57,640 nt of DNA from the NCBI GenBank assembly GCA_039934295.1, contig JBDTMN010000008.1, positions 1 to 57,640 on the forward strand, written 5' to 3'. The stretch comes from Candidatus Taylorbacteria bacterium (GTDB lineage Bacteria; Patescibacteriota; Minisyncoccia; Phycocordibacterales; HO2-43-120). Numbering within the stretch: the stretch's first letter is position 1; each line of letters opens with the position of its first letter. This document shows, piece after piece, positions 1 through 57,640 of the stretch. A program made the position numbers and the translations under genes. A model generated the notes under the pieces. That model saw only the letters and a list, made by a program, of their open reading frames with translations. It was not told the origin of the DNA and made no database searches.

Positions 1-130
1 TTCTCACTGCTTTGGAGAGACCAAAGAGTGCAATATGTATCTGGCCTTATGCATTGAATGAAAACGAAATGCGAGGCAACTGCGGATACACGAAGGAGAG
101 GGGACGGGGGAAACTCATTCGGTATGAAAA

Positions 131-1156
131 CTAGCGTCCAAGATTATCGCTGTAAATTTTGGTGAGCGTCGGCAGGCGCGTTTTCTTGAAATCGGCGGAG
201 AGAGTATCGAGATTTTGAGCGAGAAATCCGGCAAGGGAAAGTCCGGTGTCTGAAAAGATGCTTCGATTGATATGGGTCATGGAGAGCGAGCCCAATTCTC
301 CCAAAAGGCCAACTCCGCCTCGGACCGTTACGTTAAGCCCGATCAAGTTCCCATTTTTGTCCACCACTGACCCGCCCGATGAACCCCTTTCTCCGACAGT
401 TGATGCGGAGAGGAGGAGAAAATCCCTTTGTCTTCCGTCGAAACTTTGGATAGCGTTGATTTTGGTGACAGCAGAAACAGAGAAAAGGTCGCGATTCAAG
501 CTCACGCCTCCCAAGACTCCGGCGGGGTAGCCGGTGGCAAGGACATCAATACCTCTCGTTTCGACTTCATTAAAATTCATGGGAAGATAGGGGAAAGAAG
601 CGGGGAGCGCGAGGCGGGGGTCTATGCTTTGGTCAATGAGGAGGAGCGCGAAATCATTTTCTCCGGTGCCGACGGGATCCAACTCGGTGATTGTCGCATA
701 ATTTTTGGACACCCACGTTTCTGGAATATAAAAAAGAGTTGCCTTGTAGCGAGCTTGGGCCGGATTACCCGTCCGAATCACGCAGTCGATAAAATTTTCT
801 CGGGTGAAATCTTTGAGAAGAAAATATTGGCCAATGTGCGCGTTTGTGAGCACCACTCCTCGGGGGTCAACGATGACCCCGGTTCCGGAGATGGCGAAGA
901 AGGGAGGGGATTTGGGAATGCAGATGATGTTTACCAGGGCCTCTTTTGTTTTTTTGCTTACATCGACGAAATCATTTCTCTCGAACAAAAATGCTTGGAG
1001 CGAGAAAGCCAAATTGCTCTTTGCTACCTCTTTCATATTTTCTCCACTCCCTTTCTCAAGGGGAATGTGCGCAAGATTTTTGGTTGCCAAAAACAAGGGA
1101 ATAACAAGAATCAGCGCTATCGCAAGCCATTTCAGTTTTTTTGACGAGTGCCCCAT
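131..1156 (-). CDS. Membrane-anchored trypsin-like serine protease
   Basis: This is a 341-residue chymotrypsin-fold (HtrA/S1-like) protease. The catalytic triad is visible as His107 in TNAH, Asp168 in GENDFALL and Ser260 in the GERGSSGGS loop. A basic N-terminus followed by one hydrophobic segment (about residues 10-25) indicates a membrane anchor with the protease domain outside. There is no PDZ domain after the protease fold, unlike full DegP/HtrA proteins. I start at 1156 because a TATAAT box lies just before it; a longer frame to 1216 would begin upstream of that promoter. Substrates cannot be told from sequence; cell-envelope quality control is the usual role of the family. Confidence 0.85.
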   Translation of the reverse strand: MGHSSKKLKWLAIALILVIPLFLATKNLAHIPLEKGSGENMKEVAKSNLAFSLQAFLFERNDFVDVSKKTKEALVNIICIPKSPPFFAISGTGVIVDPRGVVLTNAHIGQYFLLKDFTRENFIDCVIRTGNPAQARYKATLFYIPETWVSKNYATITELDPVGTGENDFALLLIDQSIDPRLALPASFPYLPMNFNEVETRGIDVLATGYPAGVLGGVSLNRDLFSVSAVTKINAIQSFDGRQRDFLLLSASTVGERGSSGGSVVDKNGNLIGLNVTVRGGVGLLGELGSLSMTHINRSIFSDTGLSLAGFLAQNLDTLSADFKKTRLPTLTKIYSDNLGR

Positions 1157-1162
1157 GAGGTT

Positions 1163-1168
1163 ATTATA
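1163..1168 (-). promoter_or_regulatory. -10 box of the protease gene (leaderless)
   Basis: TATAAT on the minus strand ends 6 nt before the ATG at 1156. Transcription would therefore begin at or next to the start codon, giving a leaderless mRNA. Confidence 0.6.
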
Positions 1169-1206
1169 TGCGTTAAACTTCGAAATGTGAAAGCTCGTCC
1201 ATCTTA

Positions 1207-1235
1207 TTGCGACCACCTGTCATTTCTGTTATATT
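1207..1235 (+). promoter_or_regulatory. Promoter of tRNA-Gly
   Basis: TTGCGA (1207-1212) and TATATT (1230-1235) are separated by 17 bp, and the mature tRNA starts about 10 nt downstream. Confidence 0.6.
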
Positions 1236-1244
1236 TTACAAATC

Positions 1245-1315
1245 GCGGGACTGGTTTAGTGGTAAAATGACACACTTCCAATGTGTAGTCGGGGGTTCGA
1301 TTCCCCCGTCCCGCA
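1245..1315 (+). tRNA. tRNA-Gly (anticodon TCC)
   Basis: A complete cloverleaf is visible. The acceptor stem is GCGGGAC/GTCCCGC with discriminator A at 1315, the anticodon stem is ACACA/TGTGT around the CTTCCAA loop (anticodon TCC), and the T arm is GGGGG TTCGATT CCCCC. CCA is not encoded, since the sequence continues CAA. The terminal 19 nt (1302-1320) recur at 1588-1606. Confidence 0.95.
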
Positions 1316-1317
1316 CA

Positions 1318-1365
1318 AATGAAAAACAGTTTGCTCTGTAAAGGACCAGACTGTTATTCATTTTT
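1318..1365 (+). terminator. Rho-independent terminator after tRNA-Gly
   Basis: AATGAAAAACAGT (1318-1330) pairs with ACTGTTATTCATT (1350-1362) with one mismatch, followed by a short T run. Confidence 0.6.
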
Positions 1366-1606
1366 GCTAATGTTGGGGGATCGAACTGGGAAGGGGTCGG
1401 GAAACGGGAGTTTCCCGTGGAGGTGAGAAGCGAAAACTTGGAGCTTCGCAAGACCTTTTGAGACAATTTCTGAATTGTCCAAAAGGTGTACTGTTCCTGT
1501 AAGGAAAACCGAGTCTTCGAGGAATTAGAAACCGTGGGTTTCTAAAGAGTCCCGAGTCTTACGAGGGACGAGTGAGATAGCGAAGCGTCCCCCGTCCCGC
1601 ACAAAT
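1366..1606 (+). other. Structured non-coding stretch ending in a copy of the tRNA-Gly 3' end
   Basis: No credible gene is present. The stretch holds several hairpins: GGGAAAC/GTTTCCC-type pairing near 1400, CCTTTTG...CAAAAGG near 1453-1487, and TAGAAAC/GTTTCTA near 1526-1545. It ends with an exact 19-nt copy (1588-1606) of the tRNA 3' end at 1302-1320. GGGGGA near 1375-1380 could pair with TCCCCC at 1588-1593 and close the whole region. It may be a remnant of an element that used the tRNA as a target, or an unrecognised RNA. Confidence 0.4.
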
Positions 1607-1619
1607 TTTTCTTTTCGGG

Positions 1620-1625
1620 TATAAT
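1620..1625 (+). promoter_or_regulatory. -10 box for the 1594-aa protein gene (leaderless)
   Basis: TATAAT ends 6 nt before the ATG at 1632, so the mRNA is probably leaderless. Confidence 0.6.
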
Positions 1626-1631
1626 CTCTCT

Positions 1632-4600
1632 ATGAGCCAGGAAGGATTAGAACCCAACAAGTTGAAGATTTCCTTAAAGCCCGAAGATATGGTCGGGAAA
1701 TTTCATGTTGAGGAAGAGAATAAAAAGAACACGATTCGAGAAGATGCCAAAAAACGCTTAATCGGTGGTTTATCGCGAGGTTACTTGGATTATGTAGAAA
1801 AGAGTCTCGAAGGCGTAGATAATGTCCGTGCAGAGGATGAAGACATTGATAATTATCAGTATGATCGAAATGATGATGACTGGGAATGGGAAAAAAGAAG
1901 ACGATTATCTAACATACCCGATGAAGTCAAAGATTCTCCAGAGGTTATACAAGCCGCCACGGAAGGAATGATGGGATGCTTATCGAACGGAGATATAGAG
2001 CAGGCAACCGAAATTAAGAATATTTTCTCTATTCCCACCGAAATTATTTACCATTCAACTGAACTACATGCCATTCAAGAGGCATTGGCGCGCCGCTTAT
2101 CACATGAAGATAACGACGGCGTAATTGAGTTAATAAATAATTTTTTCCCCGCTCGTTCTGCAGAAGGAGGACTCTCACCAGAATTTGAGCAAACTTTTAA
2201 AAAGATACTAGGAAACCTTATCTCAGATGGTTATGTTGATAGAGCAATTGAAATTAAACATAGACTTTACCTGAGCCAGTCAATTATCACCTCTTCCGAA
2301 ATTCAAGACAGCATTAAAAAACAACTTATATATTTCTTTCAGCGCGACGATATTAGGGGAGCTGAACATCTTAAAGAACAATTTTCAATAACCGCAAATG
2401 TACTAGCTTCCTCCGAAGTTCAGGAGATTGTTAAACATTTTGTCGCATATACACTTTCAAAGGAGTACTATAACGATATTGGATACGCTAGGGAGATTTG
2501 TGGTAAGTTTTCTCTTTCCTCAGAGAACGTCATGCAGGCCGCCACAGAAGGATTGATAGCACGATTGTCAAAGGGAGATATTCATAGGGCAAGCGAAATC
2601 AGACAGGAATTCTCCATTTCTCCAGAGACGATTACTTCACCGACAGTACAACAGGCGGCTAGGCAAGGAATGTTGGATTTATTATTGGACGATAAAGAAT
2701 ACAGATCCATCGAACATGCTATTGCCATAAAAGATCAGTTTGCCATTTTACCTGAGTCTCTGGCTTCCCCAGAGACTCAACGGGTTTGTCAGAAAGTGGT
2801 CGTGAGGTATTTGTCTTCGGAGTATCCTCAGATTGACGAGGCCATAAAATTTAGAAATCAATTTGGACTTTCTGATTCTGCTACAAGACAGGCCGCCGAG
2901 GAAGGAATGATAGCGCAAATAAAGAGGAATAGCATGCATGATGCGGAAAAAATAAAAAATAAATTTTTTTCTTCTGGGGAAGAAGCCTTGTCCCCTGAAG
3001 TGCAAGAAGCGGTTAAACAGGCAATGATTAGAACACTGTTAGCAGGTGAGAATGCCTTTATCACAGAAACTTTAAGGTTGAAGATGAGCTTCGCTCTTCC
3101 TACTGAAGTGTTATCTTCTTCCGAAGTCCAGCAAGCCGCAGAACGAGCTATGTTGAAATGTCTTACGAACGGAGAGGTACTTAACACGGTTAGAATTAAA
3201 AATTCCTTTTCCCTACCGACCGAGGTAACTTCATCTCATGCGGTTCAACTGGCGGCAAGAGCAGGCATGGCAAAATGTTTAGCAAAGGGGAATGCCTATA
3301 ACACATCTGACGTAGATGAAATCAGAAACATGTTTTCTCTTTCTGTTGAGAATACACAGCTAGCCGCGAAAGAGGGTATGATGGCGCAATTAGCGAATGG
3401 AAACATCGCCGGGGCCGAGTCGATTCAGGAAAAGTTTTCAATTTCTCAAGAGATTATAGTTTCTGACGAAGTTAGAAAGGCTGCTACAGAGGGAGTGTCT
3501 AGATGTCTATTAAATGGATCTGTTGACGATGTCCTTAAGATAATTGACAAATTTTCATTACCAATTGAATACATAAAATATAACATTATAGGAGTAATGA
3601 CACTTGCCTTAGCTTCAGGGACTGAACGAATGGATGTTGCCATTGAAATTAAAAGTAAATTCCCGTCTTTAGTAGCCGAAATTACTACGTCCTATAAAGA
3701 TACTCAAGAAGCTGCGAATGAAGGTTTATTTAAGTATATATCATATGGCCACATTGATAGCGCATATTTTAATAGAATTAGTTCAGTAATGAATAAGTTT
3801 TCTCTTCGGGCCGATTATCTATTTTCGCCGAAAATGCAGAAAATCGCCATTAAGAAAATTACAGACTGGATATCGGCAAGAAATGGCCGAGACGTTGTCA
3901 TGCAAATTAAAGATCAGTTTTTACTACCTGACGAGGCGGTTCATTCTGCGGTAATAGACGGCATGGTAAACCTTTTGAGCTCAGGACAAATTGACTATGC
4001 TGAAAAAGTTAAGGACCAATATTCTCTTTCAGCCGAAAATTTGTTAAAAGCGGCAAAGCAAGCTTTTCTCAAGTGTTTAGCTGACGACAAAAATGAACGT
4101 GCAGAACAGATAAAAGAAAAATTCAAAGTGAGCGTTAGCAGTGAAGATATTCTCGAATACTTTCCTGAAATACGGACCTTATTATCTGAATTACGAACTA
4201 TCTCTCCAGATTTTGCGACGCAAGCTGAAAAAACACCGGATTTGTTATTAAGTCTCCTTGAATTTAGGAAAAATCCAAAGAAGATTATCGATATCGCAAC
4301 ACAAAATCCTTTTCTTTTGGAGGCGGTGGCTTCCAACCCTCGTTTCGGTTCGCGGTTGCTGATTAAATATCCGCAATTCGACCGCATATCCAAAGAAAAT
4401 ATAACAACGCAATGCGCGGCTAAAAAGAAAATTATGACGGAACATCCCGATATTGACCCGCAATCAGTTGAATTTCGCATGTTGATGCAGGATACTTTGT
4501 TGGCCTTTGGCAAAAACAAAGAGGTAGTGGCGGACATTGACTCAAAAGGACTTAGTTCAGAACGGTGGCTCAATTATGATGAGACCGCCTCGTTTAATTT

Positions 4601-6416
4601 AGGGTCAAATGAAAATACATTGGCTTTTTCGGAAATAATTACTACGCCGATTAACAGGATTAAGGAGACAATTGATACTTATGCCTACACTATCAAAGAA
4701 GTGTTGAGTGAGTACCGTGTCGAGTTAATTGCTTTTGAGATCGCATTAGGTGGGGGTACAGCACCAACAGATGAGCTTCAGAAAATGATGACGGCTCTAG
4801 AAAAAGCCAAGAGCGAAGGGAATGCAAAAAGAGTAGCAGGTATTGAAAAAGGAATAGAAAATCTAAAAGCTAAATCATCACAAGAGCGAAAAGGTGTACT
4901 TTGGGAGAAACTTTTAGCCGATGTAGCTTCATTTCAGCGGCTCAAGGATGACATATTTAAGGCGCAGGAGATATTTGCCAGCACAGAAAAGGAACTTGAA
5001 AACGCGATTACAGAGAAAATGCCTTCGGGTAAAAAGATTCAGGAGATTAAGCGCAAAATGGCAGTCGCAAAGGAAGACCTACGCGCCAAGTTTACTGTCA
5101 TGGAGCGTCGCATTGAGGAATTTAGAGCGAGTCTCCAAAATATGATTGCTCCGGCTTTGAGTAGTGAACGCGCTTCCGCTCTCGTTCAAGACATAAATAC
5201 TCGACTTGCCGAGCAGTTCAACCATTTCGATGCCGACAGAAGCATGCTTAAAAATCTTTTTGGTGAACAGTCTGATAAAAAAAAGGAAGAGATGGAAAGT
5301 CGTCCCATGAGCATATTCGTCTGGACGAGAGACCCCGATGTTGATTTATATCAAGGCAATTACTCACCGTGCTGTATATGCATAGACAGCACATATCATG
5401 GAGCCGAATCTCCTATCGCTGACTATAATACCGACCTCGGTATCCAAATTGTAAATGTGTGGGACGAAACCAAAAATGAGCCGGTAACGGCGGCTTGGTG
5501 TTGGCTTGGCGAAGACGAAAATGGGGAGCCAGCTTTGGTGGTGGATAATATTGAAGCCAATACATTATTTAGTGCAAACTTCTCTGAGCAGTTTACAAAT
5601 GAGCTTTTTAAATATATCAAGGAGTATGCTAAAGCAGTCGGCGTCAAGAAAGTCGTGCTCGGAAAAGCTAATAATGATTTGCCTACTGCTGGAGAGTTAT
5701 CAAAACTTCCTGAAAACGTTCAGAAATACACCAAGATAGGTGGTGCAAATAGGTCTGACGGATACTTTTTGGAAGCAGAGAGCAGTTCAGTCAAAGTGAT
5801 TTGGGAAAAAGGAGTTAAGTCTTCAACTAAAAAAGCGGAATCGAAAACAAAAAAGTCTGAAGCTGAACGTGTAGTGTTTAGTGAAGTCAACGCGTATGCT
5901 CTCACCGAGCCTGATTTTCGCTCAATGAGAGAACTTGAACGCCGAGTATATGTAAATGATAGCGAACTCATACAAGGCCTTGAGCTTGTAAGAGATATTA
6001 ATGAGGGCAATGGTCTCGAGTATTCTGTAGCGATTTGGGGTGTTCCTGAAGGTAGCACTAAACAAGAAATGATTGCCTACGCAGTTGCAGTAGAAGATGA
6101 AACTGATGAAGGAGACAAATCAGTCTATCTTGAGGATATTGCCGTGGCTCCGGAAGCTCAACGGCAAGGAGTCGGACGGAAAATAATTCAAGAATTAGTG
6201 CAGAGGTTAAAAGCAAAGGCGACCACTCTCGGTGAGCCCGTACTTTTTGACATGCACCTGCGACCAAATTCTCTCGCTATGCTCGATACCCAGCGAGAAA
6301 CATTTGCGGGAATTGGGGTAGTTCCCATTGAAGAAGTGCTTGTTCCTGACTACTATGACGAGGGTGAGGATGCTGTTTATCGGGTGTACGAGGTCATGCC
6401 ATCGAGTCAAAATTGA
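1632..6416 (+). CDS. Giant helical-repeat protein with C-terminal GNAT acetyltransferase domain
   Basis: This 1594-residue protein has an acidic N-terminus of about 100 residues, followed to about residue 850 by roughly 19 degenerate helical repeats. Each repeat follows the pattern AAxEGMxxxLxxGxxxxAxxIKxxFSL. A Lys/Glu-rich, probably coiled-coil section (about 1050-1200) comes next, then a Cys-containing globular region (about 1220-1340). A GNAT domain ends the protein, with the acetyl-CoA motif VAPEAQRQGVGRKI near residue 1500. There is no signal peptide or membrane segment. The repeats suggest a solenoid scaffold for protein or RNA binding, and the GNAT domain suggests acetylation of a bound partner; both are inference. 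It resembles very large hypothetical proteins of Parcubacteria. It ends in TGA, which overlaps the -35 box of the next promoter. Confidence 0.75.
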   Translation: MSQEGLEPNKLKISLKPEDMVGKFHVEEENKKNTIREDAKKRLIGGLSRGYLDYVEKSLEGVDNVRAEDEDIDNYQYDRNDDDWEWEKRRRLSNIPDEVKDSPEVIQAATEGMMGCLSNGDIEQATEIKNIFSIPTEIIYHSTELHAIQEALARRLSHEDNDGVIELINNFFPARSAEGGLSPEFEQTFKKILGNLISDGYVDRAIEIKHRLYLSQSIITSSEIQDSIKKQLIYFFQRDDIRGAEHLKEQFSITANVLASSEVQEIVKHFVAYTLSKEYYNDIGYAREICGKFSLSSENVMQAATEGLIARLSKGDIHRASEIRQEFSISPETITSPTVQQAARQGMLDLLLDDKEYRSIEHAIAIKDQFAILPESLASPETQRVCQKVVVRYLSSEYPQIDEAIKFRNQFGLSDSATRQAAEEGMIAQIKRNSMHDAEKIKNKFFSSGEEALSPEVQEAVKQAMIRTLLAGENAFITETLRLKMSFALPTEVLSSSEVQQAAERAMLKCLTNGEVLNTVRIKNSFSLPTEVTSSHAVQLAARAGMAKCLAKGNAYNTSDVDEIRNMFSLSVENTQLAAKEGMMAQLANGNIAGAESIQEKFSISQEIIVSDEVRKAATEGVSRCLLNGSVDDVLKIIDKFSLPIEYIKYNIIGVMTLALASGTERMDVAIEIKSKFPSLVAEITTSYKDTQEAANEGLFKYISYGHIDSAYFNRISSVMNKFSLRADYLFSPKMQKIAIKKITDWISARNGRDVVMQIKDQFLLPDEAVHSAVIDGMVNLLSSGQIDYAEKVKDQYSLSAENLLKAAKQAFLKCLADDKNERAEQIKEKFKVSVSSEDILEYFPEIRTLLSELRTISPDFATQAEKTPDLLLSLLEFRKNPKKIIDIATQNPFLLEAVASNPRFGSRLLIKYPQFDRISKENITTQCAAKKKIMTEHPDIDPQSVEFRMLMQDTLLAFGKNKEVVADIDSKGLSSERWLNYDETASFNLGSNENTLAFSEIITTPINRIKETIDTYAYTIKEVLSEYRVELIAFEIALGGGTAPTDELQKMMTALEKAKSEGNAKRVAGIEKGIENLKAKSSQERKGVLWEKLLADVASFQRLKDDIFKAQEIFASTEKELENAITEKMPSGKKIQEIKRKMAVAKEDLRAKFTVMERRIEEFRASLQNMIAPALSSERASALVQDINTRLAEQFNHFDADRSMLKNLFGEQSDKKKEEMESRPMSIFVWTRDPDVDLYQGNYSPCCICIDSTYHGAESPIADYNTDLGIQIVNVWDETKNEPVTAAWCWLGEDENGEPALVVDNIEANTLFSANFSEQFTNELFKYIKEYAKAVGVKKVVLGKANNDLPTAGELSKLPENVQKYTKIGGANRSDGYFLEAESSSVKVIWEKGVKSSTKKAESKTKKSEAERVVFSEVNAYALTEPDFRSMRELERRVYVNDSELIQGLELVRDINEGNGLEYSVAIWGVPEGSTKQEMIAYAVAVEDETDEGDKSVYLEDIAVAPEAQRQGVGRKIIQELVQRLKAKATTLGEPVLFDMHLRPNSLAMLDTQRETFAGIGVVPIEEVLVPDYYDEGEDAVYRVYEVMPSSQN

Positions 6417-6442
6417 CAAGACGGGTATTCTCGTGTTATACT
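6413..6442 (+). promoter_or_regulatory. Promoter of the isolated island unit
   Basis: TTGACA (6413-6418) and TATACT (6437-6442) are 18 bp apart. The -35 box overlaps the stop codon of the preceding gene. It drives a leader of about 90 nt with a TTCGTAA/TTACGAA hairpin, in contrast to the leaderless genes around it. Confidence 0.65.
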
Positions 6443-6539
6443 CAAAAACGGAAGAAGTCCCTACATTTTTCCCAATAGGAGTTCGTAAGTGAGAGGTTCT
6501 TACGAATTTTCCAAACTCTAACTTCAAAAAGGACAAAAG

Positions 6540-6893
6540 ATGATTTCAGTGAAATGCGTCGGAGGACCCTACAATGGAGTTGTGTGGGCTGTGCCGCGGG
6601 AGATGAATCCATCAACACTCTTTCACGACTTGATCGAAAAAGAGTCGGGCTGGGAGATTGACCTCAGTCAGGCATCGCGGGAGGAGGCGATTGCTTGGGG
6701 CGGGGCAGACTTGATTGCACGCGCAGTGCGAGCAGTCAGAAAAGGTTTGACGGCTAACTTTATGGGCACGGAGTACTCCACAATGGAGGAGCTTCAATCA
6801 TTTGAAGATGCCATGGTCAACTCGGGATACTGCGTCCGCGTAGCACAGGACGACGAGCGGGGAATGGTGGTGGACATCGTTCAGCCAGAGTAG
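6540..6893 (+). CDS. Small hypothetical protein, island paralogue A
   Basis: This 117-residue soluble protein of unknown function is a clear paralogue of the protein at 14203-14556. They share an N-terminal KCxGGxYNG motif, a central WGGADLxARAxRAV motif, an EExQxFEDA(M/I)V(N/D)SGY block and a C-terminal QPE. The start is supported by AAGGA about 8 nt upstream. The gene has its own promoter and is followed by an RNA structure (motif X, 6925-6995). Its downstream sequence is repeated almost exactly after the second paralogue. It looks like one isolated unit of the island, separated from the main array by a regulator gene on the other strand. I recognise no domain. Confidence 0.75.
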   Translation: MISVKCVGGPYNGVVWAVPREMNPSTLFHDLIEKESGWEIDLSQASREEAIAWGGADLIARAVRAVRKGLTANFMGTEYSTMEELQSFEDAMVNSGYCVRVAQDDERGMVVDIVQPE

Positions 6894-7130
6894 TTCTTTT
6901 CTGCCGCAGCGGATAATTTCAACCGGACGAGTTTTTGCGGAAACTCGTCCACTTTATTGAGTTTACAATATTTGAAAATTGTGGATTCATTGAGTCAGAT
7001 TTACAAAATTATTTACAGTCCCCGAGGGGCTATTGGTCAGGCGATGGAACCCAAGTAGTGGAGTAAAATTCACTACGAGGCATGTTGGGCAAGCAAGAAA
7101 GCAGTGTGAGCGTTTTGACCCTAATTCTTT
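6882..7130 (+). repeat. 250-bp direct repeat, left copy
   Basis: The last codons of the 6540 gene plus about 240 bp downstream are repeated at 14545-14794 with few differences. The non-coding part is more conserved than most of the two flanking paralogous genes. It includes motif X copy 1, a CCCC/GGGG mini-hairpin and the hairpin GTAGTG...CACTAC, which is GTAGTG...TACTAC in the other copy and so remains paired through a G-U. The repeat ends 6 bp before the stop of the convergent regulator gene. Confidence 0.85.
6925..6995 (+). ncRNA. Motif X copy 1 (unrecognised structured RNA)
   Basis: Stem A is GGACGAGTTT/AAACTCGTCC, followed by the linker ACTTTATT, stem B GAGTT...GATTC with inner ACAAT/ATTGT, and then ATTGAGT. 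The GAGT can pair back to ACTT of the linker. The same architecture with different stem sequences recurs six more times in the island. Confidence 0.7.
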
Positions 7131-7135
7131 TTGAT

Positions 7136-7900
7136 TTAACTATGACCCCAGATATAATCGAACATAATCCGAAACGTCTCGGTGATGTATTTGCTTTCAA
7201 TGGCGATAGTAATGATGCTTTCTTTGAAGTTTGTGATTGCAACCTTGTCTCCATAGATAATAATCTGAGCCGGGATATTTAGTTTTTCGGTCGGAATCAT
7301 CTTGCGAGTGATTAAATGTTTCTCGTCTTCTTCTACTGGAAGCACTGCCACGTGCCCTTCGTGGCGGGGAGTGATAGCTCGCGTCTTAATATTCTGCTCC
7401 GCCTGCTTCTTAACTTGCTCCTTGATGAGATGGATTACTTCCTGTTTTCCTTGATGAATTGGAGAACTTATCACCAAAATATTTTGATTCACATCGAGAA
7501 TATCGTTATATATCTCTTGAAGTCCCGCGACTCCTTCCAAAAACTGGACGTTCGGTTTTCCCTGTAAAAGATTAAAAGATGAAGAAAGGGAAGTGAGGGT
7601 CGTCTGAAGAAGTGCTTTTGATTGTTCCACATCTAATTTTTTTTCCTCGAGTAGTTCCACAAGTCGCTTTGGATGTTCGGGGGAAAACAGTGCGATCCTT
7701 CCTGATGTTTTTTTCTTTTCAACTAATCGAAGAACGATTAACTGTTCGAGTACTTTATAGGTAAGGGCGCGACCGAGCCCTGTTTTTTTTGAAAGATGCT
7801 TGGCTGGAGAGATGCCGGTCTCAAGCAAGCATGAATACACTAGCGCTTGCTCGGAGGATAATCCGGAATTCTCTATTATATTTTTGTCTTTTTCATTCAT
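7136..7900 (-). CDS. TrmB-family transcriptional regulator
   Basis: This 254-residue regulator has an N-terminal winged helix (about residues 10-75; the segment around SPAKHLSKKTGLGRALTYKVL is the helix-turn-helix). A coiled-coil linker follows, then a C-terminal TrmB/PLD-like sensor domain with the motif ITNFKESIITIAIESK. It is a paralogue of the regulator at 18912-19697. The start at 7900 follows a TATAAT box at 7913-7918. It lies divergently just upstream of the promoter of the main RNA-rich array, so it is a natural candidate for that array's regulator, and an inverted repeat in its own promoter suggests autoregulation. The ligand is unknown. Confidence 0.85.
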   Translation of the reverse strand: MNEKDKNIIENSGLSSEQALVYSCLLETGISPAKHLSKKTGLGRALTYKVLEQLIVLRLVEKKKTSGRIALFSPEHPKRLVELLEEKKLDVEQSKALLQTTLTSLSSSFNLLQGKPNVQFLEGVAGLQEIYNDILDVNQNILVISSPIHQGKQEVIHLIKEQVKKQAEQNIKTRAITPRHEGHVAVLPVEEDEKHLITRKMIPTEKLNIPAQIIIYGDKVAITNFKESIITIAIESKYITETFRIMFDYIWGHS

Positions 7901-7907
7901 ATCATCG

Positions 7908-7944
7908 TGACAATTATATCCTATATTACAGTTAAATATTGTCA
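7908..7944 (-). promoter_or_regulatory. Regulator promoter with inverted-repeat operator candidate
   Basis: TGACAAT (7908-7914) and ATTGTCA (7938-7944) form a perfect 7-bp inverted repeat with a centre-to-centre distance of 30 bp. It spans the minus-strand -10 box TATAAT (7913-7918) of the TrmB-like gene. Confidence 0.5.
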
Positions 7945-7990
7945 ATAGTCATGAAATGGTGAATCAGTGTATCACAGACCTGTAACTAGC

Positions 7991-8018
7991 TTGACATAGT
8001 GTTTATATATGTTACACT
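7991..8018 (+). promoter_or_regulatory. Main promoter of the RNA-rich gene array
   Basis: TTGACA (7991-7996) and TACACT (8013-8018) are 16 bp apart. No other strong promoter is evident before 14930, so the genes from 8122 to 14556 may form one long transcript. Confidence 0.6.
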
Positions 8019-8121
8019 ACTGCAAGACGATAGAGATGGGATAAGCACTTGCTTGCCGCTATCGATTGACAAAAAAAGGCATTATATAGGTGGCCTAAAA
8101 CTACCAGTAGAAAAATTGATT

Positions 8122-8466
8122 ATGAAGACCTACTTTGGATTCGGTATCGCCCCTTCGATGTTCCCCCTTGAATGCGGCATTCGTAAAAGCAATCTTACGG
8201 TGGAGCAGGCGAAGGAGATCATTGGTGAGGGGGTGACCTCCTGCCTCAACCCGAGCCACAAGGCTTCGATTGAGGTGATGAAGACCCGCTTCCAGGTGGA
8301 AGTGGAGATTCCGCCCAAGGCGCCGAGTGTCTCGCTCGTAAATGGCGACCGACTGGTCGTCATGGGAGTCGCAGGGCTCCCCCGGTTGGAGAACCGGCAC
8401 GAGTACACCACCGACGAGGTGAACGCCGCGAAATTCAATTTCGCACTGTTCACGGTCTCGGAATAG
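8122..8466 (+). CDS. DUF1874 protein (STIV B116 / AcrIII-1 ring nuclease family)
   Basis: This 114-residue protein fits the DUF1874 pattern: an N-terminal strand ending in APSMFP, the helix LTVEQAKEII, the segment SCLNPSHKAS, then VEIPP..., a GDRLVVM strand, a LPRLE turn and a final ALFTV strand. The family includes archaeal-virus B116 and the viral anti-CRISPR AcrIII-1, which degrades the cyclic tetra-adenylate messenger of type III CRISPR using a histidine. His46 here occupies the matching position, with GHEAT of the family replaced by SHKAS. Ring-nuclease activity is therefore possible but unproven. It is the first gene of the array, and its stop codon lies in the loop of a hairpin (8455-8473). 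No Shine-Dalgarno sequence is evident. Confidence 0.65.
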   Translation: MKTYFGFGIAPSMFPLECGIRKSNLTVEQAKEIIGEGVTSCLNPSHKASIEVMKTRFQVEVEIPPKAPSVSLVNGDRLVVMGVAGLPRLENRHEYTTDEVNAAKFNFALFTVSE

Positions 8467-8473
8467 CCGAGAC
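8455..8473 (+). other. Hairpin across the stop codon of the DUF1874 gene
   Basis: GTCTCGG (8455-8461) pairs perfectly with CCGAGAC (8467-8473), leaving the stop codon in the loop. No T run follows, so it is not a terminator. Confidence 0.6.
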
Positions 8474-8527
8474 TGGAAGAAGTTGAAAGATCTTGTAAAA
8501 CTTTCCTCTACCCGTTGAGTGAACGGG

Positions 8528-8580
8528 TTGCTTCTCACGATGTGTATCGTGACTGATGAGTCCGAAAGGACGAAAAGCAG
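8528..8580 (+). ncRNA. Hammerhead ribozyme 1
   Basis: The full catalytic core is visible: CTGATGA (8553-8559), stem II GTCC-GAAA-GGAC (8560-8571) and GAAA (8572-8575). Stem III pairs TTGCTT (8528-8533) with the last A of GAAA plus AGCAG. Stem I is TCACGA/TCGTGA closed by a TGTGTA loop (8535-8552). The predicted cleavage site follows C8534 (a UUC triplet). The topology is type III, with stem III open to the flanks. It lies between the DUF1874 and GNAT genes. Cleavage would separate their messages and leave a 5'-OH on the downstream one. Confidence 0.9.
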
Positions 8581-8602
8581 AATGATCTTTGATACGAGTT
8601 AC

Positions 8603-8647
8603 TCATAGCAATTTGTTACTAATATGTTTGGTGACAGGTTGCTATGA
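8603..8647 (+). promoter_or_regulatory. Hairpin that buries the start codon of the 8644 gene
   Basis: TCATAGCAA (8603-8611) pairs perfectly with TTGCTATGA (8639-8647), which contains the ATG at 8644. An inner helix TGTTAC/GTGACA extends it. A homologous element precedes the gene at 9516. Confidence 0.7.
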
Positions 8648-9072
8648 ATACTCAAATTATGAAAGCTCACGAAGCAGTGAGTTTGTTGTTCTCAACACAC
8701 ACCTATGTAAAGCATGATGCCTGGTTTCCGACTCTTTTTGGAGGAGATAGGTTGTCATGTTGCGATGAGGCGGTTGTGGTAATGGTGGAAGGTTGCATTG
8801 CGGCACTCGCCACAATCGCCCCCGAAGGAGAGATGACTTCCGGTCATCCGACGATTGTTGGTTTGTATACGGTGAGAGCATTTCGCCAGCAAGGTTATGG
8901 CAAGATGGTTCTCGAAGCGACAGTTCGCCGCTGTATGGAACGTGGATTTACCAAAGTCCACATTGATGTTCTCACGCCAAAAGCGATGATGACAGTCAAT
9001 ACACTGCAACTTGAACTTAGGAATGTTCTGGAAGTGGTGGATCAGTCGGCGTGCGGCTGTTTTTTGGAATAA
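8644..9072 (+). CDS. GNAT-family N-acetyltransferase
   Basis: This 142-residue protein is close to the minimal size of a GNAT domain. The acetyl-CoA-binding motif A is visible as VGLYTVRAFRQQGYGKMVLE (about residues 77-96), followed by a helix and the strand KVHIDVL. The C-terminus is short and Cys-containing. The ATG at 8644 lies inside a perfect 9-bp stem; a second in-frame ATG lies at 8659. The preceding spacer carries hammerhead ribozyme 1, and only 27 nt separate this gene from the next, so the two are probably co-translated. The acetyl acceptor cannot be inferred. Confidence 0.75.
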   Translation: MNTQIMKAHEAVSLLFSTHTYVKHDAWFPTLFGGDRLSCCDEAVVVMVEGCIAALATIAPEGEMTSGHPTIVGLYTVRAFRQQGYGKMVLEATVRRCMERGFTKVHIDVLTPKAMMTVNTLQLELRNVLEVVDQSACGCFLE

Positions 9073-9099
9073 CATTAACACTACAATTGAGAGGAAAAA

Positions 9100-9348
9100 A
9101 TGATCTGGTATGACTGGGAATGGGTGCAGTGGGCGAGGGCAGAGTGGCATTATTTGGAAAGTAAACCCGAAGGGAAATTGGCAAGAAGGGTCCGCTGGAG
9201 ACTTTTGGTAAGAGCGGCTCGTGCTTATTTGCGGGTTGGGAAGGCTCAAGAGGAAGATTCAACTATCAGGGATGCTTTAAAGTTGGCGCATCTGTGGGTA
9301 GAAGAAAATTTCCAAGGAGTTGGGATATGGATTGGGACTGCACAATAA
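9100..9348 (+). CDS. Small hypothetical protein, Trp/Arg-rich
   Basis: This 82-residue protein is rich in Trp and Arg, with several Trp residues in the first 16. It is predicted helical, has no signal peptide, and matches no family I recognise. The start is supported by GAGAGGA 5 nt before the ATG. It follows the GNAT gene by 27 nt and precedes motif X copy 2. The low sequence complexity is not extreme, and the clear ribosome binding site makes it likely to be translated. Confidence 0.55.
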   Translation: MIWYDWEWVQWARAEWHYLESKPEGKLARRVRWRLLVRAARAYLRVGKAQEEDSTIRDALKLAHLWVEENFQGVGIWIGTAQ

Positions 9349-9401
9349 CTGCGACTTCGGCACGCGGGGTACGAAGACTACCTGGCAACAGAATCGTCTC
9401 A

Positions 9402-9460
9402 GGAGAATTCATGATTCTCCACTTTATTGAGTCTACGACGTTGTCGCGGATTCAAAGAGT
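9402..9460 (+). ncRNA. Motif X copy 2
   Basis: Stem A is GGAGAAT/ATTCTCC around a TCATG loop. The linker ACTTTATT follows, then stem B GAGTC...GATTC with inner CGAC/GTCG, then AAAGAGT, whose AGAGT pairs with ACTTT of the linker. Stem A differs completely in sequence from copy 1 but is still fully paired. Confidence 0.75.
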
Positions 9461-9470
9461 TCTTTAAAAT

Positions 9471-9524
9471 GTTTTTCATAACACTTTGCTACTTACCGAT
9501 AGGTGTCAGAGTGCTATGAAAAAC
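9471..9524 (+). promoter_or_regulatory. Hairpin that buries the start codon of the 9516 gene
   Basis: GTTTTTCATAACACT (9471-9485) pairs with AGTGCTATGAAAAAC (9510-9524) with a single mismatch. The ATG at 9516 lies in the middle of the stem. The element resembles the one at 8603-8647: both contain a CATAxCA start, an inner TACT and GGTGxCAG, and end in TGCTATGAA. Confidence 0.7.
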
Positions 9525-9998
9525 AAAAAAAATATTGCCGTCGAGCCTTTCGGGCTCGTGCAGGCATCGGGACTTACAACTCAAGCTGTCCTCGAGACGC
9601 TTGAGATCGCGGACATGTGGAATTGCCACATTCCCTCACTTCTTGCTACTCCTACGGGAGAAGAGCGAGGGTACATCGGACTGGCGGAAGTAATTTCGTC
9701 GGTAGCAATAGTCTCGCTGGAGCAGGAGCTTCAGGAACGGGGATGGGAGTTTGCTTCTCCAAGTCTGTTTCTCTGCGGGAAGGACGAAGCTGGGAAATGG
9801 ATTCTGCCACAGCTAGGGGATACGTTTACTGTGCTCAATGCACCTAAACACTTTCCTGGTCGGCCGGATTTCTACCCATGGATGCACACTGCACAGGGGG
9901 TGCGGGCCTTCGGGCTTACGCCTTTGTCCGACATCTTCACAGATGATGGAGATGTACGGCAGGGAGTCCGTTTCCCCGTCGTCAAGACGGGAAAGTAA
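9516..9998 (+). CDS. Hypothetical island protein, 160 aa
   Basis: I recognise no family for this 160-residue soluble protein. The C-terminal half has conserved-looking HFPGRPDFYPW and GLTPLSDIF segments. The start at 9516 is chosen because its ATG occupies the same position in a start-codon hairpin as in the 8644 gene. Several stem-loops lie inside the coding sequence: GAGCC/GGGCTC near 9543-9558, ATGTGG/CCACAT near 9614-9631, and TTTCCCCGTC/GACGGGAAA at the 3' end just before the stop. Motif X copies 2 and 3 flank the gene. Confidence 0.6.
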   Translation: MKNKKNIAVEPFGLVQASGLTTQAVLETLEIADMWNCHIPSLLATPTGEERGYIGLAEVISSVAIVSLEQELQERGWEFASPSLFLCGKDEAGKWILPQLGDTFTVLNAPKHFPGRPDFYPWMHTAQGVRAFGLTPLSDIFTDDGDVRQGVRFPVVKTGK

Positions 9999-10032
9999 AA
10001 TGCAGAACGCTCCGCGGGGCGCAATTTCAACC

Positions 10033-10098
10033 GGACGAGTTTTTGCGGAAACTCGTCCACTTTATTGAGTCTACGACGTTGTCGCGGATTCACAGAGT
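10033..10098 (+). ncRNA. Motif X copy 3
   Basis: Stem A is identical to copy 1 (GGACGAGTTT/AAACTCGTCC), while stem B matches copy 2 (GAGTC...GATTC with CGAC/GTCG). It then reads ACAGAGT, so AGAGT pairs with ACTTT. It is a hybrid of copies 1 and 2, which suggests recombination between spacers. Confidence 0.75.
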
Positions 10099-10110
10099 TT
10101 TTTTGGAGAC

Positions 10111-10167
10111 TGGTTTCTCACAACGATGTCGTGACAAATTTAGTCGTTACATTGTTGTGAGAAACCA
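10111..10167 (+). promoter_or_regulatory. Long start-codon hairpin of the 10157 gene
   Basis: GGTTTCTCACAACGATGT (10112-10129) pairs with 10149-10166 over 18 bp with one G-U, plus a flanking T-A. The GTG start at 10157 lies inside the 3' arm. Confidence 0.75.
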
Positions 10168-10357
10168 CAAAAAAAAGTCCGGAAACGGCCGCGTTCACTT
10201 CCACGCGAAGAATAAAGAAGTATTCATCGACTTCTCCTTTAAGAAAGAGGAGGTTACAGTAACCGGCACATTGCCGGTGAAGGTGGTAACGAGTGGGCTC
10301 GTCTGTCTTCTCAAAAAGCTGGACAAGTTCATTGACGACGACAATGGAGGTCGTTAA
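10157..10357 (+). CDS. Small basic hypothetical protein
   Basis: This predicted 66-residue protein starts at a GTG in the 3' arm of an 18-bp hairpin, the same placement as the start codons at 8644 and 9516. It begins RNHKKKSGNGRVHFHAKN and continues with alternating strands (KEVFIDFSFKKEEVTVTGTLP) and a short helix. A longer frame to 10043 would run through motif X copy 3, which is clearly structural RNA, so I prefer the short form. The basic N-terminus could bind nucleic acid. No family is recognised. Confidence 0.45.
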   Translation: MRNHKKKSGNGRVHFHAKNKEVFIDFSFKKEEVTVTGTLPVKVVTSGLVCLLKKLDKFIDDDNGGR

Positions 10358-10433
10358 ACTCCCACAATTCCGAGGGGAAGTTCCTCGGCGCTTGGTGAGC
10401 GGAAACAACTCGAGATGATTCATTTTATCTCGC

Positions 10434-10484
10434 CGTTTGCGAAGTGTGTACTTTGCCTGATGAGCTCAAAAGAGCGAAAACAAG
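10434..10484 (+). ncRNA. Hammerhead ribozyme 2
   Basis: CTGATGA (10457-10463), stem II GCTC-AAAA-GAGC (10464-10475) and GAAA (10476-10479) are intact. Stem I is GCGAAG/CTTTGC with the same TGTGTA loop as ribozyme 1. Stem III is short (GTT with AAC), and cleavage is predicted after T10438. Stem II differs from the other two copies by compensatory changes. It lies between the 10157 and 10729 genes. Confidence 0.85.
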
Positions 10485-10728
10485 AGGTCTTTGACAATTG
10501 AATAGCGAAGTTTGGAAGACCCTAGTACCGGAAAATAAGAATTTTCGTTACGGGGCATAGCGCGAGGCAAGAAATTTGCTTTGCAATGTTATTCCTCTTC
10601 GCCTCACTCATTGATAGCGTAATAAACTTAAAGATTGGTGGGGTAAGAGGGGTTGCATCTCATCTGGTCAGATGATCAGAGTGCGATTCCGAAAACAAAA
10701 AAGCACCAAAGAGTGCTGAAAGAAAATT

Positions 10729-10959
10729 ATGAAAAAAAGTTTTTGGTTGTTGTGGGTCACGGTTTCGGCCGTGACACTCCGAGGAGTTTACCTCGGGGTG
10801 TCAAAACTCCTCTCGCTTCAAAGCGAGGGATGGGTTGACCTCCGGTCGGAGATGAGTTGGGTCGGTCTGGTGACCGGCCTACAGGTTGCGATATTCGTTG
10901 GCCTGATGGTTAGCGGATATCACCTCTCGGTGCGGGAGTCCTCACGGACAGCTCGCTAA
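10729..10959 (+). CDS. Small two-TM membrane protein
   Basis: This 76-residue protein has two hydrophobic segments, one at residues 4-26 and one around residues 44-66 (WVGLVTGLQVAIFVGLMVSG), so it is probably a small inner-membrane protein. The function is unknown. Its short coding sequence is crowded with stem-loops: GTCACGG/CCGTGAC, CCGAGG/CCTCGG, CTCGC/GCGAG and GGTC/GACC follow one another. Hammerhead ribozyme 2 lies upstream and motif X copy 4 downstream. A small AGCAC/GTGCT hairpin sits just before the start. Confidence 0.55.
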   Translation: MKKSFWLLWVTVSAVTLRGVYLGVSKLLSLQSEGWVDLRSEMSWVGLVTGLQVAIFVGLMVSGYHLSVRESSRTAR

Positions 10960-11150
10960 GCCAAAGAGGGAAATAACACCAGACGCGAGTTTGGTTGCGA
11001 CAAAATTCCTCCTTCGCTCTAAAGCTACGGAGGGACAAGCCGGTCGCGTAAATAAAGGTAAAAATTTTGTCCCCGTTTTTCAAAATGGAGAGCCGTGAGG
11101 AAGCAGAACCTCCGTCGTGATGACTGTCGATAATAGTCATAAGGTTAGTC

Positions 11151-11225
11151 GGGAGAAGTTGATTGGTTACGGCTTCTCCACTTTATTGAGTCCATTAAGT
11201 GAAAGATCTTGTGGACTCATAGAGT
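11151..11225 (+). ncRNA. Motif X copy 4
   Basis: Stem A is GGAGAAG/CTTCTCC, the linker ACTTTATT, and stem B GAGTCCA/TGGACTC (11188-11194 with 11212-11218, perfect), followed by ATAGAGT pairing to ACTTT. The upstream 45 nt including stem A is nearly the same as the sequence before hammerhead ribozyme 3. Confidence 0.8.
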
Positions 11226-11288
11226 TATATCCGCGTTCTACAGGCGGAACAAGCTGTGGAAAATGGCGCAATAAAGGAGCGCCGGAAA

Positions 11289-11759
11289 ATGAACAGAATT
11301 ATAAAATTCCTCAGCAGTCTGCTGGGGAGAGAAACAAAGGCAATGGTAACAATCGCCACGGTCTCAGTCACCGAGATGGTGGCTGGAAAAATCAGGAAGG
11401 CGGTCGAGGAAATTCTCGACCCCGAGAGGAGGGAGGGTGGACCCTCCAGTTTCGAAATCGACCTCGGAGAGGTCGTCGTACATGCAAGTTACTGCATGTA
11501 CGGACCCACCATAACCCTTGCGGTGGGTAGAGAAAAAATCAGATTGGTCGACCATGGTTATTGGTCGGCCATGGAGCTGGAAGTCGCAGAGAAGGTTTTG
11601 CGACTCCTGACTCCTCGACAGAAGGAGGCTGTCGAGAAAAGGGTCGCCATGGAGGTGGCTCAGAGTGTTCAGTGGAGAAAGGAGGAGGCAGAACGCTTGG
11701 TCACTGAAGAAGAAGTGGCCAAGCGGAGGGAGCAGTCCCTTCGGGAGTTTGTCGGTTAG
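11289..11759 (+). CDS. Hypothetical island protein with RNA-folded coding sequence
   Basis: This 156-residue, mainly helical protein of unknown function has a predicted coiled-coil C-terminal third rich in Glu and Arg. The start is set by AAAGGAG 9 nt upstream. Its coding sequence is a chain of perfect hairpins: GGTCGAG/CTCGACC (11402-11421), GTACATGCA/TGCATGTAC (11478-11501), AGTCGCA/TGCGACT (11582-11605), CTCGACAG/CTGTCGAG (11614-11636) and CTTGGTCAC/GTGGCCAAG (11696-11723). Such spacing is more like an RNA-phage genome than a bacterial gene. It lies between motif X copies 4 and 5. Confidence 0.6.
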   Translation: MNRIIKFLSSLLGRETKAMVTIATVSVTEMVAGKIRKAVEEILDPERREGGPSSFEIDLGEVVVHASYCMYGPTITLAVGREKIRLVDHGYWSAMELEVAEKVLRLLTPRQKEAVEKRVAMEVAQSVQWRKEEAERLVTEEEVAKRREQSLREFVG

Positions 11760-11785
11760 CAGACTGTGGTGGTCTGCCGTTTTCT

Positions 11786-11848
11786 AGGGATTTCGTAAAA
11801 ATCTCTAACTTATTCAATCAATAACAGGTGTTGTTGGTTGATAGGTTA
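11786..11848 (+). ncRNA. Motif X copy 5 (divergent)
   Basis: Stem A is AGGGATTT/AAATCTCT, the linker AACTTATT, stem B CAATCAA/TTGGTTG, and then ATAGGTTA, whose AGGTTA pairs with TAACTT of the linker. All three helices differ in sequence from the other copies yet remain paired, which is covariation support for the structure. Confidence 0.65.
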
Positions 11849-11895
11849 AACGGCTTCAAGCAGGTGCCAAACAATACACCAGAAGGAGTAAAGAA

Positions 11896-12429
11896 ATGAA
11901 AAAAATGTTTAGTTTTGACGCGGAGACCAACGGCCTTTGGGGCCAGGCTTTCGCGATCGGTGCGCTCGTCTATGACGAGAACGGCATCGAGATAGCGCGG
12001 TTCGTCGGTCGTATTGCAGATTCGGAAGTGACCGACAGTTGGGTAAAGGAAAATGTCCTGCCGAAAATTCAGGACATTCCGGTGACCCACGCGACCTACG
12101 ACGAGCTTCTCGCCTCGTTCGCCGATTTCTACAAGGCGAACAAGGAAGGGGCCGACGTGATCGTTCACATGGGGTTTATCGTAGAGGTGAAAATCCTCCG
12201 CGACCTCCATGCCGCCGGACTCATCGGCGACTGGGATGCTCCGTATCCGCTCTACGACGTGAGCGGAAATCTCCAGCAGGCTGGAGAGGACGCGACCTCG
12301 GTCGACAAGTACGTCGCGAAGCACGGACTGTCGGTCGGCGAGTTCGCGGGCGGGACGCACAACCCACTCTATGACTCGGCCGTTGCGGCCGTGGTCTATC
12401 GCCACCTGCTGACGCGGGTCGCGAGTTAA
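11896..12429 (+). CDS. DEDDh-type 3'-5' exonuclease (DnaQ/RNase T-like)
   Basis: This 177-residue protein carries the exonuclease I motif FDAETNG at the N-terminus (two acidic metal ligands) and the exonuclease III motif HNPLYDSAVAA near the C-terminus (catalytic His and Asp). The middle motif is atypical: VHMGFIVEVKIL lacks the usual NxxFD aspartate, with a Glu nearby. It may degrade single-stranded DNA or RNA ends. In an array of self-cleaving RNAs, a 3' trimming nuclease would make sense, but that is inference. A good ribosome binding site (AGAAGGAG) precedes the ATG. The coding sequence includes a perfect 9-bp hairpin at 12052-12078. Confidence 0.75.
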   Translation: MKKMFSFDAETNGLWGQAFAIGALVYDENGIEIARFVGRIADSEVTDSWVKENVLPKIQDIPVTHATYDELLASFADFYKANKEGADVIVHMGFIVEVKILRDLHAAGLIGDWDAPYPLYDVSGNLQQAGEDATSVDKYVAKHGLSVGEFAGGTHNPLYDSAVAAVVYRHLLTRVAS

Positions 12430-12515
12430 TTATCATAGGAAGTGCGACTTCCTTTCCATTCATGGATAAATCGTCGCAAGGTTATGTGGAGAAGTTGTTT
12501 GGTTACGACTTCTCC

Positions 12516-12565
12516 TCTGTTCTCCGCCTAAGGCGGACTGATGAGTCCTAAAGGACGAAAACAGA
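12516..12565 (+). ncRNA. Hammerhead ribozyme 3
   Basis: CTGATGA (12538-12544), stem II GTCC-TAAA-GGAC (12545-12556) and GAAA (12557-12560) form the core. Stem I is TCCGCC/GGCGGA with a TAA loop (12523-12537). Stem III pairs TCTGTT (12516-12521) with AACAGA. Cleavage is predicted after C12522. The hairpin immediately 5' (GGAGAAG...CTTCTCC, 12488-12514) is the same one that precedes motif X copy 4. Confidence 0.9.
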
Positions 12566-12674
12566 AAAAGCATGGAAACTTCTCATCTTCGATAAGTGAA
12601 TTGTGTATATTCGAGACAAAATTTTGGTCTCATGAATTATTCGTGAGCTGATAGAGATATTTTCATTTTTTTAA

Positions 12675-12728
12675 CCGGTTTTTGGCATAAGGGGGCTGAT
12701 GCATAAGCCCTCACATGCTGAAAATCGG
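12675..12728 (+). ncRNA. Long hairpin in the spacer before the 12774 gene
   Basis: CCGGTTTTTGGCAT (12675-12688) pairs with ATGCTGAAAATCGG (12715-12728) over 14 bp using three G-U pairs. An inner helix GGGGGC/GCCCTC (12691-12696 with 12707-12712) tops it. No T run follows. The spacer 12566-12674 also contains GAGAC/GTCTC and CTCATGAAT/ATTCGTGAG hairpins. Confidence 0.55.
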
Positions 12729-12773
12729 ATGTTCTGGTGAGTAAGCAAACTCAACAACAAAAAAATAAAAAAA

Positions 12774-14012
12774 ATGAAAAAAATCGAAATGAAATGGGGC
12801 GGTGGCGACTTCAACATTGTCCTCGACCTTCGGTCGAGAAATGTGCTGGAGTATTCCAGCGAAACGGCGGCGGCGAGTATTCATGCCACTTATGGTGGCA
12901 AAAACTACTACCGCTCCTTGTCGGGAGCGAGTGGCGCGGGATGGATTCCTGCTCTACCGTGGGTGCGAATACTCCCGACCTATCGAGTGGACATGACGTC
13001 ACCCGATTTCGGGCTTCAGCCCGATGCTGACGGCAAGGTTAAACTGCCGACGGTGCTCGGCAAAGCGATCTGGGCTCCGATTGACTATCGGGGCGCAGGG
13101 ATTCCTCACGACTACCCCTTCCTTGTGGAGGAAGGGGATCGATTTGTGGCGACGGATCGCTACATGTTGGCTGGGTACCTCGCTGGAAAAGTTCCGGAGG
13201 TGGAGACCCCGGTATCAATTTCTTTCATCCGGAGCACGACTTCAGATATGGAAACGAAAAAGTGGACAGTTCTCCATGCAAATGGGGACCGTTTCACTTT
13301 CCAGAACCTTCGCCGAGCTCTGGAGGGCAGGTTCATTCATGATCTTGCCTTTGAGTGGCCGACGAGTAGTGACGGTGGGTATAACACCACCTTGAACTTT
13401 TGGAAGCGCCTCGGGCTCCACCTTGTCTCCGGTGCGATATACAAAATTTCTGGGCGTATCGCGCGTAAGCGTTACACTCGGGAGGAGCTCTCAACGGTTG
13501 AGACACTTCAGGTAGCTGTTCCGGCCAATGTGACCGTTCTCACTCCAACCTGCTATTTGCAGGAGAAGTTGGAGGGGCAGTTCGACGCTGTCGGACTTTT
13601 TGAGTTTGAGGGTGTCACTGAAGATTTCGAGATCACCCTTGAGTTGCCCGAAGCGGTTCGGGCGATGCAAGGGCAGTTCGAAGAAATCGTCGGGCGTCTC
13701 CGCGAAGGCGCGGAGAACAAAATTCGGCAAGCAGCCGAATTTCGGCGGGAGCAGGAAAAACACACCGCTGACCTGCTTGAGCGGGACCAACAGTTCAAGC
13801 GACTCTGCGAAGAACATGCTGAATTGGCTGTTACTGTTCAGGACAGCACGGATGCGGGCAATTGCATACCAGGAACGGAGGATTTCCGTCAGAGGTCATT
13901 CCCAAGTCGGGACAGCGTCACTGTCGGGGAGTTGGTCAGGTTTGTGGCAGTGCCCGGCGTCCGCCGTGTACTTGAGCACAAACTTCAGCCGTTCATTGCG
14001 GTTGCAGCGTAA
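12774..14012 (+). CDS. Hypothetical island protein, 412 aa
   Basis: This is the longest gene of the array, 412 residues with no family I recognise. The N-terminal two thirds look globular with many aromatic residues. Residues around 290-345 (EEIVGRLREGAENKIRQAAE and beyond) form a predicted coiled coil, and the C-terminus is again globular. There is no signal peptide. No Shine-Dalgarno sequence is evident; the ATG follows an A-rich tract. The first 400 nt carry a run of hairpins: CTCGAC/GTCGAG, CTGGA/TCCAG, TGCCAC/GTGGCA, CGCTCC/GGAGCG, CGGGC/GCCCG, and the 9-bp CCCCTTCCT/AGGAAGGGG at 13115-13137. Hammerhead ribozyme 3 lies upstream and motif X copy 6 downstream. Confidence 0.65.
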   Translation: MKKIEMKWGGGDFNIVLDLRSRNVLEYSSETAAASIHATYGGKNYYRSLSGASGAGWIPALPWVRILPTYRVDMTSPDFGLQPDADGKVKLPTVLGKAIWAPIDYRGAGIPHDYPFLVEEGDRFVATDRYMLAGYLAGKVPEVETPVSISFIRSTTSDMETKKWTVLHANGDRFTFQNLRRALEGRFIHDLAFEWPTSSDGGYNTTLNFWKRLGLHLVSGAIYKISGRIARKRYTREELSTVETLQVAVPANVTVLTPTCYLQEKLEGQFDAVGLFEFEGVTEDFEITLELPEAVRAMQGQFEEIVGRLREGAENKIRQAAEFRREQEKHTADLLERDQQFKRLCEEHAELAVTVQDSTDAGNCIPGTEDFRQRSFPSRDSVTVGELVRFVAVPGVRRVLEHKLQPFIAVAA

Positions 14013-14104
14013 GTTTTTTCAAGGTTTCTCATTTTAATCCTGTCGCGAGTGCGACAAAAAATGATGGGTTCCCGATATGGTGTCGGCGTGTCGAAAGACA
14101 AATT

Positions 14105-14174
14105 GGAGGATACGAAAATTCCTCCTACTTTTTGAGCCCACAGATTGAAAGATTGTTTGCGGGTTCATTGGTAG
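14105..14174 (+). ncRNA. Motif X copy 6
   Basis: Stem A is GGAGGA/TCCTCC, the linker TACTTTTT, and stem B GAGCCC/GGGTTC. The closing ATTGGTAG pairs GGTAG with CTACT of the linker. The last helix has changed on both sides relative to the other copies (CTACT/GGTAG versus ACTTT/AGAGT). Confidence 0.7.
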
Positions 14175-14178
14175 AAAC

Positions 14179-14201
14179 GATTTTCAGAAGAATAGGAAAT
14201 C
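14179..14201 (+). promoter_or_regulatory. Small hairpin before the 14203 start codon
   Basis: GATTTTC (14179-14185) pairs with GGAAATC (14195-14201), with one G-U. It covers the AGGA that could act as the ribosome binding site and ends 1 nt before the ATG. Confidence 0.45.
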
Positions 14202-14202
14202 T

Positions 14203-14556
14203 ATGATACGAATAAAATGTCTCGGCGGAGCATACAACGGGCAAGTGAGAACTCCGCCTGCAGATATGAAGCCAGTTCTCTTGCTCTTTGAGATGGTTGA
14301 TCAGGGTTTTGGCTGGCAGATTGATTTCTCTGGCGCAGATCGTGAAGAAACGATTCAATGGGGCGGGGCGGACTTGATGGCGAGGGCATATCGAGCTGTT
14401 AAAAACGGGCGTGTCGCAACTTTTCTCGGGGTGGAGTACAAAACCGTGGAAGAGCTACAGGCGTTTGAGGACGCGATCGTTGACTCGGGATATTACGTAA
14501 AGGTAAATCGAGATGACGATGAGGGGCTGGAGGTGCTAATCATCCAGCCAGAGTAG
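14203..14556 (+). CDS. Small hypothetical protein, island paralogue B
   Basis: This 117-residue protein has the same length as the protein at 6540-6893 and shares its KCxGGxYNG, WGGADLxARAxRAV, EExQxFEDA and QPE motifs, so the two are paralogues of unknown function. It is the last gene of the array. The sequence after its stop codon is nearly identical to that after paralogue A for about 240 bp, whereas the protein-coding parts have diverged. The duplicated non-coding tail may be under stronger constraint or may have been homogenised by recombination. Confidence 0.75.
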   Translation: MIRIKCLGGAYNGQVRTPPADMKPVLLLFEMVDQGFGWQIDFSGADREETIQWGGADLMARAYRAVKNGRVATFLGVEYKTVEELQAFEDAIVDSGYYVKVNRDDDEGLEVLIIQPE

Positions 14557-14794
14557 TTCTTTACCGCCGCAGCGGATAATTTCAACCGGACGAGTTTTTG
14601 CGGAAACTCGTCCACTTTATTGAGTTTACAATATTTGAAAATTGTGCATTCATTGAGTCAGATTTACAAAATTATTTATAGTCCCCGAGGGGCTATCGGT
14701 CAGACGACGGAACCCCAAGTAGTGGAGTAAAATTTACTACGAGGCATGTTGCGCAAGCAAGAAAGCAGTGTGAGCGTTATAACCCTAATTCTTT
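14545..14794 (+). repeat. 250-bp direct repeat, right copy
   Basis: This is the partner of 6882-7130. It contains motif X copy 7, the CCCCGAGGGG mini-hairpin, the GTAGTG/TACTAC hairpin and a conserved 3' block ending CCCTAATTCTTT. It marks the right end of the array. Confidence 0.85.
14588..14658 (+). ncRNA. Motif X copy 7
   Basis: It is almost the same as copy 1: stem A GGACGAGTTT/AAACTCGTCC, linker ACTTTATT, stem B GAGTT...ATTC with ACAAT/ATTGT, then ATTGAGT. One change in stem B (GGATTC to GCATTC) slightly weakens pairing. Confidence 0.65.
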
Positions 14795-14863
14795 AAAAAG
14801 ACTAGGCAAAAAAACTCTCTCCTCTAGCACCGCTTTCAGGTTTGTGCACATTCTGTCGCCATG

Positions 14864-14888
14864 GCCCGTAGCCCCGCGGGGATTTTTT
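14864..14888 (+). terminator. Probable terminator of the array
   Basis: A short G+C-rich inverted sequence (CCCG/CGGG, with CCCCGCGGGG) is followed by ATTTTTTC. It is the first terminator-like site after the array. Confidence 0.4.
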
Positions 14889-14929
14889 CGTGCATACTTT
14901 TAATGTCAAATAGTTATACACATATATGC

Positions 14930-14958
14930 TTGACTTTCCGACATATCCACGATACACT
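14930..14958 (+). promoter_or_regulatory. Promoter of the Panacea antitoxin-toxin operon
   Basis: TTGACT (14930-14935) and TACACT (14953-14958) are 17 bp apart. The ATG at 14965 follows after 6 nt, so the mRNA is probably leaderless. Confidence 0.7.
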
Positions 14959-14964
14959 TAAGGT

Positions 14965-15765
14965 ATGTTTAATAAATATGTTGATTTTATCAGTTCTCTA
15001 AGAAAAGAGCGGGGTTTTTCGCAACTTGAAATAGCTGGGAAACTTAATATTTCACGTTCCTCATACATCGCCTTTGAACAGGGACGACGTGAACTTACAC
15101 TCGCTGAAGCTAGCGAGCTGGGGAAGATTTTCGACATCTCTCTTGAAGAAATAAAAATGGGGACGCTGGCTAGTCCCACAGTTATTATTGAAAAAAAGCG
15201 CAAATCTAAAAAACATACTGTTATGACAGATAAAATTTGGGAGCGCGTATCTGTGCCCCAAGAAAAGGCGGAGAAATTTAAGCAAGCGCTTCTCTACATA
15301 CTTTCTAAAATTGGGGGCAAGCCGAATATCGGACAGACGGTATTATATAAGATTCTCTATTTCATCGACTTTGATTATTATGAAAAGTACGAGGAACAGT
15401 TAATCGGAGCTCGATATATACGAAATACCCATGGTCCGACACCTGTGGCGTTTTCAAAGATTGTTTTTCTTCTTGAGAAAGAGGGAAAGCTTGAGACAGT
15501 GAAAAGCAAATTTTATAAATATGAGCAGACTAAATACTTAGTCAATCCAGACGAAGCATTAAATCTATCAAAACTGTCCGGTCAAGAAATAGCCCACATC
15601 GATTGGGAAATTAATCGTTTTTCGGATTTTACTGCCAAGCAAATTTCGGCACTGTCGCACAAAGATACTCCGTGGCTTATTGCCAAGGAAAAAGAACAAC
15701 TTGATTATGAGTACGTTTTTTACCGACCGGAAGAAACATCAGTACGAGAATATGAGCCACTTTAA
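14965..15765 (+). CDS. Panacea-domain (DUF4065) antitoxin with N-terminal XRE HTH
   Basis: The 266-residue protein has an XRE-type helix-turn-helix at residues 5-60 (LRKERGFSQLEIAGKLNISR and a following YIAFEQGRREL). A linker leads to a DUF4065/Panacea domain (about 95-250), recognisable by KPNIGQTVLYKILYFIDFDY, NTHGPTPVAF and the C-terminal KDTPWLIAK. Panacea proteins are antitoxins that neutralise very diverse toxins encoded next to them. The HTH domain probably represses the operon. The stop codon overlaps the start of the toxin gene by 14 nt, which implies translational coupling. Confidence 0.85.
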   Translation: MFNKYVDFISSLRKERGFSQLEIAGKLNISRSSYIAFEQGRRELTLAEASELGKIFDISLEEIKMGTLASPTVIIEKKRKSKKHTVMTDKIWERVSVPQEKAEKFKQALLYILSKIGGKPNIGQTVLYKILYFIDFDYYEKYEEQLIGARYIRNTHGPTPVAFSKIVFLLEKEGKLETVKSKFYKYEQTKYLVNPDEALNLSKLSGQEIAHIDWEINRFSDFTAKQISALSHKDTPWLIAKEKEQLDYEYVFYRPEETSVREYEPL

Positions 15766-16090
15766 TCAATTACCAGAATTTGAAAAAGAATTCGGAAAGC
15801 TTTGGAAGAAATATCGGAGCTTAATTGAAGATATCAAAAAATTTGAAAGACTTATACTCGCAAACTCAACAGGTCTGGGCGTGAATTTTATTACTATCCA
15901 CTATTCTCCAAAAGTAAAAATAGTAAAGGCACGCCTTGCATGTAAAAGTTTACGAGACCGGTCAATACGGGTTATTTATGCGTACCATAATGAGACAATC
16001 ACTTTTGTTTACATCGAAATCTATTTTAAAGGAGATAAAGAAAATGAAGATCAAGAAAGAATTAAGCGGTATCTGAAAACTGTCGAATAA
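15752..16090 (+). CDS. RelE/ParE-like toxin paired with the Panacea antitoxin
   Basis: This 112-residue basic protein starts at the ATG at 15752, inside the end of the antitoxin gene. The order of an N-terminal helical hairpin (FEKEFGKLWKKYRSLIEDIK) followed by strands ending in SIRVIYAYHNETITFVYIEIYFKGD matches the RelE/ParE fold. Such toxins usually cut mRNA at the ribosome or poison gyrase; which applies here cannot be told from sequence. The partner domain and the overlap strongly support a toxin-antitoxin pair. A longer frame from 15680 would overlap the antitoxin more and lacks support. Confidence 0.7.
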   Translation: MSHFNQLPEFEKEFGKLWKKYRSLIEDIKKFERLILANSTGLGVNFITIHYSPKVKIVKARLACKSLRDRSIRVIYAYHNETITFVYIEIYFKGDKENEDQERIKRYLKTVE

Positions 16091-16131
16091 AGAGGTGTCT
16101 GGGACAAATTTTTATGGTACATTAGTATAAT

Positions 16132-16815
16132 ATGAAACGATATAAAATATTTTTGGTTGTGGTTTTTGTCGTTTTTTGGATATGGGCGGCGATTCTACCC
16201 ACATATCGGCATGATTGGCTTTTGGAAAATTATCTCGTGTTTATTTTTGTTCCCCTCATTTTTATTTTAGGTAAATATTTCAAGCTGTCGAACGTTTCAT
16301 ACACGCTTATCACCATTTTCATGGTGTTGCATGTGGTTGGTTCGCACTATACCTACGCCGAGGTGCCGTTTGGTTACACGATTGAGCACTGGTTTGGCGC
16401 GGATAGAAACATGTATGACCGCTTGGTGCATTTTAGTTTCGGTTTTCTTTTGGCGTACCCCGCGCGAGAAGTTTTTATGCGACTCTCAAACGCAAAAGGG
16501 TTTTGGTCATACTATTTTCCGCTCGACTTGGTGGGGGCGTCGTCGGCGCTTTATGAAATAATCGAGTGGCTCACGGCGCGCAATGTTGACCCCGCGGCGG
16601 GACTCGCATTTTTGGGAAGCCAGGGCGATGTTTGGGACGCGCAGAAAGATATGCTCATGGCCATTGCGGGGGTCTCCATTGCCATGCTCATTATTTTCAT
16701 CATCAACTCAATTTACAATAAGCATCACTGGCAGGAATTTAAGGACAGCTTCAAAATTCCAAAAGGTGATCGCCCTCTTGGTGAAGAAAAATTGAAGGAG
16801 TATCTCCATTCTTGA
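16132..16815 (+). CDS. DUF2238 (YjdF-like) integral membrane protein
   Basis: This 227-residue protein has about six hydrophobic segments. It carries the DUF2238 signatures HYTYAEVPFG, RNMYDRLVHFSFG, an ALYEIIEW helix and LGSQGDVWDAQKDM, where Asp and His residues sit at membrane boundaries. Family members are uncharacterised inner-membrane proteins. A TATAAT lies directly before the ATG, so either transcription starts inside the gene or the upstream TACATT at 16114-16119 is the real -10 box. The gene is not obviously in an operon with the toxin. Confidence 0.8.
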   Translation: MKRYKIFLVVVFVVFWIWAAILPTYRHDWLLENYLVFIFVPLIFILGKYFKLSNVSYTLITIFMVLHVVGSHYTYAEVPFGYTIEHWFGADRNMYDRLVHFSFGFLLAYPAREVFMRLSNAKGFWSYYFPLDLVGASSALYEIIEWLTARNVDPAAGLAFLGSQGDVWDAQKDMLMAIAGVSIAMLIIFIINSIYNKHHWQEFKDSFKIPKGDRPLGEEKLKEYLHS

Positions 16816-16840
16816 AAAGAAAACTGAAAAAAGGAGCCAT

Positions 16841-16893
16841 TTGACAATTACTTGACAATTCAATACAGGTTGGTTTACAATTACTTGACAATG
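16841..16893 (+). promoter_or_regulatory. Two 20-bp direct repeats in the promoter of the 16891 gene
   Basis: TTGACAATTACTTGACAATT (16841-16860) is repeated with two changes at 16874-16893. The 33-bp period is about three DNA turns. The second repeat covers the start codon. It could be an autoregulatory operator for the HTH protein it precedes. Confidence 0.6.
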
Positions 16894-17946
16894 TTAACAA
16901 AAGCTAAAATACTCGAAATTGCAAGGAAAAAGGGCAAAATATTCACTAGGGATATTGCTAAGGAATTTGAAGTTTCGAGGCAATATGCGAGCATTTTGTG
17001 TACCGAACTGGTAACTGAAAGGAAGCTCATAAAAATCGGCTCCACAAGAAATGCTTTGTACGTACTTCCTGAATATGCGAAAAATCATAAAGAAATTTTA
17101 CCTGCACGTTTTAAGAAAACGTTTACCAATGTTTCACTCGAAGAGCACACTGTTCTCGAAGAAATAGAGCACGCTTTCGTGCTTCTTAAAAAACTTCCCG
17201 AAAATGTGAGAAGTATTTTCACCTATGCTTTTTCAGAAATGGTAAACAACGCAATAGAACATTCCGGGTCCAAGAAAATAAGCATTGAGCTTGCCATACA
17301 AGATAAAATTTTGGAGTTAATAATAGATGATTCCGGAATAGGAGTTTTCCGGAATATTATGCAGAAAAGAAAATTAAAATCAGAGCTGGAGGCAATCCAG
17401 GATTTGCTTAAGGGAAAAACAACCACTATGCCCAAATCTCATTCTGGGGAGGGGATTTTCTTCACTTCAAAAGTGGGTGAACAGTTTATATTAGACAGTT
17501 TCGGCCGAGAACTTATTGTAGACAATAAAATATCAGATGTTTTCATTAAGGAAGCTCAGAAACTTAAAAAAGGAACGAGAGTTATTTTCACACTTAATAC
17601 TGAGTCAGAGCTACATCTTAACGATATTTTTAGGAAGTACACAAATTTGGGAGAGGAGAGCGACTACGGCTTTGATAAAACAGAAGTGCGCATAAAGCTC
17701 TATACGATTGCGGGTGTACATATTTCTCGTTCCCAAGCACGTCGAGTCCTATCAGGATTGGAAAAGTTTAAAATTATTGTTTTTGACTTTGACAAAGTGC
17801 CACTTGTCGGACAAGCCTTTGCTGACGAAGTTTTTAGAGTATTTCATCACACGCATCCCAAAATTGAACTCCAAGAAGTACATATGAACGAAGGAGTTAG
17901 GTTTATGGTTGAGAGAGCAAAAAATGAAGCTAAGGCCCGATCATAA
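16891..17946 (+). CDS. HTH - HATPase - STAS-like (DUF4325) regulator
   Basis: The 351-residue protein has three parts. The N-terminus is a winged helix (residues 1-65, FTRDIAKEFEVSRQYASILC). A GHKL ATPase domain of the RsbW/SpoIIAB type follows, with the N-box EMVNNAIEHS and the G1 box IDDSGIGVF; a Gly-rich HSGEGIFF motif comes next. The C-terminal DUF4325 STAS-like domain includes the segment VPLVGQAFADEVF. Such fusions combine an anti-sigma-factor-like kinase, its antagonist fold and a DNA-binding domain in one chain; their targets are not known. I start at 16891 because two repeats and the likely promoter precede it. Confidence 0.8.
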   Translation: MLTKAKILEIARKKGKIFTRDIAKEFEVSRQYASILCTELVTERKLIKIGSTRNALYVLPEYAKNHKEILPARFKKTFTNVSLEEHTVLEEIEHAFVLLKKLPENVRSIFTYAFSEMVNNAIEHSGSKKISIELAIQDKILELIIDDSGIGVFRNIMQKRKLKSELEAIQDLLKGKTTTMPKSHSGEGIFFTSKVGEQFILDSFGRELIVDNKISDVFIKEAQKLKKGTRVIFTLNTESELHLNDIFRKYTNLGEESDYGFDKTEVRIKLYTIAGVHISRSQARRVLSGLEKFKIIVFDFDKVPLVGQAFADEVFRVFHHTHPKIELQEVHMNEGVRFMVERAKNEAKARS

Positions 17947-18009
17947 ATATATTCCGTCTCTGATGTTTTTTAGAAATATTTGAAATATTTCCTACTCTTT
18001 TTTAGATAG

Positions 18010-18044
18010 AGGTTCAACCTTTTTGAGATTTAAGGTCGAACCTT
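18010..18044. terminator. Bidirectional terminator between convergent genes
   Basis: AGGTTCAACCTT (18010-18021) pairs with AAGGTCGAACCTT (18032-18044) with one mismatch, in the 104-bp gap between convergent genes. Confidence 0.5.
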
Positions 18045-18050
18045 GGGGGG

Positions 18051-18902
18051 TTAATCAGCCTGTCTGATTTTCACTGAAAAATCGGGGTCGTTCGCGTATT
18101 TTTCCGCGCGGTCGTTTATAAAATACCGCGCTCGCGCATCTTCGAAAGAAAGCTTGGTGTCGATGAGGCCGAGATCGTACGCGAGCTTGTCGGAGTTCGC
18201 CGGAAGCAGAATCCTAAGGTTAAAAAGGGGCACTTTGTTCGGAGTAATTTTATCGACGTGCTGCACGATATTGGTGGTGCAGGTGTTGGTGATGGTATTG
18301 TAAAATTCGGGGTGGTCTTTGAGCGCGTTTGTCCGCTCCATCATGTCGAGAAATAAGGCGCGGGCTTTTTCCACCGTGGTTTTAATGGGGTAGACGTAGA
18401 CCAAATCCTTGCGGTAATTTGAGCGTAGCTTCACGACATCACGCTCGTCTGCGATGACATACATGAGTTCGTACTGATTGAAGAGACCTTTGACTGGGTC
18501 GTATGATTCGCCTTTTTCTTTGCGGATTTCTACAGAAATGGAAACAAACTGGTCACCCTCAAATTCGAAACTCAAGAATGTGTGAGCCGACCCGGGAATT
18601 CCGGAAAACGGCTCGACGACGTACCAAACTTTCTTTAGGGTGCTGATGTCAAATGTTTTGTCGTAATAATGAGGCGTGTAGCTTGTAGTGGAGGCGTAGG
18701 TGAAATTGCGTATGTTGTGGATGGAAACAATATTCCCATTTATTTCAGCGAAGGCAAGAATTTTTTGGTCGTCGTTCCACTCTCTGTCATTGGACGCCTT
18801 CGTCGTGAAGTGAGTAATGGCGAGTGCGAATGCCACCCCAACAACTGCAAAGACAATGAGGTAGAGAATGAGTCGCTTTAGCCACTTTTTGATTTTTCTC
18901 AT
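18051..18902 (-). CDS. DUF4105 membrane-anchored protein
   Basis: This 283-residue protein has a basic N-terminus and one transmembrane segment (about residues 10-32), so the rest lies outside the cell membrane. DUF4105 signatures include HTFLSFEFEGDQFVSISVEIRKEKG shortened here to its parts (HTFLSFEF, SISVEIR), YVYPIKT and the NTCTTN motif with a likely active-site Cys. Members of this family are poorly characterised envelope proteins, some suspected of acyl- or peptide-bond chemistry. It lies 9 nt after a TrmB-like regulator and is probably co-transcribed with it. Confidence 0.8.
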   Translation of the reverse strand: MRKIKKWLKRLILYLIVFAVVGVAFALAITHFTTKASNDREWNDDQKILAFAEINGNIVSIHNIRNFTYASTTSYTPHYYDKTFDISTLKKVWYVVEPFSGIPGSAHTFLSFEFEGDQFVSISVEIRKEKGESYDPVKGLFNQYELMYVIADERDVVKLRSNYRKDLVYVYPIKTTVEKARALFLDMMERTNALKDHPEFYNTITNTCTTNIVQHVDKITPNKVPLFNLRILLPANSDKLAYDLGLIDTKLSFEDARARYFINDRAEKYANDPDFSVKIRQAD

Positions 18903-18911
18903 TTTATTATT

Positions 18912-19697
18912 CTACTTATTTCGTAAATCTTTATCCAGTCTTTTGGCTTCTGCCCAAGCGAGTTCGTAGATTTTTTTCATTGCGTCGGCAATCTCGGCGC
19001 TTTCGATTATGACGCCGAGCTTCTCGCGCCATGAGGCGATCATTATTTTATTGTCGTAGATGTTTATCTCTGGGGAAAAATAGTATTTGTCAGCCGGAAC
19101 GAATGCGATTTCACGTTTTTCTTCCTCATCGTGTGAGGCACGCTCCTCTCCTGTCGGAGTTTTTGGAACAATTGCTCGAATTTTGATGTTTTTTTCTGCA
19201 CGCCGTTTGTAGTACTCGGGAAAATAATTTGCGAGTCCTTTGTGCATGTCGTCTACGTTGGCATATGCGCGAATCGGCTCTTCAGAAGCCAAAGTGTCCT
19301 CGTACACGTGCTTGAGTCCCTCTTTTCCTTCATAGAATTTTATTTTTGGCCGATTTTGAGTTGCTTCCACGCGTCGAAGTTGTGGCACAAGCTCTTCGGC
19401 CTTTTTGATTTGTTCCTCGGTATCCTGAAGCCGGTCTTTCAGGAATCGCAAAATAGCATCTGGAGGCTCAACTGCGTATTCCTGCTTCGGCTCTTTCCCT
19501 GAAACATTCACTAACAATTTATTTGAAAGGGAATCGAGAATGTCGTAGCCCGTTGTTCTGTTTATTCCAGCTTTTCGAGAGATTTGTGTGACGGTGCCTT
19601 TACCGAGTTCAAGGAGTGCAACGTAAACGATGGTTTCTTTTTCGCTCAAGCCGAATGTTCGAAGGGTAATTTTTAATTGTGCGTTTTCATCCTTCAT
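18912..19697 (-). CDS. TrmB-family transcriptional regulator
   Basis: This 261-residue regulator has an N-terminal winged helix (about residues 10-80, with TVTQISRKAGINRTTGYDIL as recognition region), a coiled-coil section around residues 90-115 and a C-terminal TrmB/PLD-like domain with NIYDNKIMIASW. It is a paralogue of the regulator at 7136-7900. The start at 19697 is fixed by a near-consensus promoter 6 nt upstream. It shares an operon with the DUF4105 gene, which may be its target or sensor partner. Confidence 0.85.
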   Translation of the reverse strand: MKDENAQLKITLRTFGLSEKETIVYVALLELGKGTVTQISRKAGINRTTGYDILDSLSNKLLVNVSGKEPKQEYAVEPPDAILRFLKDRLQDTEEQIKKAEELVPQLRRVEATQNRPKIKFYEGKEGLKHVYEDTLASEEPIRAYANVDDMHKGLANYFPEYYKRRAEKNIKIRAIVPKTPTGEERASHDEEEKREIAFVPADKYYFSPEINIYDNKIMIASWREKLGVIIESAEIADAMKKIYELAWAEAKRLDKDLRNK

Positions 19698-19703
19698 AAC
19701 GAA

Positions 19704-19732
19704 AGTATATACCCAAATCGTATTTGTGTCAA
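19704..19732 (-). promoter_or_regulatory. Promoter of the TrmB/DUF4105 operon (leaderless)
   Basis: On the minus strand, TTGACA (19727-19732) and TATACT (19704-19709) are 17 bp apart, and the ATG follows after 6 nt. This is the clearest leaderless promoter of the window. Confidence 0.8.
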
Positions 19733-19813
19733 TAAGTTTCCACAAAAATATGTTGATACACAATAATATATTGAGAAATATGGCTATTTACAAAAGCAGA
19801 TTGACGATAAAGA

Positions 19814-19842
19814 TTGACAATGATGGAATAAAATGTTATCCT
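19814..19842 (+). promoter_or_regulatory. Promoter of the radical SAM gene
   Basis: TTGACA (19814-19819) and TATCCT (19837-19842) are 17 bp apart. It gives an unusually long leader of about 170 nt for this genome. Confidence 0.6.
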
Positions 19843-19887
19843 TTTGACAGAAGAGTGATGGTGGTTCTTTGAAAAAATATGTGTAAG

Positions 19888-19943
19888 CACTCGATGGGTG
19901 AAGGGTGGGTGTACTCTAGAGCCCACCATCCACCTATCGAGTG
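19888..19943 (+). promoter_or_regulatory. Long leader hairpin before the radical SAM gene
   Basis: CACTCGAT (19888-19895) pairs with ATCGAGTG (19936-19943), and the arms continue as GGGTG/CCACC and GGTGGG/CCCACC. There is no T run. It could be a regulatory leader. Confidence 0.6.
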
Positions 19944-20022
19944 AGGCATAAAGCCGATTCCGCAATTGCGGGATTATGAAGAGCAGAACTGCTTCTCTAC
20001 ACAAGATGGTTGGAAACAACCT

Positions 20023-21264
20023 ATGACCAATATTTTTCCCAACGTGCCTGCTACACTTCCTGCAAAGAGCGAACTTCCTAACGGAACTTCGCGAATGATC
20101 TGGAAATGGAGTTTCCCCGAAGGCTGTCTTCATGGGACTGTAACAATTAAAGGGGTGAAGTATAAAAAACTTCTCACTCTCGACCTGAACATTCCGGAAG
20201 CAGGGTTTGCGCAAATGGTAAACAGCGCCCCCCTCGGAGAAGCCGAGAAGATCTTCACGCTGAACTATCCATGTCCACACAAATGTCCGGGATGCTTTAA
20301 CGAGGCAGAACTTCACAACCCAATCATGACATTGAAAGAGGTCTGGAAGGTTGTTGATGATGCAATAGAACTTGGTCTCGAATCAGTGAAATTTTTGGGA
20401 CCAGGCGAATTACTCGCCAATCCTCAACTTTTCCAGATTCTAGATGGGTTCCGGGATCGGGGCATTGTGGTCGGGATATTCACCAAGGGAGCCATCATGG
20501 GAAATGACGCACTTGCGCATCATTACCACGGAATCAGTTCGAAAGAGCTGGTCAAAAAGCTCGTGTCATATCCGAATGTGACATTCTTGGTTGGAGGCCG
20601 GTCATTCGATCCTCATTTCGAAAACCTTTTCATTCCTCGGAATGAACGGCAAATCAATGAGAAGTTTGACTATCATGCAGCACGCGGAATAGCTCTCGAG
20701 CGACTCTGCGAAGCTGGGATGAATGCTGACCTTACTAAACCAAGGTTGGCAATTATCTGCAGTCCGGTGACTTCCCAGAATCTTAGTTGTGTTGCGGAAA
20801 TATACAAATGGGGCGCCGAAAGGAACATCCCAGTATATCTTCCACCAACTATGGTTTCAGGAAAGGGACACAAGCTGGTGAGGAAGGCTTCGGAGAAAAA
20901 ATTCGAAGACGACTACATCAGATTGGCGGTCGAGGTCTATTTATGGGCAATTGATCGTGGGGTAATGACTCACGAACAATTTCTCGAGGAAGGACCTCAT
21001 CCCTACATCGGAGTCGCCCCTTGCAATCAACTCACTCACGGTCTCTATATCCACTATGACGGAACTGTGCAGAGGTGTCCTGGCAATGACACTCCGGACT
21101 TTGTGGTTCATCCTAATGTTCGCACAGCGCCGCTTCGTGAGATCTGGAAAAACAGTAAAAACTACGCTATCAACCAGTTTAACAATGGATGTGTTAAGGA
21201 TGGTGTGTCGCTCCCTAAACGTTTTTACGGAGAGGTGAAAGCAAAGGTAAATACACGGCAGTAG
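20023..21264 (+). CDS. Radical SAM protein with SPASM-like C-terminus
   Basis: This 413-residue enzyme carries the radical SAM cluster motif CxxxCxxC at Cys84, Cys88 and Cys91 (NYPCPHKCPGCF). SAM-binding features follow, including KFLGPGELLANP. The C-terminal third has further cysteines (APCNQL, VQRCPGND, NNGCVKDG), as in SPASM/twitch proteins that bind extra Fe-S clusters and often modify peptides. The substrate is not apparent; no small precursor peptide gene is adjacent. I prefer the ATG at 20023, but an in-frame TTG at 19966 would add 19 residues. A structured leader precedes it and a good terminator follows. Confidence 0.75.
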   Translation: MTNIFPNVPATLPAKSELPNGTSRMIWKWSFPEGCLHGTVTIKGVKYKKLLTLDLNIPEAGFAQMVNSAPLGEAEKIFTLNYPCPHKCPGCFNEAELHNPIMTLKEVWKVVDDAIELGLESVKFLGPGELLANPQLFQILDGFRDRGIVVGIFTKGAIMGNDALAHHYHGISSKELVKKLVSYPNVTFLVGGRSFDPHFENLFIPRNERQINEKFDYHAARGIALERLCEAGMNADLTKPRLAIICSPVTSQNLSCVAEIYKWGAERNIPVYLPPTMVSGKGHKLVRKASEKKFEDDYIRLAVEVYLWAIDRGVMTHEQFLEEGPHPYIGVAPCNQLTHGLYIHYDGTVQRCPGNDTPDFVVHPNVRTAPLREIWKNSKNYAINQFNNGCVKDGVSLPKRFYGEVKAKVNTRQ

Positions 21265-21303
21265 GTCTGCCAGACGCTTTGGAGAATAGCGTAAACAAAC
21301 TCC

Positions 21304-21332
21304 AACCTCGCAATAAAATGCGGGGTTTTTTT
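21304..21332 (+). terminator. Terminator of the radical SAM gene
   Basis: AACCTCGCA (21304-21312) pairs with TGCGGGGTT (21319-21327), followed by a T run. Confidence 0.8.
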
Positions 21333-21482
21333 ATACATAATATGAATCATGTATTGATACCAATATACGAATGAGAACGATATACCAATGGATACGAATA
21401 TTTACCACCCCTTTAGTTCCCCTCCTTGGAAAAGGAGGGGAGGGAGATCATTAGGAGAGAAAACACAAAACCGTCCGACTAA

Positions 21483-21512
21483 AACAAAATCCCGTAGAAA
21501 CGGGATTTTGTT
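21483..21512. terminator. Terminator hairpin downstream of hup
   Basis: ACAAAATCCCGT (21484-21495) pairs perfectly with ACGGGATTTTGT (21500-21511). It is A/T-flanked on both sides and probably serves the minus-strand hup gene. Confidence 0.65.
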
Positions 21513-21590
21513 CAAAAGAATTTCTCTTTTCGTGAATCTTGCCTGCCCGACTGAACAGTCGTTCGGGCGGGAATCTAGATTCTTGAATCA

Positions 21591-21863
21591 TTACTTGACT
21601 GCCTCCTTCAAAGCTTTAGCCGCTCTAAACTTCGGCACTCTCATTGCTGGAACAGAAATAGCTTCTCCTGTCCTTGGGTTTCGAGCTTGTCTTGCCGCTC
21701 TTTGTTTTACGGAGAAGATTCCGATTCCTGCGATAGATACTTCCTCACCTTTCTTTAGTGTATTTACGATTGAGTCAACTACTACGTCAATCGCTTGTTC
21801 GGCCTGAACTTTTGTTCCGCCGATTTTGGCTGCTATGGCCTCCGCTATTGCTTGTTTATTCAT
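21591..21863 (-). CDS. hup: HU family DNA-binding protein
   Basis: This 90-residue protein is full length for HU. It contains the N-terminal helical dimerisation part (MNKQAIAEAIA...), GIGIFSVKQRAARQARNPRTG across the hairpin arms (quoted here as GIGIFSVKQRA and ARNPRTG) and the C-terminal FRAAKALKEAV. It bends and compacts chromosomal DNA. The arm contains the conserved RNPRTGE motif with the Pro that intercalates into DNA. Its leader is long (about 250 nt) and strongly structured, unlike most genes in this window, so expression may be controlled at the RNA level, perhaps by HU itself. Confidence 0.95.
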   Translation of the reverse strand: MNKQAIAEAIAAKIGGTKVQAEQAIDVVVDSIVNTLKKGEEVSIAGIGIFSVKQRAARQARNPRTGEAISVPAMRVPKFRAAKALKEAVK

Positions 21864-21872
21864 TTTATTGGG

Positions 21873-21992
21873 GAACTCACATGTTTGACGAATTTCTTTG
21901 TCAAAGCCTTCGGTACTTCCTCACCATACATAAGAGTATGGCTCGGTTCATCCCTCGGCTTTTCCTCGAACTTCATTCAAACATGTGAGTTC
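21873..21992 (-). promoter_or_regulatory. Structured leader of hup closed by a 16-bp perfect stem
   Basis: GAACTCACATGTTTGA (21873-21888) and its perfect complement (21977-21992) enclose about 88 nt containing a CCATAC/GTATGG hairpin and GCC/GGC-rich helices. The closing stem ends 10 nt from the hup ATG. It could be a translation-control element or an independent small RNA. I find no match to SRP RNA (no GGAA tetraloop core) or tmRNA. Confidence 0.6.
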
Positions 21993-22041
21993 TTAGATGC
22001 TATCGTTAGCTGATAAAAGATTAAATAATGTCGACCTGAGA

Positions 22042-22077
22042 GCCTGTTCAAAATAATATTAGATTTGGAACAGGCTG
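22042..22077. other. Hairpin in the hup leader
   Basis: AGCCTGTTC and GAACAGGCT form a perfect 9-bp stem. A second copy of AACAGGCTCT near 22150-22160 could pair instead with the left arm, giving alternative folds. Confidence 0.5.
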
Positions 22078-22122
22078 ATATTCCTTTAAACCGGGCAGAA
22101 ACCCAGTGTTTTCTCTGTTTCT

Positions 22123-22150
22123 ATTATATAGTAAGCCATTTTTTGGGCAA
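22123..22150 (-). promoter_or_regulatory. Probable hup promoter
   Basis: On the minus strand, TTGCCC (22145-22150) and TATAAT (22123-22128) are 16 bp apart. It predicts a leader of about 250 nt before hup. Confidence 0.6.
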
Positions 22151-22216
22151 CAGGCTCTGAAATAAGGAATGAGAATGGGAAAAAGTCAATTTTTACCGAG
22201 CATGTAACGTGTAGCG

Positions 22217-22269
22217 TGTCCTAAACCCGTCCGATGACGCGTCGGACTAGGGTAACATGTAACGTAAGA
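22217..22269. repeat. 53-bp dispersed repeat, copy 1
   Basis: The same 53 bp occurs at 51522-51574. It begins TGTCCTAAACCCG, contains the inverted pair GTCCGA/TCGGAC and ends GTAACATGTAACGTAAGA. Confidence 0.85.
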
Positions 22270-22396
22270 AAGGGGAATTTTCTTCTCTCGCACTCAATCA
22301 TTTCAGGTAGTTACTTGCTTTTTGAGTCCTTTGGAATAATATAGGGTGTAGATAGACAGAAAAACAAACAAAAACGCAGTCAACACGTCAAACTCT

Positions 22397-22897
22397 ATGA
22401 AAAAATACATATTCCGTCAGATCGCATTTATTGTGCTTGTCGGCACCGTCTTTTTTTTAATTTCCGTGAGTTTTCATAAAAAGGTCGATGTCGAGTTTGT
22501 TGATCCTGAAAAGACGATCATTGTGGTGGGGTTGGACACCTTGCTCGGACTCTTGATTTACTCTATCACGTTGGGCTACCGAGGTCGTCCCCACTCGTGG
22601 CATGAGTTGGGAAAAGAATGCGTGTATCGAGTCTGCTTTCGGTCTACTTCGGTTCGTGGTTTGCCACTTCAAACTGTTTTACTGGTAGTTAGTGAAGGAT
22701 ATGATCGCAAATACCCTCGCTACGTCGAGTTTGAAATTGAGTTGCCAGAAGCAATTCGGGCTGGGGAAAGTTTCGCTATTTTTGACAGCCCACTTGACGG
22801 TCTTCTTTTCGCGATTGGCCACCCCGGTGTTCACTTGTTGTGTTCAGACGAACTTGTCAAGCAAAAACAACCCAAACTGCGTCTGGCCTCGGCCTAA
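22397..22897 (+). CDS. Two-TM hypothetical membrane protein, tandem copy 1
   Basis: This 166-residue protein has two N-terminal hydrophobic segments (about 8-27 and 42-60) and a C-terminal soluble domain. The next gene (23083-23562) is a paralogue: both share a Trp-containing turn after the second segment, KxxYRVCxRS, an SEGxxRKxPxYVxFE block, ELP and FxIFDxxxxG. Each is followed by its own terminator. The function is unknown. A promoter-like TTGCTT...TAATAT lies about 60 bp upstream. Confidence 0.65.
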   Translation: MKKYIFRQIAFIVLVGTVFFLISVSFHKKVDVEFVDPEKTIIVVGLDTLLGLLIYSITLGYRGRPHSWHELGKECVYRVCFRSTSVRGLPLQTVLLVVSEGYDRKYPRYVEFEIELPEAIRAGESFAIFDSPLDGLLFAIGHPGVHLLCSDELVKQKQPKLRLASA

Positions 22898-22927
22898 CTT
22901 TGTTTTTCGGTCTCCTCGTCCTCACCA

Positions 22928-22953
22928 CCCCGGATACGTTCGCGGGGTTTTTT
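22928..22953 (+). terminator. Terminator after tandem copy 1
   Basis: CCCCG (22928-22932) pairs with CGGGG (22943-22947), followed by TTTTTT. Confidence 0.7.
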
Positions 22954-23082
22954 CTAACATTTGTGATACTTCACTTCCGTATTCCCGTCGATTGATTTCA
23001 AGGAGACGATGGTCTATGATTGAGGGCGGAATTTAAAGAAAAACAACAAAAAAACGCTCCCTACACAAAAATCCCCAAAAAT

Positions 23083-23562
23083 ATGAGAAATTACCGTTTT
23101 CGCCTGGTTCTCGCTACTGTATTCGCATCCTTTTTCTTCCTTTCTGTCTTCACACTTCTTCGCATTGCACTTCCGTCTTGGCTCAGTATCCTTGTCTCCA
23201 GCTCAATTGCGGCGGTTACCGTCCTTCTCTGTGCTACTCAGCTCCTTGGCGGGTCGAAATCGTGGTGGGCATTGAGAGCAAAAACCGTGTACAGGGTGTG
23301 CTCTCGGTCTGACACGATTCATGATGACATACTCTGTACTTTTCTCTCGGTCCGGAGCGAAGGAGATGAACGCAAAGAACCGAAATACGTCAAGTTTGAA
23401 CAGAAGTTGCCGGACGAGATTCAAGTTGGGAGCTACTTCATCATATTTGACCGCAGGCGCGAGGGTGTGGCACTCGTGGTTCGCGATTCGCGAAAGCCGT
23501 ATGCGCTCTTTTCCTCTGAGCTTGGGAGGCGAGGACATGCTACATCTCGTTCTTCGGTCTAG
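23083..23562 (+). CDS. Two-TM hypothetical membrane protein, tandem copy 2
   Basis: This 159-residue protein is a paralogue of the preceding gene. Two hydrophobic segments at the N-terminus (about 8-30 and 34-55) are followed by a soluble domain beginning KTVYRVCSRS and containing SEGDERKEPKYVKFE and IFDRR. Its own promoter is likely: TTGATT and TATGAT 17 bp apart just upstream. I start at 23083, since an upstream extension to 23020 lacks hydrophobic or conserved content. The function is unknown. Confidence 0.65.
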   Translation: MRNYRFRLVLATVFASFFFLSVFTLLRIALPSWLSILVSSSIAAVTVLLCATQLLGGSKSWWALRAKTVYRVCSRSDTIHDDILCTFLSVRSEGDERKEPKYVKFEQKLPDEIQVGSYFIIFDRRREGVALVVRDSRKPYALFSSELGRRGHATSRSSV

Positions 23563-23586
23563 CGTCTTGTTGTCCTTTTTTCACCT

Positions 23587-23612
23587 CCCGCGATTCGCTC
23601 GCGGGATTTTTT
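23587..23612 (+). terminator. Terminator after tandem copy 2
   Basis: CCCGCGA (23587-23593) pairs with TCGCGGG (23599-23605), followed by ATTTTTT. Confidence 0.8.
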
Positions 23613-23700
23613 ATGTTAAGAACCTATGACAAAAAAGGCACACGAATAATTACCACCCCAAACCCCTCCTTGGAAAAGGATGGGAGGAAAAAAGAAAAAC

Positions 23701-23737
23701 AAAAACCCAGGGCGGCCTTCGGCCGCCCTGGGTTTTT
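23701..23737. terminator. Strong bidirectional terminator
   Basis: CCCAGGGCGGCC (23706-23717) pairs perfectly with its complement (23721-23732), with A5 before and T5 after. It can stop transcription in either direction, including that of rny. Confidence 0.85.
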
Positions 23738-23854
23738 CCTCTCTTTTTTCAGACGTTACACGTTACAAGTCGAAAATTTTACAATAGCTTTGCTATTGAA
23801 AATCTTTCGACATGATTTTTCTAGCGGAAAAATCAGCTACACTTTGCCCGTTTC

Positions 23855-25384
23855 TTAACGGGCAAACTCTATGACCCTTGTTTCTCGAATCACTGTCACC
23901 TTGATTTCTCCCGGATATTTGAGTTCCTTTTCGATGCGAAGAGCGATTTCACGCGCCATTGTATGAGCGTCCAAGTCGCCGATTTCCCCCGGGGTAACGA
24001 AGACTCGAATCTCTCGGCCTGCAGCCAGGGCATATGCTTTCTCAACGCCGGGGAGAGACTTCGCGATACCTTCCAAGTCTTCGAGACGTTTCAAATAATT
24101 TTCCACGGAGTCTCTACGCGCGCCAGGACGGCCTCCTGAAATGGCATCCGCCACCTGCACGATGACCGACTCAACAGTTTCGTACGGATATTCTTCATGA
24201 TGGGCCTGCATGGCTTTCACGATTTCTTCTCCCGCTCCGAATTTCTGAAGAATTCTCCTTCCAATCTCCACGTGCGTGCCCTGCACTTCGTGGTCTACGG
24301 CTTTTCCGATGTCGTGGAGAAGCGCTCCGGCTTTTGCAACGTTCACATTTGCGCCAAGCTCCGCCGCGAGCATTCCCGCGATGTGCGACATTTCAATCGA
24401 GTGAGCCAAGACGTTTTGTCCGTAGCTCGTCCTGAAGTGAAGCCTTCCCAAAATGTGAAGGATGCGCGGGTCAAGGTTGATTACCCCGCATTCATAGGCC
24501 GCTTCCGCGCCTTTTTCTTTGATAGTTTTATTGATGTCTTCCTGGGCTTTCTCCACGAGCTTCTCGATTTTGGCTGGCTGGATTCGGCCGTCCGCAATCA
24601 AGGCCTCGAGAGCGAGCCTGGCAACTTGGCGCCTCACCGGGTCGAACGAAGAAATAGTGATGGAACCGGGAGTATCGTCAACTATGATTTCGACACCTGT
24701 TACTCGCTCGAAGGCTTTGATATTCCTACCCTCCTTGCCGATAATTTTTCCCTTGAGCTCATCAGAGGGAATGGCAAGCGTGGTCGAGAGGACGTCTGCG
24801 CCTACGGCGTTTCCCAGTCTCTGAATGCAGGTGGTAAGGATTTCTTTCGCTTTTTTCTCCAGTGTCTCTTCGCCGAAATTTTCGAGCTTCTGCATGCGCA
24901 CCAAAAGATCCTCTTCGTACAGTTTTTCGACGGCTTTAATGAGGCTCGCTCTCGCTTCATCCTTCGTGAGCTCTGCGATTTTTTCAAGCTCAAGCGCCTT
25001 CGCTTTATCTTGCTCGTCTACTCTCTCCTTGATTTTTTTAATCTCGACGATTTTGGCTTTCACGCTCTCGACTTCGCGGTCAAGCTCGGTCTGCCTATGG
25101 TCGAGTTGGTCTTCTTTTTTGACGATTCTATCCTCCGTCTTCTTCAATTTTTCTTCCTTTTCTTTTATCTCAACTCGGATTTCCTTGATTGTCTCGATGG
25201 CTTTGGTCTCGGCGTCGGCAATTATTTTTTTTGCTTTTTCTTCTGCGCGTAGCTCGCGTTCTTTTATCTGGAGCTCGACTGAACCTTTTTTCCCGAGAGC
25301 AACAAGCACCCGGAGATAATATCCGACTGCGATTCCCACTATTCCTGTTACGGATGTAAACAGGAGGGCTATTTTTAATGTCAT
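23855..25384 (-). CDS. rny: Ribonuclease Y
   Basis: This 509-residue protein matches RNase Y domain by domain: an N-terminal membrane segment, a long Lys/Glu coiled coil (to about residue 190), a KH domain with IIGKEGRNIKAFE, and an HD domain with AGALLHDIGKAVDHE carrying the catalytic His-Asp pair, then a conserved C-terminal domain (DLDAHTMAREIALRIE). It is the membrane-bound endonuclease that starts mRNA decay in many bacteria. The frame opens at a TTG at 25441, but I choose the ATG at 25384 because it leads directly into the membrane helix. A TATAAG box sits 6 nt before the TTG, so the longer form cannot be ruled out. Confidence 0.93.
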   Translation of the reverse strand: MTLKIALLFTSVTGIVGIAVGYYLRVLVALGKKGSVELQIKERELRAEEKAKKIIADAETKAIETIKEIRVEIKEKEEKLKKTEDRIVKKEDQLDHRQTELDREVESVKAKIVEIKKIKERVDEQDKAKALELEKIAELTKDEARASLIKAVEKLYEEDLLVRMQKLENFGEETLEKKAKEILTTCIQRLGNAVGADVLSTTLAIPSDELKGKIIGKEGRNIKAFERVTGVEIIVDDTPGSITISSFDPVRRQVARLALEALIADGRIQPAKIEKLVEKAQEDINKTIKEKGAEAAYECGVINLDPRILHILGRLHFRTSYGQNVLAHSIEMSHIAGMLAAELGANVNVAKAGALLHDIGKAVDHEVQGTHVEIGRRILQKFGAGEEIVKAMQAHHEEYPYETVESVIVQVADAISGGRPGARRDSVENYLKRLEDLEGIAKSLPGVEKAYALAAGREIRVFVTPGEIGDLDAHTMAREIALRIEKELKYPGEIKVTVIRETRVIEFAR

Positions 25385-25704
25385 GTTATGGCGATCCCGC
25401 CTCCACCTAAAAAGTTCATAGCGCTTGCGCTTTACGCGCAAGTTCTACTTATATTAGATTTGATCTAGTCTGGAGAAAATATACGTACACATGTAATTCA
25501 ATAAAGAAAAGCAATCCAATAAAAACCATATAAGCAAAGCCGAAATTCAATTTATGCTAAGAACCCTTAACGAATCCTCCTCCGCAAAGCTTTGGGGACG
25601 CAGTAGGGCATATGAATAATAAATCTACATTGAATACAATACATCATCTAAAGGAATTTGTCACCTTTTAGGTTACTCGTTGTCAGTTTTCAATAAAAAT
25701 CTAC
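25385..25704. other. Gene-free spacer
   Basis: No gene is seen here apart from the possible rny extension. The short inverted sequence TTAAG...CTTAACGAAT near 25558-25577 also occurs just upstream of nusA (34853-34870). Confidence 0.4.
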
Positions 25705-26082
25705 CTAGTCACATAGTGGCGCGGTAGATATATCCAAGGAGTTCGGAATGTAGGCTTTGGAGTCGCCAATGATACGCAAGGTGCGCGCCATTTTCATTCG
25801 AGTGGCAAAATACGACGTGCGATCCGTTGCGCCCAAGATGCGATTTATTATGGGTTTGCTTAAACCGTAATCCAGTGCTTGAGCTCTCACTCGGGCGAGG
25901 CTCACACGTTTTCCTGTTTCGAGTTTAAACCAGGCCGTCAAGGGATCAAAGCGCGCGACTTTTGCTCGGGGACTCCAAAGAAGGATGTGTCCATTTCGGA
26001 AGCGGGCTTTCCAACCCGAATCCACTAGCGTCTCGAGTTTTTTGTAAAAGTCGGACATGGTGAGACAGGGTGTCGGTTTCAT
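25705..26082 (-). CDS. Hypothetical protein
   Basis: This 125-residue protein matches nothing I recognise. It begins with a helix (MSDFYKKLETLVDSGWKARF from residue 9) and has a short strand-rich section (HILLWSPRAKVARFDPLTAW). Basic residues then predominate, as in DNA-binding helices (VSLARVRAQALDYGLSKPII). It has its own region between rny and clpP. The start could be the ATG at 26082 or at 26058. Confidence 0.5.
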   Translation of the reverse strand: MKPTPCLTMSDFYKKLETLVDSGWKARFRNGHILLWSPRAKVARFDPLTAWFKLETGKRVSLARVRAQALDYGLSKPIINRILGATDRTSYFATRMKMARTLRIIGDSKAYIPNSLDISTAPLCD

Positions 26083-26148
26083 TCGAATTTTTCTTTTTTT
26101 GTTCGGGCTGGTTTCAGAATAGTCCGGAATAATTTTGTTGTCAATTGA

Positions 26149-26185
26149 AATCCCCCCAAGTTTCTCCGAGAAACTTGGGGGGATT
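26149..26185. terminator. Terminator of clpP
   Basis: AATCCCCCCAAGTTTC (26149-26164) pairs perfectly with its complement (26170-26185) around a TCCGA loop. The same loop design recurs in terminators at 38.9 and 41.7 kb. Confidence 0.75.
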
Positions 26186-26242
26186 CTATATTCCTATCTT
26201 TTCTCATACTGACACCTAACACCTAAAACCTAACACCTACTC

Positions 26243-26821
26243 CTACGAAATCACCTTATCAATAATCCCGTACTTCTTGGCTTCTTCAGAAGTCATGAAG
26301 TAATTGCGGTCAACATCTTTTTCGATTTGAGCGAGAGTTTTTCCCGTGTTTTTTGCGAGCATTTTATTTAGGTTCTCGCGGGTTTTCAAAATATGCTTGG
26401 CGCTGATTTCAATGTCGGATGCCTGGCCTTCCGCGCCTCCCAATGGCTGATGGATCATTACTTCGGCGTTGGGGAGCGCCATCCTTTTGCCTTTTGCTCC
26501 GGCAGAGAGAATTACCGCGCCCATGGATGCCGCGATACCGACGCAGACAGTGGAGACGTCATTTTTAATATGATTCATCGTGTCGATGATTGCCATGCCT
26601 GCGGTGACCTGTCCTCCGGGGGAATTTACATACAGTGAAATATCTTTTTTTGGATCTTCGGATTGCAAGAACAGAAGCTGGGCGATGACGATGTTTGCGG
26701 TGTAGTCGTCTATCGGGCCTCCCAAGAAGATGATATTTTCGCGCAAAAGGCGCGAGTATATATCGTATGCGCGCTCGCCAAACTGTGACTTCTCAATAAC
26801 CGTTGGAATCAAATAAGACAT
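26243..26821 (-). CDS. clpP: ATP-dependent Clp protease proteolytic subunit
   Basis: This 192-residue protein is full length for ClpP. The catalytic serine lies in [14 protein letters not shown], the histidine in VMIHQPLGG and the aspartate in the DVDRNYFM segment. The N-terminus ([15 protein letters not shown]) carries the axial-loop region. ClpP forms the barrel of the Clp protease and degrades proteins fed by ClpX or ClpA/C ATPases, none of which is in this window. The trigger factor gene, often a neighbour of clpP, lies 1 kb away on the same strand with rsmE inserted between them. Confidence 0.96.
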
Positions 26822-27051
26822 AATTTTAATGCTAAAAGTTAATAGTTAAGATTTTCTTGCCCCGTAGTGAGCCTTGCTCTACTACTGGGGTCGATAACTG
26901 TAGGTATGAGGTAAGACATTATGGGTAGATTCAAGATTCATGATTTAAGAATCAGGAATAAGAATGAAAATTAAAGAGTAATACAGTCAATATATCAGAA
27001 AAATATGATTTGACAAATTTTTCGGAAAGTTACACATTTTTTGATATGTGG

Positions 27052-27057
27052 TACATT
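27052..27057 (+). promoter_or_regulatory. -10 box of rsmE (leaderless)
   Basis: TACATT ends 7 nt before the ATG at 27065, supporting that start and a leaderless message. Confidence 0.5.
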
Positions 27058-27064
27058 ACTGATA

Positions 27065-27763
27065 ATGAGAATCCATAATTTTTTCATACAAGAGACGATT
27101 GGCGACGAAAAGGAGGTCGTGTTGAACGATGTGGAGTTGTTTCATCAGCTTAGAAACGTTTTTCGGATGAACGTGGCGAGTCGGGTGATTCTTCTTGATA
27201 ACACAGGCTTTGAATACGTTTCCGCAGTTACTTCGTTTGCGCGGGGAACGCTCACGTTCCGAATTTTGGAGAAAAGAAAGAATATAAATATTCCTAAGAA
27301 AGAAATTACGCTCTTTCAATCGATAATAAAAAAAAGCAATTTTGAGTGGGTTTTGGAGAAGGGCACGGAGCTTGGCGTTTCGCATTTTGTCCCGCTTCTT
27401 TCCGAGCGGAGCGAGAAGAAGAAAATAAATAGTGAACGCGCAAAAAAGATTTTGAAAGAATCTTCCGAGCAATCCGGAAGAGGTATTCTACCTACTATCG
27501 CTGAATCAGTTTCACTTCCCGAGGCCATCTCTTCCCTTCCTTCTCCCTCTTCTGCCCTTGTCTTCGACCCCTCTGGCTCTCTTTTTCAGTCTAACACCTT
27601 ACACCTTACACCTTACACCTTATTCATCGGTCCCGAAGGCGGTTGGAGCGAAAAAGAGCTCGCCCTTTTTCGCGAGAAAAATATTCCCGTCTACTCACTC
27701 GGTCCGCAGATTTTACGATCCGAAACCGCCACGATTGCTGTGCTTTCTCTTTTGCTTTTGTGA
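27065..27763 (+). CDS. rsmE: 16S rRNA (uracil(1498)-N3)-methyltransferase
   Basis: This 232-residue SPOUT methyltransferase has an N-terminal PUA-like domain (MRIHNFF, HLRxVxR-type segment QLRNVFRM) and a C-terminal knotted domain with KGTELGVSHFVPL, IGPEGGWSEKE and the closing LGPQILRSETATIAVL. It methylates U1498 of 16S rRNA. The start is fixed by a -10 box 7 nt upstream. A short insertion (NTLHLTPYTL), encoded by tandem TTACACC repeats at 27595-27622, sits just before the SAM-binding GPEGG motif; the same repeat is found in RNase HI. Confidence 0.93.
   Translation: MRIHNFFIQETIGDEKEVVLNDVELFHQLRNVFRMNVASRVILLDNTGFEYVSAVTSFARGTLTFRILEKRKNINIPKKEITLFQSIIKKSNFEWVLEKGTELGVSHFVPLLSERSEKKKINSERAKKILKESSEQSGRGILPTIAESVSLPEAISSLPSPSSALVFDPSGSLFQSNTLHLTPYTLFIGPEGGWSEKELALFREKNIPVYSLGPQILRSETATIAVLSLLLL
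27595..27622 (+). repeat. TTACACC tandem repeats inside rsmE
   Basis: Four consecutive ACACCTT-like units encode NTLHLTPYTL in frame. Identical words occur between genes and in rnhA (55290-55325). Confidence 0.7.
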
Positions 27764-27771
27764 TGACAAAA

Positions 27772-27818
27772 AATCAAGGAGACACCTTAGAGAGCTAAGG
27801 AGTCACCTTGATTTTTTC
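27772..27818. terminator. Terminator between convergent rsmE and tig
   Basis: AATCAAGG (27772-27779) and CCTTGATT (27806-27813), with an inner CCTTA/TAAGG stem, are followed by T6. Confidence 0.8.
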
Positions 27819-27830
27819 TTACGTTACACG

Positions 27831-28871
27831 CTACACGCTCTGGCTTTCGAGAAACTCCCAAACTTTTTCATTGGTGAGCATCATTTCTACGTAGGAGCCG
27901 ACTCTCTCTTTGTCCGCATCCTTGTGGTGTTCGAGGATGTGAGCTACTTCTTTGTCCATTTCTTCTTTCGAGGCAGAGATTTTTTCTTCGAGCGCGATTT
28001 TGTTAAGAATGATTTGGAGTTTCGCTCGCTTTTCCGCCGGCTCGCGCCACTCGCGCGCGAGTTCCTCGCGATTCTTTTTCAGGTGCTTCAAGTAATCGTC
28101 CATTTTGAGATTCATTCTTTTGAGGTCGTCCTCAAACTGGAGCTCCATTTTGCGGACTTCTCCCTCTATCAATATTTCCGGCAGTTCCATCTTTGAATCT
28201 CCCACCAGTTTCTCTCCGAGCGTCAGGCGTTTTTTTTCTTTTGCCCGAGCAATCTTTTCGAGGGTCAAATTTTCTTTGATTTTTGTTTTGAAGTCGGTGA
28301 TGTCTTTGAAATTGCCAAATGTTTTAATGAATTCTTCATTTACTTCCGGGAGCACTTTTTCTTCTTTGCTTACGTCCGCTTTTTTTATTGCCATCGATTT
28401 GTTTTCTTGGAGCCCTTTTATCACGTCGTCTATTTCGGAGTCGGTAACTGCAAGCTCATCCGCTTTGGTCATCTCTTTCTTCGCGAGCGTTTTATAATCG
28501 GCGAGAGTTACCTCGGGAAAAATCGGCACTTTTATCTTAAAGCCAAGCGGATTGTCTTTGGCGATTTTCGTGATGGTAATCGCGGGGCGACCGATAACAG
28601 AAATATCATTATCAATAACGATTGCCGGATACGCCTCTTGAAGCGCGATTTCCGCGGCGTCGTTTAAAATGTGCATCTCTCCGAATTTCTCCAAAATAAT
28701 GTTCTCGGGAACGTGGCCTTTTCGAAAACCAGGCATGTCGGCTTCGCGTTTCAAATGTTCGAGTGCTTCCCTCCGAGCTTTCTGCATTTCTAGGACGGTA
28801 ATTTCGCCTTCTATTTCAACTTCGGAGTGGGGGAGTTTGGTTATTTTTAAATTCGAGTATGTTTTTTGCAT
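27831..28871 (-). CDS. tig: Trigger factor lacking the PPIase domain
   Basis: This 346-residue ribosome-bound chaperone has the N-terminal ribosome-binding domain with the signature PGFRKGHVPENII (the FRK loop docks on the ribosome), and the helical C-terminal substrate cradle (from about 190 to the end). Ordinary trigger factors have about 430 residues with an FKBP-type PPIase domain in between. Here the chain runs from the VTDSEIDDVIKGLQ helix through a short linker directly into LPEVNEEFIKTFG, so the PPIase domain is missing. Chaperone function should persist without prolyl isomerisation. Confidence 0.9.
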   Translation of the reverse strand: MQKTYSNLKITKLPHSEVEIEGEITVLEMQKARREALEHLKREADMPGFRKGHVPENIILEKFGEMHILNDAAEIALQEAYPAIVIDNDISVIGRPAITITKIAKDNPLGFKIKVPIFPEVTLADYKTLAKKEMTKADELAVTDSEIDDVIKGLQENKSMAIKKADVSKEEKVLPEVNEEFIKTFGNFKDITDFKTKIKENLTLEKIARAKEKKRLTLGEKLVGDSKMELPEILIEGEVRKMELQFEDDLKRMNLKMDDYLKHLKKNREELAREWREPAEKRAKLQIILNKIALEEKISASKEEMDKEVAHILEHHKDADKERVGSYVEMMLTNEKVWEFLESQSV

Positions 28872-28874
28872 GTA

Positions 28875-29058
28875 GAACCAGTTTCAATAAAAACCGCTAG
28901 AAATAAAAAAGCATGCTTGGCTCCCAAAACATGAAAATTTCGGTCAAAAACAGAGTTTCGTCAGTCGTTCGTACTGCTAGTACGCCTCCTTTCTCATCCT
29001 CTGTTTTTACCTCGAAATTTTTGCGTTTTGGTTGAGCCATTTTTGTTGAAACTGGTTC
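28875..29058. repeat. 184-bp imperfect inverted repeat
   Basis: GAACCAGTTTCAA (28875-28887) and its perfect complement (29046-29058) are the ends. The arms stay complementary inward (GGCTC/GAGCC, CCAAAAC/GTTTTGG, GAAAATTTCG/CGAAATTTTT, AAAACAGAG/CTCTGTTTT). A 47-residue frame on the minus strand (from 29040) fills it but is probably accidental. It may be a MITE-like element or the tig leader. Confidence 0.65.
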
Positions 29059-29340
29059 TCGTAAATATAGCTGAATACGGATTTGAGTCAAGGGGAATAA
29101 TGTAACGTGTAACGTGTAACTTGTAACGTAAGAGAAAGGAAAAAGTTCTCTTAAACGTCAGAGCGAGACATCTCTTTTAGAGAACACCCGTCTGAACCCG
29201 TCCGAATGGATTCCCGCCAGAACCCGTCCGAACGGAATTTCGTCCGGGCGGATTGCTCTGTCGGGATGGCATCCGGGCGGATGAATTCATTCGGGCGGGT
29301 TCGCGGGAAAATTTGCATGGTTTTCAATTCTGATTGAAAA
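29059..29340. other. Gene-free repeat-rich spacer
   Basis: It contains a GTAACGTGTAAC-type tract (29101-29130) and several GC-rich words of the form CCCGTCCGAA/TTCGGGCGGG that can fold on one another (29188-29300). No gene is seen. Confidence 0.5.
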
Positions 29341-29357
29341 AATTTTTTTAGGACGAA

Positions 29358-29383
29358 GAAAGCCTCCGGCTGGGGAGGCTTTC
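29358..29383 (-). terminator. Terminator of the 29415 gene
   Basis: GAAAGCCTCC (29358-29367) pairs with GGAGGCTTTC (29374-29383); an A/T tract follows on the minus-strand side. Confidence 0.6.
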
Positions 29384-29414
29384 TGATTCTATAAAAGGAC
29401 GTGCCGAGCGTATT

Positions 29415-29753
29415 TTAGTTTTGCGGGTCAAACGAGTAATCAAAATTGGCGCTACTTGCCACAGCCGTCGCGTTGGCTTCGGCCTCTAGAGTATTGAGGT
29501 CGTCACTTTGAGAGAGTGCGTCGGGAGAGTCGGACATTGGGAGCGACTCCGGAGACGCGGTGATGGCAGTTTCTCCATCTTGCGCCTGCTGTATCGAACG
29601 AGAGAGAAGGAGTCCTCCCGTAAGAAGGATAAGAACTGCGATAATCGAAACAGTCAATGCCACATGATTCGACTTGTTTGGCGATTCGACTGGGGTCGTG
29701 TTTGTCGGGGAAGAATTTGTTGTGTAGCCGGCTTGATTTTGGTTTTGATCCAT
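29415..29753 (-). CDS. Small single-TM protein with low-complexity flanks
   Basis: This 112-residue protein has an Asn/Pro/Thr-rich N-terminus (about 30 residues), one transmembrane helix (VALTVSIIAVLILLTGGLLL) and an Asp/Ser/Ala-rich acidic tail. No domain is recognised. It may be an envelope protein exposed at the cell surface. I start at 29753; an in-frame ATG four codons upstream is also possible. Confidence 0.55.
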   Translation of the reverse strand: MDQNQNQAGYTTNSSPTNTTPVESPNKSNHVALTVSIIAVLILLTGGLLLSRSIQQAQDGETAITASPESLPMSDSPDALSQSDDLNTLEAEANATAVASSANFDYSFDPQN

Positions 29754-29796
29754 ATTTGGGAACATTTGAACAGTGACAATTGATATGTGACTTTTA

Positions 29797-29822
29797 CAGA
29801 ATTTTGCTTTGCAAAATTCTGT
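29797..29822. other. Perfect palindrome upstream of the 29415 gene
   Basis: ACAGAATTTTGC and GCAAAATTCTGT form a 12-bp perfect stem with a two-base loop. Confidence 0.5.
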
Positions 29823-29906
29823 GGTCAAATGTCAATGGTTAATCCCGCCCGAACGTACTAAAGATGGTTCGTTCGGAACGGGCGGGTGTCACTGTTGCAT
29901 TAATTA

Positions 29907-30608
29907 TTAATTTTCTGAATTTGAAGTGCTCGTAGCGCTGTCGTCTCCGCTCCTCACATTTGCTTTTACGGATTTAATGACGTCAACGAGTGCCTTAAGC
30001 GCGCCCTTCACACTTTCTTCGGCGACTTTGAGTTCAGCTCTCACCCTAGGGCCTGTCTCGGAGGTGATTGGTTGCTCAAGGATGGTCTGAATTCTGGAAT
30101 TTGCCGAAATGATGTCTTCTTTCGCTTGGTCGGCAACCGTTTTAAATTGAGTCAAAAGAACTTCGGCCTGTGTAAGGTCGATGCCAGAATCTTCCATTTT
30201 GTTCATCCGCTCCTCGAGTTTGGTGCCGATTGCCAAAAGCCGGTCCACCGCATTTCCCAGCCTGTCGACCACTTTATCCACATGGTCTGCGATGTTTTTG
30301 TTTTTGAGGGTTTTTAATCTGTCCTTAATCTCTTCTCTTTTGTGAATGGAAGAGGTGCCCATTTTATCGCGAAACGGAGTCGTGCTCGCGAATCTACCTC
30401 TCCACTTTGAAAGAATACCTCCAAAAGGACGATCGTCATTTTTCTTTTGGAGCTCATTCTGCATCTTTTCCAAATTAAAATTTCGAAGCTGTTGCTTTTC
30501 TCGCGTATCGGTTTGCGTGTTTGCTCCGGAATCTTCCGCGAGCGCAGGCACGACTCCGAGAGTTAAACTCATTATTACGGAAAGCATCGCTAACTTTTTT
30601 ACAATCAT
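29907..30608 (-). CDS. Secreted coiled-coil protein
   Basis: This 233-residue protein has a clear Sec signal peptide (MIVKKLAMLSVIMSLTLGVV, then PALAED as the likely cleavage region). The mature part is almost entirely charged helix with coiled-coil character (LEERMNKMEDSGIDLTQAE, VDRLGNAVDRLLAIG) and a Ser/Thr-rich end. Similar small secreted helical proteins are frequent in Parcubacteria and have no assigned role. Confidence 0.7.
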   Translation of the reverse strand: MIVKKLAMLSVIMSLTLGVVPALAEDSGANTQTDTREKQQLRNFNLEKMQNELQKKNDDRPFGGILSKWRGRFASTTPFRDKMGTSSIHKREEIKDRLKTLKNKNIADHVDKVVDRLGNAVDRLLAIGTKLEERMNKMEDSGIDLTQAEVLLTQFKTVADQAKEDIISANSRIQTILEQPITSETGPRVRAELKVAEESVKGALKALVDVIKSVKANVRSGDDSATSTSNSEN

Positions 30609-30715
30609 TTATTTATTTTTTAAAATGCTGATAAGGCACTATCGAAAGTGCTCTTCTATTTTACTACAGTATGGTATTTTTAACTATTACTCCGACAAAA
30701 AATTTCCAAGGGTAA

Positions 30716-30755
30716 CCCTTGGAAGAAAAAAACCATCCTGTGGAGGATGGGTTTA
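30716..30755. terminator. Terminator between the 30770 gene and its neighbour
   Basis: CCATCC and GGATGG flank a TGTGGA loop, with A-rich sequence before and T-rich after; AAGGGTAACCCTT lies just upstream. Confidence 0.6.
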
Positions 30756-30769
30756 AGTGGGTCGAGAGG

Positions 30770-31417
30770 TCAACATGCGTCCACCGACTCTCCGCAGTTG
30801 AGGCATTTCCAGAAACCGTTCTTTTTTACGGCAACGTGTCCACACTCGGAGCAAGTGGGAGGGTCTCCGCACATTGAAGGGTGTATCTCGACTTCGTGCA
30901 TCAGAGGTCGAATTTTTCCTGGAACGGTTTCAGGAGGCGCGGGCGGGGACATTTCGGTCTCGGCCAGAGCTGGATTGACCGGAGGGGGACTTGAAGCCGA
31001 AGGCGTTTTATCTTTTCTTCGGGAGAGTTCCTCGATAAGCGCGCATAGTTCCGCTTGCGAGTAGACACGCGGGTTTCCGAGAGGGACCACTTTCGGGTCA
31101 TTTCCAAATTCATTCATCTCGCCTCTTCCGTTGTTGAAGATGATGAATGTTGCGTTGGGGCAAAGCGGTTCGAGCTTTTTCTTTAGGACAATGCCGGTTT
31201 TGTATCCCTCGAGAGTTTCGTTCCTGTCCAATTCGACGCAGGGGTTTTCCACCATTTGGAATATTGCAAAGCTCACGCTCTCGCCATTCCCCTGAACGAA
31301 TGTAAGAGCGCTCGGGATGGAGAGAAGCAGTACTTGGAAATACTTATCCTTATCCAACTCTTCTGCAAAGTTCTTGAGGCTCGATCGTCCAATGAAGAGT
31401 ACGACTGGAATATTCAT
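30770..31417 (-). CDS. Receiver-like protein with C-terminal zinc ribbon
   Basis: The 215-residue protein starts with an alternating strand-helix region (residues 1-115, MNIPVVLFIGRSSLKNFAEE) that looks like a degenerate response-regulator receiver fold, but without an obvious phosphoacceptor Asp in the usual place. A Pro/Ser-rich linker follows, then a C-terminal zinc ribbon: CSECGHVAVKKNGFWKCLNC (two CxxC pairs). The function is unknown; nucleic-acid or protein binding by the ribbon is plausible. Confidence 0.55.
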   Translation of the reverse strand: MNIPVVLFIGRSSLKNFAEELDKDKYFQVLLLSIPSALTFVQGNGESVSFAIFQMVENPCVELDRNETLEGYKTGIVLKKKLEPLCPNATFIIFNNGRGEMNEFGNDPKVVPLGNPRVYSQAELCALIEELSRRKDKTPSASSPPPVNPALAETEMSPPAPPETVPGKIRPLMHEVEIHPSMCGDPPTCSECGHVAVKKNGFWKCLNCGESVDAC

Positions 31418-31489
31418 GATCTGATTCCTCCCGGGTTAGGTGTCTGTCTTTTTTCTAAGGAGAAAACTACATGAAGATTGGGTAAAAGT

Positions 31490-31518
31490 AAAGCCGACCG
31501 CCGAAGGCGGTCGGCTTT
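31490..31518. terminator. Terminator hairpin
   Basis: AAAGCCGACCGCC (31490-31502) pairs perfectly with its complement (31506-31518) around GAA. Confidence 0.75.
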
Positions 31519-31535
31519 AAAACATTTTGGAGACT

Positions 31536-31572
31536 AAGGCCCGACCTTTTTTCCGACTTAAGGTCGGGCCTT
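31536..31572 (-). terminator. Terminator of hppA
   Basis: AAGGCCCGACCTT (31536-31548) pairs perfectly with its complement at 31560-31572, just after the hppA stop on the minus strand. Confidence 0.75.
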
Positions 31573-31583
31573 GGGGAGGGGGA

Positions 31584-33566
31584 TTAAACCAAAAATGCGA
31601 CGATAAGAAGCGCTACGATATTCAATATTTTTATCATAGGGTTGATGGCGGGACCTGCAGTATCTTTATACGGGTCGCCGACGGTATCTCCCGTGACTGC
31701 CGCTTTGTGAGCGGGAGAACCTTTGCCTCCATGCGCGCCCTGCTCAATATGTTTCTTGGCATTGTCCCAAGCGCCTCCTCCCGAGGTCATTGAAATCGCG
31801 ACAAATAGTCCGGTAACGATAGAGCCGACGAGCAACCCGCCGAGTGCGACTGGTCCCAAAATAAAGCCGACGAGAATCGGAGCCAAAACAGGGATGAGAG
31901 CAGGAATAATCATTTCTTTGATAGCGGCGGAAGTGACAATGTCCACACAGCGTGCATAATCGGGCTTCGCTGTGCCTTGCATAATGCCCTTAATTTCGCG
32001 GAATTGTCTCCTCACTTCATCAACAACTTTTCCCGCGGCAACGCCCACTGCTTCCATTGAAAGGGCGGCAAAGTAATAAGGCAGGAGTCCCCCCAAGAAG
32101 AGCCCGACAATAACTCTCGGGTCACTCAAGCTGAATGTCAAACCGGGGACTGCCTCGGTATAAGAAGTAAAAAGGACGAGCGCGGCGAGGCCGGCAGAAC
32201 CGATGGCGTATCCTTTGGTCACTGCTTTCGTGGTGTTGCCGACTGCGTCTAAGGGGTCGGTAACATCTCGGACTTCCTGTGGAAGTTTAGCCATCTCCGC
32301 GATTCCTCCCGCGTTGTCGGTAATCGGGCCGTACGCGTCAATCGCCACAATAATTCCCGCCATCGAGAGCATGCTCATTGCGGCAACAGCAATTCCATAG
32401 AGTCCCGCGAAATGGTATGAGGCCAAAATTCCCGCGACAATCGTGAGCAAGGGCCATGCGGTTGCTTTCATTGAAATTGCGAGTCCTTGAATAATGTTTG
32501 TGCCGTGTCCTGAAATGGAAGCCGCCGCGATTGATTTTACCGGATTGTATTTTGTTGAAGTATAGTATTCGGTGATGATGACTAAAAGTGCCGTGACGAT
32601 AAGTCCGACCAACGTGCATCCAAAGAGATTCAAAACTGAATAAGCACCGTTCCCGCTCATTATCATATTTGTAATGGGGTAGAAGGCGAGCGCGGCCAAG
32701 ACTCCGGCGACCGCAAGTCCTTTGTACATCGCGCCCATGATATTTTGTGACTTTCCAAGTTTTACAAACCAGGTGCCTACTATGGACGCGATGATGGCGA
32801 TGCCTCCGATGGCCAATGGGTAGATGAGCGCGCCTTCAAAACCTCGAAAGAGCGTTGCGCCAAGCATCATGGCGGCGATGGTGGTTACGGCGTATGTTTC
32901 AAACAAGTCCGCGGCCATGCCTGCGCAGTCGCCCACATTGTCGCCCACATTGTCCGCGATGACGCCCGGGTTTCTCGGGTCGTCTTCCGGAATTCCTGCT
33001 TCAACTTTTCCCACAAGGTCGGTACCGACGTCGGCCGCCTTGGTAAAAATTCCGCCTCCTAGTCGGGCAAAAACGGAAATCAAGCTTGCGCCGAAGGCAA
33101 GGCCGATGAGCGAAGCAACATCATGGGTGATGGCGAAAAATGCCGTTACTCCAAGAAGCGCCAAACCGACGACAAAAAGGCCGGTGACTGCTCCCCCTTT
33201 GAAAGCAAGAGAGAGGGCGGCGGCGAGGCCTTGCCTCGCCGCCTCGGTAGTCCTGACATTGGTTCGCACCGACACATTCATGCCGATAAATCCGGTGACT
33301 GCCGACAAAACCGCTCCGACCAAAAAGCCGATAGCGATTTTGATATCAAGAGCAATCCAAAGAACGAAAAAGAGAATGATTGCGATAATGGTGATGGTTC
33401 GATACTGTCTCTGCAAGTATGCTTCGGCGCCAGATTGGATTGCGGCGGCGATTTCTCGCATTTTGTCATTGCCCGCGCTCATTTTCAGAATGCCTCGTAT
33501 TAAAAAGAGGCCGTAGACAATCGCAATGGCTCCGCTAACTAAAGAAAAAATTATGTAAGGATTCAT
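31584..33566 (-). CDS. hppA: Membrane-bound proton-pumping pyrophosphatase
   Basis: This 660-residue protein has about 16 hydrophobic segments and all the hallmark motifs of the family. It has the pyrophosphate-binding [20 protein letters not shown], the following [30 protein letters not shown] and the C-terminal [19 protein letters not shown]. It hydrolyses pyrophosphate and exports protons, so it can build a membrane gradient in a cell with limited respiration. The sequence VGNTTKAV has Lys where potassium-dependent enzymes have Ala, so this is predicted to be a potassium-independent proton pump. Confidence 0.96.
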
Positions 33567-33683
33567 ACTGATGCGATGCTAATCTACGGATACATGCGAA
33601 TCTACAAATAAGAAGGGAAAAGAGTCCTATTCGGAGCATTCGAATAATTCGTATATTCGCATCGTGTTAATAATTATTAAAAT

Positions 33684-34841
33684 TTACTCTGGAATCGCTT
33701 CGCTTATATTCTCTCCTTTCATTGACTGAATGTCTATGCGAGCGCCGGTGAGCTTCGCGGCAAGGCGCACGTTCTGGCCTCCCTTGCCTATTGCGAGCGA
33801 TTGCTGGTCTTCCGCCACAATCACCTTCGCGCTTTTTGTGTTCTCGTCGAGTTCGACAGAAATAACTTTTGCGGGAGAAAGAGAGTCTTCGACGAATTTT
33901 CGAAGTTCCGGAGACCACTCTATAATATCAATTTTCTCTCCGCCGAGCTCGCTCATCACTGTTCCCACACGAACGCCACGCTGACCCACCATAGACCCCA
34001 CGGGGTCGATGTGGGGGTCATTCGATACGACTGCCACTTTTGAGCGCGAGCCAGCTTCTCGCGCGATTGCTTTTATCTCGACTGCTCCGGAGGCGATTTC
34101 CGGCACTTCGATTTTGAAGAGTTCATGAAGGAATTTGGGGTGCGAACGGGAGAGCCGTAGGAAAATTCCTTTTGGACTTTCTTCCACGGAGAAAAGATAC
34201 ACGCGCACTCGTTCTCCTTGGCGGTATCTTTCGCCCGGTATCTGCTCTTCGTAGGGGAGAATGCCGTTGGTTCGGCCGAGGTCAATGAAAATGTTGCCCC
34301 GCTCGACTCGCTGGACAGTACCAGAAACAATTTCGCCCTGTCGCTTGCCGTATTCCGCCATGACGGAAACTTTTTCCGCTTCTCGGATTTTCTGGATGAT
34401 GACTTGTTTGGCTGTCTGGGCGGCAATGCGCCCGTAGTCTTCCTTGGCTTCAAGTGGGAATATGATTTCATCATCGAGCACAGCGCCTTTTTTTATTTTT
34501 TTCGCGTCATCAAGGAGAATATGATGCTCGGGATTGAAGCGAGCGCGCTCCTCCATTTCGTCGGGAATTTTTTTCTCGCTCTCTCCTTCAGTTTCAAGCG
34601 CGAGCGCTTCTTCGGGCAGAATGACGCGCGTTTCATCAACAACAATTTTTACTTGATGAAATTCGGTTTTGCCGGAATTCAAATCGAAGACGGCTCTTAC
34701 GATTTGGCCTTTCTTGCCGTATTCTTTTTTGTACGCGGTCGCCAACGCCTGCTCGATGGCTTCGAGTATTTTTGCTTTCGGAATTCCCCGCTCTTCTTCA
34801 AGCTGGGAGAGAACCGAGTGGATTACTTTGAGGTCAAACAT
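33684..34841 (-). CDS. nusA: Transcription termination/antitermination factor NusA
   Basis: This 385-residue protein has the NusA order: an N-terminal RNA-polymerase-binding domain (residues 1-125, MFDLKVIHSVLSQLEEERGI), an S1 domain (GEIVSGTVQRVERGNIFIDL), KH1 (SNDPHIDPVGSMVGQRGVR) and KH2 (AIGKGGQNVRLAAKLTGA). It lacks C-terminal acidic repeats, as expected outside proteobacteria. I start at 34841, since the upstream extension is unlike NusA and covers GC-rich repeats. The palindrome GTTAAG...CTTAAC lies just before the start. The usual neighbours rimP and infB are absent. Confidence 0.95.
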   Translation of the reverse strand: MFDLKVIHSVLSQLEEERGIPKAKILEAIEQALATAYKKEYGKKGQIVRAVFDLNSGKTEFHQVKIVVDETRVILPEEALALETEGESEKKIPDEMEERARFNPEHHILLDDAKKIKKGAVLDDEIIFPLEAKEDYGRIAAQTAKQVIIQKIREAEKVSVMAEYGKRQGEIVSGTVQRVERGNIFIDLGRTNGILPYEEQIPGERYRQGERVRVYLFSVEESPKGIFLRLSRSHPKFLHELFKIEVPEIASGAVEIKAIAREAGSRSKVAVVSNDPHIDPVGSMVGQRGVRVGTVMSELGGEKIDIIEWSPELRKFVEDSLSPAKVISVELDENTKSAKVIVAEDQQSLAIGKGGQNVRLAAKLTGARIDIQSMKGENISEAIPE

Positions 34842-35035
34842 GATGTTAAGAACCCTTAACGAATAGGGCACACGAATAGTTAAGAACTTTTCACAAATAA
34901 AGCATTCGAATAAGCCGGATTCTTTATTCGTGTCATTCGCCCGCCCGAACGTAACGTTTCGCCCGCCCGGATGACTCGGTCGGACGGGGTACGGGCGGTC
35001 ACACATTCGTGGATTTGTATTATACTTTTAAAAAA
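34842..35035. other. Repeat-rich spacer upstream of nusA
   Basis: It contains TTAAGAACCCTTAACGAAT-like sequence also found near 25558, and CGCCCGCCCGAACGT/CGCCCGCCCGGA words like those near 29.2 and 29.85 kb. No gene is seen. Confidence 0.4.
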
Positions 35036-35185
35036 ATGAGTCCGCTTTTGGGCGAACTTCGAATACGACTATACTACATCCCTTTCATAAAAAAAGCAAT
35101 CAAAACAAAAAAGGGTGTAAACGATAGAAACAAATTATTACACCACCATGACCCTGAGTTACGCCACATAACCCATGAGCAATAG
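35036..35185 (+). CDS. Possible 49-aa small protein
   Basis: A short frame starts at an ATG 9 nt after a TATACT box (35021-35026), the pattern used by other genes here, and ends at TAG. The peptide is basic (MSPLLGELRIRLYYIPFIKK, then a His-rich end). A GGTGTAA/TTACACC hairpin lies within it and a terminator follows at 35225. It has no recognisable family, and chance is a real alternative. Confidence 0.3.
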   Translation: MSPLLGELRIRLYYIPFIKKAIKTKKGVNDRNKLLHHHDPELRHITHEQ

Positions 35186-35224
35186 TCGTGTGACTACCTA
35201 ATTGTCCAAAGAGTCTCTTTGTAA

Positions 35225-35252
35225 GAAGAAACCGCTATGTTGAGCGGTTTCT
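35225..35252. terminator. Terminator hairpin
   Basis: AAGAAACCGCT pairs with AGCGGTTTCTT around ATGTTG. Confidence 0.6.
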
Positions 35253-35264
35253 TCATGTCAAGGA

Positions 35265-35324
35265 CGGTCCTTGCCGGAGGCTTACGGTCCTTGCCGGAGG
35301 CTTACGGTCCTTGCCGGAGGCTTA
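35265..35324. repeat. Three tandem 20-bp repeats
   Basis: The unit CGGTCCTTGCCGGAGGCTTA occurs three times exactly in tandem, in the gene-free spacer before the lectin-like gene. Confidence 0.9.
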
Positions 35325-35398
35325 TATTCTTTTTAATGGAACTGTTCACAAATCAAATTTCGCGAGGTAAAAGAAACGCTCTACCCGAGATTAGTTTT

Positions 35399-36397
35399 CT
35401 AACTTTGTATAGCCATCCACATAATACCAGGATCCCTCTCAGTACGACAAGAATTACTGTTTGGGGTTCCATAACGTATATTGAATCCTGTTGTGGTCAC
35501 GTTAGTTACCCAAAAGATAGTCGCCTCATTACCGTTCTCGTTCATCCACTTAGACTGGAGAAATACCTTAGGAGCTTGGGTGAATGTCTTATTAAAAGAA
35601 ACTGCCGTGGTTGTAACCCATGCGTATTCAGCACAATTAATATTTGCCAAACCTGTATCGATAACTTGGGTTGATCCACTTCCTCCCGAAGGACTTCCGG
35701 TAAAAATGGTCAGGTATATTTCTATTAGACCCGTATCGTAGGTAGTATTTGGTGTTATGTGGTTGTTATTTATTAGATGCACTTTCACTCTAGATTGAGC
35801 TTGATCAACTTCAACATATGCTTGCATATCCATAAATTCAGTAATAGACACCTGACCATCTACCATATAAGTAGTAAGGTCAGATAATCCTCCATAACGT
35901 ACTGCTGCTGCAGTCATGGTATTGCCACTTGGTAAACTGATAGTTATCCAGTCAGAAACCCCATTAACAAAATTGACATCGGTATGGTATGTAAATATAT
36001 TACCCCAGTTCCCCGTACCTCCTCCCCCTCCTCCAGTTGGCGTCTGCCATGTTGCGTTTCCGACATCATCAGACGTGAGGACTTTGCCTGATCCTTGGCT
36101 CCCGTTGAAAATTTTGACGGTGGCGGGACTGGTTGTAGTGCCAATCTCAATATTACCGTTAAAAATCGATTTCCCGAAGACCAAGAGACCGACTTTATAT
36201 GGGTCAATTATCTGTGTATTTATTCTAAGCTGTCCAAGCTTTGTTTGCACATTATCCCCAACATTTATGGGCGCTTCGGCATTTCCGTTTGGAGGAGCCA
36301 TGGTGGGAGCTGTATACCCCGCTTGCAGAGAACTGACTCCAAATAGTATTCCTAAGCTTAGGGCTATCGACAAGATGTATTGTTTTGCTGTTTTCAT
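35399..36397 (-). CDS. Secreted protein with C-terminal H-type-lectin-like domain
   Basis: This 332-residue protein has a signal peptide (ending near SSLQAG). An Asn/Gly-rich region similar to phage-tail or adhesin stalks follows (residues 30-130, with a GGGGGG linker). A C-terminal strand-rich domain (FTQAPKVFLQSKW, VTNVTTTGFNIRYG, MWMAIQS) resembles the H-type lectin fold, whose members bind N-acetylgalactosamine. It may mediate attachment to a host or matrix. The next gene in the same direction (36399-36716) ends 1 nt before this one starts, so they form an operon. Confidence 0.65.
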   Translation of the reverse strand: MKTAKQYILSIALSLGILFGVSSLQAGYTAPTMAPPNGNAEAPINVGDNVQTKLGQLRINTQIIDPYKVGLLVFGKSIFNGNIEIGTTTSPATVKIFNGSQGSGKVLTSDDVGNATWQTPTGGGGGGTGNWGNIFTYHTDVNFVNGVSDWITISLPSGNTMTAAAVRYGGLSDLTTYMVDGQVSITEFMDMQAYVEVDQAQSRVKVHLINNNHITPNTTYDTGLIEIYLTIFTGSPSGGSGSTQVIDTGLANINCAEYAWVTTTAVSFNKTFTQAPKVFLQSKWMNENGNEATIFWVTNVTTTGFNIRYGTPNSNSCRTERDPGIMWMAIQS

Positions 36398-36398
36398 A

Positions 36399-36716
36399 TT
36401 ATTTTAATTGTTGTGCCTGTTTAATTAATAAAAGTTTTGCCTCTGCCTGCGACTGACTCAATGTGACCCTCGAAGTATCTGTTTCCTCAATTATTTTTTT
36501 CTTTTCCGCCGCCTGCTCTGGAGTGAGGGTTACTCTTTGTTCGAGAAGGGGGACTTCTTTTACAATGGGAGAGGGAGAAGTTGCGTAATAGTAGACAGCA
36601 TATGCAAGGAAGATAAGCACCACAAAAATACCTACAGTAGAAAGTATTACGGTGACGTTGGGTCGTTTTTGTTCTTGAGGAAATTGGGGAGAATTGTTCG
36701 AAGAGATGTTGTCCAT
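36399..36716 (-). CDS. Small single-TM protein
   Basis: This 105-residue protein has a Ser/Asn/Pro-rich N-terminus, one transmembrane helix (VILSTVGIFVVLIFLAYAVY) and a charged helical tail (LTPEQAAEKKKIIEE). It resembles the protein at 39069-39377 in layout: N-terminal polar stretch, one helix, then a Leu-Thr-x-Glu/Ala repeat-like tail. Both precede a large secreted protein gene, suggesting a shared role in anchoring or export. It is transcribed first in the operon with the lectin-like gene. Confidence 0.6.
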   Translation of the reverse strand: MDNISSNNSPQFPQEQKRPNVTVILSTVGIFVVLIFLAYAVYYYATSPSPIVKEVPLLEQRVTLTPEQAAEKKKIIEETDTSRVTLSQSQAEAKLLLIKQAQQLK

Positions 36717-36819
36717 GAGATGAATTATAGTATCGAATAAAAAGATAAGCAATGAACAGGGTGTGGATATGTTTGATTATTGATTTAAAAAAAGGTGAGT
36801 AAGAAGATTGGGAGGATTT

Positions 36820-36852
36820 TGCCCCCAGCACTTTCCGAAAGTGCTGGGGGCA
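36820..36852. terminator. Terminator-like hairpin
   Basis: CCCCCAGCACTTT pairs perfectly with AAAGTGCTGGGGG around CCG. Confidence 0.6.
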
Positions 36853-36987
36853 GGGCGTCCTCGCCTCCGCAAGGATGCTCTGGATCCCCGCCTCCGCGGG
36901 GATGCTCAAAAATCATAGTCATACGACTATTGCTCCGCACTGAAGTGCGGGTTATAGTCGCTTCGCTCGTTGATTTTTGGCACTTTT

Positions 36988-37063
36988 CCCCGTAGTAGAT
37001 TTTGGCATTTTGAAATCAAGAGATTTCAAATGGCGAAGCCAAATGCCAAAATTCACTACGGGG
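36988..37063. repeat. 76-bp inverted repeat
   Basis: CCCCGTAGT (36988-36996) pairs with ACTACGGGG (37055-37063); the arms continue as GATTTTGGCATTT/AAATGCCAAAATT, with smaller GAAATC/GATTTC and GGC/GCC stems inside. It may be a MITE-like element. Confidence 0.7.
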
Positions 37064-37103
37064 TTTTCCCCACCTTGCATAGTTTTGAATTCAAGATATG
37101 TGG

Positions 37104-37109
37104 TATACT
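37104..37109 (+). promoter_or_regulatory. -10 box of the 37117 gene (leaderless)
   Basis: TATACT ends 7 nt before the ATG at 37117. Confidence 0.55.
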
Positions 37110-37116
37110 TTACCTC

Positions 37117-37335
37117 ATGGACACTTTTCCCAATCTGTCCCAAACGGAAGTATCTTCGCACTCTCGCGGAGACCGCAAGCTCATTCCCATTCTTGTTCTT
37201 TTCGCTCTAGCTCTCTTGCTTTTTTTCCTTATGCATTTTTTCTTCTCGAAGAAAATTGTTTTTCCCGACACCATTCCCATTGACTCTTTGACTCAGGATT
37301 ACCGCGGTGTTTGGCAAGGACTGTCCATGACATGA
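37117..37335 (+). CDS. Small single-TM protein upstream of a surface protein
   Basis: This 72-residue protein has a polar N-terminus (about 22 residues), one hydrophobic helix (LIPILVLFALALLLFFLMHF) and a short tail. I start at 37117 because a TATACT box lies 7 nt upstream and the longer frame runs through an inverted repeat. It is followed 52 nt later by a large secreted protein, matching the small-TM-then-secreted pattern at 36.4-36.7 and 39.1-41.6 kb. Confidence 0.55.
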   Translation: MDTFPNLSQTEVSSHSRGDRKLIPILVLFALALLLFFLMHFFFSKKIVFPDTIPIDSLTQDYRGVWQGLSMT

Positions 37336-37387
37336 AAAATCATTCTTAACATGAACCTAAAAATTAACAAATAAAAAAATCTATACT

Positions 37388-38863
37388 ATGTCCACCAGTA
37401 AAAAAATTATATTTTTCGGTCTTGCTCTCGCTTTTATTTTTGCCGGAGCATATTCGATTGGGCGCAGTGAGAGCGCGCAAGCGGCAGCTGGGTCGCTCAA
37501 GGGGTGGGGGTGGTCTTCAAACATTGGGTGGATTAATTTTGACGGGGTGGTAAAAAATGATGACGGCACGCTTTCTGGCTACGCTTGGGCGAACCCGCAA
37601 GATGATACCGCAGTGCCTCCGACTAAAAACATTGGATGGTTTCAATTTGGCGGGCTTTCTGGGGTCACAAACGCAAGTATAGATGCGGCAGGCAAGATGC
37701 ACGGCTTTGCGAGGGCACTTTCTGCTGATTGGAATGGCTGGGATGGGTGGGTTAGTTTCGATGGCACTGCAACAGATGGAAGCCCATACGGCGTAACTTT
37801 GGGCAGTACTCCAGGAACTTTTTGCCCATCAGCTACGAGTTGTCCAGGGTATGATTTTGCGTGGGGGTCTGATGTTGTCGGCTGGATAGACATGAGCGGG
37901 GTCTATTTAATAACGGATTTTGATTTTGTTCTGGACCCTCCAACGCTTCCGCTAGGTGCCACCGCTATCCAAATCCAACTAGGTACTCCGAATGTTAGCA
38001 CCCATGTTGCATCAAGACTGTTGCTCGGAAGTCCTGCAGGGTCGGGCTTTTTTGGATTTAGTTTGAGCACGGATAGCACTTCGGATCCGATTCCTGGAGT
38101 CACAGGTGCTTTAGTAACTGCAGGCAGTTATTTGCCGACATCAGGAGCAGGGACAAATGTAGATTTTATATTAAATGGTTTGGGCGGTCTTGCAAAAGGT
38201 AGCTATGTGATTCATGTCAGTCAGTCTGTTAGTCTAAGTGATTATGTATCCGGGCTGATTCGTTCAACCACAATTGATCTTGACGTTGTAGACACAATAC
38301 CTCCGCTGGGGACTCCTGATACGCCTACTCCATCCGTTGCTACGGGTGCCTGTGGAGGAGCAATTATTATTTCAGGGTATCAAGTTAGCGGGGCGGGTAA
38401 TCTATATAGAATCTGGCGTGAGGATACCAATCCTAATAGACTGACTCAAATTTATGACGGTGAAGACACAATAAGGACCGATACTGGTCTCACTTCGGGC
38501 ACTTCCTACTCTTATAGAGTTCAAGCATACAACGGGCTCAACAATTCTGCTCTTTCAAATCCAGTACCACCAGCTTTTGCTTCCGACGTTTGTCCTGTGA
38601 ATCCACTTCTGACCAATTGTACGGGAACTATACCTTTTGGAAGCGGGACTGTGAAAGGGCCCGACCAATATACTCCACCTCCACCCACTCCTCCAAGTAC
38701 TGATTGGGACCATGGCTACATCATTTACCCTTCTTCGGCGACGTCCCTCCCTTCAGTAGGAGCTTGTCAGTGGACATGCAATCTGGGCTATAGCAAAGTT
38801 GAAGGTGAGACAGGCGCGAACAAGAACAGTTGCAGACCGATTCCGGGGTATGGACAGCAGTAG
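37388..38863 (+). CDS. Secreted surface protein with GWGWSxNIGW and fibronectin-like modules
   Basis: This 491-residue protein has a signal peptide (cleaved near AQAAAG). Near the N-terminus is a KGWGWSSNIGWINFDG motif typical of Parcubacteria surface proteins, with further NIGWFQFGG, GWDGWVSFDG and VVGWIDMSG repeats to about residue 175. A central strand-rich domain and a fibronectin-III-like domain (about 310-400) follow. A Pro-rich linker and a Cys-rich C-terminal module (WTCNLGYSKV, SCRPIPGYGQQ) end the protein. The same C-terminal module ends the protein at 39380-41626, with nearly identical DNA, so it may be a shared sorting or anchoring signal. Confidence 0.7.
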   Translation: MSTSKKIIFFGLALAFIFAGAYSIGRSESAQAAAGSLKGWGWSSNIGWINFDGVVKNDDGTLSGYAWANPQDDTAVPPTKNIGWFQFGGLSGVTNASIDAAGKMHGFARALSADWNGWDGWVSFDGTATDGSPYGVTLGSTPGTFCPSATSCPGYDFAWGSDVVGWIDMSGVYLITDFDFVLDPPTLPLGATAIQIQLGTPNVSTHVASRLLLGSPAGSGFFGFSLSTDSTSDPIPGVTGALVTAGSYLPTSGAGTNVDFILNGLGGLAKGSYVIHVSQSVSLSDYVSGLIRSTTIDLDVVDTIPPLGTPDTPTPSVATGACGGAIIISGYQVSGAGNLYRIWREDTNPNRLTQIYDGEDTIRTDTGLTSGTSYSYRVQAYNGLNNSALSNPVPPAFASDVCPVNPLLTNCTGTIPFGSGTVKGPDQYTPPPPTPPSTDWDHGYIIYPSSATSLPSVGACQWTCNLGYSKVEGETGANKNSCRPIPGYGQQ

Positions 38864-38930
38864 AATAGGGAATGTAACGTGTAACATGTAACGTGTTAAC
38901 GTCAGAAGAAGAGAGAGAAAGAATGATAAA

Positions 38931-38963
38931 GCCCCGAGCTTTTCTCCGAGAAAAGCTCGGGGC
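38931..38963 (+). terminator. Terminator (copy of that at 41691)
   Basis: GCCCCGAGCTTTTC pairs perfectly with its complement around TCCGA. The same hairpin follows the related gene at 41.7 kb. Confidence 0.75.
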
Positions 38964-39068
38964 TGGTGGAAAAAAAAAGGGGGGGGAGAAGTTATGCACA
39001 CCCTCTGCTTTAGTGCTTCGACAAATGTAGTAATATGAATATGTATCTCACTCGCTCAATGAAAATCT

Positions 39069-39377
39069 ATGGACGAAAATAAAACATCTGCTCAAAATAA
39101 AAATCCGGTTGTCATTGCTTTTTTGATATGTGTTATCGCGCTTTCGATTACCTATATTGCTTCAACAGCGCTGAATTTTAAAAAAACAAGCGAGCTTCCG
39201 AAAGAACTTACGCTCGCAGAAAAAAAGGCAGAAGTGATAGCTCGTCTGCAAAGTACAGATACCCAACCTCTTACTAAAGCAGAACGCTCGGAGATTGTAG
39301 ATTTTGTGTCCCGTGGCGGAGCGACCTATACTGAAGCGGAGAGAGCGGAGATTACTCGGATATTAAGGGCAAAATAA
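39069..39377 (+). CDS. Small single-TM protein
   Basis: This 102-residue protein has an N-terminal polar part, one transmembrane helix (VVIAFLICVIALSITYIAST) and a helical charged tail (ELTLAEKKAEVIARLQ, PLTKAERSEIVDFV). The tail resembles that of the protein at 36399-36716. It precedes the large secreted protein gene by 2 nt, and the two are surely co-translated. A role in anchoring or assembling the surface protein is inference. Confidence 0.6.
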   Translation: MDENKTSAQNKNPVVIAFLICVIALSITYIASTALNFKKTSELPKELTLAEKKAEVIARLQSTDTQPLTKAERSEIVDFVSRGGATYTEAERAEITRILRAK

Positions 39378-39379
39378 TC

Positions 39380-41626
39380 ATGAAAAAATATTCCCTAAGA
39401 ATTTTCCTAATATCAATAATTTTTGTTTCGGCGTGGGGAATCTCTAGTATCAATACTCATTTTGTATTTGCGCAAAGTCAAACTATTTCTCTTTCGAATG
39501 ATGGCAATAAAACTGTAGCTCAAGGCTCGAGTGCCATCAGTCAAATTACCGCAACACGATTAAATGGATTTTCAGGCGGTATTAATTTTTCAGTGACTGT
39601 TCGGGATTCTTCAAATAATATTGTAAATACCATTTCACCGGGGATTAGCACATCATTCTCCCCAAATCCTTTACCTTCCGGTCAGACAATTTCTTCACTT
39701 ACCTTAGGGACATTTTCTGGTACGCCAATTGGCACTTATAGTGTCACGGTTACGCCATTAGTAACTGGAGGAAGTTGCTGGAGTGAAGCGGATTTGCTTG
39801 AAACTTCTCATCCAGGTGCTGGAGGTCCCTACGAAACATATGATCCGATTCGAATAGTACATTGTAGTGACAATATAGGAAGGTACCAGGAAAATATATA
39901 TCCTTCTTCACAATATGCTTGTAGTACTTCATATCCCACTCCTTACAATAAGCCTATTTATTTTTGTGGCGCAAATAACTGGACCAAGACTCCAACCTGC
40001 GATTACACATTTTCTTGCACGACCCCAATCGTTGCGCCGTCTATCTCTACGACATTTACACTGACAGTAACTTCTGCCGTCAATCCAGCGCCTTTCATTG
40101 ACTTCAACCTTACCAATAGCGGGAACATTACTGTACAAGCAGGCAACTCGGGTTCAAATACCATTACGAAAACATTAACAGCTGGAACGACACAGCCGGT
40201 AACATTGTCTGTTTCTGGATTACCCTCCGGAGCTACCTTGAATCCCGCTATAACGAACAATCCTTCAAATCCCACGGGCTCTTCCGTTTTGACAATTAAA
40301 ACCACAGCAAGTACTCCTGTCGGTACATATCCTATTACAGTGACGGGTGAAGCGTCTTCTGCAGGAACTTCTATTTATTACTGTGCTCGCGGATATTTTA
40401 TGAATCCAGGAAATACCCAATTTGATGGTTATTCGTATGAGTGTTCTACCAACTCTAGTTTTACGGTGACCTACCCATCGGAAGCGAATATAGAATGTCA
40501 TCGCACCGATGATGCGGGGTGCCCTTATACTACTTTGTCACAGATGACGGGGCTAGCCAATTTTTATTGTAGTGGTGGAGGAGCCACTTGGAGTTATTAT
40601 CCAACTCCCGGCACCCCTTCAAACAATTTCAGCTGTACCACTCTAAATCGAACTACGACATTTACGCTGACAGTTACCTCTACTGTCGTTCCCTACGAAC
40701 CGCCGACTGGAGTAACGACAGCTCTCGGCGCTTGTGTAAACTCGGTCAAGTCCGTTCAACTCTCGTGGACCGCTCCCGCAAACTTGGATGTCATTGATTA
40801 TGGTATTTATCGAGGGGGTGTTTTTATAGAAAAAGCTGGAAGTGCTTTCGCTAGTTCCGCTCCATCATATATCGACCATCCACCTGAGGGTACGTACACA
40901 TACTCGGTATCGGCGCTCTATGTCGGAGATGGCGGAGTCATAGGAGAATCGTCTCTCACTCCCGCTTCGCCGATTACGGTTACTGCATGTTCCACGACAT
41001 ATTCCTGTGTAGGCAATTTACCCGCGGGAGCCACAATGTGTTCTGGAGATGATGTTGGTCTTGCGGGACCCACAAACTGGACTTCAGCTGGAAACAGCAG
41101 TTCCGACTGTACAGCTACAAAATGTGAACATTACACTCCTCTACCAGGTACTCCTTTGACAATAAACGCAGTGACTTCATCTACCTGTGGAGGAAAGATC
41201 GATGTTTCTTGGAGTTCTTCTTCTGGAGCGACAAGTTATAGTCTCTACCGTGAGGGAACATCAGCGGCAATTTATGTCGGTCCCGGGAGATCATTTCCGG
41301 ATACCGTGATGGACGGTTTACCTCATAGATATCGTGTTTTGGCTTCAAATAGCTCGGGGGATTCACCTCTCTCTTCTTATACTTCTTCGACCTCTCCCTC
41401 ACCTGCCTGCGTCGTAGCAACATGTAATCCTCCGAAACCATCGGGAAGCGGAATTGTAGTGAACCCTGTTGAAGTAGCCGCTCTTAACTGGACGTATCAT
41501 ACTTATCCTTCTACTGACCCATTACTTCCTGCATTGGGAGCTTGCGAATGGACCTGCAATCTGGGCTTCAGCAAAGTTGGAGGCGAGAACAGTTGCAGAC
41601 CGATTCCGGGGTATGGACAGCAGTAG
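39380..41626 (+). CDS. Large secreted Ig-like surface protein
   Basis: This 748-residue protein has a signal peptide (cleaved near VFAQSQ), then several strand-rich Ig-like domains separated by Cys-containing modules. Two copies of a segment ending TTTFTLTVTS and one of STTFTLTVTS can be seen. Fibronectin-III-like domains occupy about residues 445-520 and 590-660. The C-terminus ends with the same Cys-rich module as the 37388 gene (WTCNLGFSKV, NSCRPIPGYGQQ). It is probably displayed on the cell surface, possibly as an adhesin. It forms an operon with the small membrane protein before it. Confidence 0.7.
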   Translation: MKKYSLRIFLISIIFVSAWGISSINTHFVFAQSQTISLSNDGNKTVAQGSSAISQITATRLNGFSGGINFSVTVRDSSNNIVNTISPGISTSFSPNPLPSGQTISSLTLGTFSGTPIGTYSVTVTPLVTGGSCWSEADLLETSHPGAGGPYETYDPIRIVHCSDNIGRYQENIYPSSQYACSTSYPTPYNKPIYFCGANNWTKTPTCDYTFSCTTPIVAPSISTTFTLTVTSAVNPAPFIDFNLTNSGNITVQAGNSGSNTITKTLTAGTTQPVTLSVSGLPSGATLNPAITNNPSNPTGSSVLTIKTTASTPVGTYPITVTGEASSAGTSIYYCARGYFMNPGNTQFDGYSYECSTNSSFTVTYPSEANIECHRTDDAGCPYTTLSQMTGLANFYCSGGGATWSYYPTPGTPSNNFSCTTLNRTTTFTLTVTSTVVPYEPPTGVTTALGACVNSVKSVQLSWTAPANLDVIDYGIYRGGVFIEKAGSAFASSAPSYIDHPPEGTYTYSVSALYVGDGGVIGESSLTPASPITVTACSTTYSCVGNLPAGATMCSGDDVGLAGPTNWTSAGNSSSDCTATKCEHYTPLPGTPLTINAVTSSTCGGKIDVSWSSSSGATSYSLYREGTSAAIYVGPGRSFPDTVMDGLPHRYRVLASNSSGDSPLSSYTSSTSPSPACVVATCNPPKPSGSGIVVNPVEVAALNWTYHTYPSTDPLLPALGACEWTCNLGFSKVGGENSCRPIPGYGQQ

Positions 41627-41690
41627 GGGGAAGCTATTAGCTGTTAGGTTTTAGCTGTTAGGTTCAAGAATGAGAAAGAAAGACAGATAT

Positions 41691-41723
41691 GCCCCGAGCT
41701 TTTCTCCGAGAAAAGCTCGGGGC
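41691..41723 (+). terminator. Terminator (copy of that at 38931)
   Basis: GCCCCGAGCTTTTC pairs perfectly with its complement around TCCGA; a second terminator follows. Confidence 0.7.
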
Positions 41724-41752
41724 AAGGGGATAAGCGGAGAAAAAGAGAGATT

Positions 41753-41787
41753 AAAAAACTTGTCCCCCGAGGGGGACAAGTTTTTTT
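41753..41787 (+). terminator. Second terminator before the pilus genes
   Basis: ACTTGTCCCCC pairs with GGGGGACAAGT around GA, with A6 before and T7 after. Confidence 0.8.
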
Positions 41788-41799
41788 AGGTAGAGGTGC

Positions 41800-41928
41800 T
41801 ATAATTACGGAACAAATTCGAAGCAAGAAATTCGAAATCCGAAAAAAGAATTAACTTTAAAATAGTAAACAAAGAAATTTCCTATTTAAAACTGTTTAAT
41901 TAAAACTTTTTTCGAATTTCGTGCTTCG
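41800..41928 (+). promoter_or_regulatory. pilB -10 box and leader hairpin
   Basis: TATAAT lies at 41800-41805. The 140-nt leader carries an 18-bp inverted repeat with one mismatch: CGAAGCAAGAAATTCGAA (41819-41836) against 41911-41928. This contrasts with leaderless genes elsewhere. Confidence 0.5.
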
Positions 41929-41944
41929 GATTTCGGATTTACTC

Positions 41945-43693
41945 ATGTATATCGAAGAAAAAAAACTTAAGGAATTTATTTTGGATTCGGGACTGGTCTC
42001 GAAGAGCGACTTTGAGAGTGCCCAAAAGAAGGCGGTGGCGGAAAATGTGAGCGTAGGCAAACTATTAGTAATGAACGGCAAAATCGCCGAAGACGACATG
42101 CGCAGGATGCAGGCCTATGTGCTCGGAATTCCGTTCGTTGACTTGAAGGGCGAAAAAATAGATTTTGAGGTTCTTTCCATGATTCCCGAGCCCATTGCTC
42201 GCAACCACAACATTGTCGCATTCAAAAAAACCGCGGATACGCTCGAAGTGGCGATGACCGACACGGATGACTTGGCAGCAATAGACTTCGTCAAAAAGAA
42301 AGTGAAACTCACTATTTTGCCTCGTCTTACCGATAACGAATCCATAAAACGGGTCATTCTTCAGTATCAAAAAAGTTTGAAAGCCGAATTCGGAGATATT
42401 ATCGCCAAGGAAGCGTTGAATTTAAAAACAATCAATGAAGTGGGGGATTTGACGAGCGAGGGCGATCTCAAAAAGATGGCCGAGGAGCTTCCGGTTGTGC
42501 GCATTGTGGACACGCTTCTCAAACATGCCATTTTACAAAACGCGTCCGACATCCATATCGAGCCACAGGAAACGGAGGTGGTTGTTCGCTACAGGATAGA
42601 CGGAATTCTCCACGACACCATGATCCTTCCCAAAAACGCGGCATCTCCCATAACGGCAAGGATAAAAGTGCTTGCCAATTTGAAGCTCGATGAGAAACGC
42701 TTGCCTCAAGACGGACGGTTCAAAATAGAGATGAACACGGAAAAAGTTTCTTTCCGCGTGTCCCTGTTGCCCATCTACTACGGAGAGAAGACGGTGATGA
42801 GACTGCTTCGGGAAAATGTTTCAGGTTTTTCGCTCGAGGGCATGGGTTTCCACGGAGAGGGATTGGAGAAAGTTCACAACGCTCTGAAAATTACGACGGG
42901 CATGATTTTGACCACGGGACCGACCGGAAGTGGAAAGACCACAACTCTCTACACCATGCTCGATATCGTTAATACGCCGGACGTCAATATCTCAACCATC
43001 GAAGACCCAGTCGAGTATCAGATGAAGCGAGTCAACCAAACACAAGTGCGTCCGGAAATCGGCTTTACGTTTGCAAACGGACTTCGAACGCTGGTGCGGC
43101 AAGACCCCGATATCATCATGGTGGGAGAAATTCGCGACAATGAAACAGCGTCGCTCGCGGTGAACGCCTCCCTGACCGGCCACTTAGTGCTCTCCACTCT
43201 TCACACCAATTCCGCTGCGGGGGCGATACCTCGGCTTCTTGATATGAAAGTAGAGCCGTTTCTTCTGGTGTCCACGGTGAATATTATTTTGGGACAGAGG
43301 CTCATTCGGAAATTGAACGCGGATAAAGAATCGTATTTTTTAAGTCCGGCGGAATTGGCATCGCTCAAAAAAATCGCGGATTTGAATCGCGTGATGAATT
43401 TTCTCAAGGTTGAAAAGATTGTGGACCAGAAAGCAACATGGGAGAAAATGCCGTTTTACCGCCCTCCTAAGGGCAGAAAAGCGGAGGACTCCTACCAGGG
43501 CAGAATTGGCATTCACGAAATCTTGAAAGTTACTCCCACAATTCGCGAGCTTATTTTGCAATCCAAGAGTTCCGATGTGATTGACGCGCAGGCAAAACAG
43601 GAAGGAATGATGTCGATGGTCGAAGACGGCATCTTCAAAGCGGCGCAGGGCATTACGTCGGTTGAGGAGGTACTCCGAGTGGTCTCGGAGTAA
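41945..43693 (+). CDS. pilB: Type IV pilus assembly ATPase PilB/GspE
   Basis: This 582-residue protein has an N-terminal GspE domain (residues 1-150), followed by a RecA-type ATPase. The Walker A motif is GPTGSGKTTT, the Asp box STIEDPVEYQ, Walker B DPDIIMVGEIRD and the His box LTGHLVLSTLHTN. It powers pilus extension. The tetra-cysteine zinc site usual in the C-terminal part of PilB is missing (the segment runs SYFLSPAELASL with no CxxC). It is the first gene of the pilus locus; the start at 41945 follows the leader hairpin. Confidence 0.94.
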   Translation: MYIEEKKLKEFILDSGLVSKSDFESAQKKAVAENVSVGKLLVMNGKIAEDDMRRMQAYVLGIPFVDLKGEKIDFEVLSMIPEPIARNHNIVAFKKTADTLEVAMTDTDDLAAIDFVKKKVKLTILPRLTDNESIKRVILQYQKSLKAEFGDIIAKEALNLKTINEVGDLTSEGDLKKMAEELPVVRIVDTLLKHAILQNASDIHIEPQETEVVVRYRIDGILHDTMILPKNAASPITARIKVLANLKLDEKRLPQDGRFKIEMNTEKVSFRVSLLPIYYGEKTVMRLLRENVSGFSLEGMGFHGEGLEKVHNALKITTGMILTTGPTGSGKTTTLYTMLDIVNTPDVNISTIEDPVEYQMKRVNQTQVRPEIGFTFANGLRTLVRQDPDIIMVGEIRDNETASLAVNASLTGHLVLSTLHTNSAAGAIPRLLDMKVEPFLLVSTVNIILGQRLIRKLNADKESYFLSPAELASLKKIADLNRVMNFLKVEKIVDQKATWEKMPFYRPPKGRKAEDSYQGRIGIHEILKVTPTIRELILQSKSSDVIDAQAKQEGMMSMVEDGIFKAAQGITSVEEVLRVVSE

Positions 43694-43744
43694 CACGGAA
43701 CTGACACGGAAGGAAGATAGCACGGAACAGGCACAGAACCCATT

Positions 43745-44125
43745 ATGAGTACTTTAATTTATGAAAGCGAATCCTACATTATTCGCGGCGGCTGTTTCGA
43801 GGTCTATAAGCAGTTTAGAAACAGACATAAGGAGAAAATTTACAGCAAGGCTTTACTCGTATTTTTGAAGAAAGCGGGCTTAAAAGTAGAACAGGAAAAA
43901 CAGTTACCAATATTTTTTGACGGTGAAAAAGTCGGCGTGTACATCCCTGACATTGTGGTTAACGGTAAGATACTTGTCGAATTAAAATGTAAACCCTTTA
44001 TGACACAAGACGATATGACGCAGTTCTGGTATTATTTGAAGGTAACTAACTTTAGACTTGGATTTTTAATAAATTTTGGCAATAATAACGGCGTAGAAAT
44101 TATACGAAGGGTATATGGCAAATAA
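43745..44125 (+). CDS. GxxExxY protein (PD-(D/E)XK nuclease-like) inserted in the pilus operon
   Basis: This 126-residue protein belongs to the GxxExxY family: FEVYKQFRN, KEKIYSKAL (the ExxY of the name) and the nuclease-like motif YIPDIVVNGKILVELKC, where the Asp and the Glu-Leu-Lys fit a PD-(D/E)XK active site. The family name's glycine is replaced here. Biochemical function is not established. It lies between pilB and pilC, genes normally adjacent, and is flanked by CACGGAAC-type words on one side and their complement on the other. It looks like a recent insertion. Confidence 0.8.
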   Translation: MSTLIYESESYIIRGGCFEVYKQFRNRHKEKIYSKALLVFLKKAGLKVEQEKQLPIFFDGEKVGVYIPDIVVNGKILVELKCKPFMTQDDMTQFWYYLKVTNFRLGFLINFGNNNGVEIIRRVYGK

Positions 44126-44169
44126 GTTCTGTATTCTTTCCGTGTAATGTTCTGTGTCTGTTCAGTGTT

Positions 44170-45381
44170 ATGATTTTCAAATACAAATATCAAATAGAGG
44201 GAGGAGAAATAAAAGAGGGCGAGGGGGAAGCGCCGGACAAGTTTGCGCTCTATCGTCAGCTCAAAAAGGATGGGATCGCGGTTGTTTCCGCGCAGGAAAA
44301 AGGGCCTAAATCGGCGTTTAAGCTTGGGAGTATCACGATTTTCTCCAAAGTATCGACGCGCGACAAGATTAACTTCGCGAGAAACATGGGGGCAATGCTC
44401 GAAGCCGGCCTTGCGCTTTCCCGCATTCTTTCGGTAATGGAGAGGCAGACAAAAAACAAAAAGTTCAAAACACTTATCCAGAAGACGAACGACAACATCA
44501 AAGCGGGGAAACCCTTGAGTGATTCATTGAAGGAGCACGGCAAAACATTTTCTCCCCTCTTTATTTCCATGGTCAAAGCAGGGGAAGAAGGGGGAACGCT
44601 TGTTCAAGCTCTCAAAATTCTTTCAACGCAGATGGAGAAATCGTATCTTCTCGGCAAGCGTCTTAAAGGCGCGCTCATTTATCCGGCTGTGATTATAGGC
44701 GTGATGCTTGTGATTGCGGTCTTGATGCTCATGTTCGTTGTTCCCACTTTGACCTCGACATTTAAAGAATTGAATGTGGCGCTGCCTTTTTCCACGAGGG
44801 TCGTTATCTTTGTAAGCGATTTTCTCAAAGACAACACCGTGATTGCCCTCATTCTTTTTCTTGTAGTCGGTTTTTCGTTGTTTTTTTCGCTCAAAACAAA
44901 AAAAGGCAAAAGAATTTTCGACTACGTTGTGCTTCGCATCCCCGTGATAGGGCAAATCACCAAAGAGACAAACTCGGCGAGAACGGCGCGAACTCTCTCA
45001 TCCCTCCTCTCTTCCGGGGTGGAGTTTGTTTTAGCGATAGATATCACAGGCGATGTTTTGCAGAATTCATATTATAAAGAAGTGCTCAAGGAAGCTAGAG
45101 TTAAAGTTGAAAAAGGCGAGCCGATTTCTGATATTTTTGAAAAAAATGAGGCGCTGTACCCGGTGTTTGTGGGCGAGATGATGAGCGTCGGAGAGGAAAC
45201 GGGAAAACTTGGCGAGATGCTTGTCGGCGTGGCGGATTTTTATGAAAACGAAGTCGACCAAAAGACAAAAGATATGTCCACCATCATTGAGCCAGTGCTC
45301 ATGGTCTTCATAGGCATTGCTGTCGGGTTTTTTGCCATTTCGATGATTACGCCGATGTATACGCTGGTAGATGCGATATAG
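44170..45381 (+). CDS. pilC: Type IV pilus inner-membrane platform protein PilC/GspF
   Basis: This 403-residue protein contains two GspF domains, about 60-185 and 265-390, each starting with a helical bundle (FARNMGAMLEAGLALSRIL; NSARTARTLSSLLSSGVEFV) and ending in a transmembrane region. Three hydrophobic segments are visible (LIYPAVIIGVMLVIAVLMLM, VIALILFLVVGFSLFF, and the C-terminal EPVLMVFIGIAVGFFAISMI). It forms the platform that couples PilB to pilin assembly. It follows the inserted GxxExxY gene. Confidence 0.94.
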   Translation: MIFKYKYQIEGGEIKEGEGEAPDKFALYRQLKKDGIAVVSAQEKGPKSAFKLGSITIFSKVSTRDKINFARNMGAMLEAGLALSRILSVMERQTKNKKFKTLIQKTNDNIKAGKPLSDSLKEHGKTFSPLFISMVKAGEEGGTLVQALKILSTQMEKSYLLGKRLKGALIYPAVIIGVMLVIAVLMLMFVVPTLTSTFKELNVALPFSTRVVIFVSDFLKDNTVIALILFLVVGFSLFFSLKTKKGKRIFDYVVLRIPVIGQITKETNSARTARTLSSLLSSGVEFVLAIDITGDVLQNSYYKEVLKEARVKVEKGEPISDIFEKNEALYPVFVGEMMSVGEETGKLGEMLVGVADFYENEVDQKTKDMSTIIEPVLMVFIGIAVGFFAISMITPMYTLVDAI

Positions 45382-45416
45382 AAGACACATGTAGCATGTA
45401 GCATGTAACATAAAAC

Positions 45417-45493
45417 ATTTGACCATGAAATCAAAAATGCAAAAAAGATTTTCTCGTGTTACATGTTACAAGTTACATGTTACATATTCCCGA
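45417..45493 (+). repeat. Duplicated prepilin-leader segment, copy 1
   Basis: About 77 bp covering the start codon and leader peptide recur at 47305-47381 with two or three changes. The inner part is made of GTTACATGTTACA words like the intergenic repeats of this window. Confidence 0.85.
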
Positions 45494-47263
45494 GGCTTCA
45501 CCCTCATCGAAATGCTTGTCGGCATCGCTATTTTCACGGTCATTTTTATTTCCATCTACCAGGTGTATGTCAGTCTTTTCTCTTTCATTAGTTTGAATCA
45601 GTACAAAATCTTGGCGCTCAATCTTGGAAATGAGCAGATTGAAATCGCCCGCAATCTGGCCTATTCGGACGTGGGTGTCGTAGATTCAATTCCGGACGGT
45701 AAAATTCCGCATATACAAAGTTTGAATCGAGGAGGCAAGGCATTCACCGTAACCACTACGATTCGAAATATTGATTTGCCGTTTGACGGCACAATCGGGG
45801 GCTCTCCCAACGACCTTTCTCCCGCGGATAATAAGCAAATTGAAGTTGAAATTACTTGCCCGACGTGCAAAAATCTTTCACCCCTCACTCTTACCGCCAC
45901 GATTGCTCCAAAAAATCTTGAGACCGCGTCGACGAACGGGGCGCTCTTCATAAAAGTATTTGACGCTAACGGAATTGCGCTTGCCGGCGCATCCGTTCAT
46001 GTTGTAAATGCCGTGCCTAATCCGGACATCGTGATTGATGACGTGACGAATACAAGTGGCATGCTCCAGATTGTCGATGCGCCTCCCGGAGTTGAAGCCT
46101 ACGAGATTACTGTGACAAAAACGGGATATTCAAGCGACCGAACGTATCTAACGGGGGCATCCGGAAATCCAACTCCCTCAAAACCTCACGCGACTGTGCT
46201 TTTGGGACAGGTAACCCAGGTGAGTTTTTCAATCGACCGGACAAGCGTCGTTTCCATGAAGAGCGTCACTCCACTCTGTGTTCCGGTTCCTGATGTTCAT
46301 TTCACTTTTTCTGGTTCCAAAACAATCGGGCCAGGAGTTTTAAAATATTCGGCGAATCTGGCGACAAACGGAAGTGGAACCTATACGAATAATGCTTTGG
46401 AATGGGACACCTATACGATTGTCGGGACTGATGCGACTAACGACATTGTGGGGATAAATCCTTTGAACCCTGTCGCGGTTAATCCCGGGTCCGCAGTTGA
46501 CGTTTCTCTCACTGTCGTGCCAGTAAATCCCAAGAGTCTTCTTGTGACTGTAAAAGACAGCGCCACGGAACTTCCGGTTACTGGCGCCACGGTGACTCTC
46601 ACAAAGAGCCCTTCCTACGATTCGGAGCAAATTACGGGAAGCGGTTACATTAATCAGACCGACTGGTCCGGCGGAAGCGGACAAGATTTGTTCACCGACC
46701 CTCTCCAATATATGGGAAGCGACGGCAATATCGAGACGAGTTCGCCTGGAGGAGAGATTAAATTGAAAAATCTTTTTGGCACGTATAAAACGTCGGGCAC
46801 GCTTGAGTCTTCAACCTTCGACACAGGTTCGCCAAGTAATTTCTACAATCTTAAATGGATTCCGACCGATGAGCCTATTCCCGCGGGACCAAACAGCGTT
46901 CGTTTTCAATTTGCTTCCACTTCAACCCTTCCATTTTCTGGATGGGAATATAAGGGTCCCGACGGAACATCGGGCACGTATTATACTTCTTCCAACACAT
47001 CGCTTTCCTCGGTTCATACGGGGGATAGATATGCGCGCTACAAAGTTTTTCTAAGCACGGATGACACCGCGTTTACTCCAAATATATCCGACATCGCATT
47101 TACATTTACTTCAGAATGCACTCCGCCCGGGCAGGTGGTATTTTCGGGCCTTGCATCGGGAACATACCATGTCTCAGTGTCAAAATCAGGATATTCGACA
47201 TCGGAGTTGGACATACCCGTCACTCTCTCATGGCAGGAGCAGGATATTGTTTTGACTCCTTAA
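45425..47263 (+). CDS. Large prepilin-like protein with carboxypeptidase-regulatory-like domains
   Basis: The 612-residue protein has a type III signal: a basic leader ending in SRG before FTLIEMLVGIAIFTVIF, with the prepilin peptidase site after Gly and the Glu at position +5. The mature part is unusually big for a pilin. It carries carboxypeptidase-regulatory-like (beta-sandwich) domains at about 190-260, 370-405 and at the C-terminus, and a jelly-roll-like region at about 450-580. It could be a tip or minor pilin with an adhesive head. The leader peptide is encoded by a GTTACATGTTACA repeat tract that is almost identical to that of the next gene. Confidence 0.75.
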   Translation: MKSKMQKRFSRVTCYKLHVTYSRGFTLIEMLVGIAIFTVIFISIYQVYVSLFSFISLNQYKILALNLGNEQIEIARNLAYSDVGVVDSIPDGKIPHIQSLNRGGKAFTVTTTIRNIDLPFDGTIGGSPNDLSPADNKQIEVEITCPTCKNLSPLTLTATIAPKNLETASTNGALFIKVFDANGIALAGASVHVVNAVPNPDIVIDDVTNTSGMLQIVDAPPGVEAYEITVTKTGYSSDRTYLTGASGNPTPSKPHATVLLGQVTQVSFSIDRTSVVSMKSVTPLCVPVPDVHFTFSGSKTIGPGVLKYSANLATNGSGTYTNNALEWDTYTIVGTDATNDIVGINPLNPVAVNPGSAVDVSLTVVPVNPKSLLVTVKDSATELPVTGATVTLTKSPSYDSEQITGSGYINQTDWSGGSGQDLFTDPLQYMGSDGNIETSSPGGEIKLKNLFGTYKTSGTLESSTFDTGSPSNFYNLKWIPTDEPIPAGPNSVRFQFASTSTLPFSGWEYKGPDGTSGTYYTSSNTSLSSVHTGDRYARYKVFLSTDDTAFTPNISDIAFTFTSECTPPGQVVFSGLASGTYHVSVSKSGYSTSELDIPVTLSWQEQDIVLTP

Positions 47264-47304
47264 AGAAACATGTAACATAAAACATTTAACATTTAACATT
47301 TAAC

Positions 47305-47381
47305 ATTTGACCATGAAATCAAAAATGCAAAAAAGATTTTCTCGTGTTACATGTTACAGGTTACATGTTACATATTCCCGT
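47305..47381 (+). repeat. Duplicated prepilin-leader segment, copy 2
   Basis: It is the partner of 45417-45493, covering the start and leader peptide of the second prepilin gene. Confidence 0.85.
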
Positions 47382-47972
47382 GGCTTCACCCTCATTGAAG
47401 TGCTCGTAACCATCGCCATACTCCTCATTATTGCCGTTCCTATCGCGTATTTCCAAAGAGATGTCTTGGTAAATAACAGGACTTCTGATGAATCGCTCCA
47501 ATCAATCGCCGCCGCGCGTGTCATTGTCCGGACAATGGTAAAAGAGCTTCGGGGCGTCGCGCCCGGAAATGACGGCTCATACGCGGTTCAGCAGGCGGCA
47601 ACGAGCAGTATCATTTTTTACAGCGACACGAACGATGACGGTTTGAAAGAAAAAATTCGCTACTATCGCTCCGGCACGACGCTCATGAAAGGCACGATCA
47701 AGCCCACAGGCTCTCCGCTCGTCTATGTTCAAGGCAATGAAACGACCTCTGTTTTGATGTATAATATCCGCAATGCCCCATCGGCTCCCTTATTCGAGTA
47801 TTTTGATTCGACTTATGATGGAACCAATCCACCGCTTGCACAACCTGTAGCAGTTGCGCAAGTTCGGCTTTTAAAAATAAGCCTTTCGATTGATTCAAAT
47901 CCAAATTCTCTCCCTCCCGCAGAACTCTATACTTCTCAAGTGATGTTTCGAAATCTAAAAGATAATCTATGA
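47313..47972 (+). CDS. Prepilin-like protein (PilW/PulJ type)
   Basis: This 219-residue minor-pilin-like protein has a leader ending in SRG and the class III signal GFTLIEVLVTIAILLIIAVP. The mature part has the size and strand pattern of a PilW/PulJ-type minor pilin (SLQSIAAARVIVRTMVKELR, then a beta-rich half with ADTNDDG-like loops). It overlaps the next gene by 4 nt. Its leader sequence is a copy of that of the preceding prepilin gene. Confidence 0.75.
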   Translation: MKSKMQKRFSRVTCYRLHVTYSRGFTLIEVLVTIAILLIIAVPIAYFQRDVLVNNRTSDESLQSIAAARVIVRTMVKELRGVAPGNDGSYAVQQAATSSIIFYSDTNDDGLKEKIRYYRSGTTLMKGTIKPTGSPLVYVQGNETTSVLMYNIRNAPSAPLFEYFDSTYDGTNPPLAQPVAVAQVRLLKISLSIDSNPNSLPPAELYTSQVMFRNLKDNL

Positions 47973-49390
47973 CACCTCTCTCTTTTAAAAAAGGAATAAT
48001 TATAGTACCGGTTCTCATCTTCGGAGCAATCGCAGTCCTCGTGACGGGGGCTCTGATTTATTTCGCGGCGGCGCTTTTTAAAGATTCCAAAGTGTTGGGT
48101 CTCCGTGAACAGGCGTTTCAAATTGCCGAATCGGGGGTGGATTATTACCGTTGGCATCTTGCTCACGCCCCGGCAGATTACCAAGATGGGACGGGTGCGA
48201 GCGGTCCCTACGTGCATGATTATACGGATAAAGACGGGACGGTCATCGGGCAATTTACTCTCACCATCACTCCGCCTCCCATAGGGTCCACTGTCGTAAA
48301 AATTAAATCCAAGGGTACCGTCACGGCAAATCCGTCGGTGGCTCGGACACTCGAAGTGTCGCTTGGCATCCCTTCGCTCGCTCGGTATGCGGTTGTGGCG
48401 AATGATGTGATGCGTTTTGGCGACGGAACGGAAATTTTCGGTCCCGTGCATTCCAACAACGGAATCCGTTTTGACGGTCTCGCCCACAATATCGTCACAA
48501 GCGCGAAAGACAAATATGTAGACCCGGATAACGGCTCCTCGTTTCGTTATGGCGTGTATACAACATTGAGCCCGCAAGATCCTTCTCCTCCCACAGCCGT
48601 GCCAGCTCGCGCAGATGTGTTTATGGCGGGGCGACAATTTCCCGTTCCTGCTGTTGATTTTGTTGGAATGACCACCGACCTTTCCCAAATGAAAACTCAG
48701 GCGACTACTGACAGCAGGTATTTCCTCGCGTCAGGTTCTCAAGGCTATCTTATTGTCCTCAAGACGAATGATACTTTTGACCTCTATAAAGTGACGAGCA
48801 TTAAAGCTCCTGCGGGGGGTTGCACAAATACCGCAGGACAAACAGGATGGGGAACATGGACTATTCTCAACAAGACTTTTATTAAAAACCACACTTTTCC
48901 GGTGCATGGCGTGATGTTTTTTGAAGACAATATTTGGGTTGAAGGAACGATACAGACCGCACGACTTACTATTGCCGCAGGAAGATTCCCCGACAGTCCC
49001 GCTACCAGAAAAAGCATTACCATAAACAAAGATCTTCTCTATACGTATTATGACGGGCAAGATTCAATCGGCCTTGTCGCTCAAGGAGATATAAACACAG
49101 GGCTTGGTAGTTTAGACACGATGCGGATAGATGCCGCTCTCATTGCTCAAAATGGTCGAGCCGGAAGATACTACTATAAAAGCGCCTGCGGAACGGGTTA
49201 CAACCGGACGGAGCTCACTCTCTATGGAATGATTGCGACGAATCTTCGTTATGGTTTTGCTTACACGGACGGAACCGGCTACGACGCAAGAAACATCATC
49301 TACGATGCTAATTTGCTCTACGCCCCTCCTCCGAATTTCCCGCTAACTTCTAATTTGTACTCAATTCAGTCGTGGAAAGAGGTTAAGTAG
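47969..49390 (+). CDS. PilX-like pilus assembly protein
   Basis: This 473-residue protein has an N-terminal hydrophobic helix (IIIVPVLIFGAIAVLVTGAL) and then an AFQIAESGVDYYRWHL helix, the usual pattern of PilX N-terminal and general-secretion GspK-like proteins. It lacks the canonical FTLIE signal. The long remainder is strand-rich with Gly-Asn-turn repeats (about 130-440) similar to polymer-forming or bactofilin-like folds. It overlaps the preceding gene by 4 nt and closes the pilus operon. Its role is probably as a minor pilus component. Confidence 0.65.
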   Translation: MTPLSFKKGIIIVPVLIFGAIAVLVTGALIYFAAALFKDSKVLGLREQAFQIAESGVDYYRWHLAHAPADYQDGTGASGPYVHDYTDKDGTVIGQFTLTITPPPIGSTVVKIKSKGTVTANPSVARTLEVSLGIPSLARYAVVANDVMRFGDGTEIFGPVHSNNGIRFDGLAHNIVTSAKDKYVDPDNGSSFRYGVYTTLSPQDPSPPTAVPARADVFMAGRQFPVPAVDFVGMTTDLSQMKTQATTDSRYFLASGSQGYLIVLKTNDTFDLYKVTSIKAPAGGCTNTAGQTGWGTWTILNKTFIKNHTFPVHGVMFFEDNIWVEGTIQTARLTIAAGRFPDSPATRKSITINKDLLYTYYDGQDSIGLVAQGDINTGLGSLDTMRIDAALIAQNGRAGRYYYKSACGTGYNRTELTLYGMIATNLRYGFAYTDGTGYDARNIIYDANLLYAPPPNFPLTSNLYSIQSWKEVK

Positions 49391-49395
49391 CTCGG

Positions 49396-49515
49396 ATTGT
49401 CTTTTGGAGGGCACAGATATTTTCTTGCTAGAAAATTTCTCGAGCTCGCACCGTCGTGTTCCGGCCTTGCGCTTTTCTTCGAAAAGCTCACTCGCTCGTC
49501 TCTCCAAAAGACAAT
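49396..49515. repeat. 120-bp inverted repeat after the pilus operon
   Basis: ATTGTCTTTTGGAG (49396-49409) and its perfect complement (49502-49515) enclose a G+C-rich stretch including CTTTTC/GAAAAG. It may be a MITE-like element or a terminator-like fold. Confidence 0.65.
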
Positions 49516-49584
49516 TCTCGCTCTGGCGTCTAAGATAACTTCTTTTCTCTTACCTCACATGTTACATGTTGCATATTCTTCTGT

Positions 49585-49590
49585 TATACT
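49585..49590 (+). promoter_or_regulatory. -10 box of tpiA-pgk (leaderless)
   Basis: TATACT ends 6 nt before the tpiA ATG at 49597. Confidence 0.65.
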
Positions 49591-49596
49591 TTACTT

Positions 49597-50370
49597 ATGC
49601 AAGCAAAAAAACAAAAAATTATCATCGGCAACTGGAAAATGAACCCGCTTTCTATTGGAGAGGCGAAAGAGATATTTTTAGGAGTAAAGAAGGTGGCGAC
49701 GTCGCTTACGAATGTAAAAACGGTCATTTGCCCTCCTTTCGTCTACCTTAGTCTCTTGAATAAGCTCTATACAGACGAGGTCATCGCGTTCGGAGCGCAG
49801 AACGTCTTTTGGGATACCAAGGGAGCGTTTACCGGAGAGATTTCGGCTCCCATGATAAAGAGCGTGGGCGGGAGTTTTGTCATTGTCGGCCATTCGGAGA
49901 GAAGAAATATGGGCGAAACAGATGAGGTAGTGCAGAAAAAAACCGCTTTGGCTCTGCGTTCCGGTCTCACCGCGGTTGTCTGCATTGGAGAGAAAGAGAG
50001 GGATAAAGACGGTAACTTTTTTCACTTTCTGAAAGGGCAAATCAGGGAATCTTTGAAAGGGTTGCACAAAAAACATCTCGAGCGTATCGTGATTGCTTAT
50101 GAGCCGATCTGGGCTATAAACAAGTCCGATAAAGATGCAATGAGTCCGGGAGACCTGCGCGAGATGGCTATTTTCATCCGAAAGAATCTGGTCGATCATT
50201 TTAAGACCGCTTCTGCCGCTTCTATCTCGATTTTATACGGCGGGTCCGCTTCAAGCTCGACCGCAAAGGAGCTTGTTGGCGGTGGCCAGGTGGACGGACT
50301 TTTAGTCGGGCATCAAAGTCTGGATGTGACAAATTTCTCCGACATATTGAAAACAGTTAACGCACTATAA
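49597..50370 (+). CDS. tpiA: Triosephosphate isomerase
   Basis: This 257-residue TIM barrel has the substrate Lys in IGNWKMNP, the catalytic His in IVGHSERR, the catalytic Glu in AYEPIWAI and the phosphate-binding GGGQVDGLLVG. It interconverts glyceraldehyde-3-phosphate and dihydroxyacetone phosphate. It is the first gene of a two-gene glycolytic operon; pgk starts 4 nt after its stop. The start lies 6 nt after a TATACT box. Confidence 0.97.
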   Translation: MQAKKQKIIIGNWKMNPLSIGEAKEIFLGVKKVATSLTNVKTVICPPFVYLSLLNKLYTDEVIAFGAQNVFWDTKGAFTGEISAPMIKSVGGSFVIVGHSERRNMGETDEVVQKKTALALRSGLTAVVCIGEKERDKDGNFFHFLKGQIRESLKGLHKKHLERIVIAYEPIWAINKSDKDAMSPGDLREMAIFIRKNLVDHFKTASAASISILYGGSASSSTAKELVGGGQVDGLLVGHQSLDVTNFSDILKTVNAL

Positions 50371-50374
50371 CAAC

Positions 50375-51529
50375 ATGGAAAAATCTGTGCACTCTCTGCA
50401 TGAGGCCGAGAATCTAAAAGGAAAAATTGTTTTACTGAGACTTGACCTCGATGTCTCGATTCAGAACGGAAAAATTGAGAATGATTTTCGCTTGAGAGGG
50501 GGGATTCCCACAATCGAGTATTTGAAAAAACAGGGCGCAAAAATAGTCATAATCGGCCATATCGAGTCCGAGGGCGTTGATACTCTCGGGGAAATTTATG
50601 CCTATTATAAAAAGCTTTTTCCGCTTACCTTCATTACTGACCCCATTTCCTCTTTGAAACGCGAACAGTTTGAAGCGATGCGAGAGAGCGATGTTGTGTT
50701 GCTTGAAAATTTGAGAAAAAATCCCGGGGAGAAAAAAAATGACCCCGCATATGTTGCGCAGTTGGCGTCTCTTGGCGATATTTATGTCAACGATTCCTTC
50801 GCCGTTTGTCACCGGCCACACGCTTCAATCATCGGCCTTCCGGGGAAACTCCCAAGTTTCGCAGGTTTTGTTTTAGAAAATGAAATTAAACACTTGTCGC
50901 GCGCTTTTGCGCCTAAGAGTCCTTTTCTTTTTATTTTAGGCGGAGCGAAGTTTGATACGAAATTGCCGCTTGTAAAGAAATTTTTAGATATCGCGGACAC
51001 GATTTATCTCTGCGGGGCGCTTGCCAATGACTGCTGGAAAGAGCAAGGTCTTTCCGTCGGAATCTCGAAAGTGTCCGAAAACACCTATGACATAGGAAAT
51101 ATTGTAAAAAATAGAAAAATCATTCTGCCTGTTGATGTGCGGGTAAAAAGCAAAGAGGGCAGTGTAGAGATTAAACATCCGGCTGAAGTTACGGGCGAGG
51201 ATTCCATCGTAGATGCGGGACCCGAGTCCCTCTCGGATTTGAAGAAACTCATAAACACTTCAAGCTTTATTCTCTGGAACGGGCCGTTGGGTCTCTACGA
51301 GGGAGGATTTAAGGAAAGCACGCTTGCGGTTGCCAATATGATTATAGAGAGCAAAGCGGAATCGATAGTGGGCGGGGGAGATACGCTTTCGGCAATCGAC
51401 GAATTGCATCTCGAAAAAAAATTTGGTTTCGTCTCGACTGGTGGAGGCTCAATGCTCGAGTTTTTGGCGAGCGAGACCTTGGTGGGAATTGAAGCCCTGA
51501 AGAAGAATGTAACACAAGACATGTCCTAA
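50375..51529 (+). CDS. pgk: Phosphoglycerate kinase
   Basis: This 384-residue protein shows the substrate-binding loop in a divergent form (LLRLDLDVS where most have RVDFNVP), the NDSFAVCHRPHAS motif, ILGGAKFDTKL, FILWNGPLGLYEGG and the C-terminal nucleotide loop VGGGDTLSAI. It transfers phosphate from 1,3-bisphosphoglycerate to ADP. The last residues (NVTQDMS) are encoded by a dispersed repeat tract (GTAACACAAGACATG), so the C-terminus has probably been altered by a repeat. Confidence 0.96.
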   Translation: MEKSVHSLHEAENLKGKIVLLRLDLDVSIQNGKIENDFRLRGGIPTIEYLKKQGAKIVIIGHIESEGVDTLGEIYAYYKKLFPLTFITDPISSLKREQFEAMRESDVVLLENLRKNPGEKKNDPAYVAQLASLGDIYVNDSFAVCHRPHASIIGLPGKLPSFAGFVLENEIKHLSRAFAPKSPFLFILGGAKFDTKLPLVKKFLDIADTIYLCGALANDCWKEQGLSVGISKVSENTYDIGNIVKNRKIILPVDVRVKSKEGSVEIKHPAEVTGEDSIVDAGPESLSDLKKLINTSSFILWNGPLGLYEGGFKESTLAVANMIIESKAESIVGGGDTLSAIDELHLEKKFGFVSTGGGSMLEFLASETLVGIEALKKNVTQDMS

Positions 51530-51574
51530 ACCCGTCCGATGACGCGTCGGACTAGGGTAACATGTAACGTAAGA
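51522..51574. repeat. 53-bp dispersed repeat, copy 2
   Basis: It is identical over 53 bp to 22217-22269. It includes the pgk stop codon region and the GTCCGA/TCGGAC hairpin. Confidence 0.85.
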
Positions 51575-51615
51575 GATGGAGAAAATTTCCCCCTTCTTAT
51601 GTTTCGTGCTACATG

Positions 51616-51975
51616 TTACAAATTCTTTCGGATCTTTTCCGCATTGGTATCAAAATTCATCAGGTCTCCTTCCACTTTGTTGCTTGGGAAGACCCAGACG
51701 TGAGCGTGGTGAATCTCATCACCTACGATTCTGCTTAAAATAAAATCCGTGTCAAAAGCTTTCCTTTGAGCAAGAGCGATTTTTTTGACAACTTCAAAGT
51801 AGTCTCGTGTGTTCGGCACGTCCCAGACCCAGCGGTAATGTTTTTTTGGAATTACTTGCGCGTGACCGGGGGATTGTGGATGGATATCGAGGAATGCCAA
51901 AAAATCTTTGTCCTCGTAGACAATCGTTGCAGGTATTTCACGGCTCGCAATTTTGCAGAAGATGCACGTTTCCAT
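51616..51975 (-). CDS. HIT-family nucleotide-binding protein
   Basis: This 119-residue HIT protein starts METCIFCKI with the CxxC typical of Hint-like members. The histidine triad is partly altered: [13 protein letters not shown] keeps two histidines of HxHxH, while a Trp occupies the third position. These proteins hydrolyse or transfer nucleotidyl groups from AMP-linked substrates. I start at 51975, 9 nt after a TATAAT box (51985-51990, minus strand). It is the only gene of its transcript. Confidence 0.85.
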
Positions 51976-52056
51976 GTTGAGATAATTATACCAGAAAAAA
52001 ATTGGCCTCGGCAAAAGGTTGCCAAGGCTCTGATGTTCGTTTTCCGAGATGAAATT

Positions 52057-52740
52057 TCACGAGTGGGGCGTCGTGAGACAATCTCGGACGGGTCTCGGAA
52101 GCGCGCAACGATTTTGAAGTGCGACAGTCACGAGCGGATGGTCGGCGCCGATTGCTTTCAACACTTCGATGGTCGGCACTAGCCAGCGCGAATCATAGGC
52201 ATTCCCGGAAGCGGTGCGATTCTCCGAGAAATGTCGGAAGCACTCTTCACAGTCTTCTCGCTTCATAAAAAGACCGATAGGAGGCGATGTGGTTTGAGAT
52301 CCCCAATAGAGAGTTGGGACAGTTCCGAGCGCTGGAGGTTTTTTGTCTCGAATAGGAACTCCCTGATGAGGAAATAAACTGTATTTTGCGACACATTTCT
52401 TCGCAAATCCGAGGTATATTCCTTTTGGGAAAACCCTGCGAACACGGATTACCTTTGGCTCCCCATCAGGGCGCGTCTTTTCAAAAGCAAAACTTTGGGT
52501 TACACGCGGACTCGAAAACACATCCGTCACCAAGACCGAATACATTCCGAATCTTGTGTTGAAGAAAAATTCTCCGACAAAATATGCCATGGCCATGTGT
52601 CTTTCTTTGCTTCCTGCGAATCGGTCAGGTTGAGCGGGTTCGGTGATTTCTAAGCAATCAATGCTTATGAACAATTCGGGTTTCACTTTACGCTTCGGAA
52701 CATGACCCGTCAAGGGGAATCTACAGAACAAACAAGGCAA
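52057..52740 (-). CDS. Hypothetical protein
   Basis: This 227-residue protein has no family I recognise. It has CLFC near the N-terminus, a strand-rich middle (ELFISIDCLEI, FGMYSVLVTDVF) and CEECFRHF with a further CxxC, so metal binding is possible. The frame opens at TTG (52740); no ATG lies near the N-terminus, which makes the start uncertain. It is divergent from recJ. Confidence 0.45.
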   Translation of the reverse strand: MPCLFCRFPLTGHVPKRKVKPELFISIDCLEITEPAQPDRFAGSKERHMAMAYFVGEFFFNTRFGMYSVLVTDVFSSPRVTQSFAFEKTRPDGEPKVIRVRRVFPKGIYLGFAKKCVAKYSLFPHQGVPIRDKKPPALGTVPTLYWGSQTTSPPIGLFMKREDCEECFRHFSENRTASGNAYDSRWLVPTIEVLKAIGADHPLVTVALQNRCALPRPVRDCLTTPHS

Positions 52741-52770
52741 ATTGTTCCGCGTTTATTCAAATTGCTGTGA

Positions 52771-52776
52771 TATACT
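52771..52776 (+). promoter_or_regulatory. -10 box of recJ (leaderless)
   Basis: TATACT ends 7 nt before the ATG at 52784, which decides the start (a longer frame opens at 52742). Confidence 0.6.
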
Positions 52777-52783
52777 TTTTTTT

Positions 52784-54520
52784 ATGCACTATTCTATTCG
52801 AAGACCTTTGACTGTGGATGAACGCAACCGACTTCCTCACGTATCGGATTTGCTCGCACATCTTCTCTTTCACCGAGGCATTGTTGAGTCCGAAACGGCG
52901 AATACATTTTTACATCCCGACTACGAGGCACATACCCATGACCCATTCCTTTTGAAAGACGCGGAAAAAGTGGCGGATAGAATCATTAAGGCAATAAAAA
53001 ATAGCGAAAAAACAGTCATCTACAGCGACTACGACACCGATGGCATTCCGGGAGCCGTGGCGCTTCATGATTTTTTTAAAAATGCGGGATTCACGAATTT
53101 TGAAAACTATATTCCTCATCGTCACGACGAAGGATTTGGTCTCAATCACGAGGCGGTTTCCAAATTTATCGCAGATGGTGTAAAACTTCTTGTAACGATT
53201 GACTGCGGGATTGCGGATGTCGGACATGTGGAGCTCGCTCAAAAAAATGGAATAGATGTCATCATCACCGACCACCATTTGCCCCTCAACTCGCAAGGCG
53301 AGTCGGGTAAACAGGTCCAAATTTTACCGAAAGCATTTGCAATCGTGAATCCGAAGCAAGCAGACTGCAGGTATCCGGAAAAAATGCTCTGCGGGTCGGG
53401 AGTAGTCTACAAACTTATTCAAGCCATACTTTCCAAAGAGCGTTTTGGAATGAAGGAAGGTTACGAGAAGTGGCTTCTCGATATGGTGGGTATCGCAACC
53501 CTTTCCGACATGGTTCCGCTTATGGGTGAGAATAGAGTTTTTGCTCATTTCGGTCTCGCGGTGCTTCGAAAATCTCCCCGGGTCGGTTTGACGAGACTTT
53601 TGAGCAAGTTAAAAGTGGAACAGAGGCATCTTACGGAAGACGATATCGGATTTACCATTGGTCCTCGGATAAATGCCGCGTCGAGGATGGGTGTTCCCAT
53701 GGACGCCTTCAGATTGCTCGCGACCCGCGACCTCGCGGAAGCAGAACTTTTAGTGGCACACCTTGACCAAATTAACAACGAACGAAAGGGAACCGTGGCC
53801 GCGCTCGTGAAAGAAGCGAAGCATCACATTCTGGAGCGATACGGAGAAAAGCCTGACGGGGTGATTGTGGTCGGAAATCCTCTTTGGAAGCCCGCTTTGG
53901 TTGGACTTGCGGCAAACACCTGCGCGGAGGAATATAGCACTCCTGTTTTTCTTTGGGGTAGGGACGGCGAGGGTGTCTTGAAGGGCTCGTGCAGGTCTGC
54001 GGGCACAGTTCATTTGCTGAATCTCATGCAGGCGACTCCGGAAGGAACATTCATGCAGTTTGGCGGACACGAAGGGTCGGGAGGATTTTCAGTGGCATTG
54101 TCGGCGATTCACACCCTTGAAGAAAAACTCAATGTTGCCTATCGGAGCATGAAGAGCGAAAAAAAAGAGGAAATTGGATACGCGGACTATGAACTTTCGA
54201 GTGACTCGGTCAACTGGGAAACCTATCGGGAGGTGGAAAAAATAGCTCCCTTTGGCACGGGGAATCCGAAGCCCGTTTTCATATTCAAAAAAATTCTGCT
54301 TGCTGATGTGCGGCAATTCGGAAAAGAAAAAAATCATCTCGAGATTATTTTTACAAATTCTCTTGGCAAAAACATTTCTGCTATCGGTTTTTTCATGTCC
54401 CCGGAAGCATTTCCCGTAAAACCTGAAAAAGGCTCGACTATCTCTCTCCTCGCCACAATGGAAAAATCAGTGTTCCGCGGTTTTCCCGAACTTCGCTTGA
54501 GGATTGTTGATGTTGTTTAG
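52784..54520 (+). CDS. recJ: Single-stranded-DNA exonuclease RecJ
   Basis: This 578-residue DHH-family nuclease has the motifs YSDYDTDGIPGAVAL, TIDCGIAD, ITDHHLPL and GSGVVYKL of the DHH domain, the DHHA1 domain with GGHEGSGGFS and a C-terminal OB-like domain. It degrades single-stranded DNA 5' to 3' in recombination and repair. The start is set by a TATACT box 7 nt upstream. The length is typical for RecJ. Confidence 0.95.
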   Translation: MHYSIRRPLTVDERNRLPHVSDLLAHLLFHRGIVESETANTFLHPDYEAHTHDPFLLKDAEKVADRIIKAIKNSEKTVIYSDYDTDGIPGAVALHDFFKNAGFTNFENYIPHRHDEGFGLNHEAVSKFIADGVKLLVTIDCGIADVGHVELAQKNGIDVIITDHHLPLNSQGESGKQVQILPKAFAIVNPKQADCRYPEKMLCGSGVVYKLIQAILSKERFGMKEGYEKWLLDMVGIATLSDMVPLMGENRVFAHFGLAVLRKSPRVGLTRLLSKLKVEQRHLTEDDIGFTIGPRINAASRMGVPMDAFRLLATRDLAEAELLVAHLDQINNERKGTVAALVKEAKHHILERYGEKPDGVIVVGNPLWKPALVGLAANTCAEEYSTPVFLWGRDGEGVLKGSCRSAGTVHLLNLMQATPEGTFMQFGGHEGSGGFSVALSAIHTLEEKLNVAYRSMKSEKKEEIGYADYELSSDSVNWETYREVEKIAPFGTGNPKPVFIFKKILLADVRQFGKEKNHLEIIFTNSLGKNISAIGFFMSPEAFPVKPEKGSTISLLATMEKSVFRGFPELRLRIVDVV

Positions 54521-54656
54521 GCACACAACTATTGCGAATTATTTTTTTCATGAGAGGCGAAGACATACGTTAGCAGGGGGCATTTTTCTGGTTGATTAAA
54601 TTTGTTGGAAAAAAGCCCGACATGTGGTCGAGCTCGGTTAGTGCAGGAGTGTCCTT
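54521..54656. other. Gene-free spacer
   Basis: No gene or clear hairpin is seen between recJ and the small convergent gene. Confidence 0.3.
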
Positions 54657-54842
54657 TTAGGCGGTTACCTTTCTGCGGCCCTTTGCGTAGCCGTAAAACC
54701 ACATCGTGAGGACTACACGGCAAAGATCTGCGGGTTTCAGATCTTTAGAGATTGTCGGATTTCTTTCCTCCAGCCGTCCGATGATCTCCTTCACGTGTCG
54801 CAAGCGCGGTTTCGGAAGAACTGTTTCGATTTTTTGAGTCAT
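54657..54842 (-). CDS. Small basic hypothetical protein
   Basis: This 61-residue protein is basic and helical (LPKPRLRHVKEIIGRLEERN, then VVLTMWFYGYAKGRRK). No family is recognised. A purine-rich GAGAGAAA precedes the ATG. It is divergent from the rnhA leader. Confidence 0.4.
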   Translation of the reverse strand: MTQKIETVLPKPRLRHVKEIIGRLEERNPTISKDLKPADLCRVVLTMWFYGYAKGRRKVTA

Positions 54843-54907
54843 GATTGTTTCTCTCGAGTTGATTATTTCTTACCCATATTTCCCACTGAAATATATGATT
54901 TTTTGTG

Positions 54908-55078
54908 TATAATGTAAAGAACCCTGCGCCAAGAGTGCAGGGGCATGAAGCGGGGCTCTCGGCGCAGATCAAGGTGTCCTTTGCTGGAGAAGAGCAAGCT
55001 TCGCTCGTGCAAATAAACATGTGGCAAGTCCGCGCCGCGGCGAAGACCGCGGAGCGTTCTGTCCGCTACCAGTAAGCT
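54908..55078 (+). promoter_or_regulatory. rnhA promoter and structured leader, or small RNA
   Basis: TATAAT (54908-54913) predicts transcription from about 54920. The next 150 nt are unusually structured: CTGCGCC/GGCGCAG enclosing AGAG/CTCT, TTTGC/GCAAA enclosing GAGC/GCTC, and CCGCGG/CCGCGG. Two short frames inside (23 and 18 codons) could be leader peptides. It does not fit SRP RNA, RNase P or tmRNA. Confidence 0.5.
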
Positions 55079-55840
55079 ATGGAATCAAGACAAATTACCA
55101 TTTTCACCGACGGGTCTTCTCGCGGAAATCCCGGGCCGGGAGGGTGGGGCGTCCTGATAGGTGTAAGGTGTAAGGTGTTAGGTGTTAGCGAAGAAGAGGG
55201 GAAAGTCATCGAGTTGGGGGGCAGAGAGGATCACACAACAAACAACCGCATGGAGCTCATGGCTGCTATCCAAGCTCTTTCTCATCTTAAAACCTTACAC
55301 CTTTCACCTTACACCTTACACCTCTCCCTCTACACCGACTCCCGCTACATCATAAACGGCATAACCAAATGGGTTTTCGGCTGGAGAATGAACGGATGGA
55401 AGACGAAAGAAAAAAAAGATGTTTTGAATCGAGATTTGTGGGCGCAATTGGCGGATTTGACCGAAGGCGCGAACATTGAATGGAAGTATGTTGGCGGGCA
55501 CGTGGGGGTTGCGGGAAATGAGAGGACGGATGAAATTGCAACGTTATTTGCGGATGGAGAAAAAGTTAATCTTTTTTCTGGACCGATGGAAAAATATCCT
55601 TTAAAAAATGTCCTGGATATTTCAGGCGATGAGTCGAAAAGCAAAAGTGCAGGTGAGGCAAAAAATCGATCCAAAAAACCAGCATACTCATACGTGAGTA
55701 TGATTGACAGAAAGATTGAAAAACATCAAACGTGGAAAGATTGCGAGGCGAGGGTCAAGGGCGTGAGTGGCGCGAAATATAAAAAAAGTTTGAGCTTGGA
55801 CGATGAGAAAAGAATTATGGAAGAATGGCAGAATATGTAA
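55079..55840 (+). CDS. rnhA: Ribonuclease HI with C-terminal viroplasmin-like extension
   Basis: This 253-residue protein carries the RNase H catalytic acids in FTDGSSRGNPG, NNRMELMAAI, YTDSRYI and GNERTDEIA. It removes RNA from RNA-DNA hybrids. Two insertions, GVRCKVLGVS and TLHLSPYTLHLSLY, are encoded by GGTGTAA and TTACACC repeat tracts. After the RNase H fold an extension of about 90 residues ends in WKDCEARVKGVSGAKYKK, which resembles the hybrid-binding viroplasmin domain usually found at the N-terminus of eukaryotic RNase H1. Confidence 0.9.
   Translation: MESRQITIFTDGSSRGNPGPGGWGVLIGVRCKVLGVSEEEGKVIELGGREDHTTNNRMELMAAIQALSHLKTLHLSPYTLHLSLYTDSRYIINGITKWVFGWRMNGWKTKEKKDVLNRDLWAQLADLTEGANIEWKYVGGHVGVAGNERTDEIATLFADGEKVNLFSGPMEKYPLKNVLDISGDESKSKSAGEAKNRSKKPAYSYVSMIDRKIEKHQTWKDCEARVKGVSGAKYKKSLSLDDEKRIMEEWQNM
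55155..55185 (+). repeat. GGTGTAA repeats inside rnhA
   Basis: Tandem GGTGTAA-like words encode GVRCKVLGVS in frame. They are the complement of the TTACACC tract at 55290-55325. Confidence 0.65.
55290..55325 (+). repeat. TTACACC repeats inside rnhA
   Basis: Tandem ACCTTAC-like words encode TLHLSPYTLHLSLY in frame. The same peptide type is found in RsmE. Confidence 0.7.
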
Positions 55841-55918
55841 CATATAGCATATAACATGTAACACAAAACAAATGCGAAAGAATTTATTTTCTCATGTTAC
55901 AAGTTACATGTTACAAGC

Positions 55919-55924
55919 TACATT
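55919..55924 (+). promoter_or_regulatory. -10 box of comEC (leaderless)
   Basis: TACATT ends 6 nt before the ATG at 55931. Confidence 0.5.
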
Positions 55925-55930
55925 ATTTTA

Positions 55931-57493
55931 ATGCAAAATGAGCATTTTTATAGCGTTATTTTTGGGTTTGCTCTCGGAATATTTTTCCATTCATTTTTAG
56001 ATTTCGGTTTGCATTTCTCGGCGCTCATTATTTTTTTAGCGACAGCATCTTTTTTAGTCACAAAATTTTTATCACAGAAAAGTAGTGATAATCGGAGAAG
56101 ATACATTTTCCTTTTTATCCTGACGTTGTTTTCGTTTGGTTTCGGCTCTCTGCGCTATGATGTCGCGAACATTTTTCATAATCCCGATTCACTTTCTTCC
56201 TATGCCAATGACAAAGTCGTAATTCAAGGAGTTGTAAGAGACGAGCCGGACATCGGCGAAAACAATCAAAAGTTAACGGTCAAGGCGGATTCAATACTAA
56301 AAGCCGGTGCGACCGAGGCTGCAATATCGGAAAAAATTTTGGTCTCTACCGATTTATATCCGGAGTTCTCCTATGGCGACAGAATACGTGCGGAGGGGAA
56401 AATCGAAAAAGCGAAAAACTTCGTGGTGGAGGGAGAGAAGCCTTTTGATTATACAAGTTACCTCGCAAAGGATAATATTTTTTACACCGTTTCGTTCGCG
56501 AAAGTGACCCTCGTTGGAAAGGGAGAGGGCAATTTTGTAAAAGCCAAGTTGTTCGCTCTTAAGAACGCTCTTTTCCAAAATCTTAGGCGCGCTCTTCCCG
56601 AGCCTCATGCGTCGCTTGCAGGGGGACTCATATTGGGCGGGAAAAATGCAATCGGCAAAGATCTGGAAAAAGATTTTCGCACCGCAGGAATCATCCATAT
56701 TATTGTTCTTTCTGGATATAACATTATGATTGTTTCGCAGTATGTGATGAAGATTTTTTCGTTTCTTCCCCGAGCGGGGAATCTCGGGGTGGGAGCTGTT
56801 TCTGTGATTCTTTTTGCCATTATGACAGGAGGGTCGACGACGGTTGTTCGCGCCTCTGTAATGGCCCTCATTGCACTTTTGGGCAAATTTACCGGAAGGA
56901 CGAATGCGGTCAATCGTGCGCTTTTTCTTGCGGGATTTCTCATGCTCCTGCACAACCCGAAAATACTGGTCTTTGATTTTTCATTTCAGTTAAGTTTTCT
57001 GGCAACGCTCGGTCTCATTCATTTCTCGCCAATCGTTGAGAGAAAAATAATGTTTGTCACAAAAAAATTCAATATCCGCGAGTATGTAGTGGCCACAATC
57101 GCCACCCAGATTATTGTGATGCCCCTTATTCTTTACAGAATGGGAGAAATATCAATCGTCTCACTTCCGGTAAACATTCTAGTCCTCTTTCTCATTCCTT
57201 GGACTATGGCTATGAGTTTTATAACAAGCATTCTTGCATTTTTCGGCTCTTTCGTCGCTCTGCCTGCGGCGGGAATCACCTATTTTCTCATAGGGTATGA
57301 ACTCAAAGTTGTAGAACTGTTTTCAAAGCTCCCATTCGCTTCGCTCAAGCTCTCGTTTTTCCCCCTATGGCTCATGGCGGTTATCTATGTGAGCTATATC
57401 TTTGCATATTTGAAAATCAATAAAAAAACTGTGGCGAAAGATGCCATTACTTTGACGAGTTCTCCAGGTTCTTCTCTATCTCCGACCAATTAA
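55931..57493 (+). CDS. comEC: ComEC/Rec2-type competence protein
   Basis: This 520-residue polytopic membrane protein has a DUF4131-like N-terminal region with an OB-like section (about 95-200), then the ComEC competence domain starting at ASLAGGLILGGKNA and containing HIIVLSGYNIMIV. It forms the channel that takes up single-stranded DNA. The C-terminal metallo-beta-lactamase domain of many ComEC proteins is absent, so any nuclease step must be done by another protein. With the pilus locus at 42-49 kb, it suggests natural DNA uptake. Its stop codon lies inside the 55-bp terminal repeat. Confidence 0.93.
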   Translation: MQNEHFYSVIFGFALGIFFHSFLDFGLHFSALIIFLATASFLVTKFLSQKSSDNRRRYIFLFILTLFSFGFGSLRYDVANIFHNPDSLSSYANDKVVIQGVVRDEPDIGENNQKLTVKADSILKAGATEAAISEKILVSTDLYPEFSYGDRIRAEGKIEKAKNFVVEGEKPFDYTSYLAKDNIFYTVSFAKVTLVGKGEGNFVKAKLFALKNALFQNLRRALPEPHASLAGGLILGGKNAIGKDLEKDFRTAGIIHIIVLSGYNIMIVSQYVMKIFSFLPRAGNLGVGAVSVILFAIMTGGSTTVVRASVMALIALLGKFTGRTNAVNRALFLAGFLMLLHNPKILVFDFSFQLSFLATLGLIHFSPIVERKIMFVTKKFNIREYVVATIATQIIVMPLILYRMGEISIVSLPVNILVLFLIPWTMAMSFITSILAFFGSFVALPAAGITYFLIGYELKVVELFSKLPFASLKLSFFPLWLMAVIYVSYIFAYLKINKKTVAKDAITLTSSPGSSLSPTN

Positions 57494-57640
57494 GGTTTGC
57501 AAAATAATCCTCTTATACCTCGAAAGCTCGGTATCTAGCGGTGATTTTATTTGTTTGCGCGTAAATAGTTGTCCTCAACACTTTCCCAATTAAGGTTTGC
57601 AAAATAATCCTCTTATACCTCGAAAGCTCGGTATCTAGCG
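57486..57640. repeat. Exact 55-bp repeat, two copies with a 45-bp spacer, at the window end
   Basis: 57486-57540 equals 57586-57640. Each copy contains an imperfect ATACC/GGTAT hairpin. The second copy stops exactly at the window end, which may mean an array, a tandem repeat of 100-bp period, or an assembly loop. Confidence 0.8.

Follow-up and report, generated by a model that had tools for sequence, protein, structure and literature searches.

Integron arrays string small genes together as a mosaic in which each gene is followed by a structured element, and in T7-type processing RNase III cuts long intergenic hairpins that carry a small internal loop, leaving single-gene, hairpin-ended phage mRNAs. 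Hammerhead ribozymes flank single genes in prophage clusters of A. tumefaciens, Azorhizobium and C. scindens; three such arrangements cleave in vitro, and processing of a long transcript was the role proposed (Perreault et al., 2011; PMC3088659). The function of bacterial hammerheads has been an open question since those finds. In rRNA leaders, a boxB hairpin is followed by boxA on highly structured, processed transcripts (PMC4807359, PMC10250234).

The window described here, which is the whole 57,640-nt stretch of Candidatus Taylorbacteria DNA that was analysed, contains an array of small genes at 6413-14890. As in the prophage clusters, several hammerheads stand between single same-strand genes or short groups of them. 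The statement in an earlier note that no described system has such a layout was thus too strong (PMC3088659). The prophage context is nevertheless not shared, since none of the window proteins scanned was recognized as the product of a phage structural or integration gene; the ribozymes here are all of type III, have a restricted set of loop I sequences and belong to Patescibacteria; and interchange with a second RNA element (motif X), boxA-like sites, start-codon hairpins, structured coding sequences and a TrmB neighbour are seen only here. Motif X, its coupling to boxA, the hyper-structured cassettes, the TrmB link and the recurrence across Patescibacteria are new relative to that study. The earlier note had overlooked the selected structure of the coding sequences, the hairpins at start codons, the boxA-like sites and the link to TrmB. 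As in rRNA leaders, a hairpin precedes a boxA-like TTCTTTG, although the array sites recur between protein genes. The array hairpin differs from those of T7-type processing in that it alternates with ribozymes and carries a conserved sequence of its own, and a role for RNase III here is putative. The likeness to integrons lies in mosaic small genes that each have a structured element, but no integrase was recognized among the ORFs scanned with Pfam, the attC layout was not matched by eye, and selection appears to act at the RNA level. Our literature search, with most subscription papers and preprints lying outside it, found no description of hammerheads in the candidate phyla radiation, Patescibacteria or Parcubacteria.

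ORF calling gives eleven co-directional ORFs on the + strand, rather than the ten small genes that the earlier note had correctly placed on one strand, and the TrmB-like gene (7136-7945, minus strand) stands between g1 and g2-g11. Spacers longer than about 30 nt each hold a hammerhead or a motif X copy, as had been proposed, and the one spacer that has neither (9073-9099) is 27 nt long. The three proposed hammerheads (8528, 10434 and 12516) have in common the core CTGATGAG..CGAAA together with stems I, II and III, the seven proposed motif X copies are recovered by a covariance model with E-values of 1e-9 to 1e-14, and the array is indeed richer in G+C (48-55%) than its surroundings (~40-45%). 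Two further claims held in part: Shine-Dalgarno-like sequences are seen by eye in only about half of the ORFs said to use ribosome-binding sites, and the supposed single main promoter and probable terminator prove to be two good sigma-70-like promoters (6413 and 7991) and one terminator-like hairpin (14865-14892). With a separate promoter for the left unit, there may be more than one transcript. A cassette tends to consist, in order, of a stable hairpin (hairpin 1), a hammerhead or X, a boxA-like TTCTTTGAAAA, a start-codon or leader hairpin, and the ORF. The features are as follows.

6413-6442, + strand, left-unit promoter, sigma-70-like, TTGACA-18-TATACT (11/12 matches, TG before the second hexamer)
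6540-6893, + strand, g1, 117-aa ORF sharing 56% identity with g11, no known family
6925-6950 and 6944-7000, + strand, hairpin 1 and X1 (covariance model)
7013-7130, + strand, structured 3′ tail, first copy, repeated after X7; weak matches in loci L102 and L187
7136-7945, - strand, TrmB-family regulator, divergent to the main array; homologues near most other arrays
7991-8018, + strand, sigma-70-like promoter of the main array, TTGACA-16-TACACT
8122-8466, + strand, g2, weakly STIV_B116-like (DUF1874) protein
8528-8580, + strand, type III hammerhead, cleavage predicted after 8534
8600-8650, + strand, long hairpin with the g3 start codon in its 3′ arm (z -8.0)
8644-9072, + strand, g3, GNAT acetyltransferase (PF00583, 7e-9)
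9100-9348, + strand, g4, 82 aa, homologue in the L084 array
9402-9420 and 9414-9465, + strand, hairpin 1 and X2 (covariance model), ending in boxA-like GTTCTTT
9470-9525, + strand, g5 start-codon hairpin (z -7.6)
9516-9998, + strand, g5, 160 aa, without family assignment
10033-10058 and 10052-10103, + strand, hairpin 1 and X3 (covariance model)
10111-10167, + strand, g6 start-codon (GTG) hairpin (z -8.2)
10157-10357, + strand, g6, 66 aa, GTG start, without family assignment
10435-10481, + strand, type III hammerhead (10434), 3-bp and possibly weak stem III, cleavage predicted after 10438
10729-10959, + strand, g7, 76 aa, weak LydA-holin-like match below cut-off (E 0.017)
11152-11179 and 11173-11230, + strand, hairpin 1 and X4 (covariance model)
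11289-11759, + strand, g8, 156 aa, its coding sequence the most strongly structured (z -8.4)
11786-11852, + strand, hairpin 1 and X5 (covariance model)
11862-11882, + strand, leader hairpin AGGTGCCAAACAATACACCAG upstream of the g9 start; array loci contain 14 of this kind
11896-12429, + strand, g9, 177 aa, RNase H/exonuclease-like (phrog_2259, 4e-4)
12488-12515, + strand, hairpin 1 before a hammerhead instead of X, preceding the 12516 hammerhead
12516-12565, + strand, type III hammerhead (Rfam E 2e-6), cleavage predicted after 12522
12774-14012, + strand, g10, 412 aa, structured coding sequence, without family assignment
14105-14178, + strand, hairpin 1 and X6 (covariance model)
14203-14556, + strand, g11, 117 aa, paralogue of g1
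14588-14613 and 14607-14663, + strand, hairpin 1 and X7 (covariance model)
14676-14794, + strand, structured 3′ tail, second copy, following X7
14865-14892, + strand, terminator-like hairpin with T run

Searches of the window's proteins with PADLOC and NCBIfam gave nothing useful. The match of g2 to DUF1874 (the STIV B116 fold) scores 17.5 bits, under the Pfam cut-off of 26; g2 also matches AFV3-109 weakly (E-value, 0.02), and its fold model has a pLDDT of 40, too low for use. No relatives of g1, g2 or g9 were found in viral contigs. The segments 6540-7131 and 14203-14795 are 75% identical, such that g1 with its X copy and 3′ tail duplicates, in diverged form, the unit of the last gene.

The 1.05-Mb genome has no other such cores, and the three hammerheads have the features of type III ribozymes: the core CUGAUGA...GAAA, UH at the cleavage site and an open stem III. 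None reaches the Rfam gathering score (48.5 bits, a threshold set for curation and no feature of structure), the 12516 hammerhead scoring 41.2 bits and the other two less; the best Rfam score of the 10434 hammerhead comes from the HH9 model. The minimum-energy structure is the native fold in two of the three, the exception being 10434. In related loci there are 68 type III hammerheads, all distinct and complete in their stems, and nearly all have a stem I of 7 bp; the loop is most commonly UGUGUA (21/68), then UGCGUA and similar sequences, while stem II is closed by AAAA or similar in most, with pair swaps throughout. Complete stems appeared in 10 of 2720 flank-shuffled sequences and in none of the reversed ones, and on these controls a chance origin was rejected. 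The hammerheads of the array are predicted to self-cleave.

Motif X is, as judged from its 54 copies, a genuine RNA family. These share a 15-bp structure in which 96.2% of cells are paired, with 146 double-change cells against 35 in shuffles (slid controls, 31-46%), and this strongly covarying family has no match among 4227 Rfam families. It is present in 45 of the 397 genomes of the order. Covariance models were used since a model-free, hand-made scan proved too loose (31 real matches against 29 in reversed sequence). A further X-like match in this genome (C17:5132) has a different context and was judged to be chance, and nine exact pattern matches in viral contigs, none convincing by the model, are at chance level.

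A search for homologous arrays elsewhere, whose absence would by the earlier note have refuted the observation, found dozens in related genomes. Their gene content is mosaic, with cassettes common to different families, and hammerheads and X occur together in eleven arrays (L084, L087, L090, L091, L092, L093, L097, L137, L138, L186 and L188), although element frequencies within loci are not independent, the loci having been picked for carrying these elements. Across genomes the two elements are associated with an odds ratio of 4.2 (p 1e-4). The interchange is seen at g2, which is followed by a hammerhead in the window but by X in L087 and L186. A hairpin lies adjacent on the 5′ side of 93% of X copies (control, 29%) and 60% of hammerheads (control, 21%); hairpin 1 is near-identical in three families, and those before X4 and the 12516 hammerhead are 90% identical. 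RNA-based punctuation of gene arrays thus looks like a regular trait of these bacteria that has for the most part gone undescribed; the Patescibacteria as a whole make up a huge share of bacterial diversity and have been little studied.

On the 3′ side, a boxA-like TCTTTGAAAA follows 48 of 54 X copies (log-likelihood, 53 versus ~25 shuffled), and a boxA-like GGTCTTTGACAAT lies 3′ of the 10434 hammerhead. A simple boxA pattern is found at 16/55 X and 7/30 hammerheads, the motif being short and only part of the copies perfect, but the sequence is enriched at a fixed place. The genome encodes NusB, and TTCTTTG occurs ~55 nt before its 16S gene.

The coding sequences themselves are selected for sense-strand structure. 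Against synonymous shuffles the window array genes reach z-scores down to -8.4, a level unmatched by most flanking genes of the window, and in other arrays the median is -3.6 versus -0.44 in control genes; structure is greater in the sense than in the antisense strand. Most mismatches in the hairpins at start codons are G-U, in favour of a role at the RNA level. Selected structure within coding sequences suggests that the mRNAs of Patescibacteria have an unusual life cycle.

We consider it fairly probable that this is a TrmB-linked cassette array on one polycistronic transcript, which RNA devices cut in the spacers. Transcription would start at the promoter next to the divergent trmB-like gene, and boxA-like sequences, bound by NusB and S10, would mark RNA polymerase for read-through of the whole hyper-structured array. 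Each spacer would present a stable hairpin and then a cutter, either a self-cutting hammerhead or motif X, the latter most likely a site of double-stranded RNA cleavage by RNase III and possibly an undescribed self-cleaving RNA. A cut just behind the hairpin would give the upstream mRNA a terminator-like 3′ end while transcription continues, and the next mRNA would open with boxA and a leader hairpin, its start codon being hidden in several cassettes. The earlier note had likewise suggested one transcript cut into single mRNAs, and this is the best-supported reading given the 68 hammerheads in related loci, the shared arrays and the interchange with X. The alternation of hammerheads with motif X in a type of locus that recurs ties them to a testable job, namely cutting between genes behind a protective hairpin.

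The nature of X bears on several alternatives. Its occupation of the same slot as the hammerheads, with the same upstream hairpin and downstream boxA-like site, the swap after g2 and the lack of an Rfam match could mean that X represents a class of self-cleaving ribozyme not yet described, replacing hammerheads in the same arrays. We regard this as distinctly unlikely: the conserved nucleotides of X that stay unpaired are very few (one bulged U and some bases of the internal loop, within a stem of ~20 bp), no catalytic core was seen in it, and the known small ribozymes have, to our knowledge, more conserved core nucleotides. X instead forms the near-continuous duplex of about two turns expected of an RNase III site, and the genome encodes RNase III. 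Still less likely is the fuller proposal that X is a new self-cleaving RNA which with the hammerheads defines loci releasing each mRNA as a separate folded, terminator-capped, translationally masked unit under a TrmB-type regulator; if true, genes would be packaged as stable RNA modules, perhaps stored, circularized or delivered. Alternatively, X and hairpin 1 might not cut RNA but act as a leaky terminator with a boxB/boxA-type antitermination site, X controlling transcription from gene to gene. Hairpin 1 with ACUUUAUU is terminator-like (26 found, 8.7 expected), X lies directly 5′ of the boxA-like sequence as does boxB in rRNA leaders (PMC10250234), and in E. coli boxA, together with NusB, relieves Rho-dependent termination (PMC4807359); this reading is unlikely, as it leaves unexplained the hammerheads in the same slot, and the U tract, besides being weak, soon pairs into the X stem.

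The possibility of a mobile element, also raised in the earlier note, would make the array a mobile or phage-derived, integron-like cassette element with the hairpins as single-stranded DNA recombination sites. The mosaic gene content with cassettes common to several families, the 590-nt flanking repeats, the near-identical hairpin 1 in three families and the odd G+C lend it indirect support, yet none of the window's array ORFs was recognized as an integrase, a transposase or a phage structural gene, g10 and g2 have no match in phages nor g1 in plasmids, the X pattern is no commoner in viral contigs than expected by chance, and both the G-U mismatches and the excess of sense-strand structure point to RNA; we think it distinctly unlikely. 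That the ribozymes and hairpins have decayed and now serve no function is scarcely credible: the 10434 hammerhead is imperfect, but the catalytic core, the 7-bp stem I and the loop are kept in 68 copies whose stems covary, as does motif X, and this covariation already contradicts decay.

The cassette array proposed above may be under TrmB control. A TrmB gene lies close upstream of most array loci, usually divergently transcribed, with a homologue near about 26 of 37 loci against one to six copies per genome; of the ~11 without one nearby, two are at contig ends. A common palindromic TrmB operator was searched for and none was found. Genes 75-78% identical to g2 stand first after the TrmB gene in L087 and L186.

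The array lies in a 1.05-Mb genome (G000, 99 % complete), on the contig stretch that forms the window (G000:C8), and the nearest named relatives of the genome's arrays are Candidatus Taylorbacteria MAGs. Between 6540 and 14556 there are eleven ORFs (g1 to g11), all on the same strand, g1 and g2 being separated by a minus-strand TrmB-family gene (7136-7945). The earlier note described the same-strand array correctly but counted ten genes, the overlooked one probably being a 66-aa ORF with a GTG start at 10157. Its positions for the hammerheads and for motif X (X), a covarying hairpin RNA, are all correct, and each spacer carries one or the other, the sole spacer with neither being 27 nt long. 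In place of the one main promoter proposed there are two promoter-like sites of good quality, at 6413 and 7991, and the left gene (g1) is therefore probably a unit of its own; the expected terminator corresponds to a terminator-like hairpin at the end of the region (14865-14892). The left unit (gene, X and structured tail) duplicates the last unit with 75 % identity. The structured tail RNA, about 120 nt long, follows these two units (7013-7130 and 14676-14794) and has weak matches in two other loci (L102 and L187).

Seven copies of X, with limits chosen by hand, were initially aligned and yielded a structure of 15 bp, eight of which show compensatory changes. Within the order, 45 of 397 genomes have covariance-model matches to X at E≤1e-3, often with more than one copy in a few kb; beyond the order X is rare (3 of 363 genomes). 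The alignment of the best 54 copies, which was fitted to the model and is hence biased towards its structure, has 96.2 % paired cells; its double-change cells number 146, compared with 35 after shuffling. It is unlikely that the structure is an artefact of this fitting, because it was already present in the seven-copy alignment and because sliding the structure reduces paired cells to 31-46 %. X is a stem of about 20 bp with a conserved bulged U, directly 3′ of a stable hairpin (hairpin 1) that is present at 93 % of X copies and 29 % of control places; X has no match in Rfam.

The G000 genome has three copies of the hammerhead core, CTGATGAG-N10-CGAAA, all within the array. The Rfam type III model matches at 12515 with an E-value of 2e-6, though short of the gathering score, and more weakly at both remaining sites; the weakest hammerhead of the window is that at 10434, with a stem III of 3 bp. 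Sampling the phylum evenly showed the core in further genomes, about 20 times with a self-complementary stem II; among copies fetched with their flanks, stems I and III are full in nearly all, and in none of the reversed sequences. All fetched loci together hold 68 distinct type III copies, in which stem I is nearly always 7 bp and the stems draw on all kinds of base pairs, while with shuffled flanks the stems were complete in 10 of 2720 trials. Of the loop sequences, UGUGUA is seen most often (21 of 68), with UGCGUA and the like next, a conservation that would fit the needs of a loop-loop contact. Judged by sequence alone, self-cutting is likely. In other Patescibacteria, six loci (L047, L048, L049, L050, L058 and L062) have lone type III hammerheads about 50-130 nt past a stop codon, followed by a convergent gene, and so placed as 3′-end elements of ordinary genes. 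We note also that in one locus (L044, genome G159) two hammerheads alternate with a MoxR ATPase gene and a vWA gene, in the order MoxR, hammerhead, vWA, hammerhead.

Hammerheads and X share arrays in at least eleven loci besides the window, and hammerheads are found in 16 of 45 genomes with X against 41 of 352 without (odds ratio 4.2, p 1e-4). The hairpins that precede X4 (at 11152) and the 12516 hammerhead share 90 % identity. Relatives of g2 (75-78 % identical) occur in two other families, each as the first gene after the TrmB gene; g2 is followed by a hammerhead in the window, and its relatives by X in L186 (6034) and L087 (4237). The two RNAs are thus interchangeable. Arrays with three or four hammerheads and without X (L180, L181, L182 and L183) were also seen, so that each device can also stand alone.

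Further elements recur around these RNAs. A de novo motif search of the 45 nt 3′ of X gave TCTTTGAAAA in 48 of 54 copies (log-likelihood 53, about 25 when shuffled), and AAAGTTCTTT was found 3′ of hammerheads. These resemble boxA, to which NusB/S10 bind in rRNA leaders; a simple boxA-like pattern follows X in 16 of 55 cases and hammerheads in 7 of 30 (about 2 and 1 in control windows), and the G000 16S leader has TTCTTTG about 55 nt upstream. In E. coli, boxA and NusB together relieve termination by Rho and aid rRNA maturation (PMC4807359). Part of the cassettes then have a long hairpin whose 3′ arm includes the start codon (18 of 71 reach a score ≥12, compared with 7 % of control genes), and the three in the window have z about −8; in other cassettes a leader hairpin, AGGTG...ACACCAG, lies 7-18 nt 5′ of the start (14 against 1 in the reversed control). 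A 3′ hairpin with UGGCAACAGAA as its loop sequence recurs after array genes (10 copies against 1 in the reversed control):

window, 9383-9393
L084, 6968 and 7731
L085, 8074
L092, 13660
L186, 7543
L188, 1157
L056, 9660 and 11455
L096, 8843

The Rfam alpha_tmRNA model matches the window copy (9383-9393; E 1e-4), probably owing to the common string UGGCAACAGAA.

The array coding sequences are themselves selected for RNA structure. A plus-strand scan at intervals of 150 nt shows that 8150-14000 folds far better than dinucleotide shuffles, and that the flanks mostly do not. With synonymous-codon shuffles, which preserve protein and codon usage, nine of the eleven array genes have z −2.3 to −8.4, the exceptions being g1 (−0.2) and g4 (−1.7); most flanking genes are at about 0, apart from a radical SAM gene (19966-21264, somewhat structured at z −3.4) and a nusA-like gene (−2.8). 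Elsewhere, with array genes chosen by position and ORFs called by length, 36 array genes have a median z of −3.6 and 19 control genes one of −0.44, with a preference for the sense strand (−3.6 against −2.1).

By our own count, about 26 of the 37 array loci have a homologue of the TrmB gene nearby, usually just upstream and divergent, and there are 1 to 6 copies per genome. The promoters behind these homologues, judged by eye, are near-consensus sigma-70. The single TrmB gene of G129, a genome of another class, adjoins X. We infer that the arrays are under TrmB control. The genome's second TrmB-family gene (18912-19763), divergent to the radical SAM gene, has no X or hammerhead nearby.

Known families cover a minority of the cargo genes, and some cassettes are common to genomes of different families. 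In the window, g3 is a GNAT acetyltransferase and g9 is RNase H/exonuclease-like; other arrays carry MoxR plus vWA, MoxR, and DEAH helicases. The protein g2 has a weak match, under the cut-off, to STIV B116 (DUF1874), a family that includes a viral ring nuclease blocking type III CRISPR (an anti-CRISPR), and this likeness is only a lead. In three arrays, each from a different family, a weakly DUF1874-like gene comes first after TrmB (window 8122-8466, L087:3809-4150 and L186:5579-5923).

The earlier note knew of no described system with this layout, but the principle is already published, since hammerheads clustered between prophage genes cleave in vitro and have been proposed to process long transcripts (PMC3088659). 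A search of the open PMC literature gave no account of motif X or its swapping with hammerheads, of boxA-like sites, start-codon hairpins or structured coding sequences in such arrays, of their association with TrmB or of their occurrence across Patescibacteria. We propose as the most likely course that the array would be transcribed from the promoter on the TrmB side, with boxA-like sites holding the polymerase on track through structured RNA, and that in each spacer the RNA would be severed 3′ of hairpin 1, either by the hammerhead or at X, giving mRNAs with a hairpin-capped 3′ end and a 5′ end bearing boxA and a hairpin. Cutting at X is suggested by its interchange with the hammerhead; RNase III would be the first choice of cutter, since the stem length is right and the gene is present in G000, self-cleavage of X being the bolder option. 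The RNase III and NusB genes of this genome lie about 0.6 kb apart (G000:C2:52056-53472).

Follow-up and report, generated by a model that had tools for sequence, protein, structure and literature searches.

Two neighbouring genes in an ultrasmall bacterium of Candidatus Taylorbacteria encode secreted-type proteins that end in the same cysteine-rich sequence, which raises the question of what such a common ending is: a signal that sorts or attaches surface proteins, an extracellular domain, or a trace of DNA copied from one gene to the other. We analysed the stretch of 57,640 nt in which both genes lie (contig JBDTMN010000008.1; hereafter the window), together with the remainder of the genome (1.05 Mb, 25 contigs, 99.1% complete) and its relatives.

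The tandem genes and their surroundings

The two genes stand in tandem on the forward strand, P1 (37388..38863, +) coding for 491 aa and P2 (39380..41626, +) for 748 aa. P1 is a secreted modular protein with a signal-peptide-like start, repeats of the GWxWS-NIGW type, an fn3-like domain and a C-terminal module with four cysteines; P2, likewise secreted, shares the fn3-like domain and the C-terminal four-Cys module. In a 19-residue hydropathy scan each protein has a single hydrophobic, signal-peptide-like stretch at its N-terminus and no further transmembrane (TM) segment, and the cysteines total 8 in P1 and 24 in P2. The module of P1 (38618..38863, +) runs from CTGTIPFGSG to CRPIPGYGQQ and the stop codon, that of P2 (41423..41626, +) from CNPPKPSGSG to CRPIPGYGQQ and the stop codon. 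Both C-termini follow the scheme WTCNLG[YF]SKV...NSCRPIPGYGQQ, their full endings being WTCNLGYSKVEGETGANKNSCRPIPGYGQQ (P1) and WTCNLGFSKVGGENSCRPIPGYGQQ (P2), and the original observation of a common ending on the two open reading frames (ORFs) is thereby borne out. The pattern coding for CRPIPGY matches twice in the window against 0.00 matches expected, and the string itself was not found in the literature searched. The fn3-like assignment is drawn from scores under the family cut-off, as P1 matched PF00041 (fn3) with an E-value of 6.4e-4 and 20.3 bits (cut-off 25); one of three excised fn3 pieces matched the same family (E 1.2e-4). A Foldseek search, made with a low-confidence model as query, had fn3 structures at the top of its list, the best with an E-value of 4.9e-3 and none at or below 0.001.

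Downstream of P2 lie genes of type IV pilus type (41921..47972, +), coding for a T2SSE ATPase, a T2SSF protein and two proteins with prepilin-type N-methylation motifs; a gene for a PDDEXK-type nuclease (43745-44125) sits among them, between those for the T2SSE ATPase and the T2SSF protein. This neighbourhood suggests that P1 and P2 may help the cell to attach to a partner. Because pilus genes adjoin them and, according to PMC12206443, host binding of Saccharibacteria is helped by a type IV pilus, an involvement of both proteins in attachment is plausible by analogy. The same source describes the host-binding mechanisms of this ultrasmall group as largely unknown.

Each of the two genes is preceded, as had been noticed from the sequence, by an ORF for a small single-TM protein (37117-37335, +, 72 aa, before P1; 39069-39377, +, 102 aa, before P2). 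A third ORF of this kind (36399-36752, −, as the longest frame; an in-frame ATG at 36716 gives 105 aa) precedes a gene for a secreted protein with an H-type lectin domain (35399-36397, −; PF09458, E 1e-7), which has no module. The pairing thus tracks genes for secreted proteins (3/3 at the locus) and not the module. No BLAST alignment was obtained between the 102-aa or the 72-aa protein and 104 residues of the third (first Met omitted), and a search with the 102-aa protein at E<=1 returned nothing besides itself in the genome studied here and nothing in the sister genome.

Distribution of the module and its internal relatives

In the set searched, the family is represented by two genomes, the one studied here and a sister, both Ca. 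Taylorbacteria. Even at E<=10, carriers of the module numbered two in the former and one in the latter. A count of two proteins in a genome that is 99% complete speaks against a sorting tag. The sister copy is terminal too, ending in CQWTCKPGYAINAEETQCRPIPGYVEF, and its module is 45% identical to that of P1; four of the seven CRPIPGY codons are unlike those of P1, with every residue unchanged. It lies on a 6.1-kb contig that has lost the 5' side of the gene at its end, and among the ORFs of this contig no pilus gene was recognised by eye. A contig scan with two peptide patterns, in a collection that may omit the genome studied here, matched 15 stretches, of which one was confirmed, namely the sister locus (MHSK01000027.1, Ca. 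Taylorbacteria RIFCSPLOWO2_12_FULL_43_20). In all three genus copies the four cysteines and two tryptophans of the module are invariant, CRPIPGY is kept and the module forms the extreme C-terminus. Retention of CRPIPGY and of the terminal position in all three is not needed for plain use as a domain.

Outside the genus, no CRPIPGY-type ending was found by the profile search of the order or the two-pattern contig scan; within these searches the exact tail can therefore be called lineage-specific, as originally proposed, being C-terminal in both genus genomes and found in no other lineage. The genus model matched five of the 397 genomes of the order: the two of the genus; G090, at an E-value of 3.2e-5; G014 (E 0.0026), through a tandem repeat in which EGF_MSP1_1 exceeds its cut-off; and G343, where the frame is interrupted by a stop and yields no credible protein. 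In the phylum, a core model built from five sequences matched 4/379 genomes, namely the one studied here and three weakly, one of which (G592) gave no credible protein on reading. A common occurrence of the module in the order or phylum is not shown by these results. Collections of viral contigs, phages and plasmids gave no match. We rejected a wide spread of the bare frame CxWxCxxGY in the order, as its 44 matches (in 41 of the 397 genomes) were barely enriched over the 36 of a backwards control counted by hand. Thirty of these loci were read on the match strand. Two, both from the genus itself, have frames of 296 and 500 codons; in the remaining 28 the frame is no longer than 112 codons, and in 10 of these a stop interrupts the motif. 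One of these 28 (L034, a frame of 41 codons) is module-like in appearance. The 14 matches outside the 30 loci include the two modules of G090.

G090 belongs to another family of the order, and its two modules occupy residues 267-317 and 434-479 in a secreted-type protein of 1278 aa, ending 961 and 799 residues short of the C-terminus. They read CxGTxPTG...WxY...CTWxCNSGYVQSGxxC and share with the genus module the frame CxGTxPTG...WxY...CxWxCNxGY...C; unlike it, they are internal and without CRPIPGY, which is absent from the whole 1278-aa protein. Aligned by hhalign, the genus profile and a profile of these two modules gave an E-value of 1.4e-8 and a probability of 95.5, with a score (41.7) above those of all 200 column shuffles (maximum 19.9) and of all 200 shuffles with cysteines held fixed (maximum 29.0). 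Because of these two internal copies, we count the core, as judged by profile comparison, as a domain that is also used within proteins; the tail turned up in the genus alone, terminal in 3/3. The original view of the module as a feature of C-termini, and not of protein interiors, thus stands for the RPIPGY tail and falls for the core.

Paralogy, 3' ends and hairpins

The likeness of P1 and P2 extends beyond the module, residues 316-491 of P1 and 597-748 of P2 forming a BLASTP alignment of 176 columns, 39% of them identical (E 2e-18), so that about 175 residues, comprising the fn3-like domain and the four-Cys module, are homologous. The two genes are therefore most likely paralogous across their final ~175 codons. 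Their DNA was also noted to be nearly identical in the module, and the final 41 nt, stop codon included (38823..38863 and 41586..41626, +), are in fact fully identical, the 86-nt stretch just 5' of them (38725-38810 and 41503-41588) being 76% alike. Compared codon by codon in P1 numbering, nucleotide identity is 0.48 over residues 306-400, 0.49 over 401-455 and 0.88 over 456-491, and identical residues use the same codon in 15/32, 7/15 and 23/26 cases, respectively. For same-codon use in the last 36 residues (23/26) against the rest (22/47), Fisher's exact test gives p 4e-4, an optimistic value as the boundary was picked after viewing the alignment. Since identity jumps abruptly from 48-49% to 88%, and protein constraint by itself would not be expected to produce such a jump in identity and codon use, we infer that the 3' ends of P1 and P2 were recently homogenised.

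Both genes are followed by a 33-nt hairpin of identical sequence, for which no strand is assigned, at 38931..38963 (67 nt past the stop codon of P1) and 41691..41723 (64 nt past that of P2). None of 100 shuffles of the window contained a match to this sequence, and 71-nt pieces spanning the two hairpins have folding energies of -29.7 and -29.4 kcal/mol. The stem has 16 pairs, the outermost being A-T in one hairpin and T-A in the other; this swap is a lone compensatory change and weak evidence by itself. A search of both genus genomes with the 16-nt arm, allowing at most one mismatch, gave no matches other than the two hairpins, both of which lie in the genome studied here. The hairpin tip TTTCTCCGAGAAA recurs in a third hairpin (26149-26185) that has no module next to it. 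Of the claim that both genes share the same terminator hairpin, the shared hairpin holds; its reading as a terminator is doubtful, because on the coding strand, where the stems are followed by GGTGGAAAAAAAAAGG and AGGGGATAAGCGGAGA, there is no U tract directly 3' of the stem. The terminator scan called the hairpin terminator-like on the minus strand only, and we rejected it as the intrinsic terminator of P1 and P2. A hairpin with a T run at 41753..41786 is the better terminator candidate for P2.

Copying by-product, sorting tag or extracellular domain

The abrupt climb in DNA identity and the presence of an identical 3' hairpin at exactly two sites of the genome would also fit an explanation in which the endings match through recent duplication or gene conversion and nothing else, the tail having no special role. 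We consider this unlikely, as the sister species keeps CRPIPGY and the Cys/Trp frame at 45% module identity to P1 despite synonymous divergence, although only two species enter this comparison. Because of this retention, the protein sequence of the tail seems to be under constraint. That module and hairpin are paired at both sites could instead point to a mobile 3' cassette moving among genes, which we regard as highly improbable: the homology of P1 and P2 runs upstream into the fn3-like domain, the genome holds no extra copies, the hairpin is absent from the sister genome, and the viral, phage and plasmid collections are without a match.

The tempting reading of the ending, put forward at the outset, is that of a sorting or attachment signal, and it is corrected here. 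A sorting or attachment tag specific to the genus would have to be a folded domain and not a membrane anchor, fixing the proteins to the envelope or routing them out. Its very C-terminal position in all three genus copies is in keeping with such a tag, as is CRPIPGY, the same in two species despite the four differing codons. Another protein of the same genome, of GWxW type and encoded on contig C15, ends in a TM helix followed by KK, so that the module tail occupies the place of a possible anchor. Yet the carriers are few (two proteins in one genome, one in the other), the core is internal in a relative, and both TM helix and basic cluster are missing: within the C-terminal 60 residues the 19-aa hydropathy peaks at 0.49 (P1), 0.79 (P2) and -0.34 (sister) against 3.15 for the C15 protein, and the final 12 residues carry a net charge of +1, +1 and 0, respectively. 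We thus hold a tag of this kind to be improbable, and its narrower form, in which a disulfide-closed fold ending in CRPIPGY would be the genus's own envelope-attachment signal, replacing the TM anchor of the other surface-type protein, to be more improbable again. Should the tail prove to be an attachment signal, it would offer a soluble alternative to membrane-anchor tags. Attachment through an ordinary adhesive domain is possible.

The explanation that we favour, and think rather probable, is that the ending of the two modular adhesin-like proteins is an extracellular domain, small, EGF-like and closed by disulfides, that caps them, and that their genes, paralogous over about 175 codons, had the last ~36 of these, with the hairpin, recently homogenised. 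On the best reading of the sequences, the module has the look of an ordinary extracellular domain more than of an addressing tag. P1 and P2 would be exported by Sec, given their signal-peptide-like starts, and their four conserved cysteines would then be oxidised, plausibly by a VKOR pathway, for which the gene is present (PF07884 exceeds its cut-off in 2/2 genus genomes and 3/14 control genomes). The module may fold as a compact C-terminal cap that either steadies the fn3-like domain or serves to bind a partner. Gene conversion or re-copying of the 3' end could account for the homogenisation of the last ~36 codons and the 3' hairpin. The locus would thus be a case of gene ends apparently homogenised between neighbouring surface-protein genes that adjoin pilus genes in an ultrasmall bacterium.

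AlphaFold models, built from three-sequence alignments, were poor, the mean pLDDT being 61.1 for the module alone and 61.4 when the fn3-like domain was included; at this low confidence the module shows short strands and an unreadable disulfide pairing, and we rejected a fold assignment from these models as too uncertain. The module profile matched no PDB sequence, and a PDB sequence search with the fn3-like domain and module gave three weak matches.

Among known systems, GlyGly-CTERM is a C-terminal sorting tag on surface proteins. MYXO-CTERM resembles the genus tail in being C-terminal, cysteine-containing and carried by surface proteins, but, as described in PMC11980579, its motif is followed by a TM helix and then by an arginine-rich end, and dozens of proteins per genome carry it, whereas the genus tail has neither helix nor such an end and two carriers. 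Three features of CTERM-type tags, a TM helix after the signature, an arginine-rich cytoplasmic end and many carriers, are thus absent from it. The nearest Pfam family is EGF_MSP1_1 (PF12946), under whose cut-off of 27 bits both P1 and P2 score: taken whole or as the C-terminal end, P2 reaches 16.5 to 18.3 bits and P1 12.3 and 15.5 (best match E 0.0024, 18.3 bits). EGF domains usually have six cysteines and differ in this from the module with its four, but they are like it in being short, cysteine-rich and extracellular, in the pattern C-x-W/Y-x-C-x-x-G-Y...C, and in being repeated in some relatives.

Small single-TM genes and the lectin-type pair

A third pairing of a small single-TM gene with a secreted protein gene was observed at 35399-36752 on the minus strand. 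The secreted partner in this pair is an H-type lectin-domain protein (PF09458), and the pair is oriented divergently relative to that of P1, the secreted protein at 37388-38863 (+). The start regions of the two divergent small-TM genes (36710-36729 and 37104-37123) are 85% alike, sharing TATAxTTxAxCTCATGGACA, and BLAST gave no alignment between the proteins that these two genes encode. Downstream of the lectin-type gene, a 20-nt unit, AAGCCTCCGGCAAGGACCGT as read on the minus strand, is present three times in tandem (35264-35323).

Hairpins and a pilin-like protein

The tip TTTCTCCGAGAAA is common to three hairpins (26149-26185, 38930-38964 and 41690-41724), and a further hairpin at 36820-36852 is similar in design. 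The 614-aa protein encoded at 45419-47263, large for a pilin-like protein, combines a prepilin-type N-methylation motif with CarboxypepD_reg/SpaA-like domains.

Loci outside the window

In the same assembly, a GWxW-repeat protein (L058, 1312-2190) carries a C-terminal TM anchor with a KK end, and its gene adjoins a second long ORF that is open at its 5' side. In G184, a module-like frame of 41 codons, AGEFCTWVCSPGYNKKC, lies around position 1501 of locus L034 within no long ORF, and is perhaps a broken gene or a chance occurrence. Transfer or mis-binning may possibly account for two proteins on sister-genome contigs (L022, 1012-2118, and L056, 711-1715, both on the minus strand), which we take to resemble secreted proteins of Verrucomicrobia.
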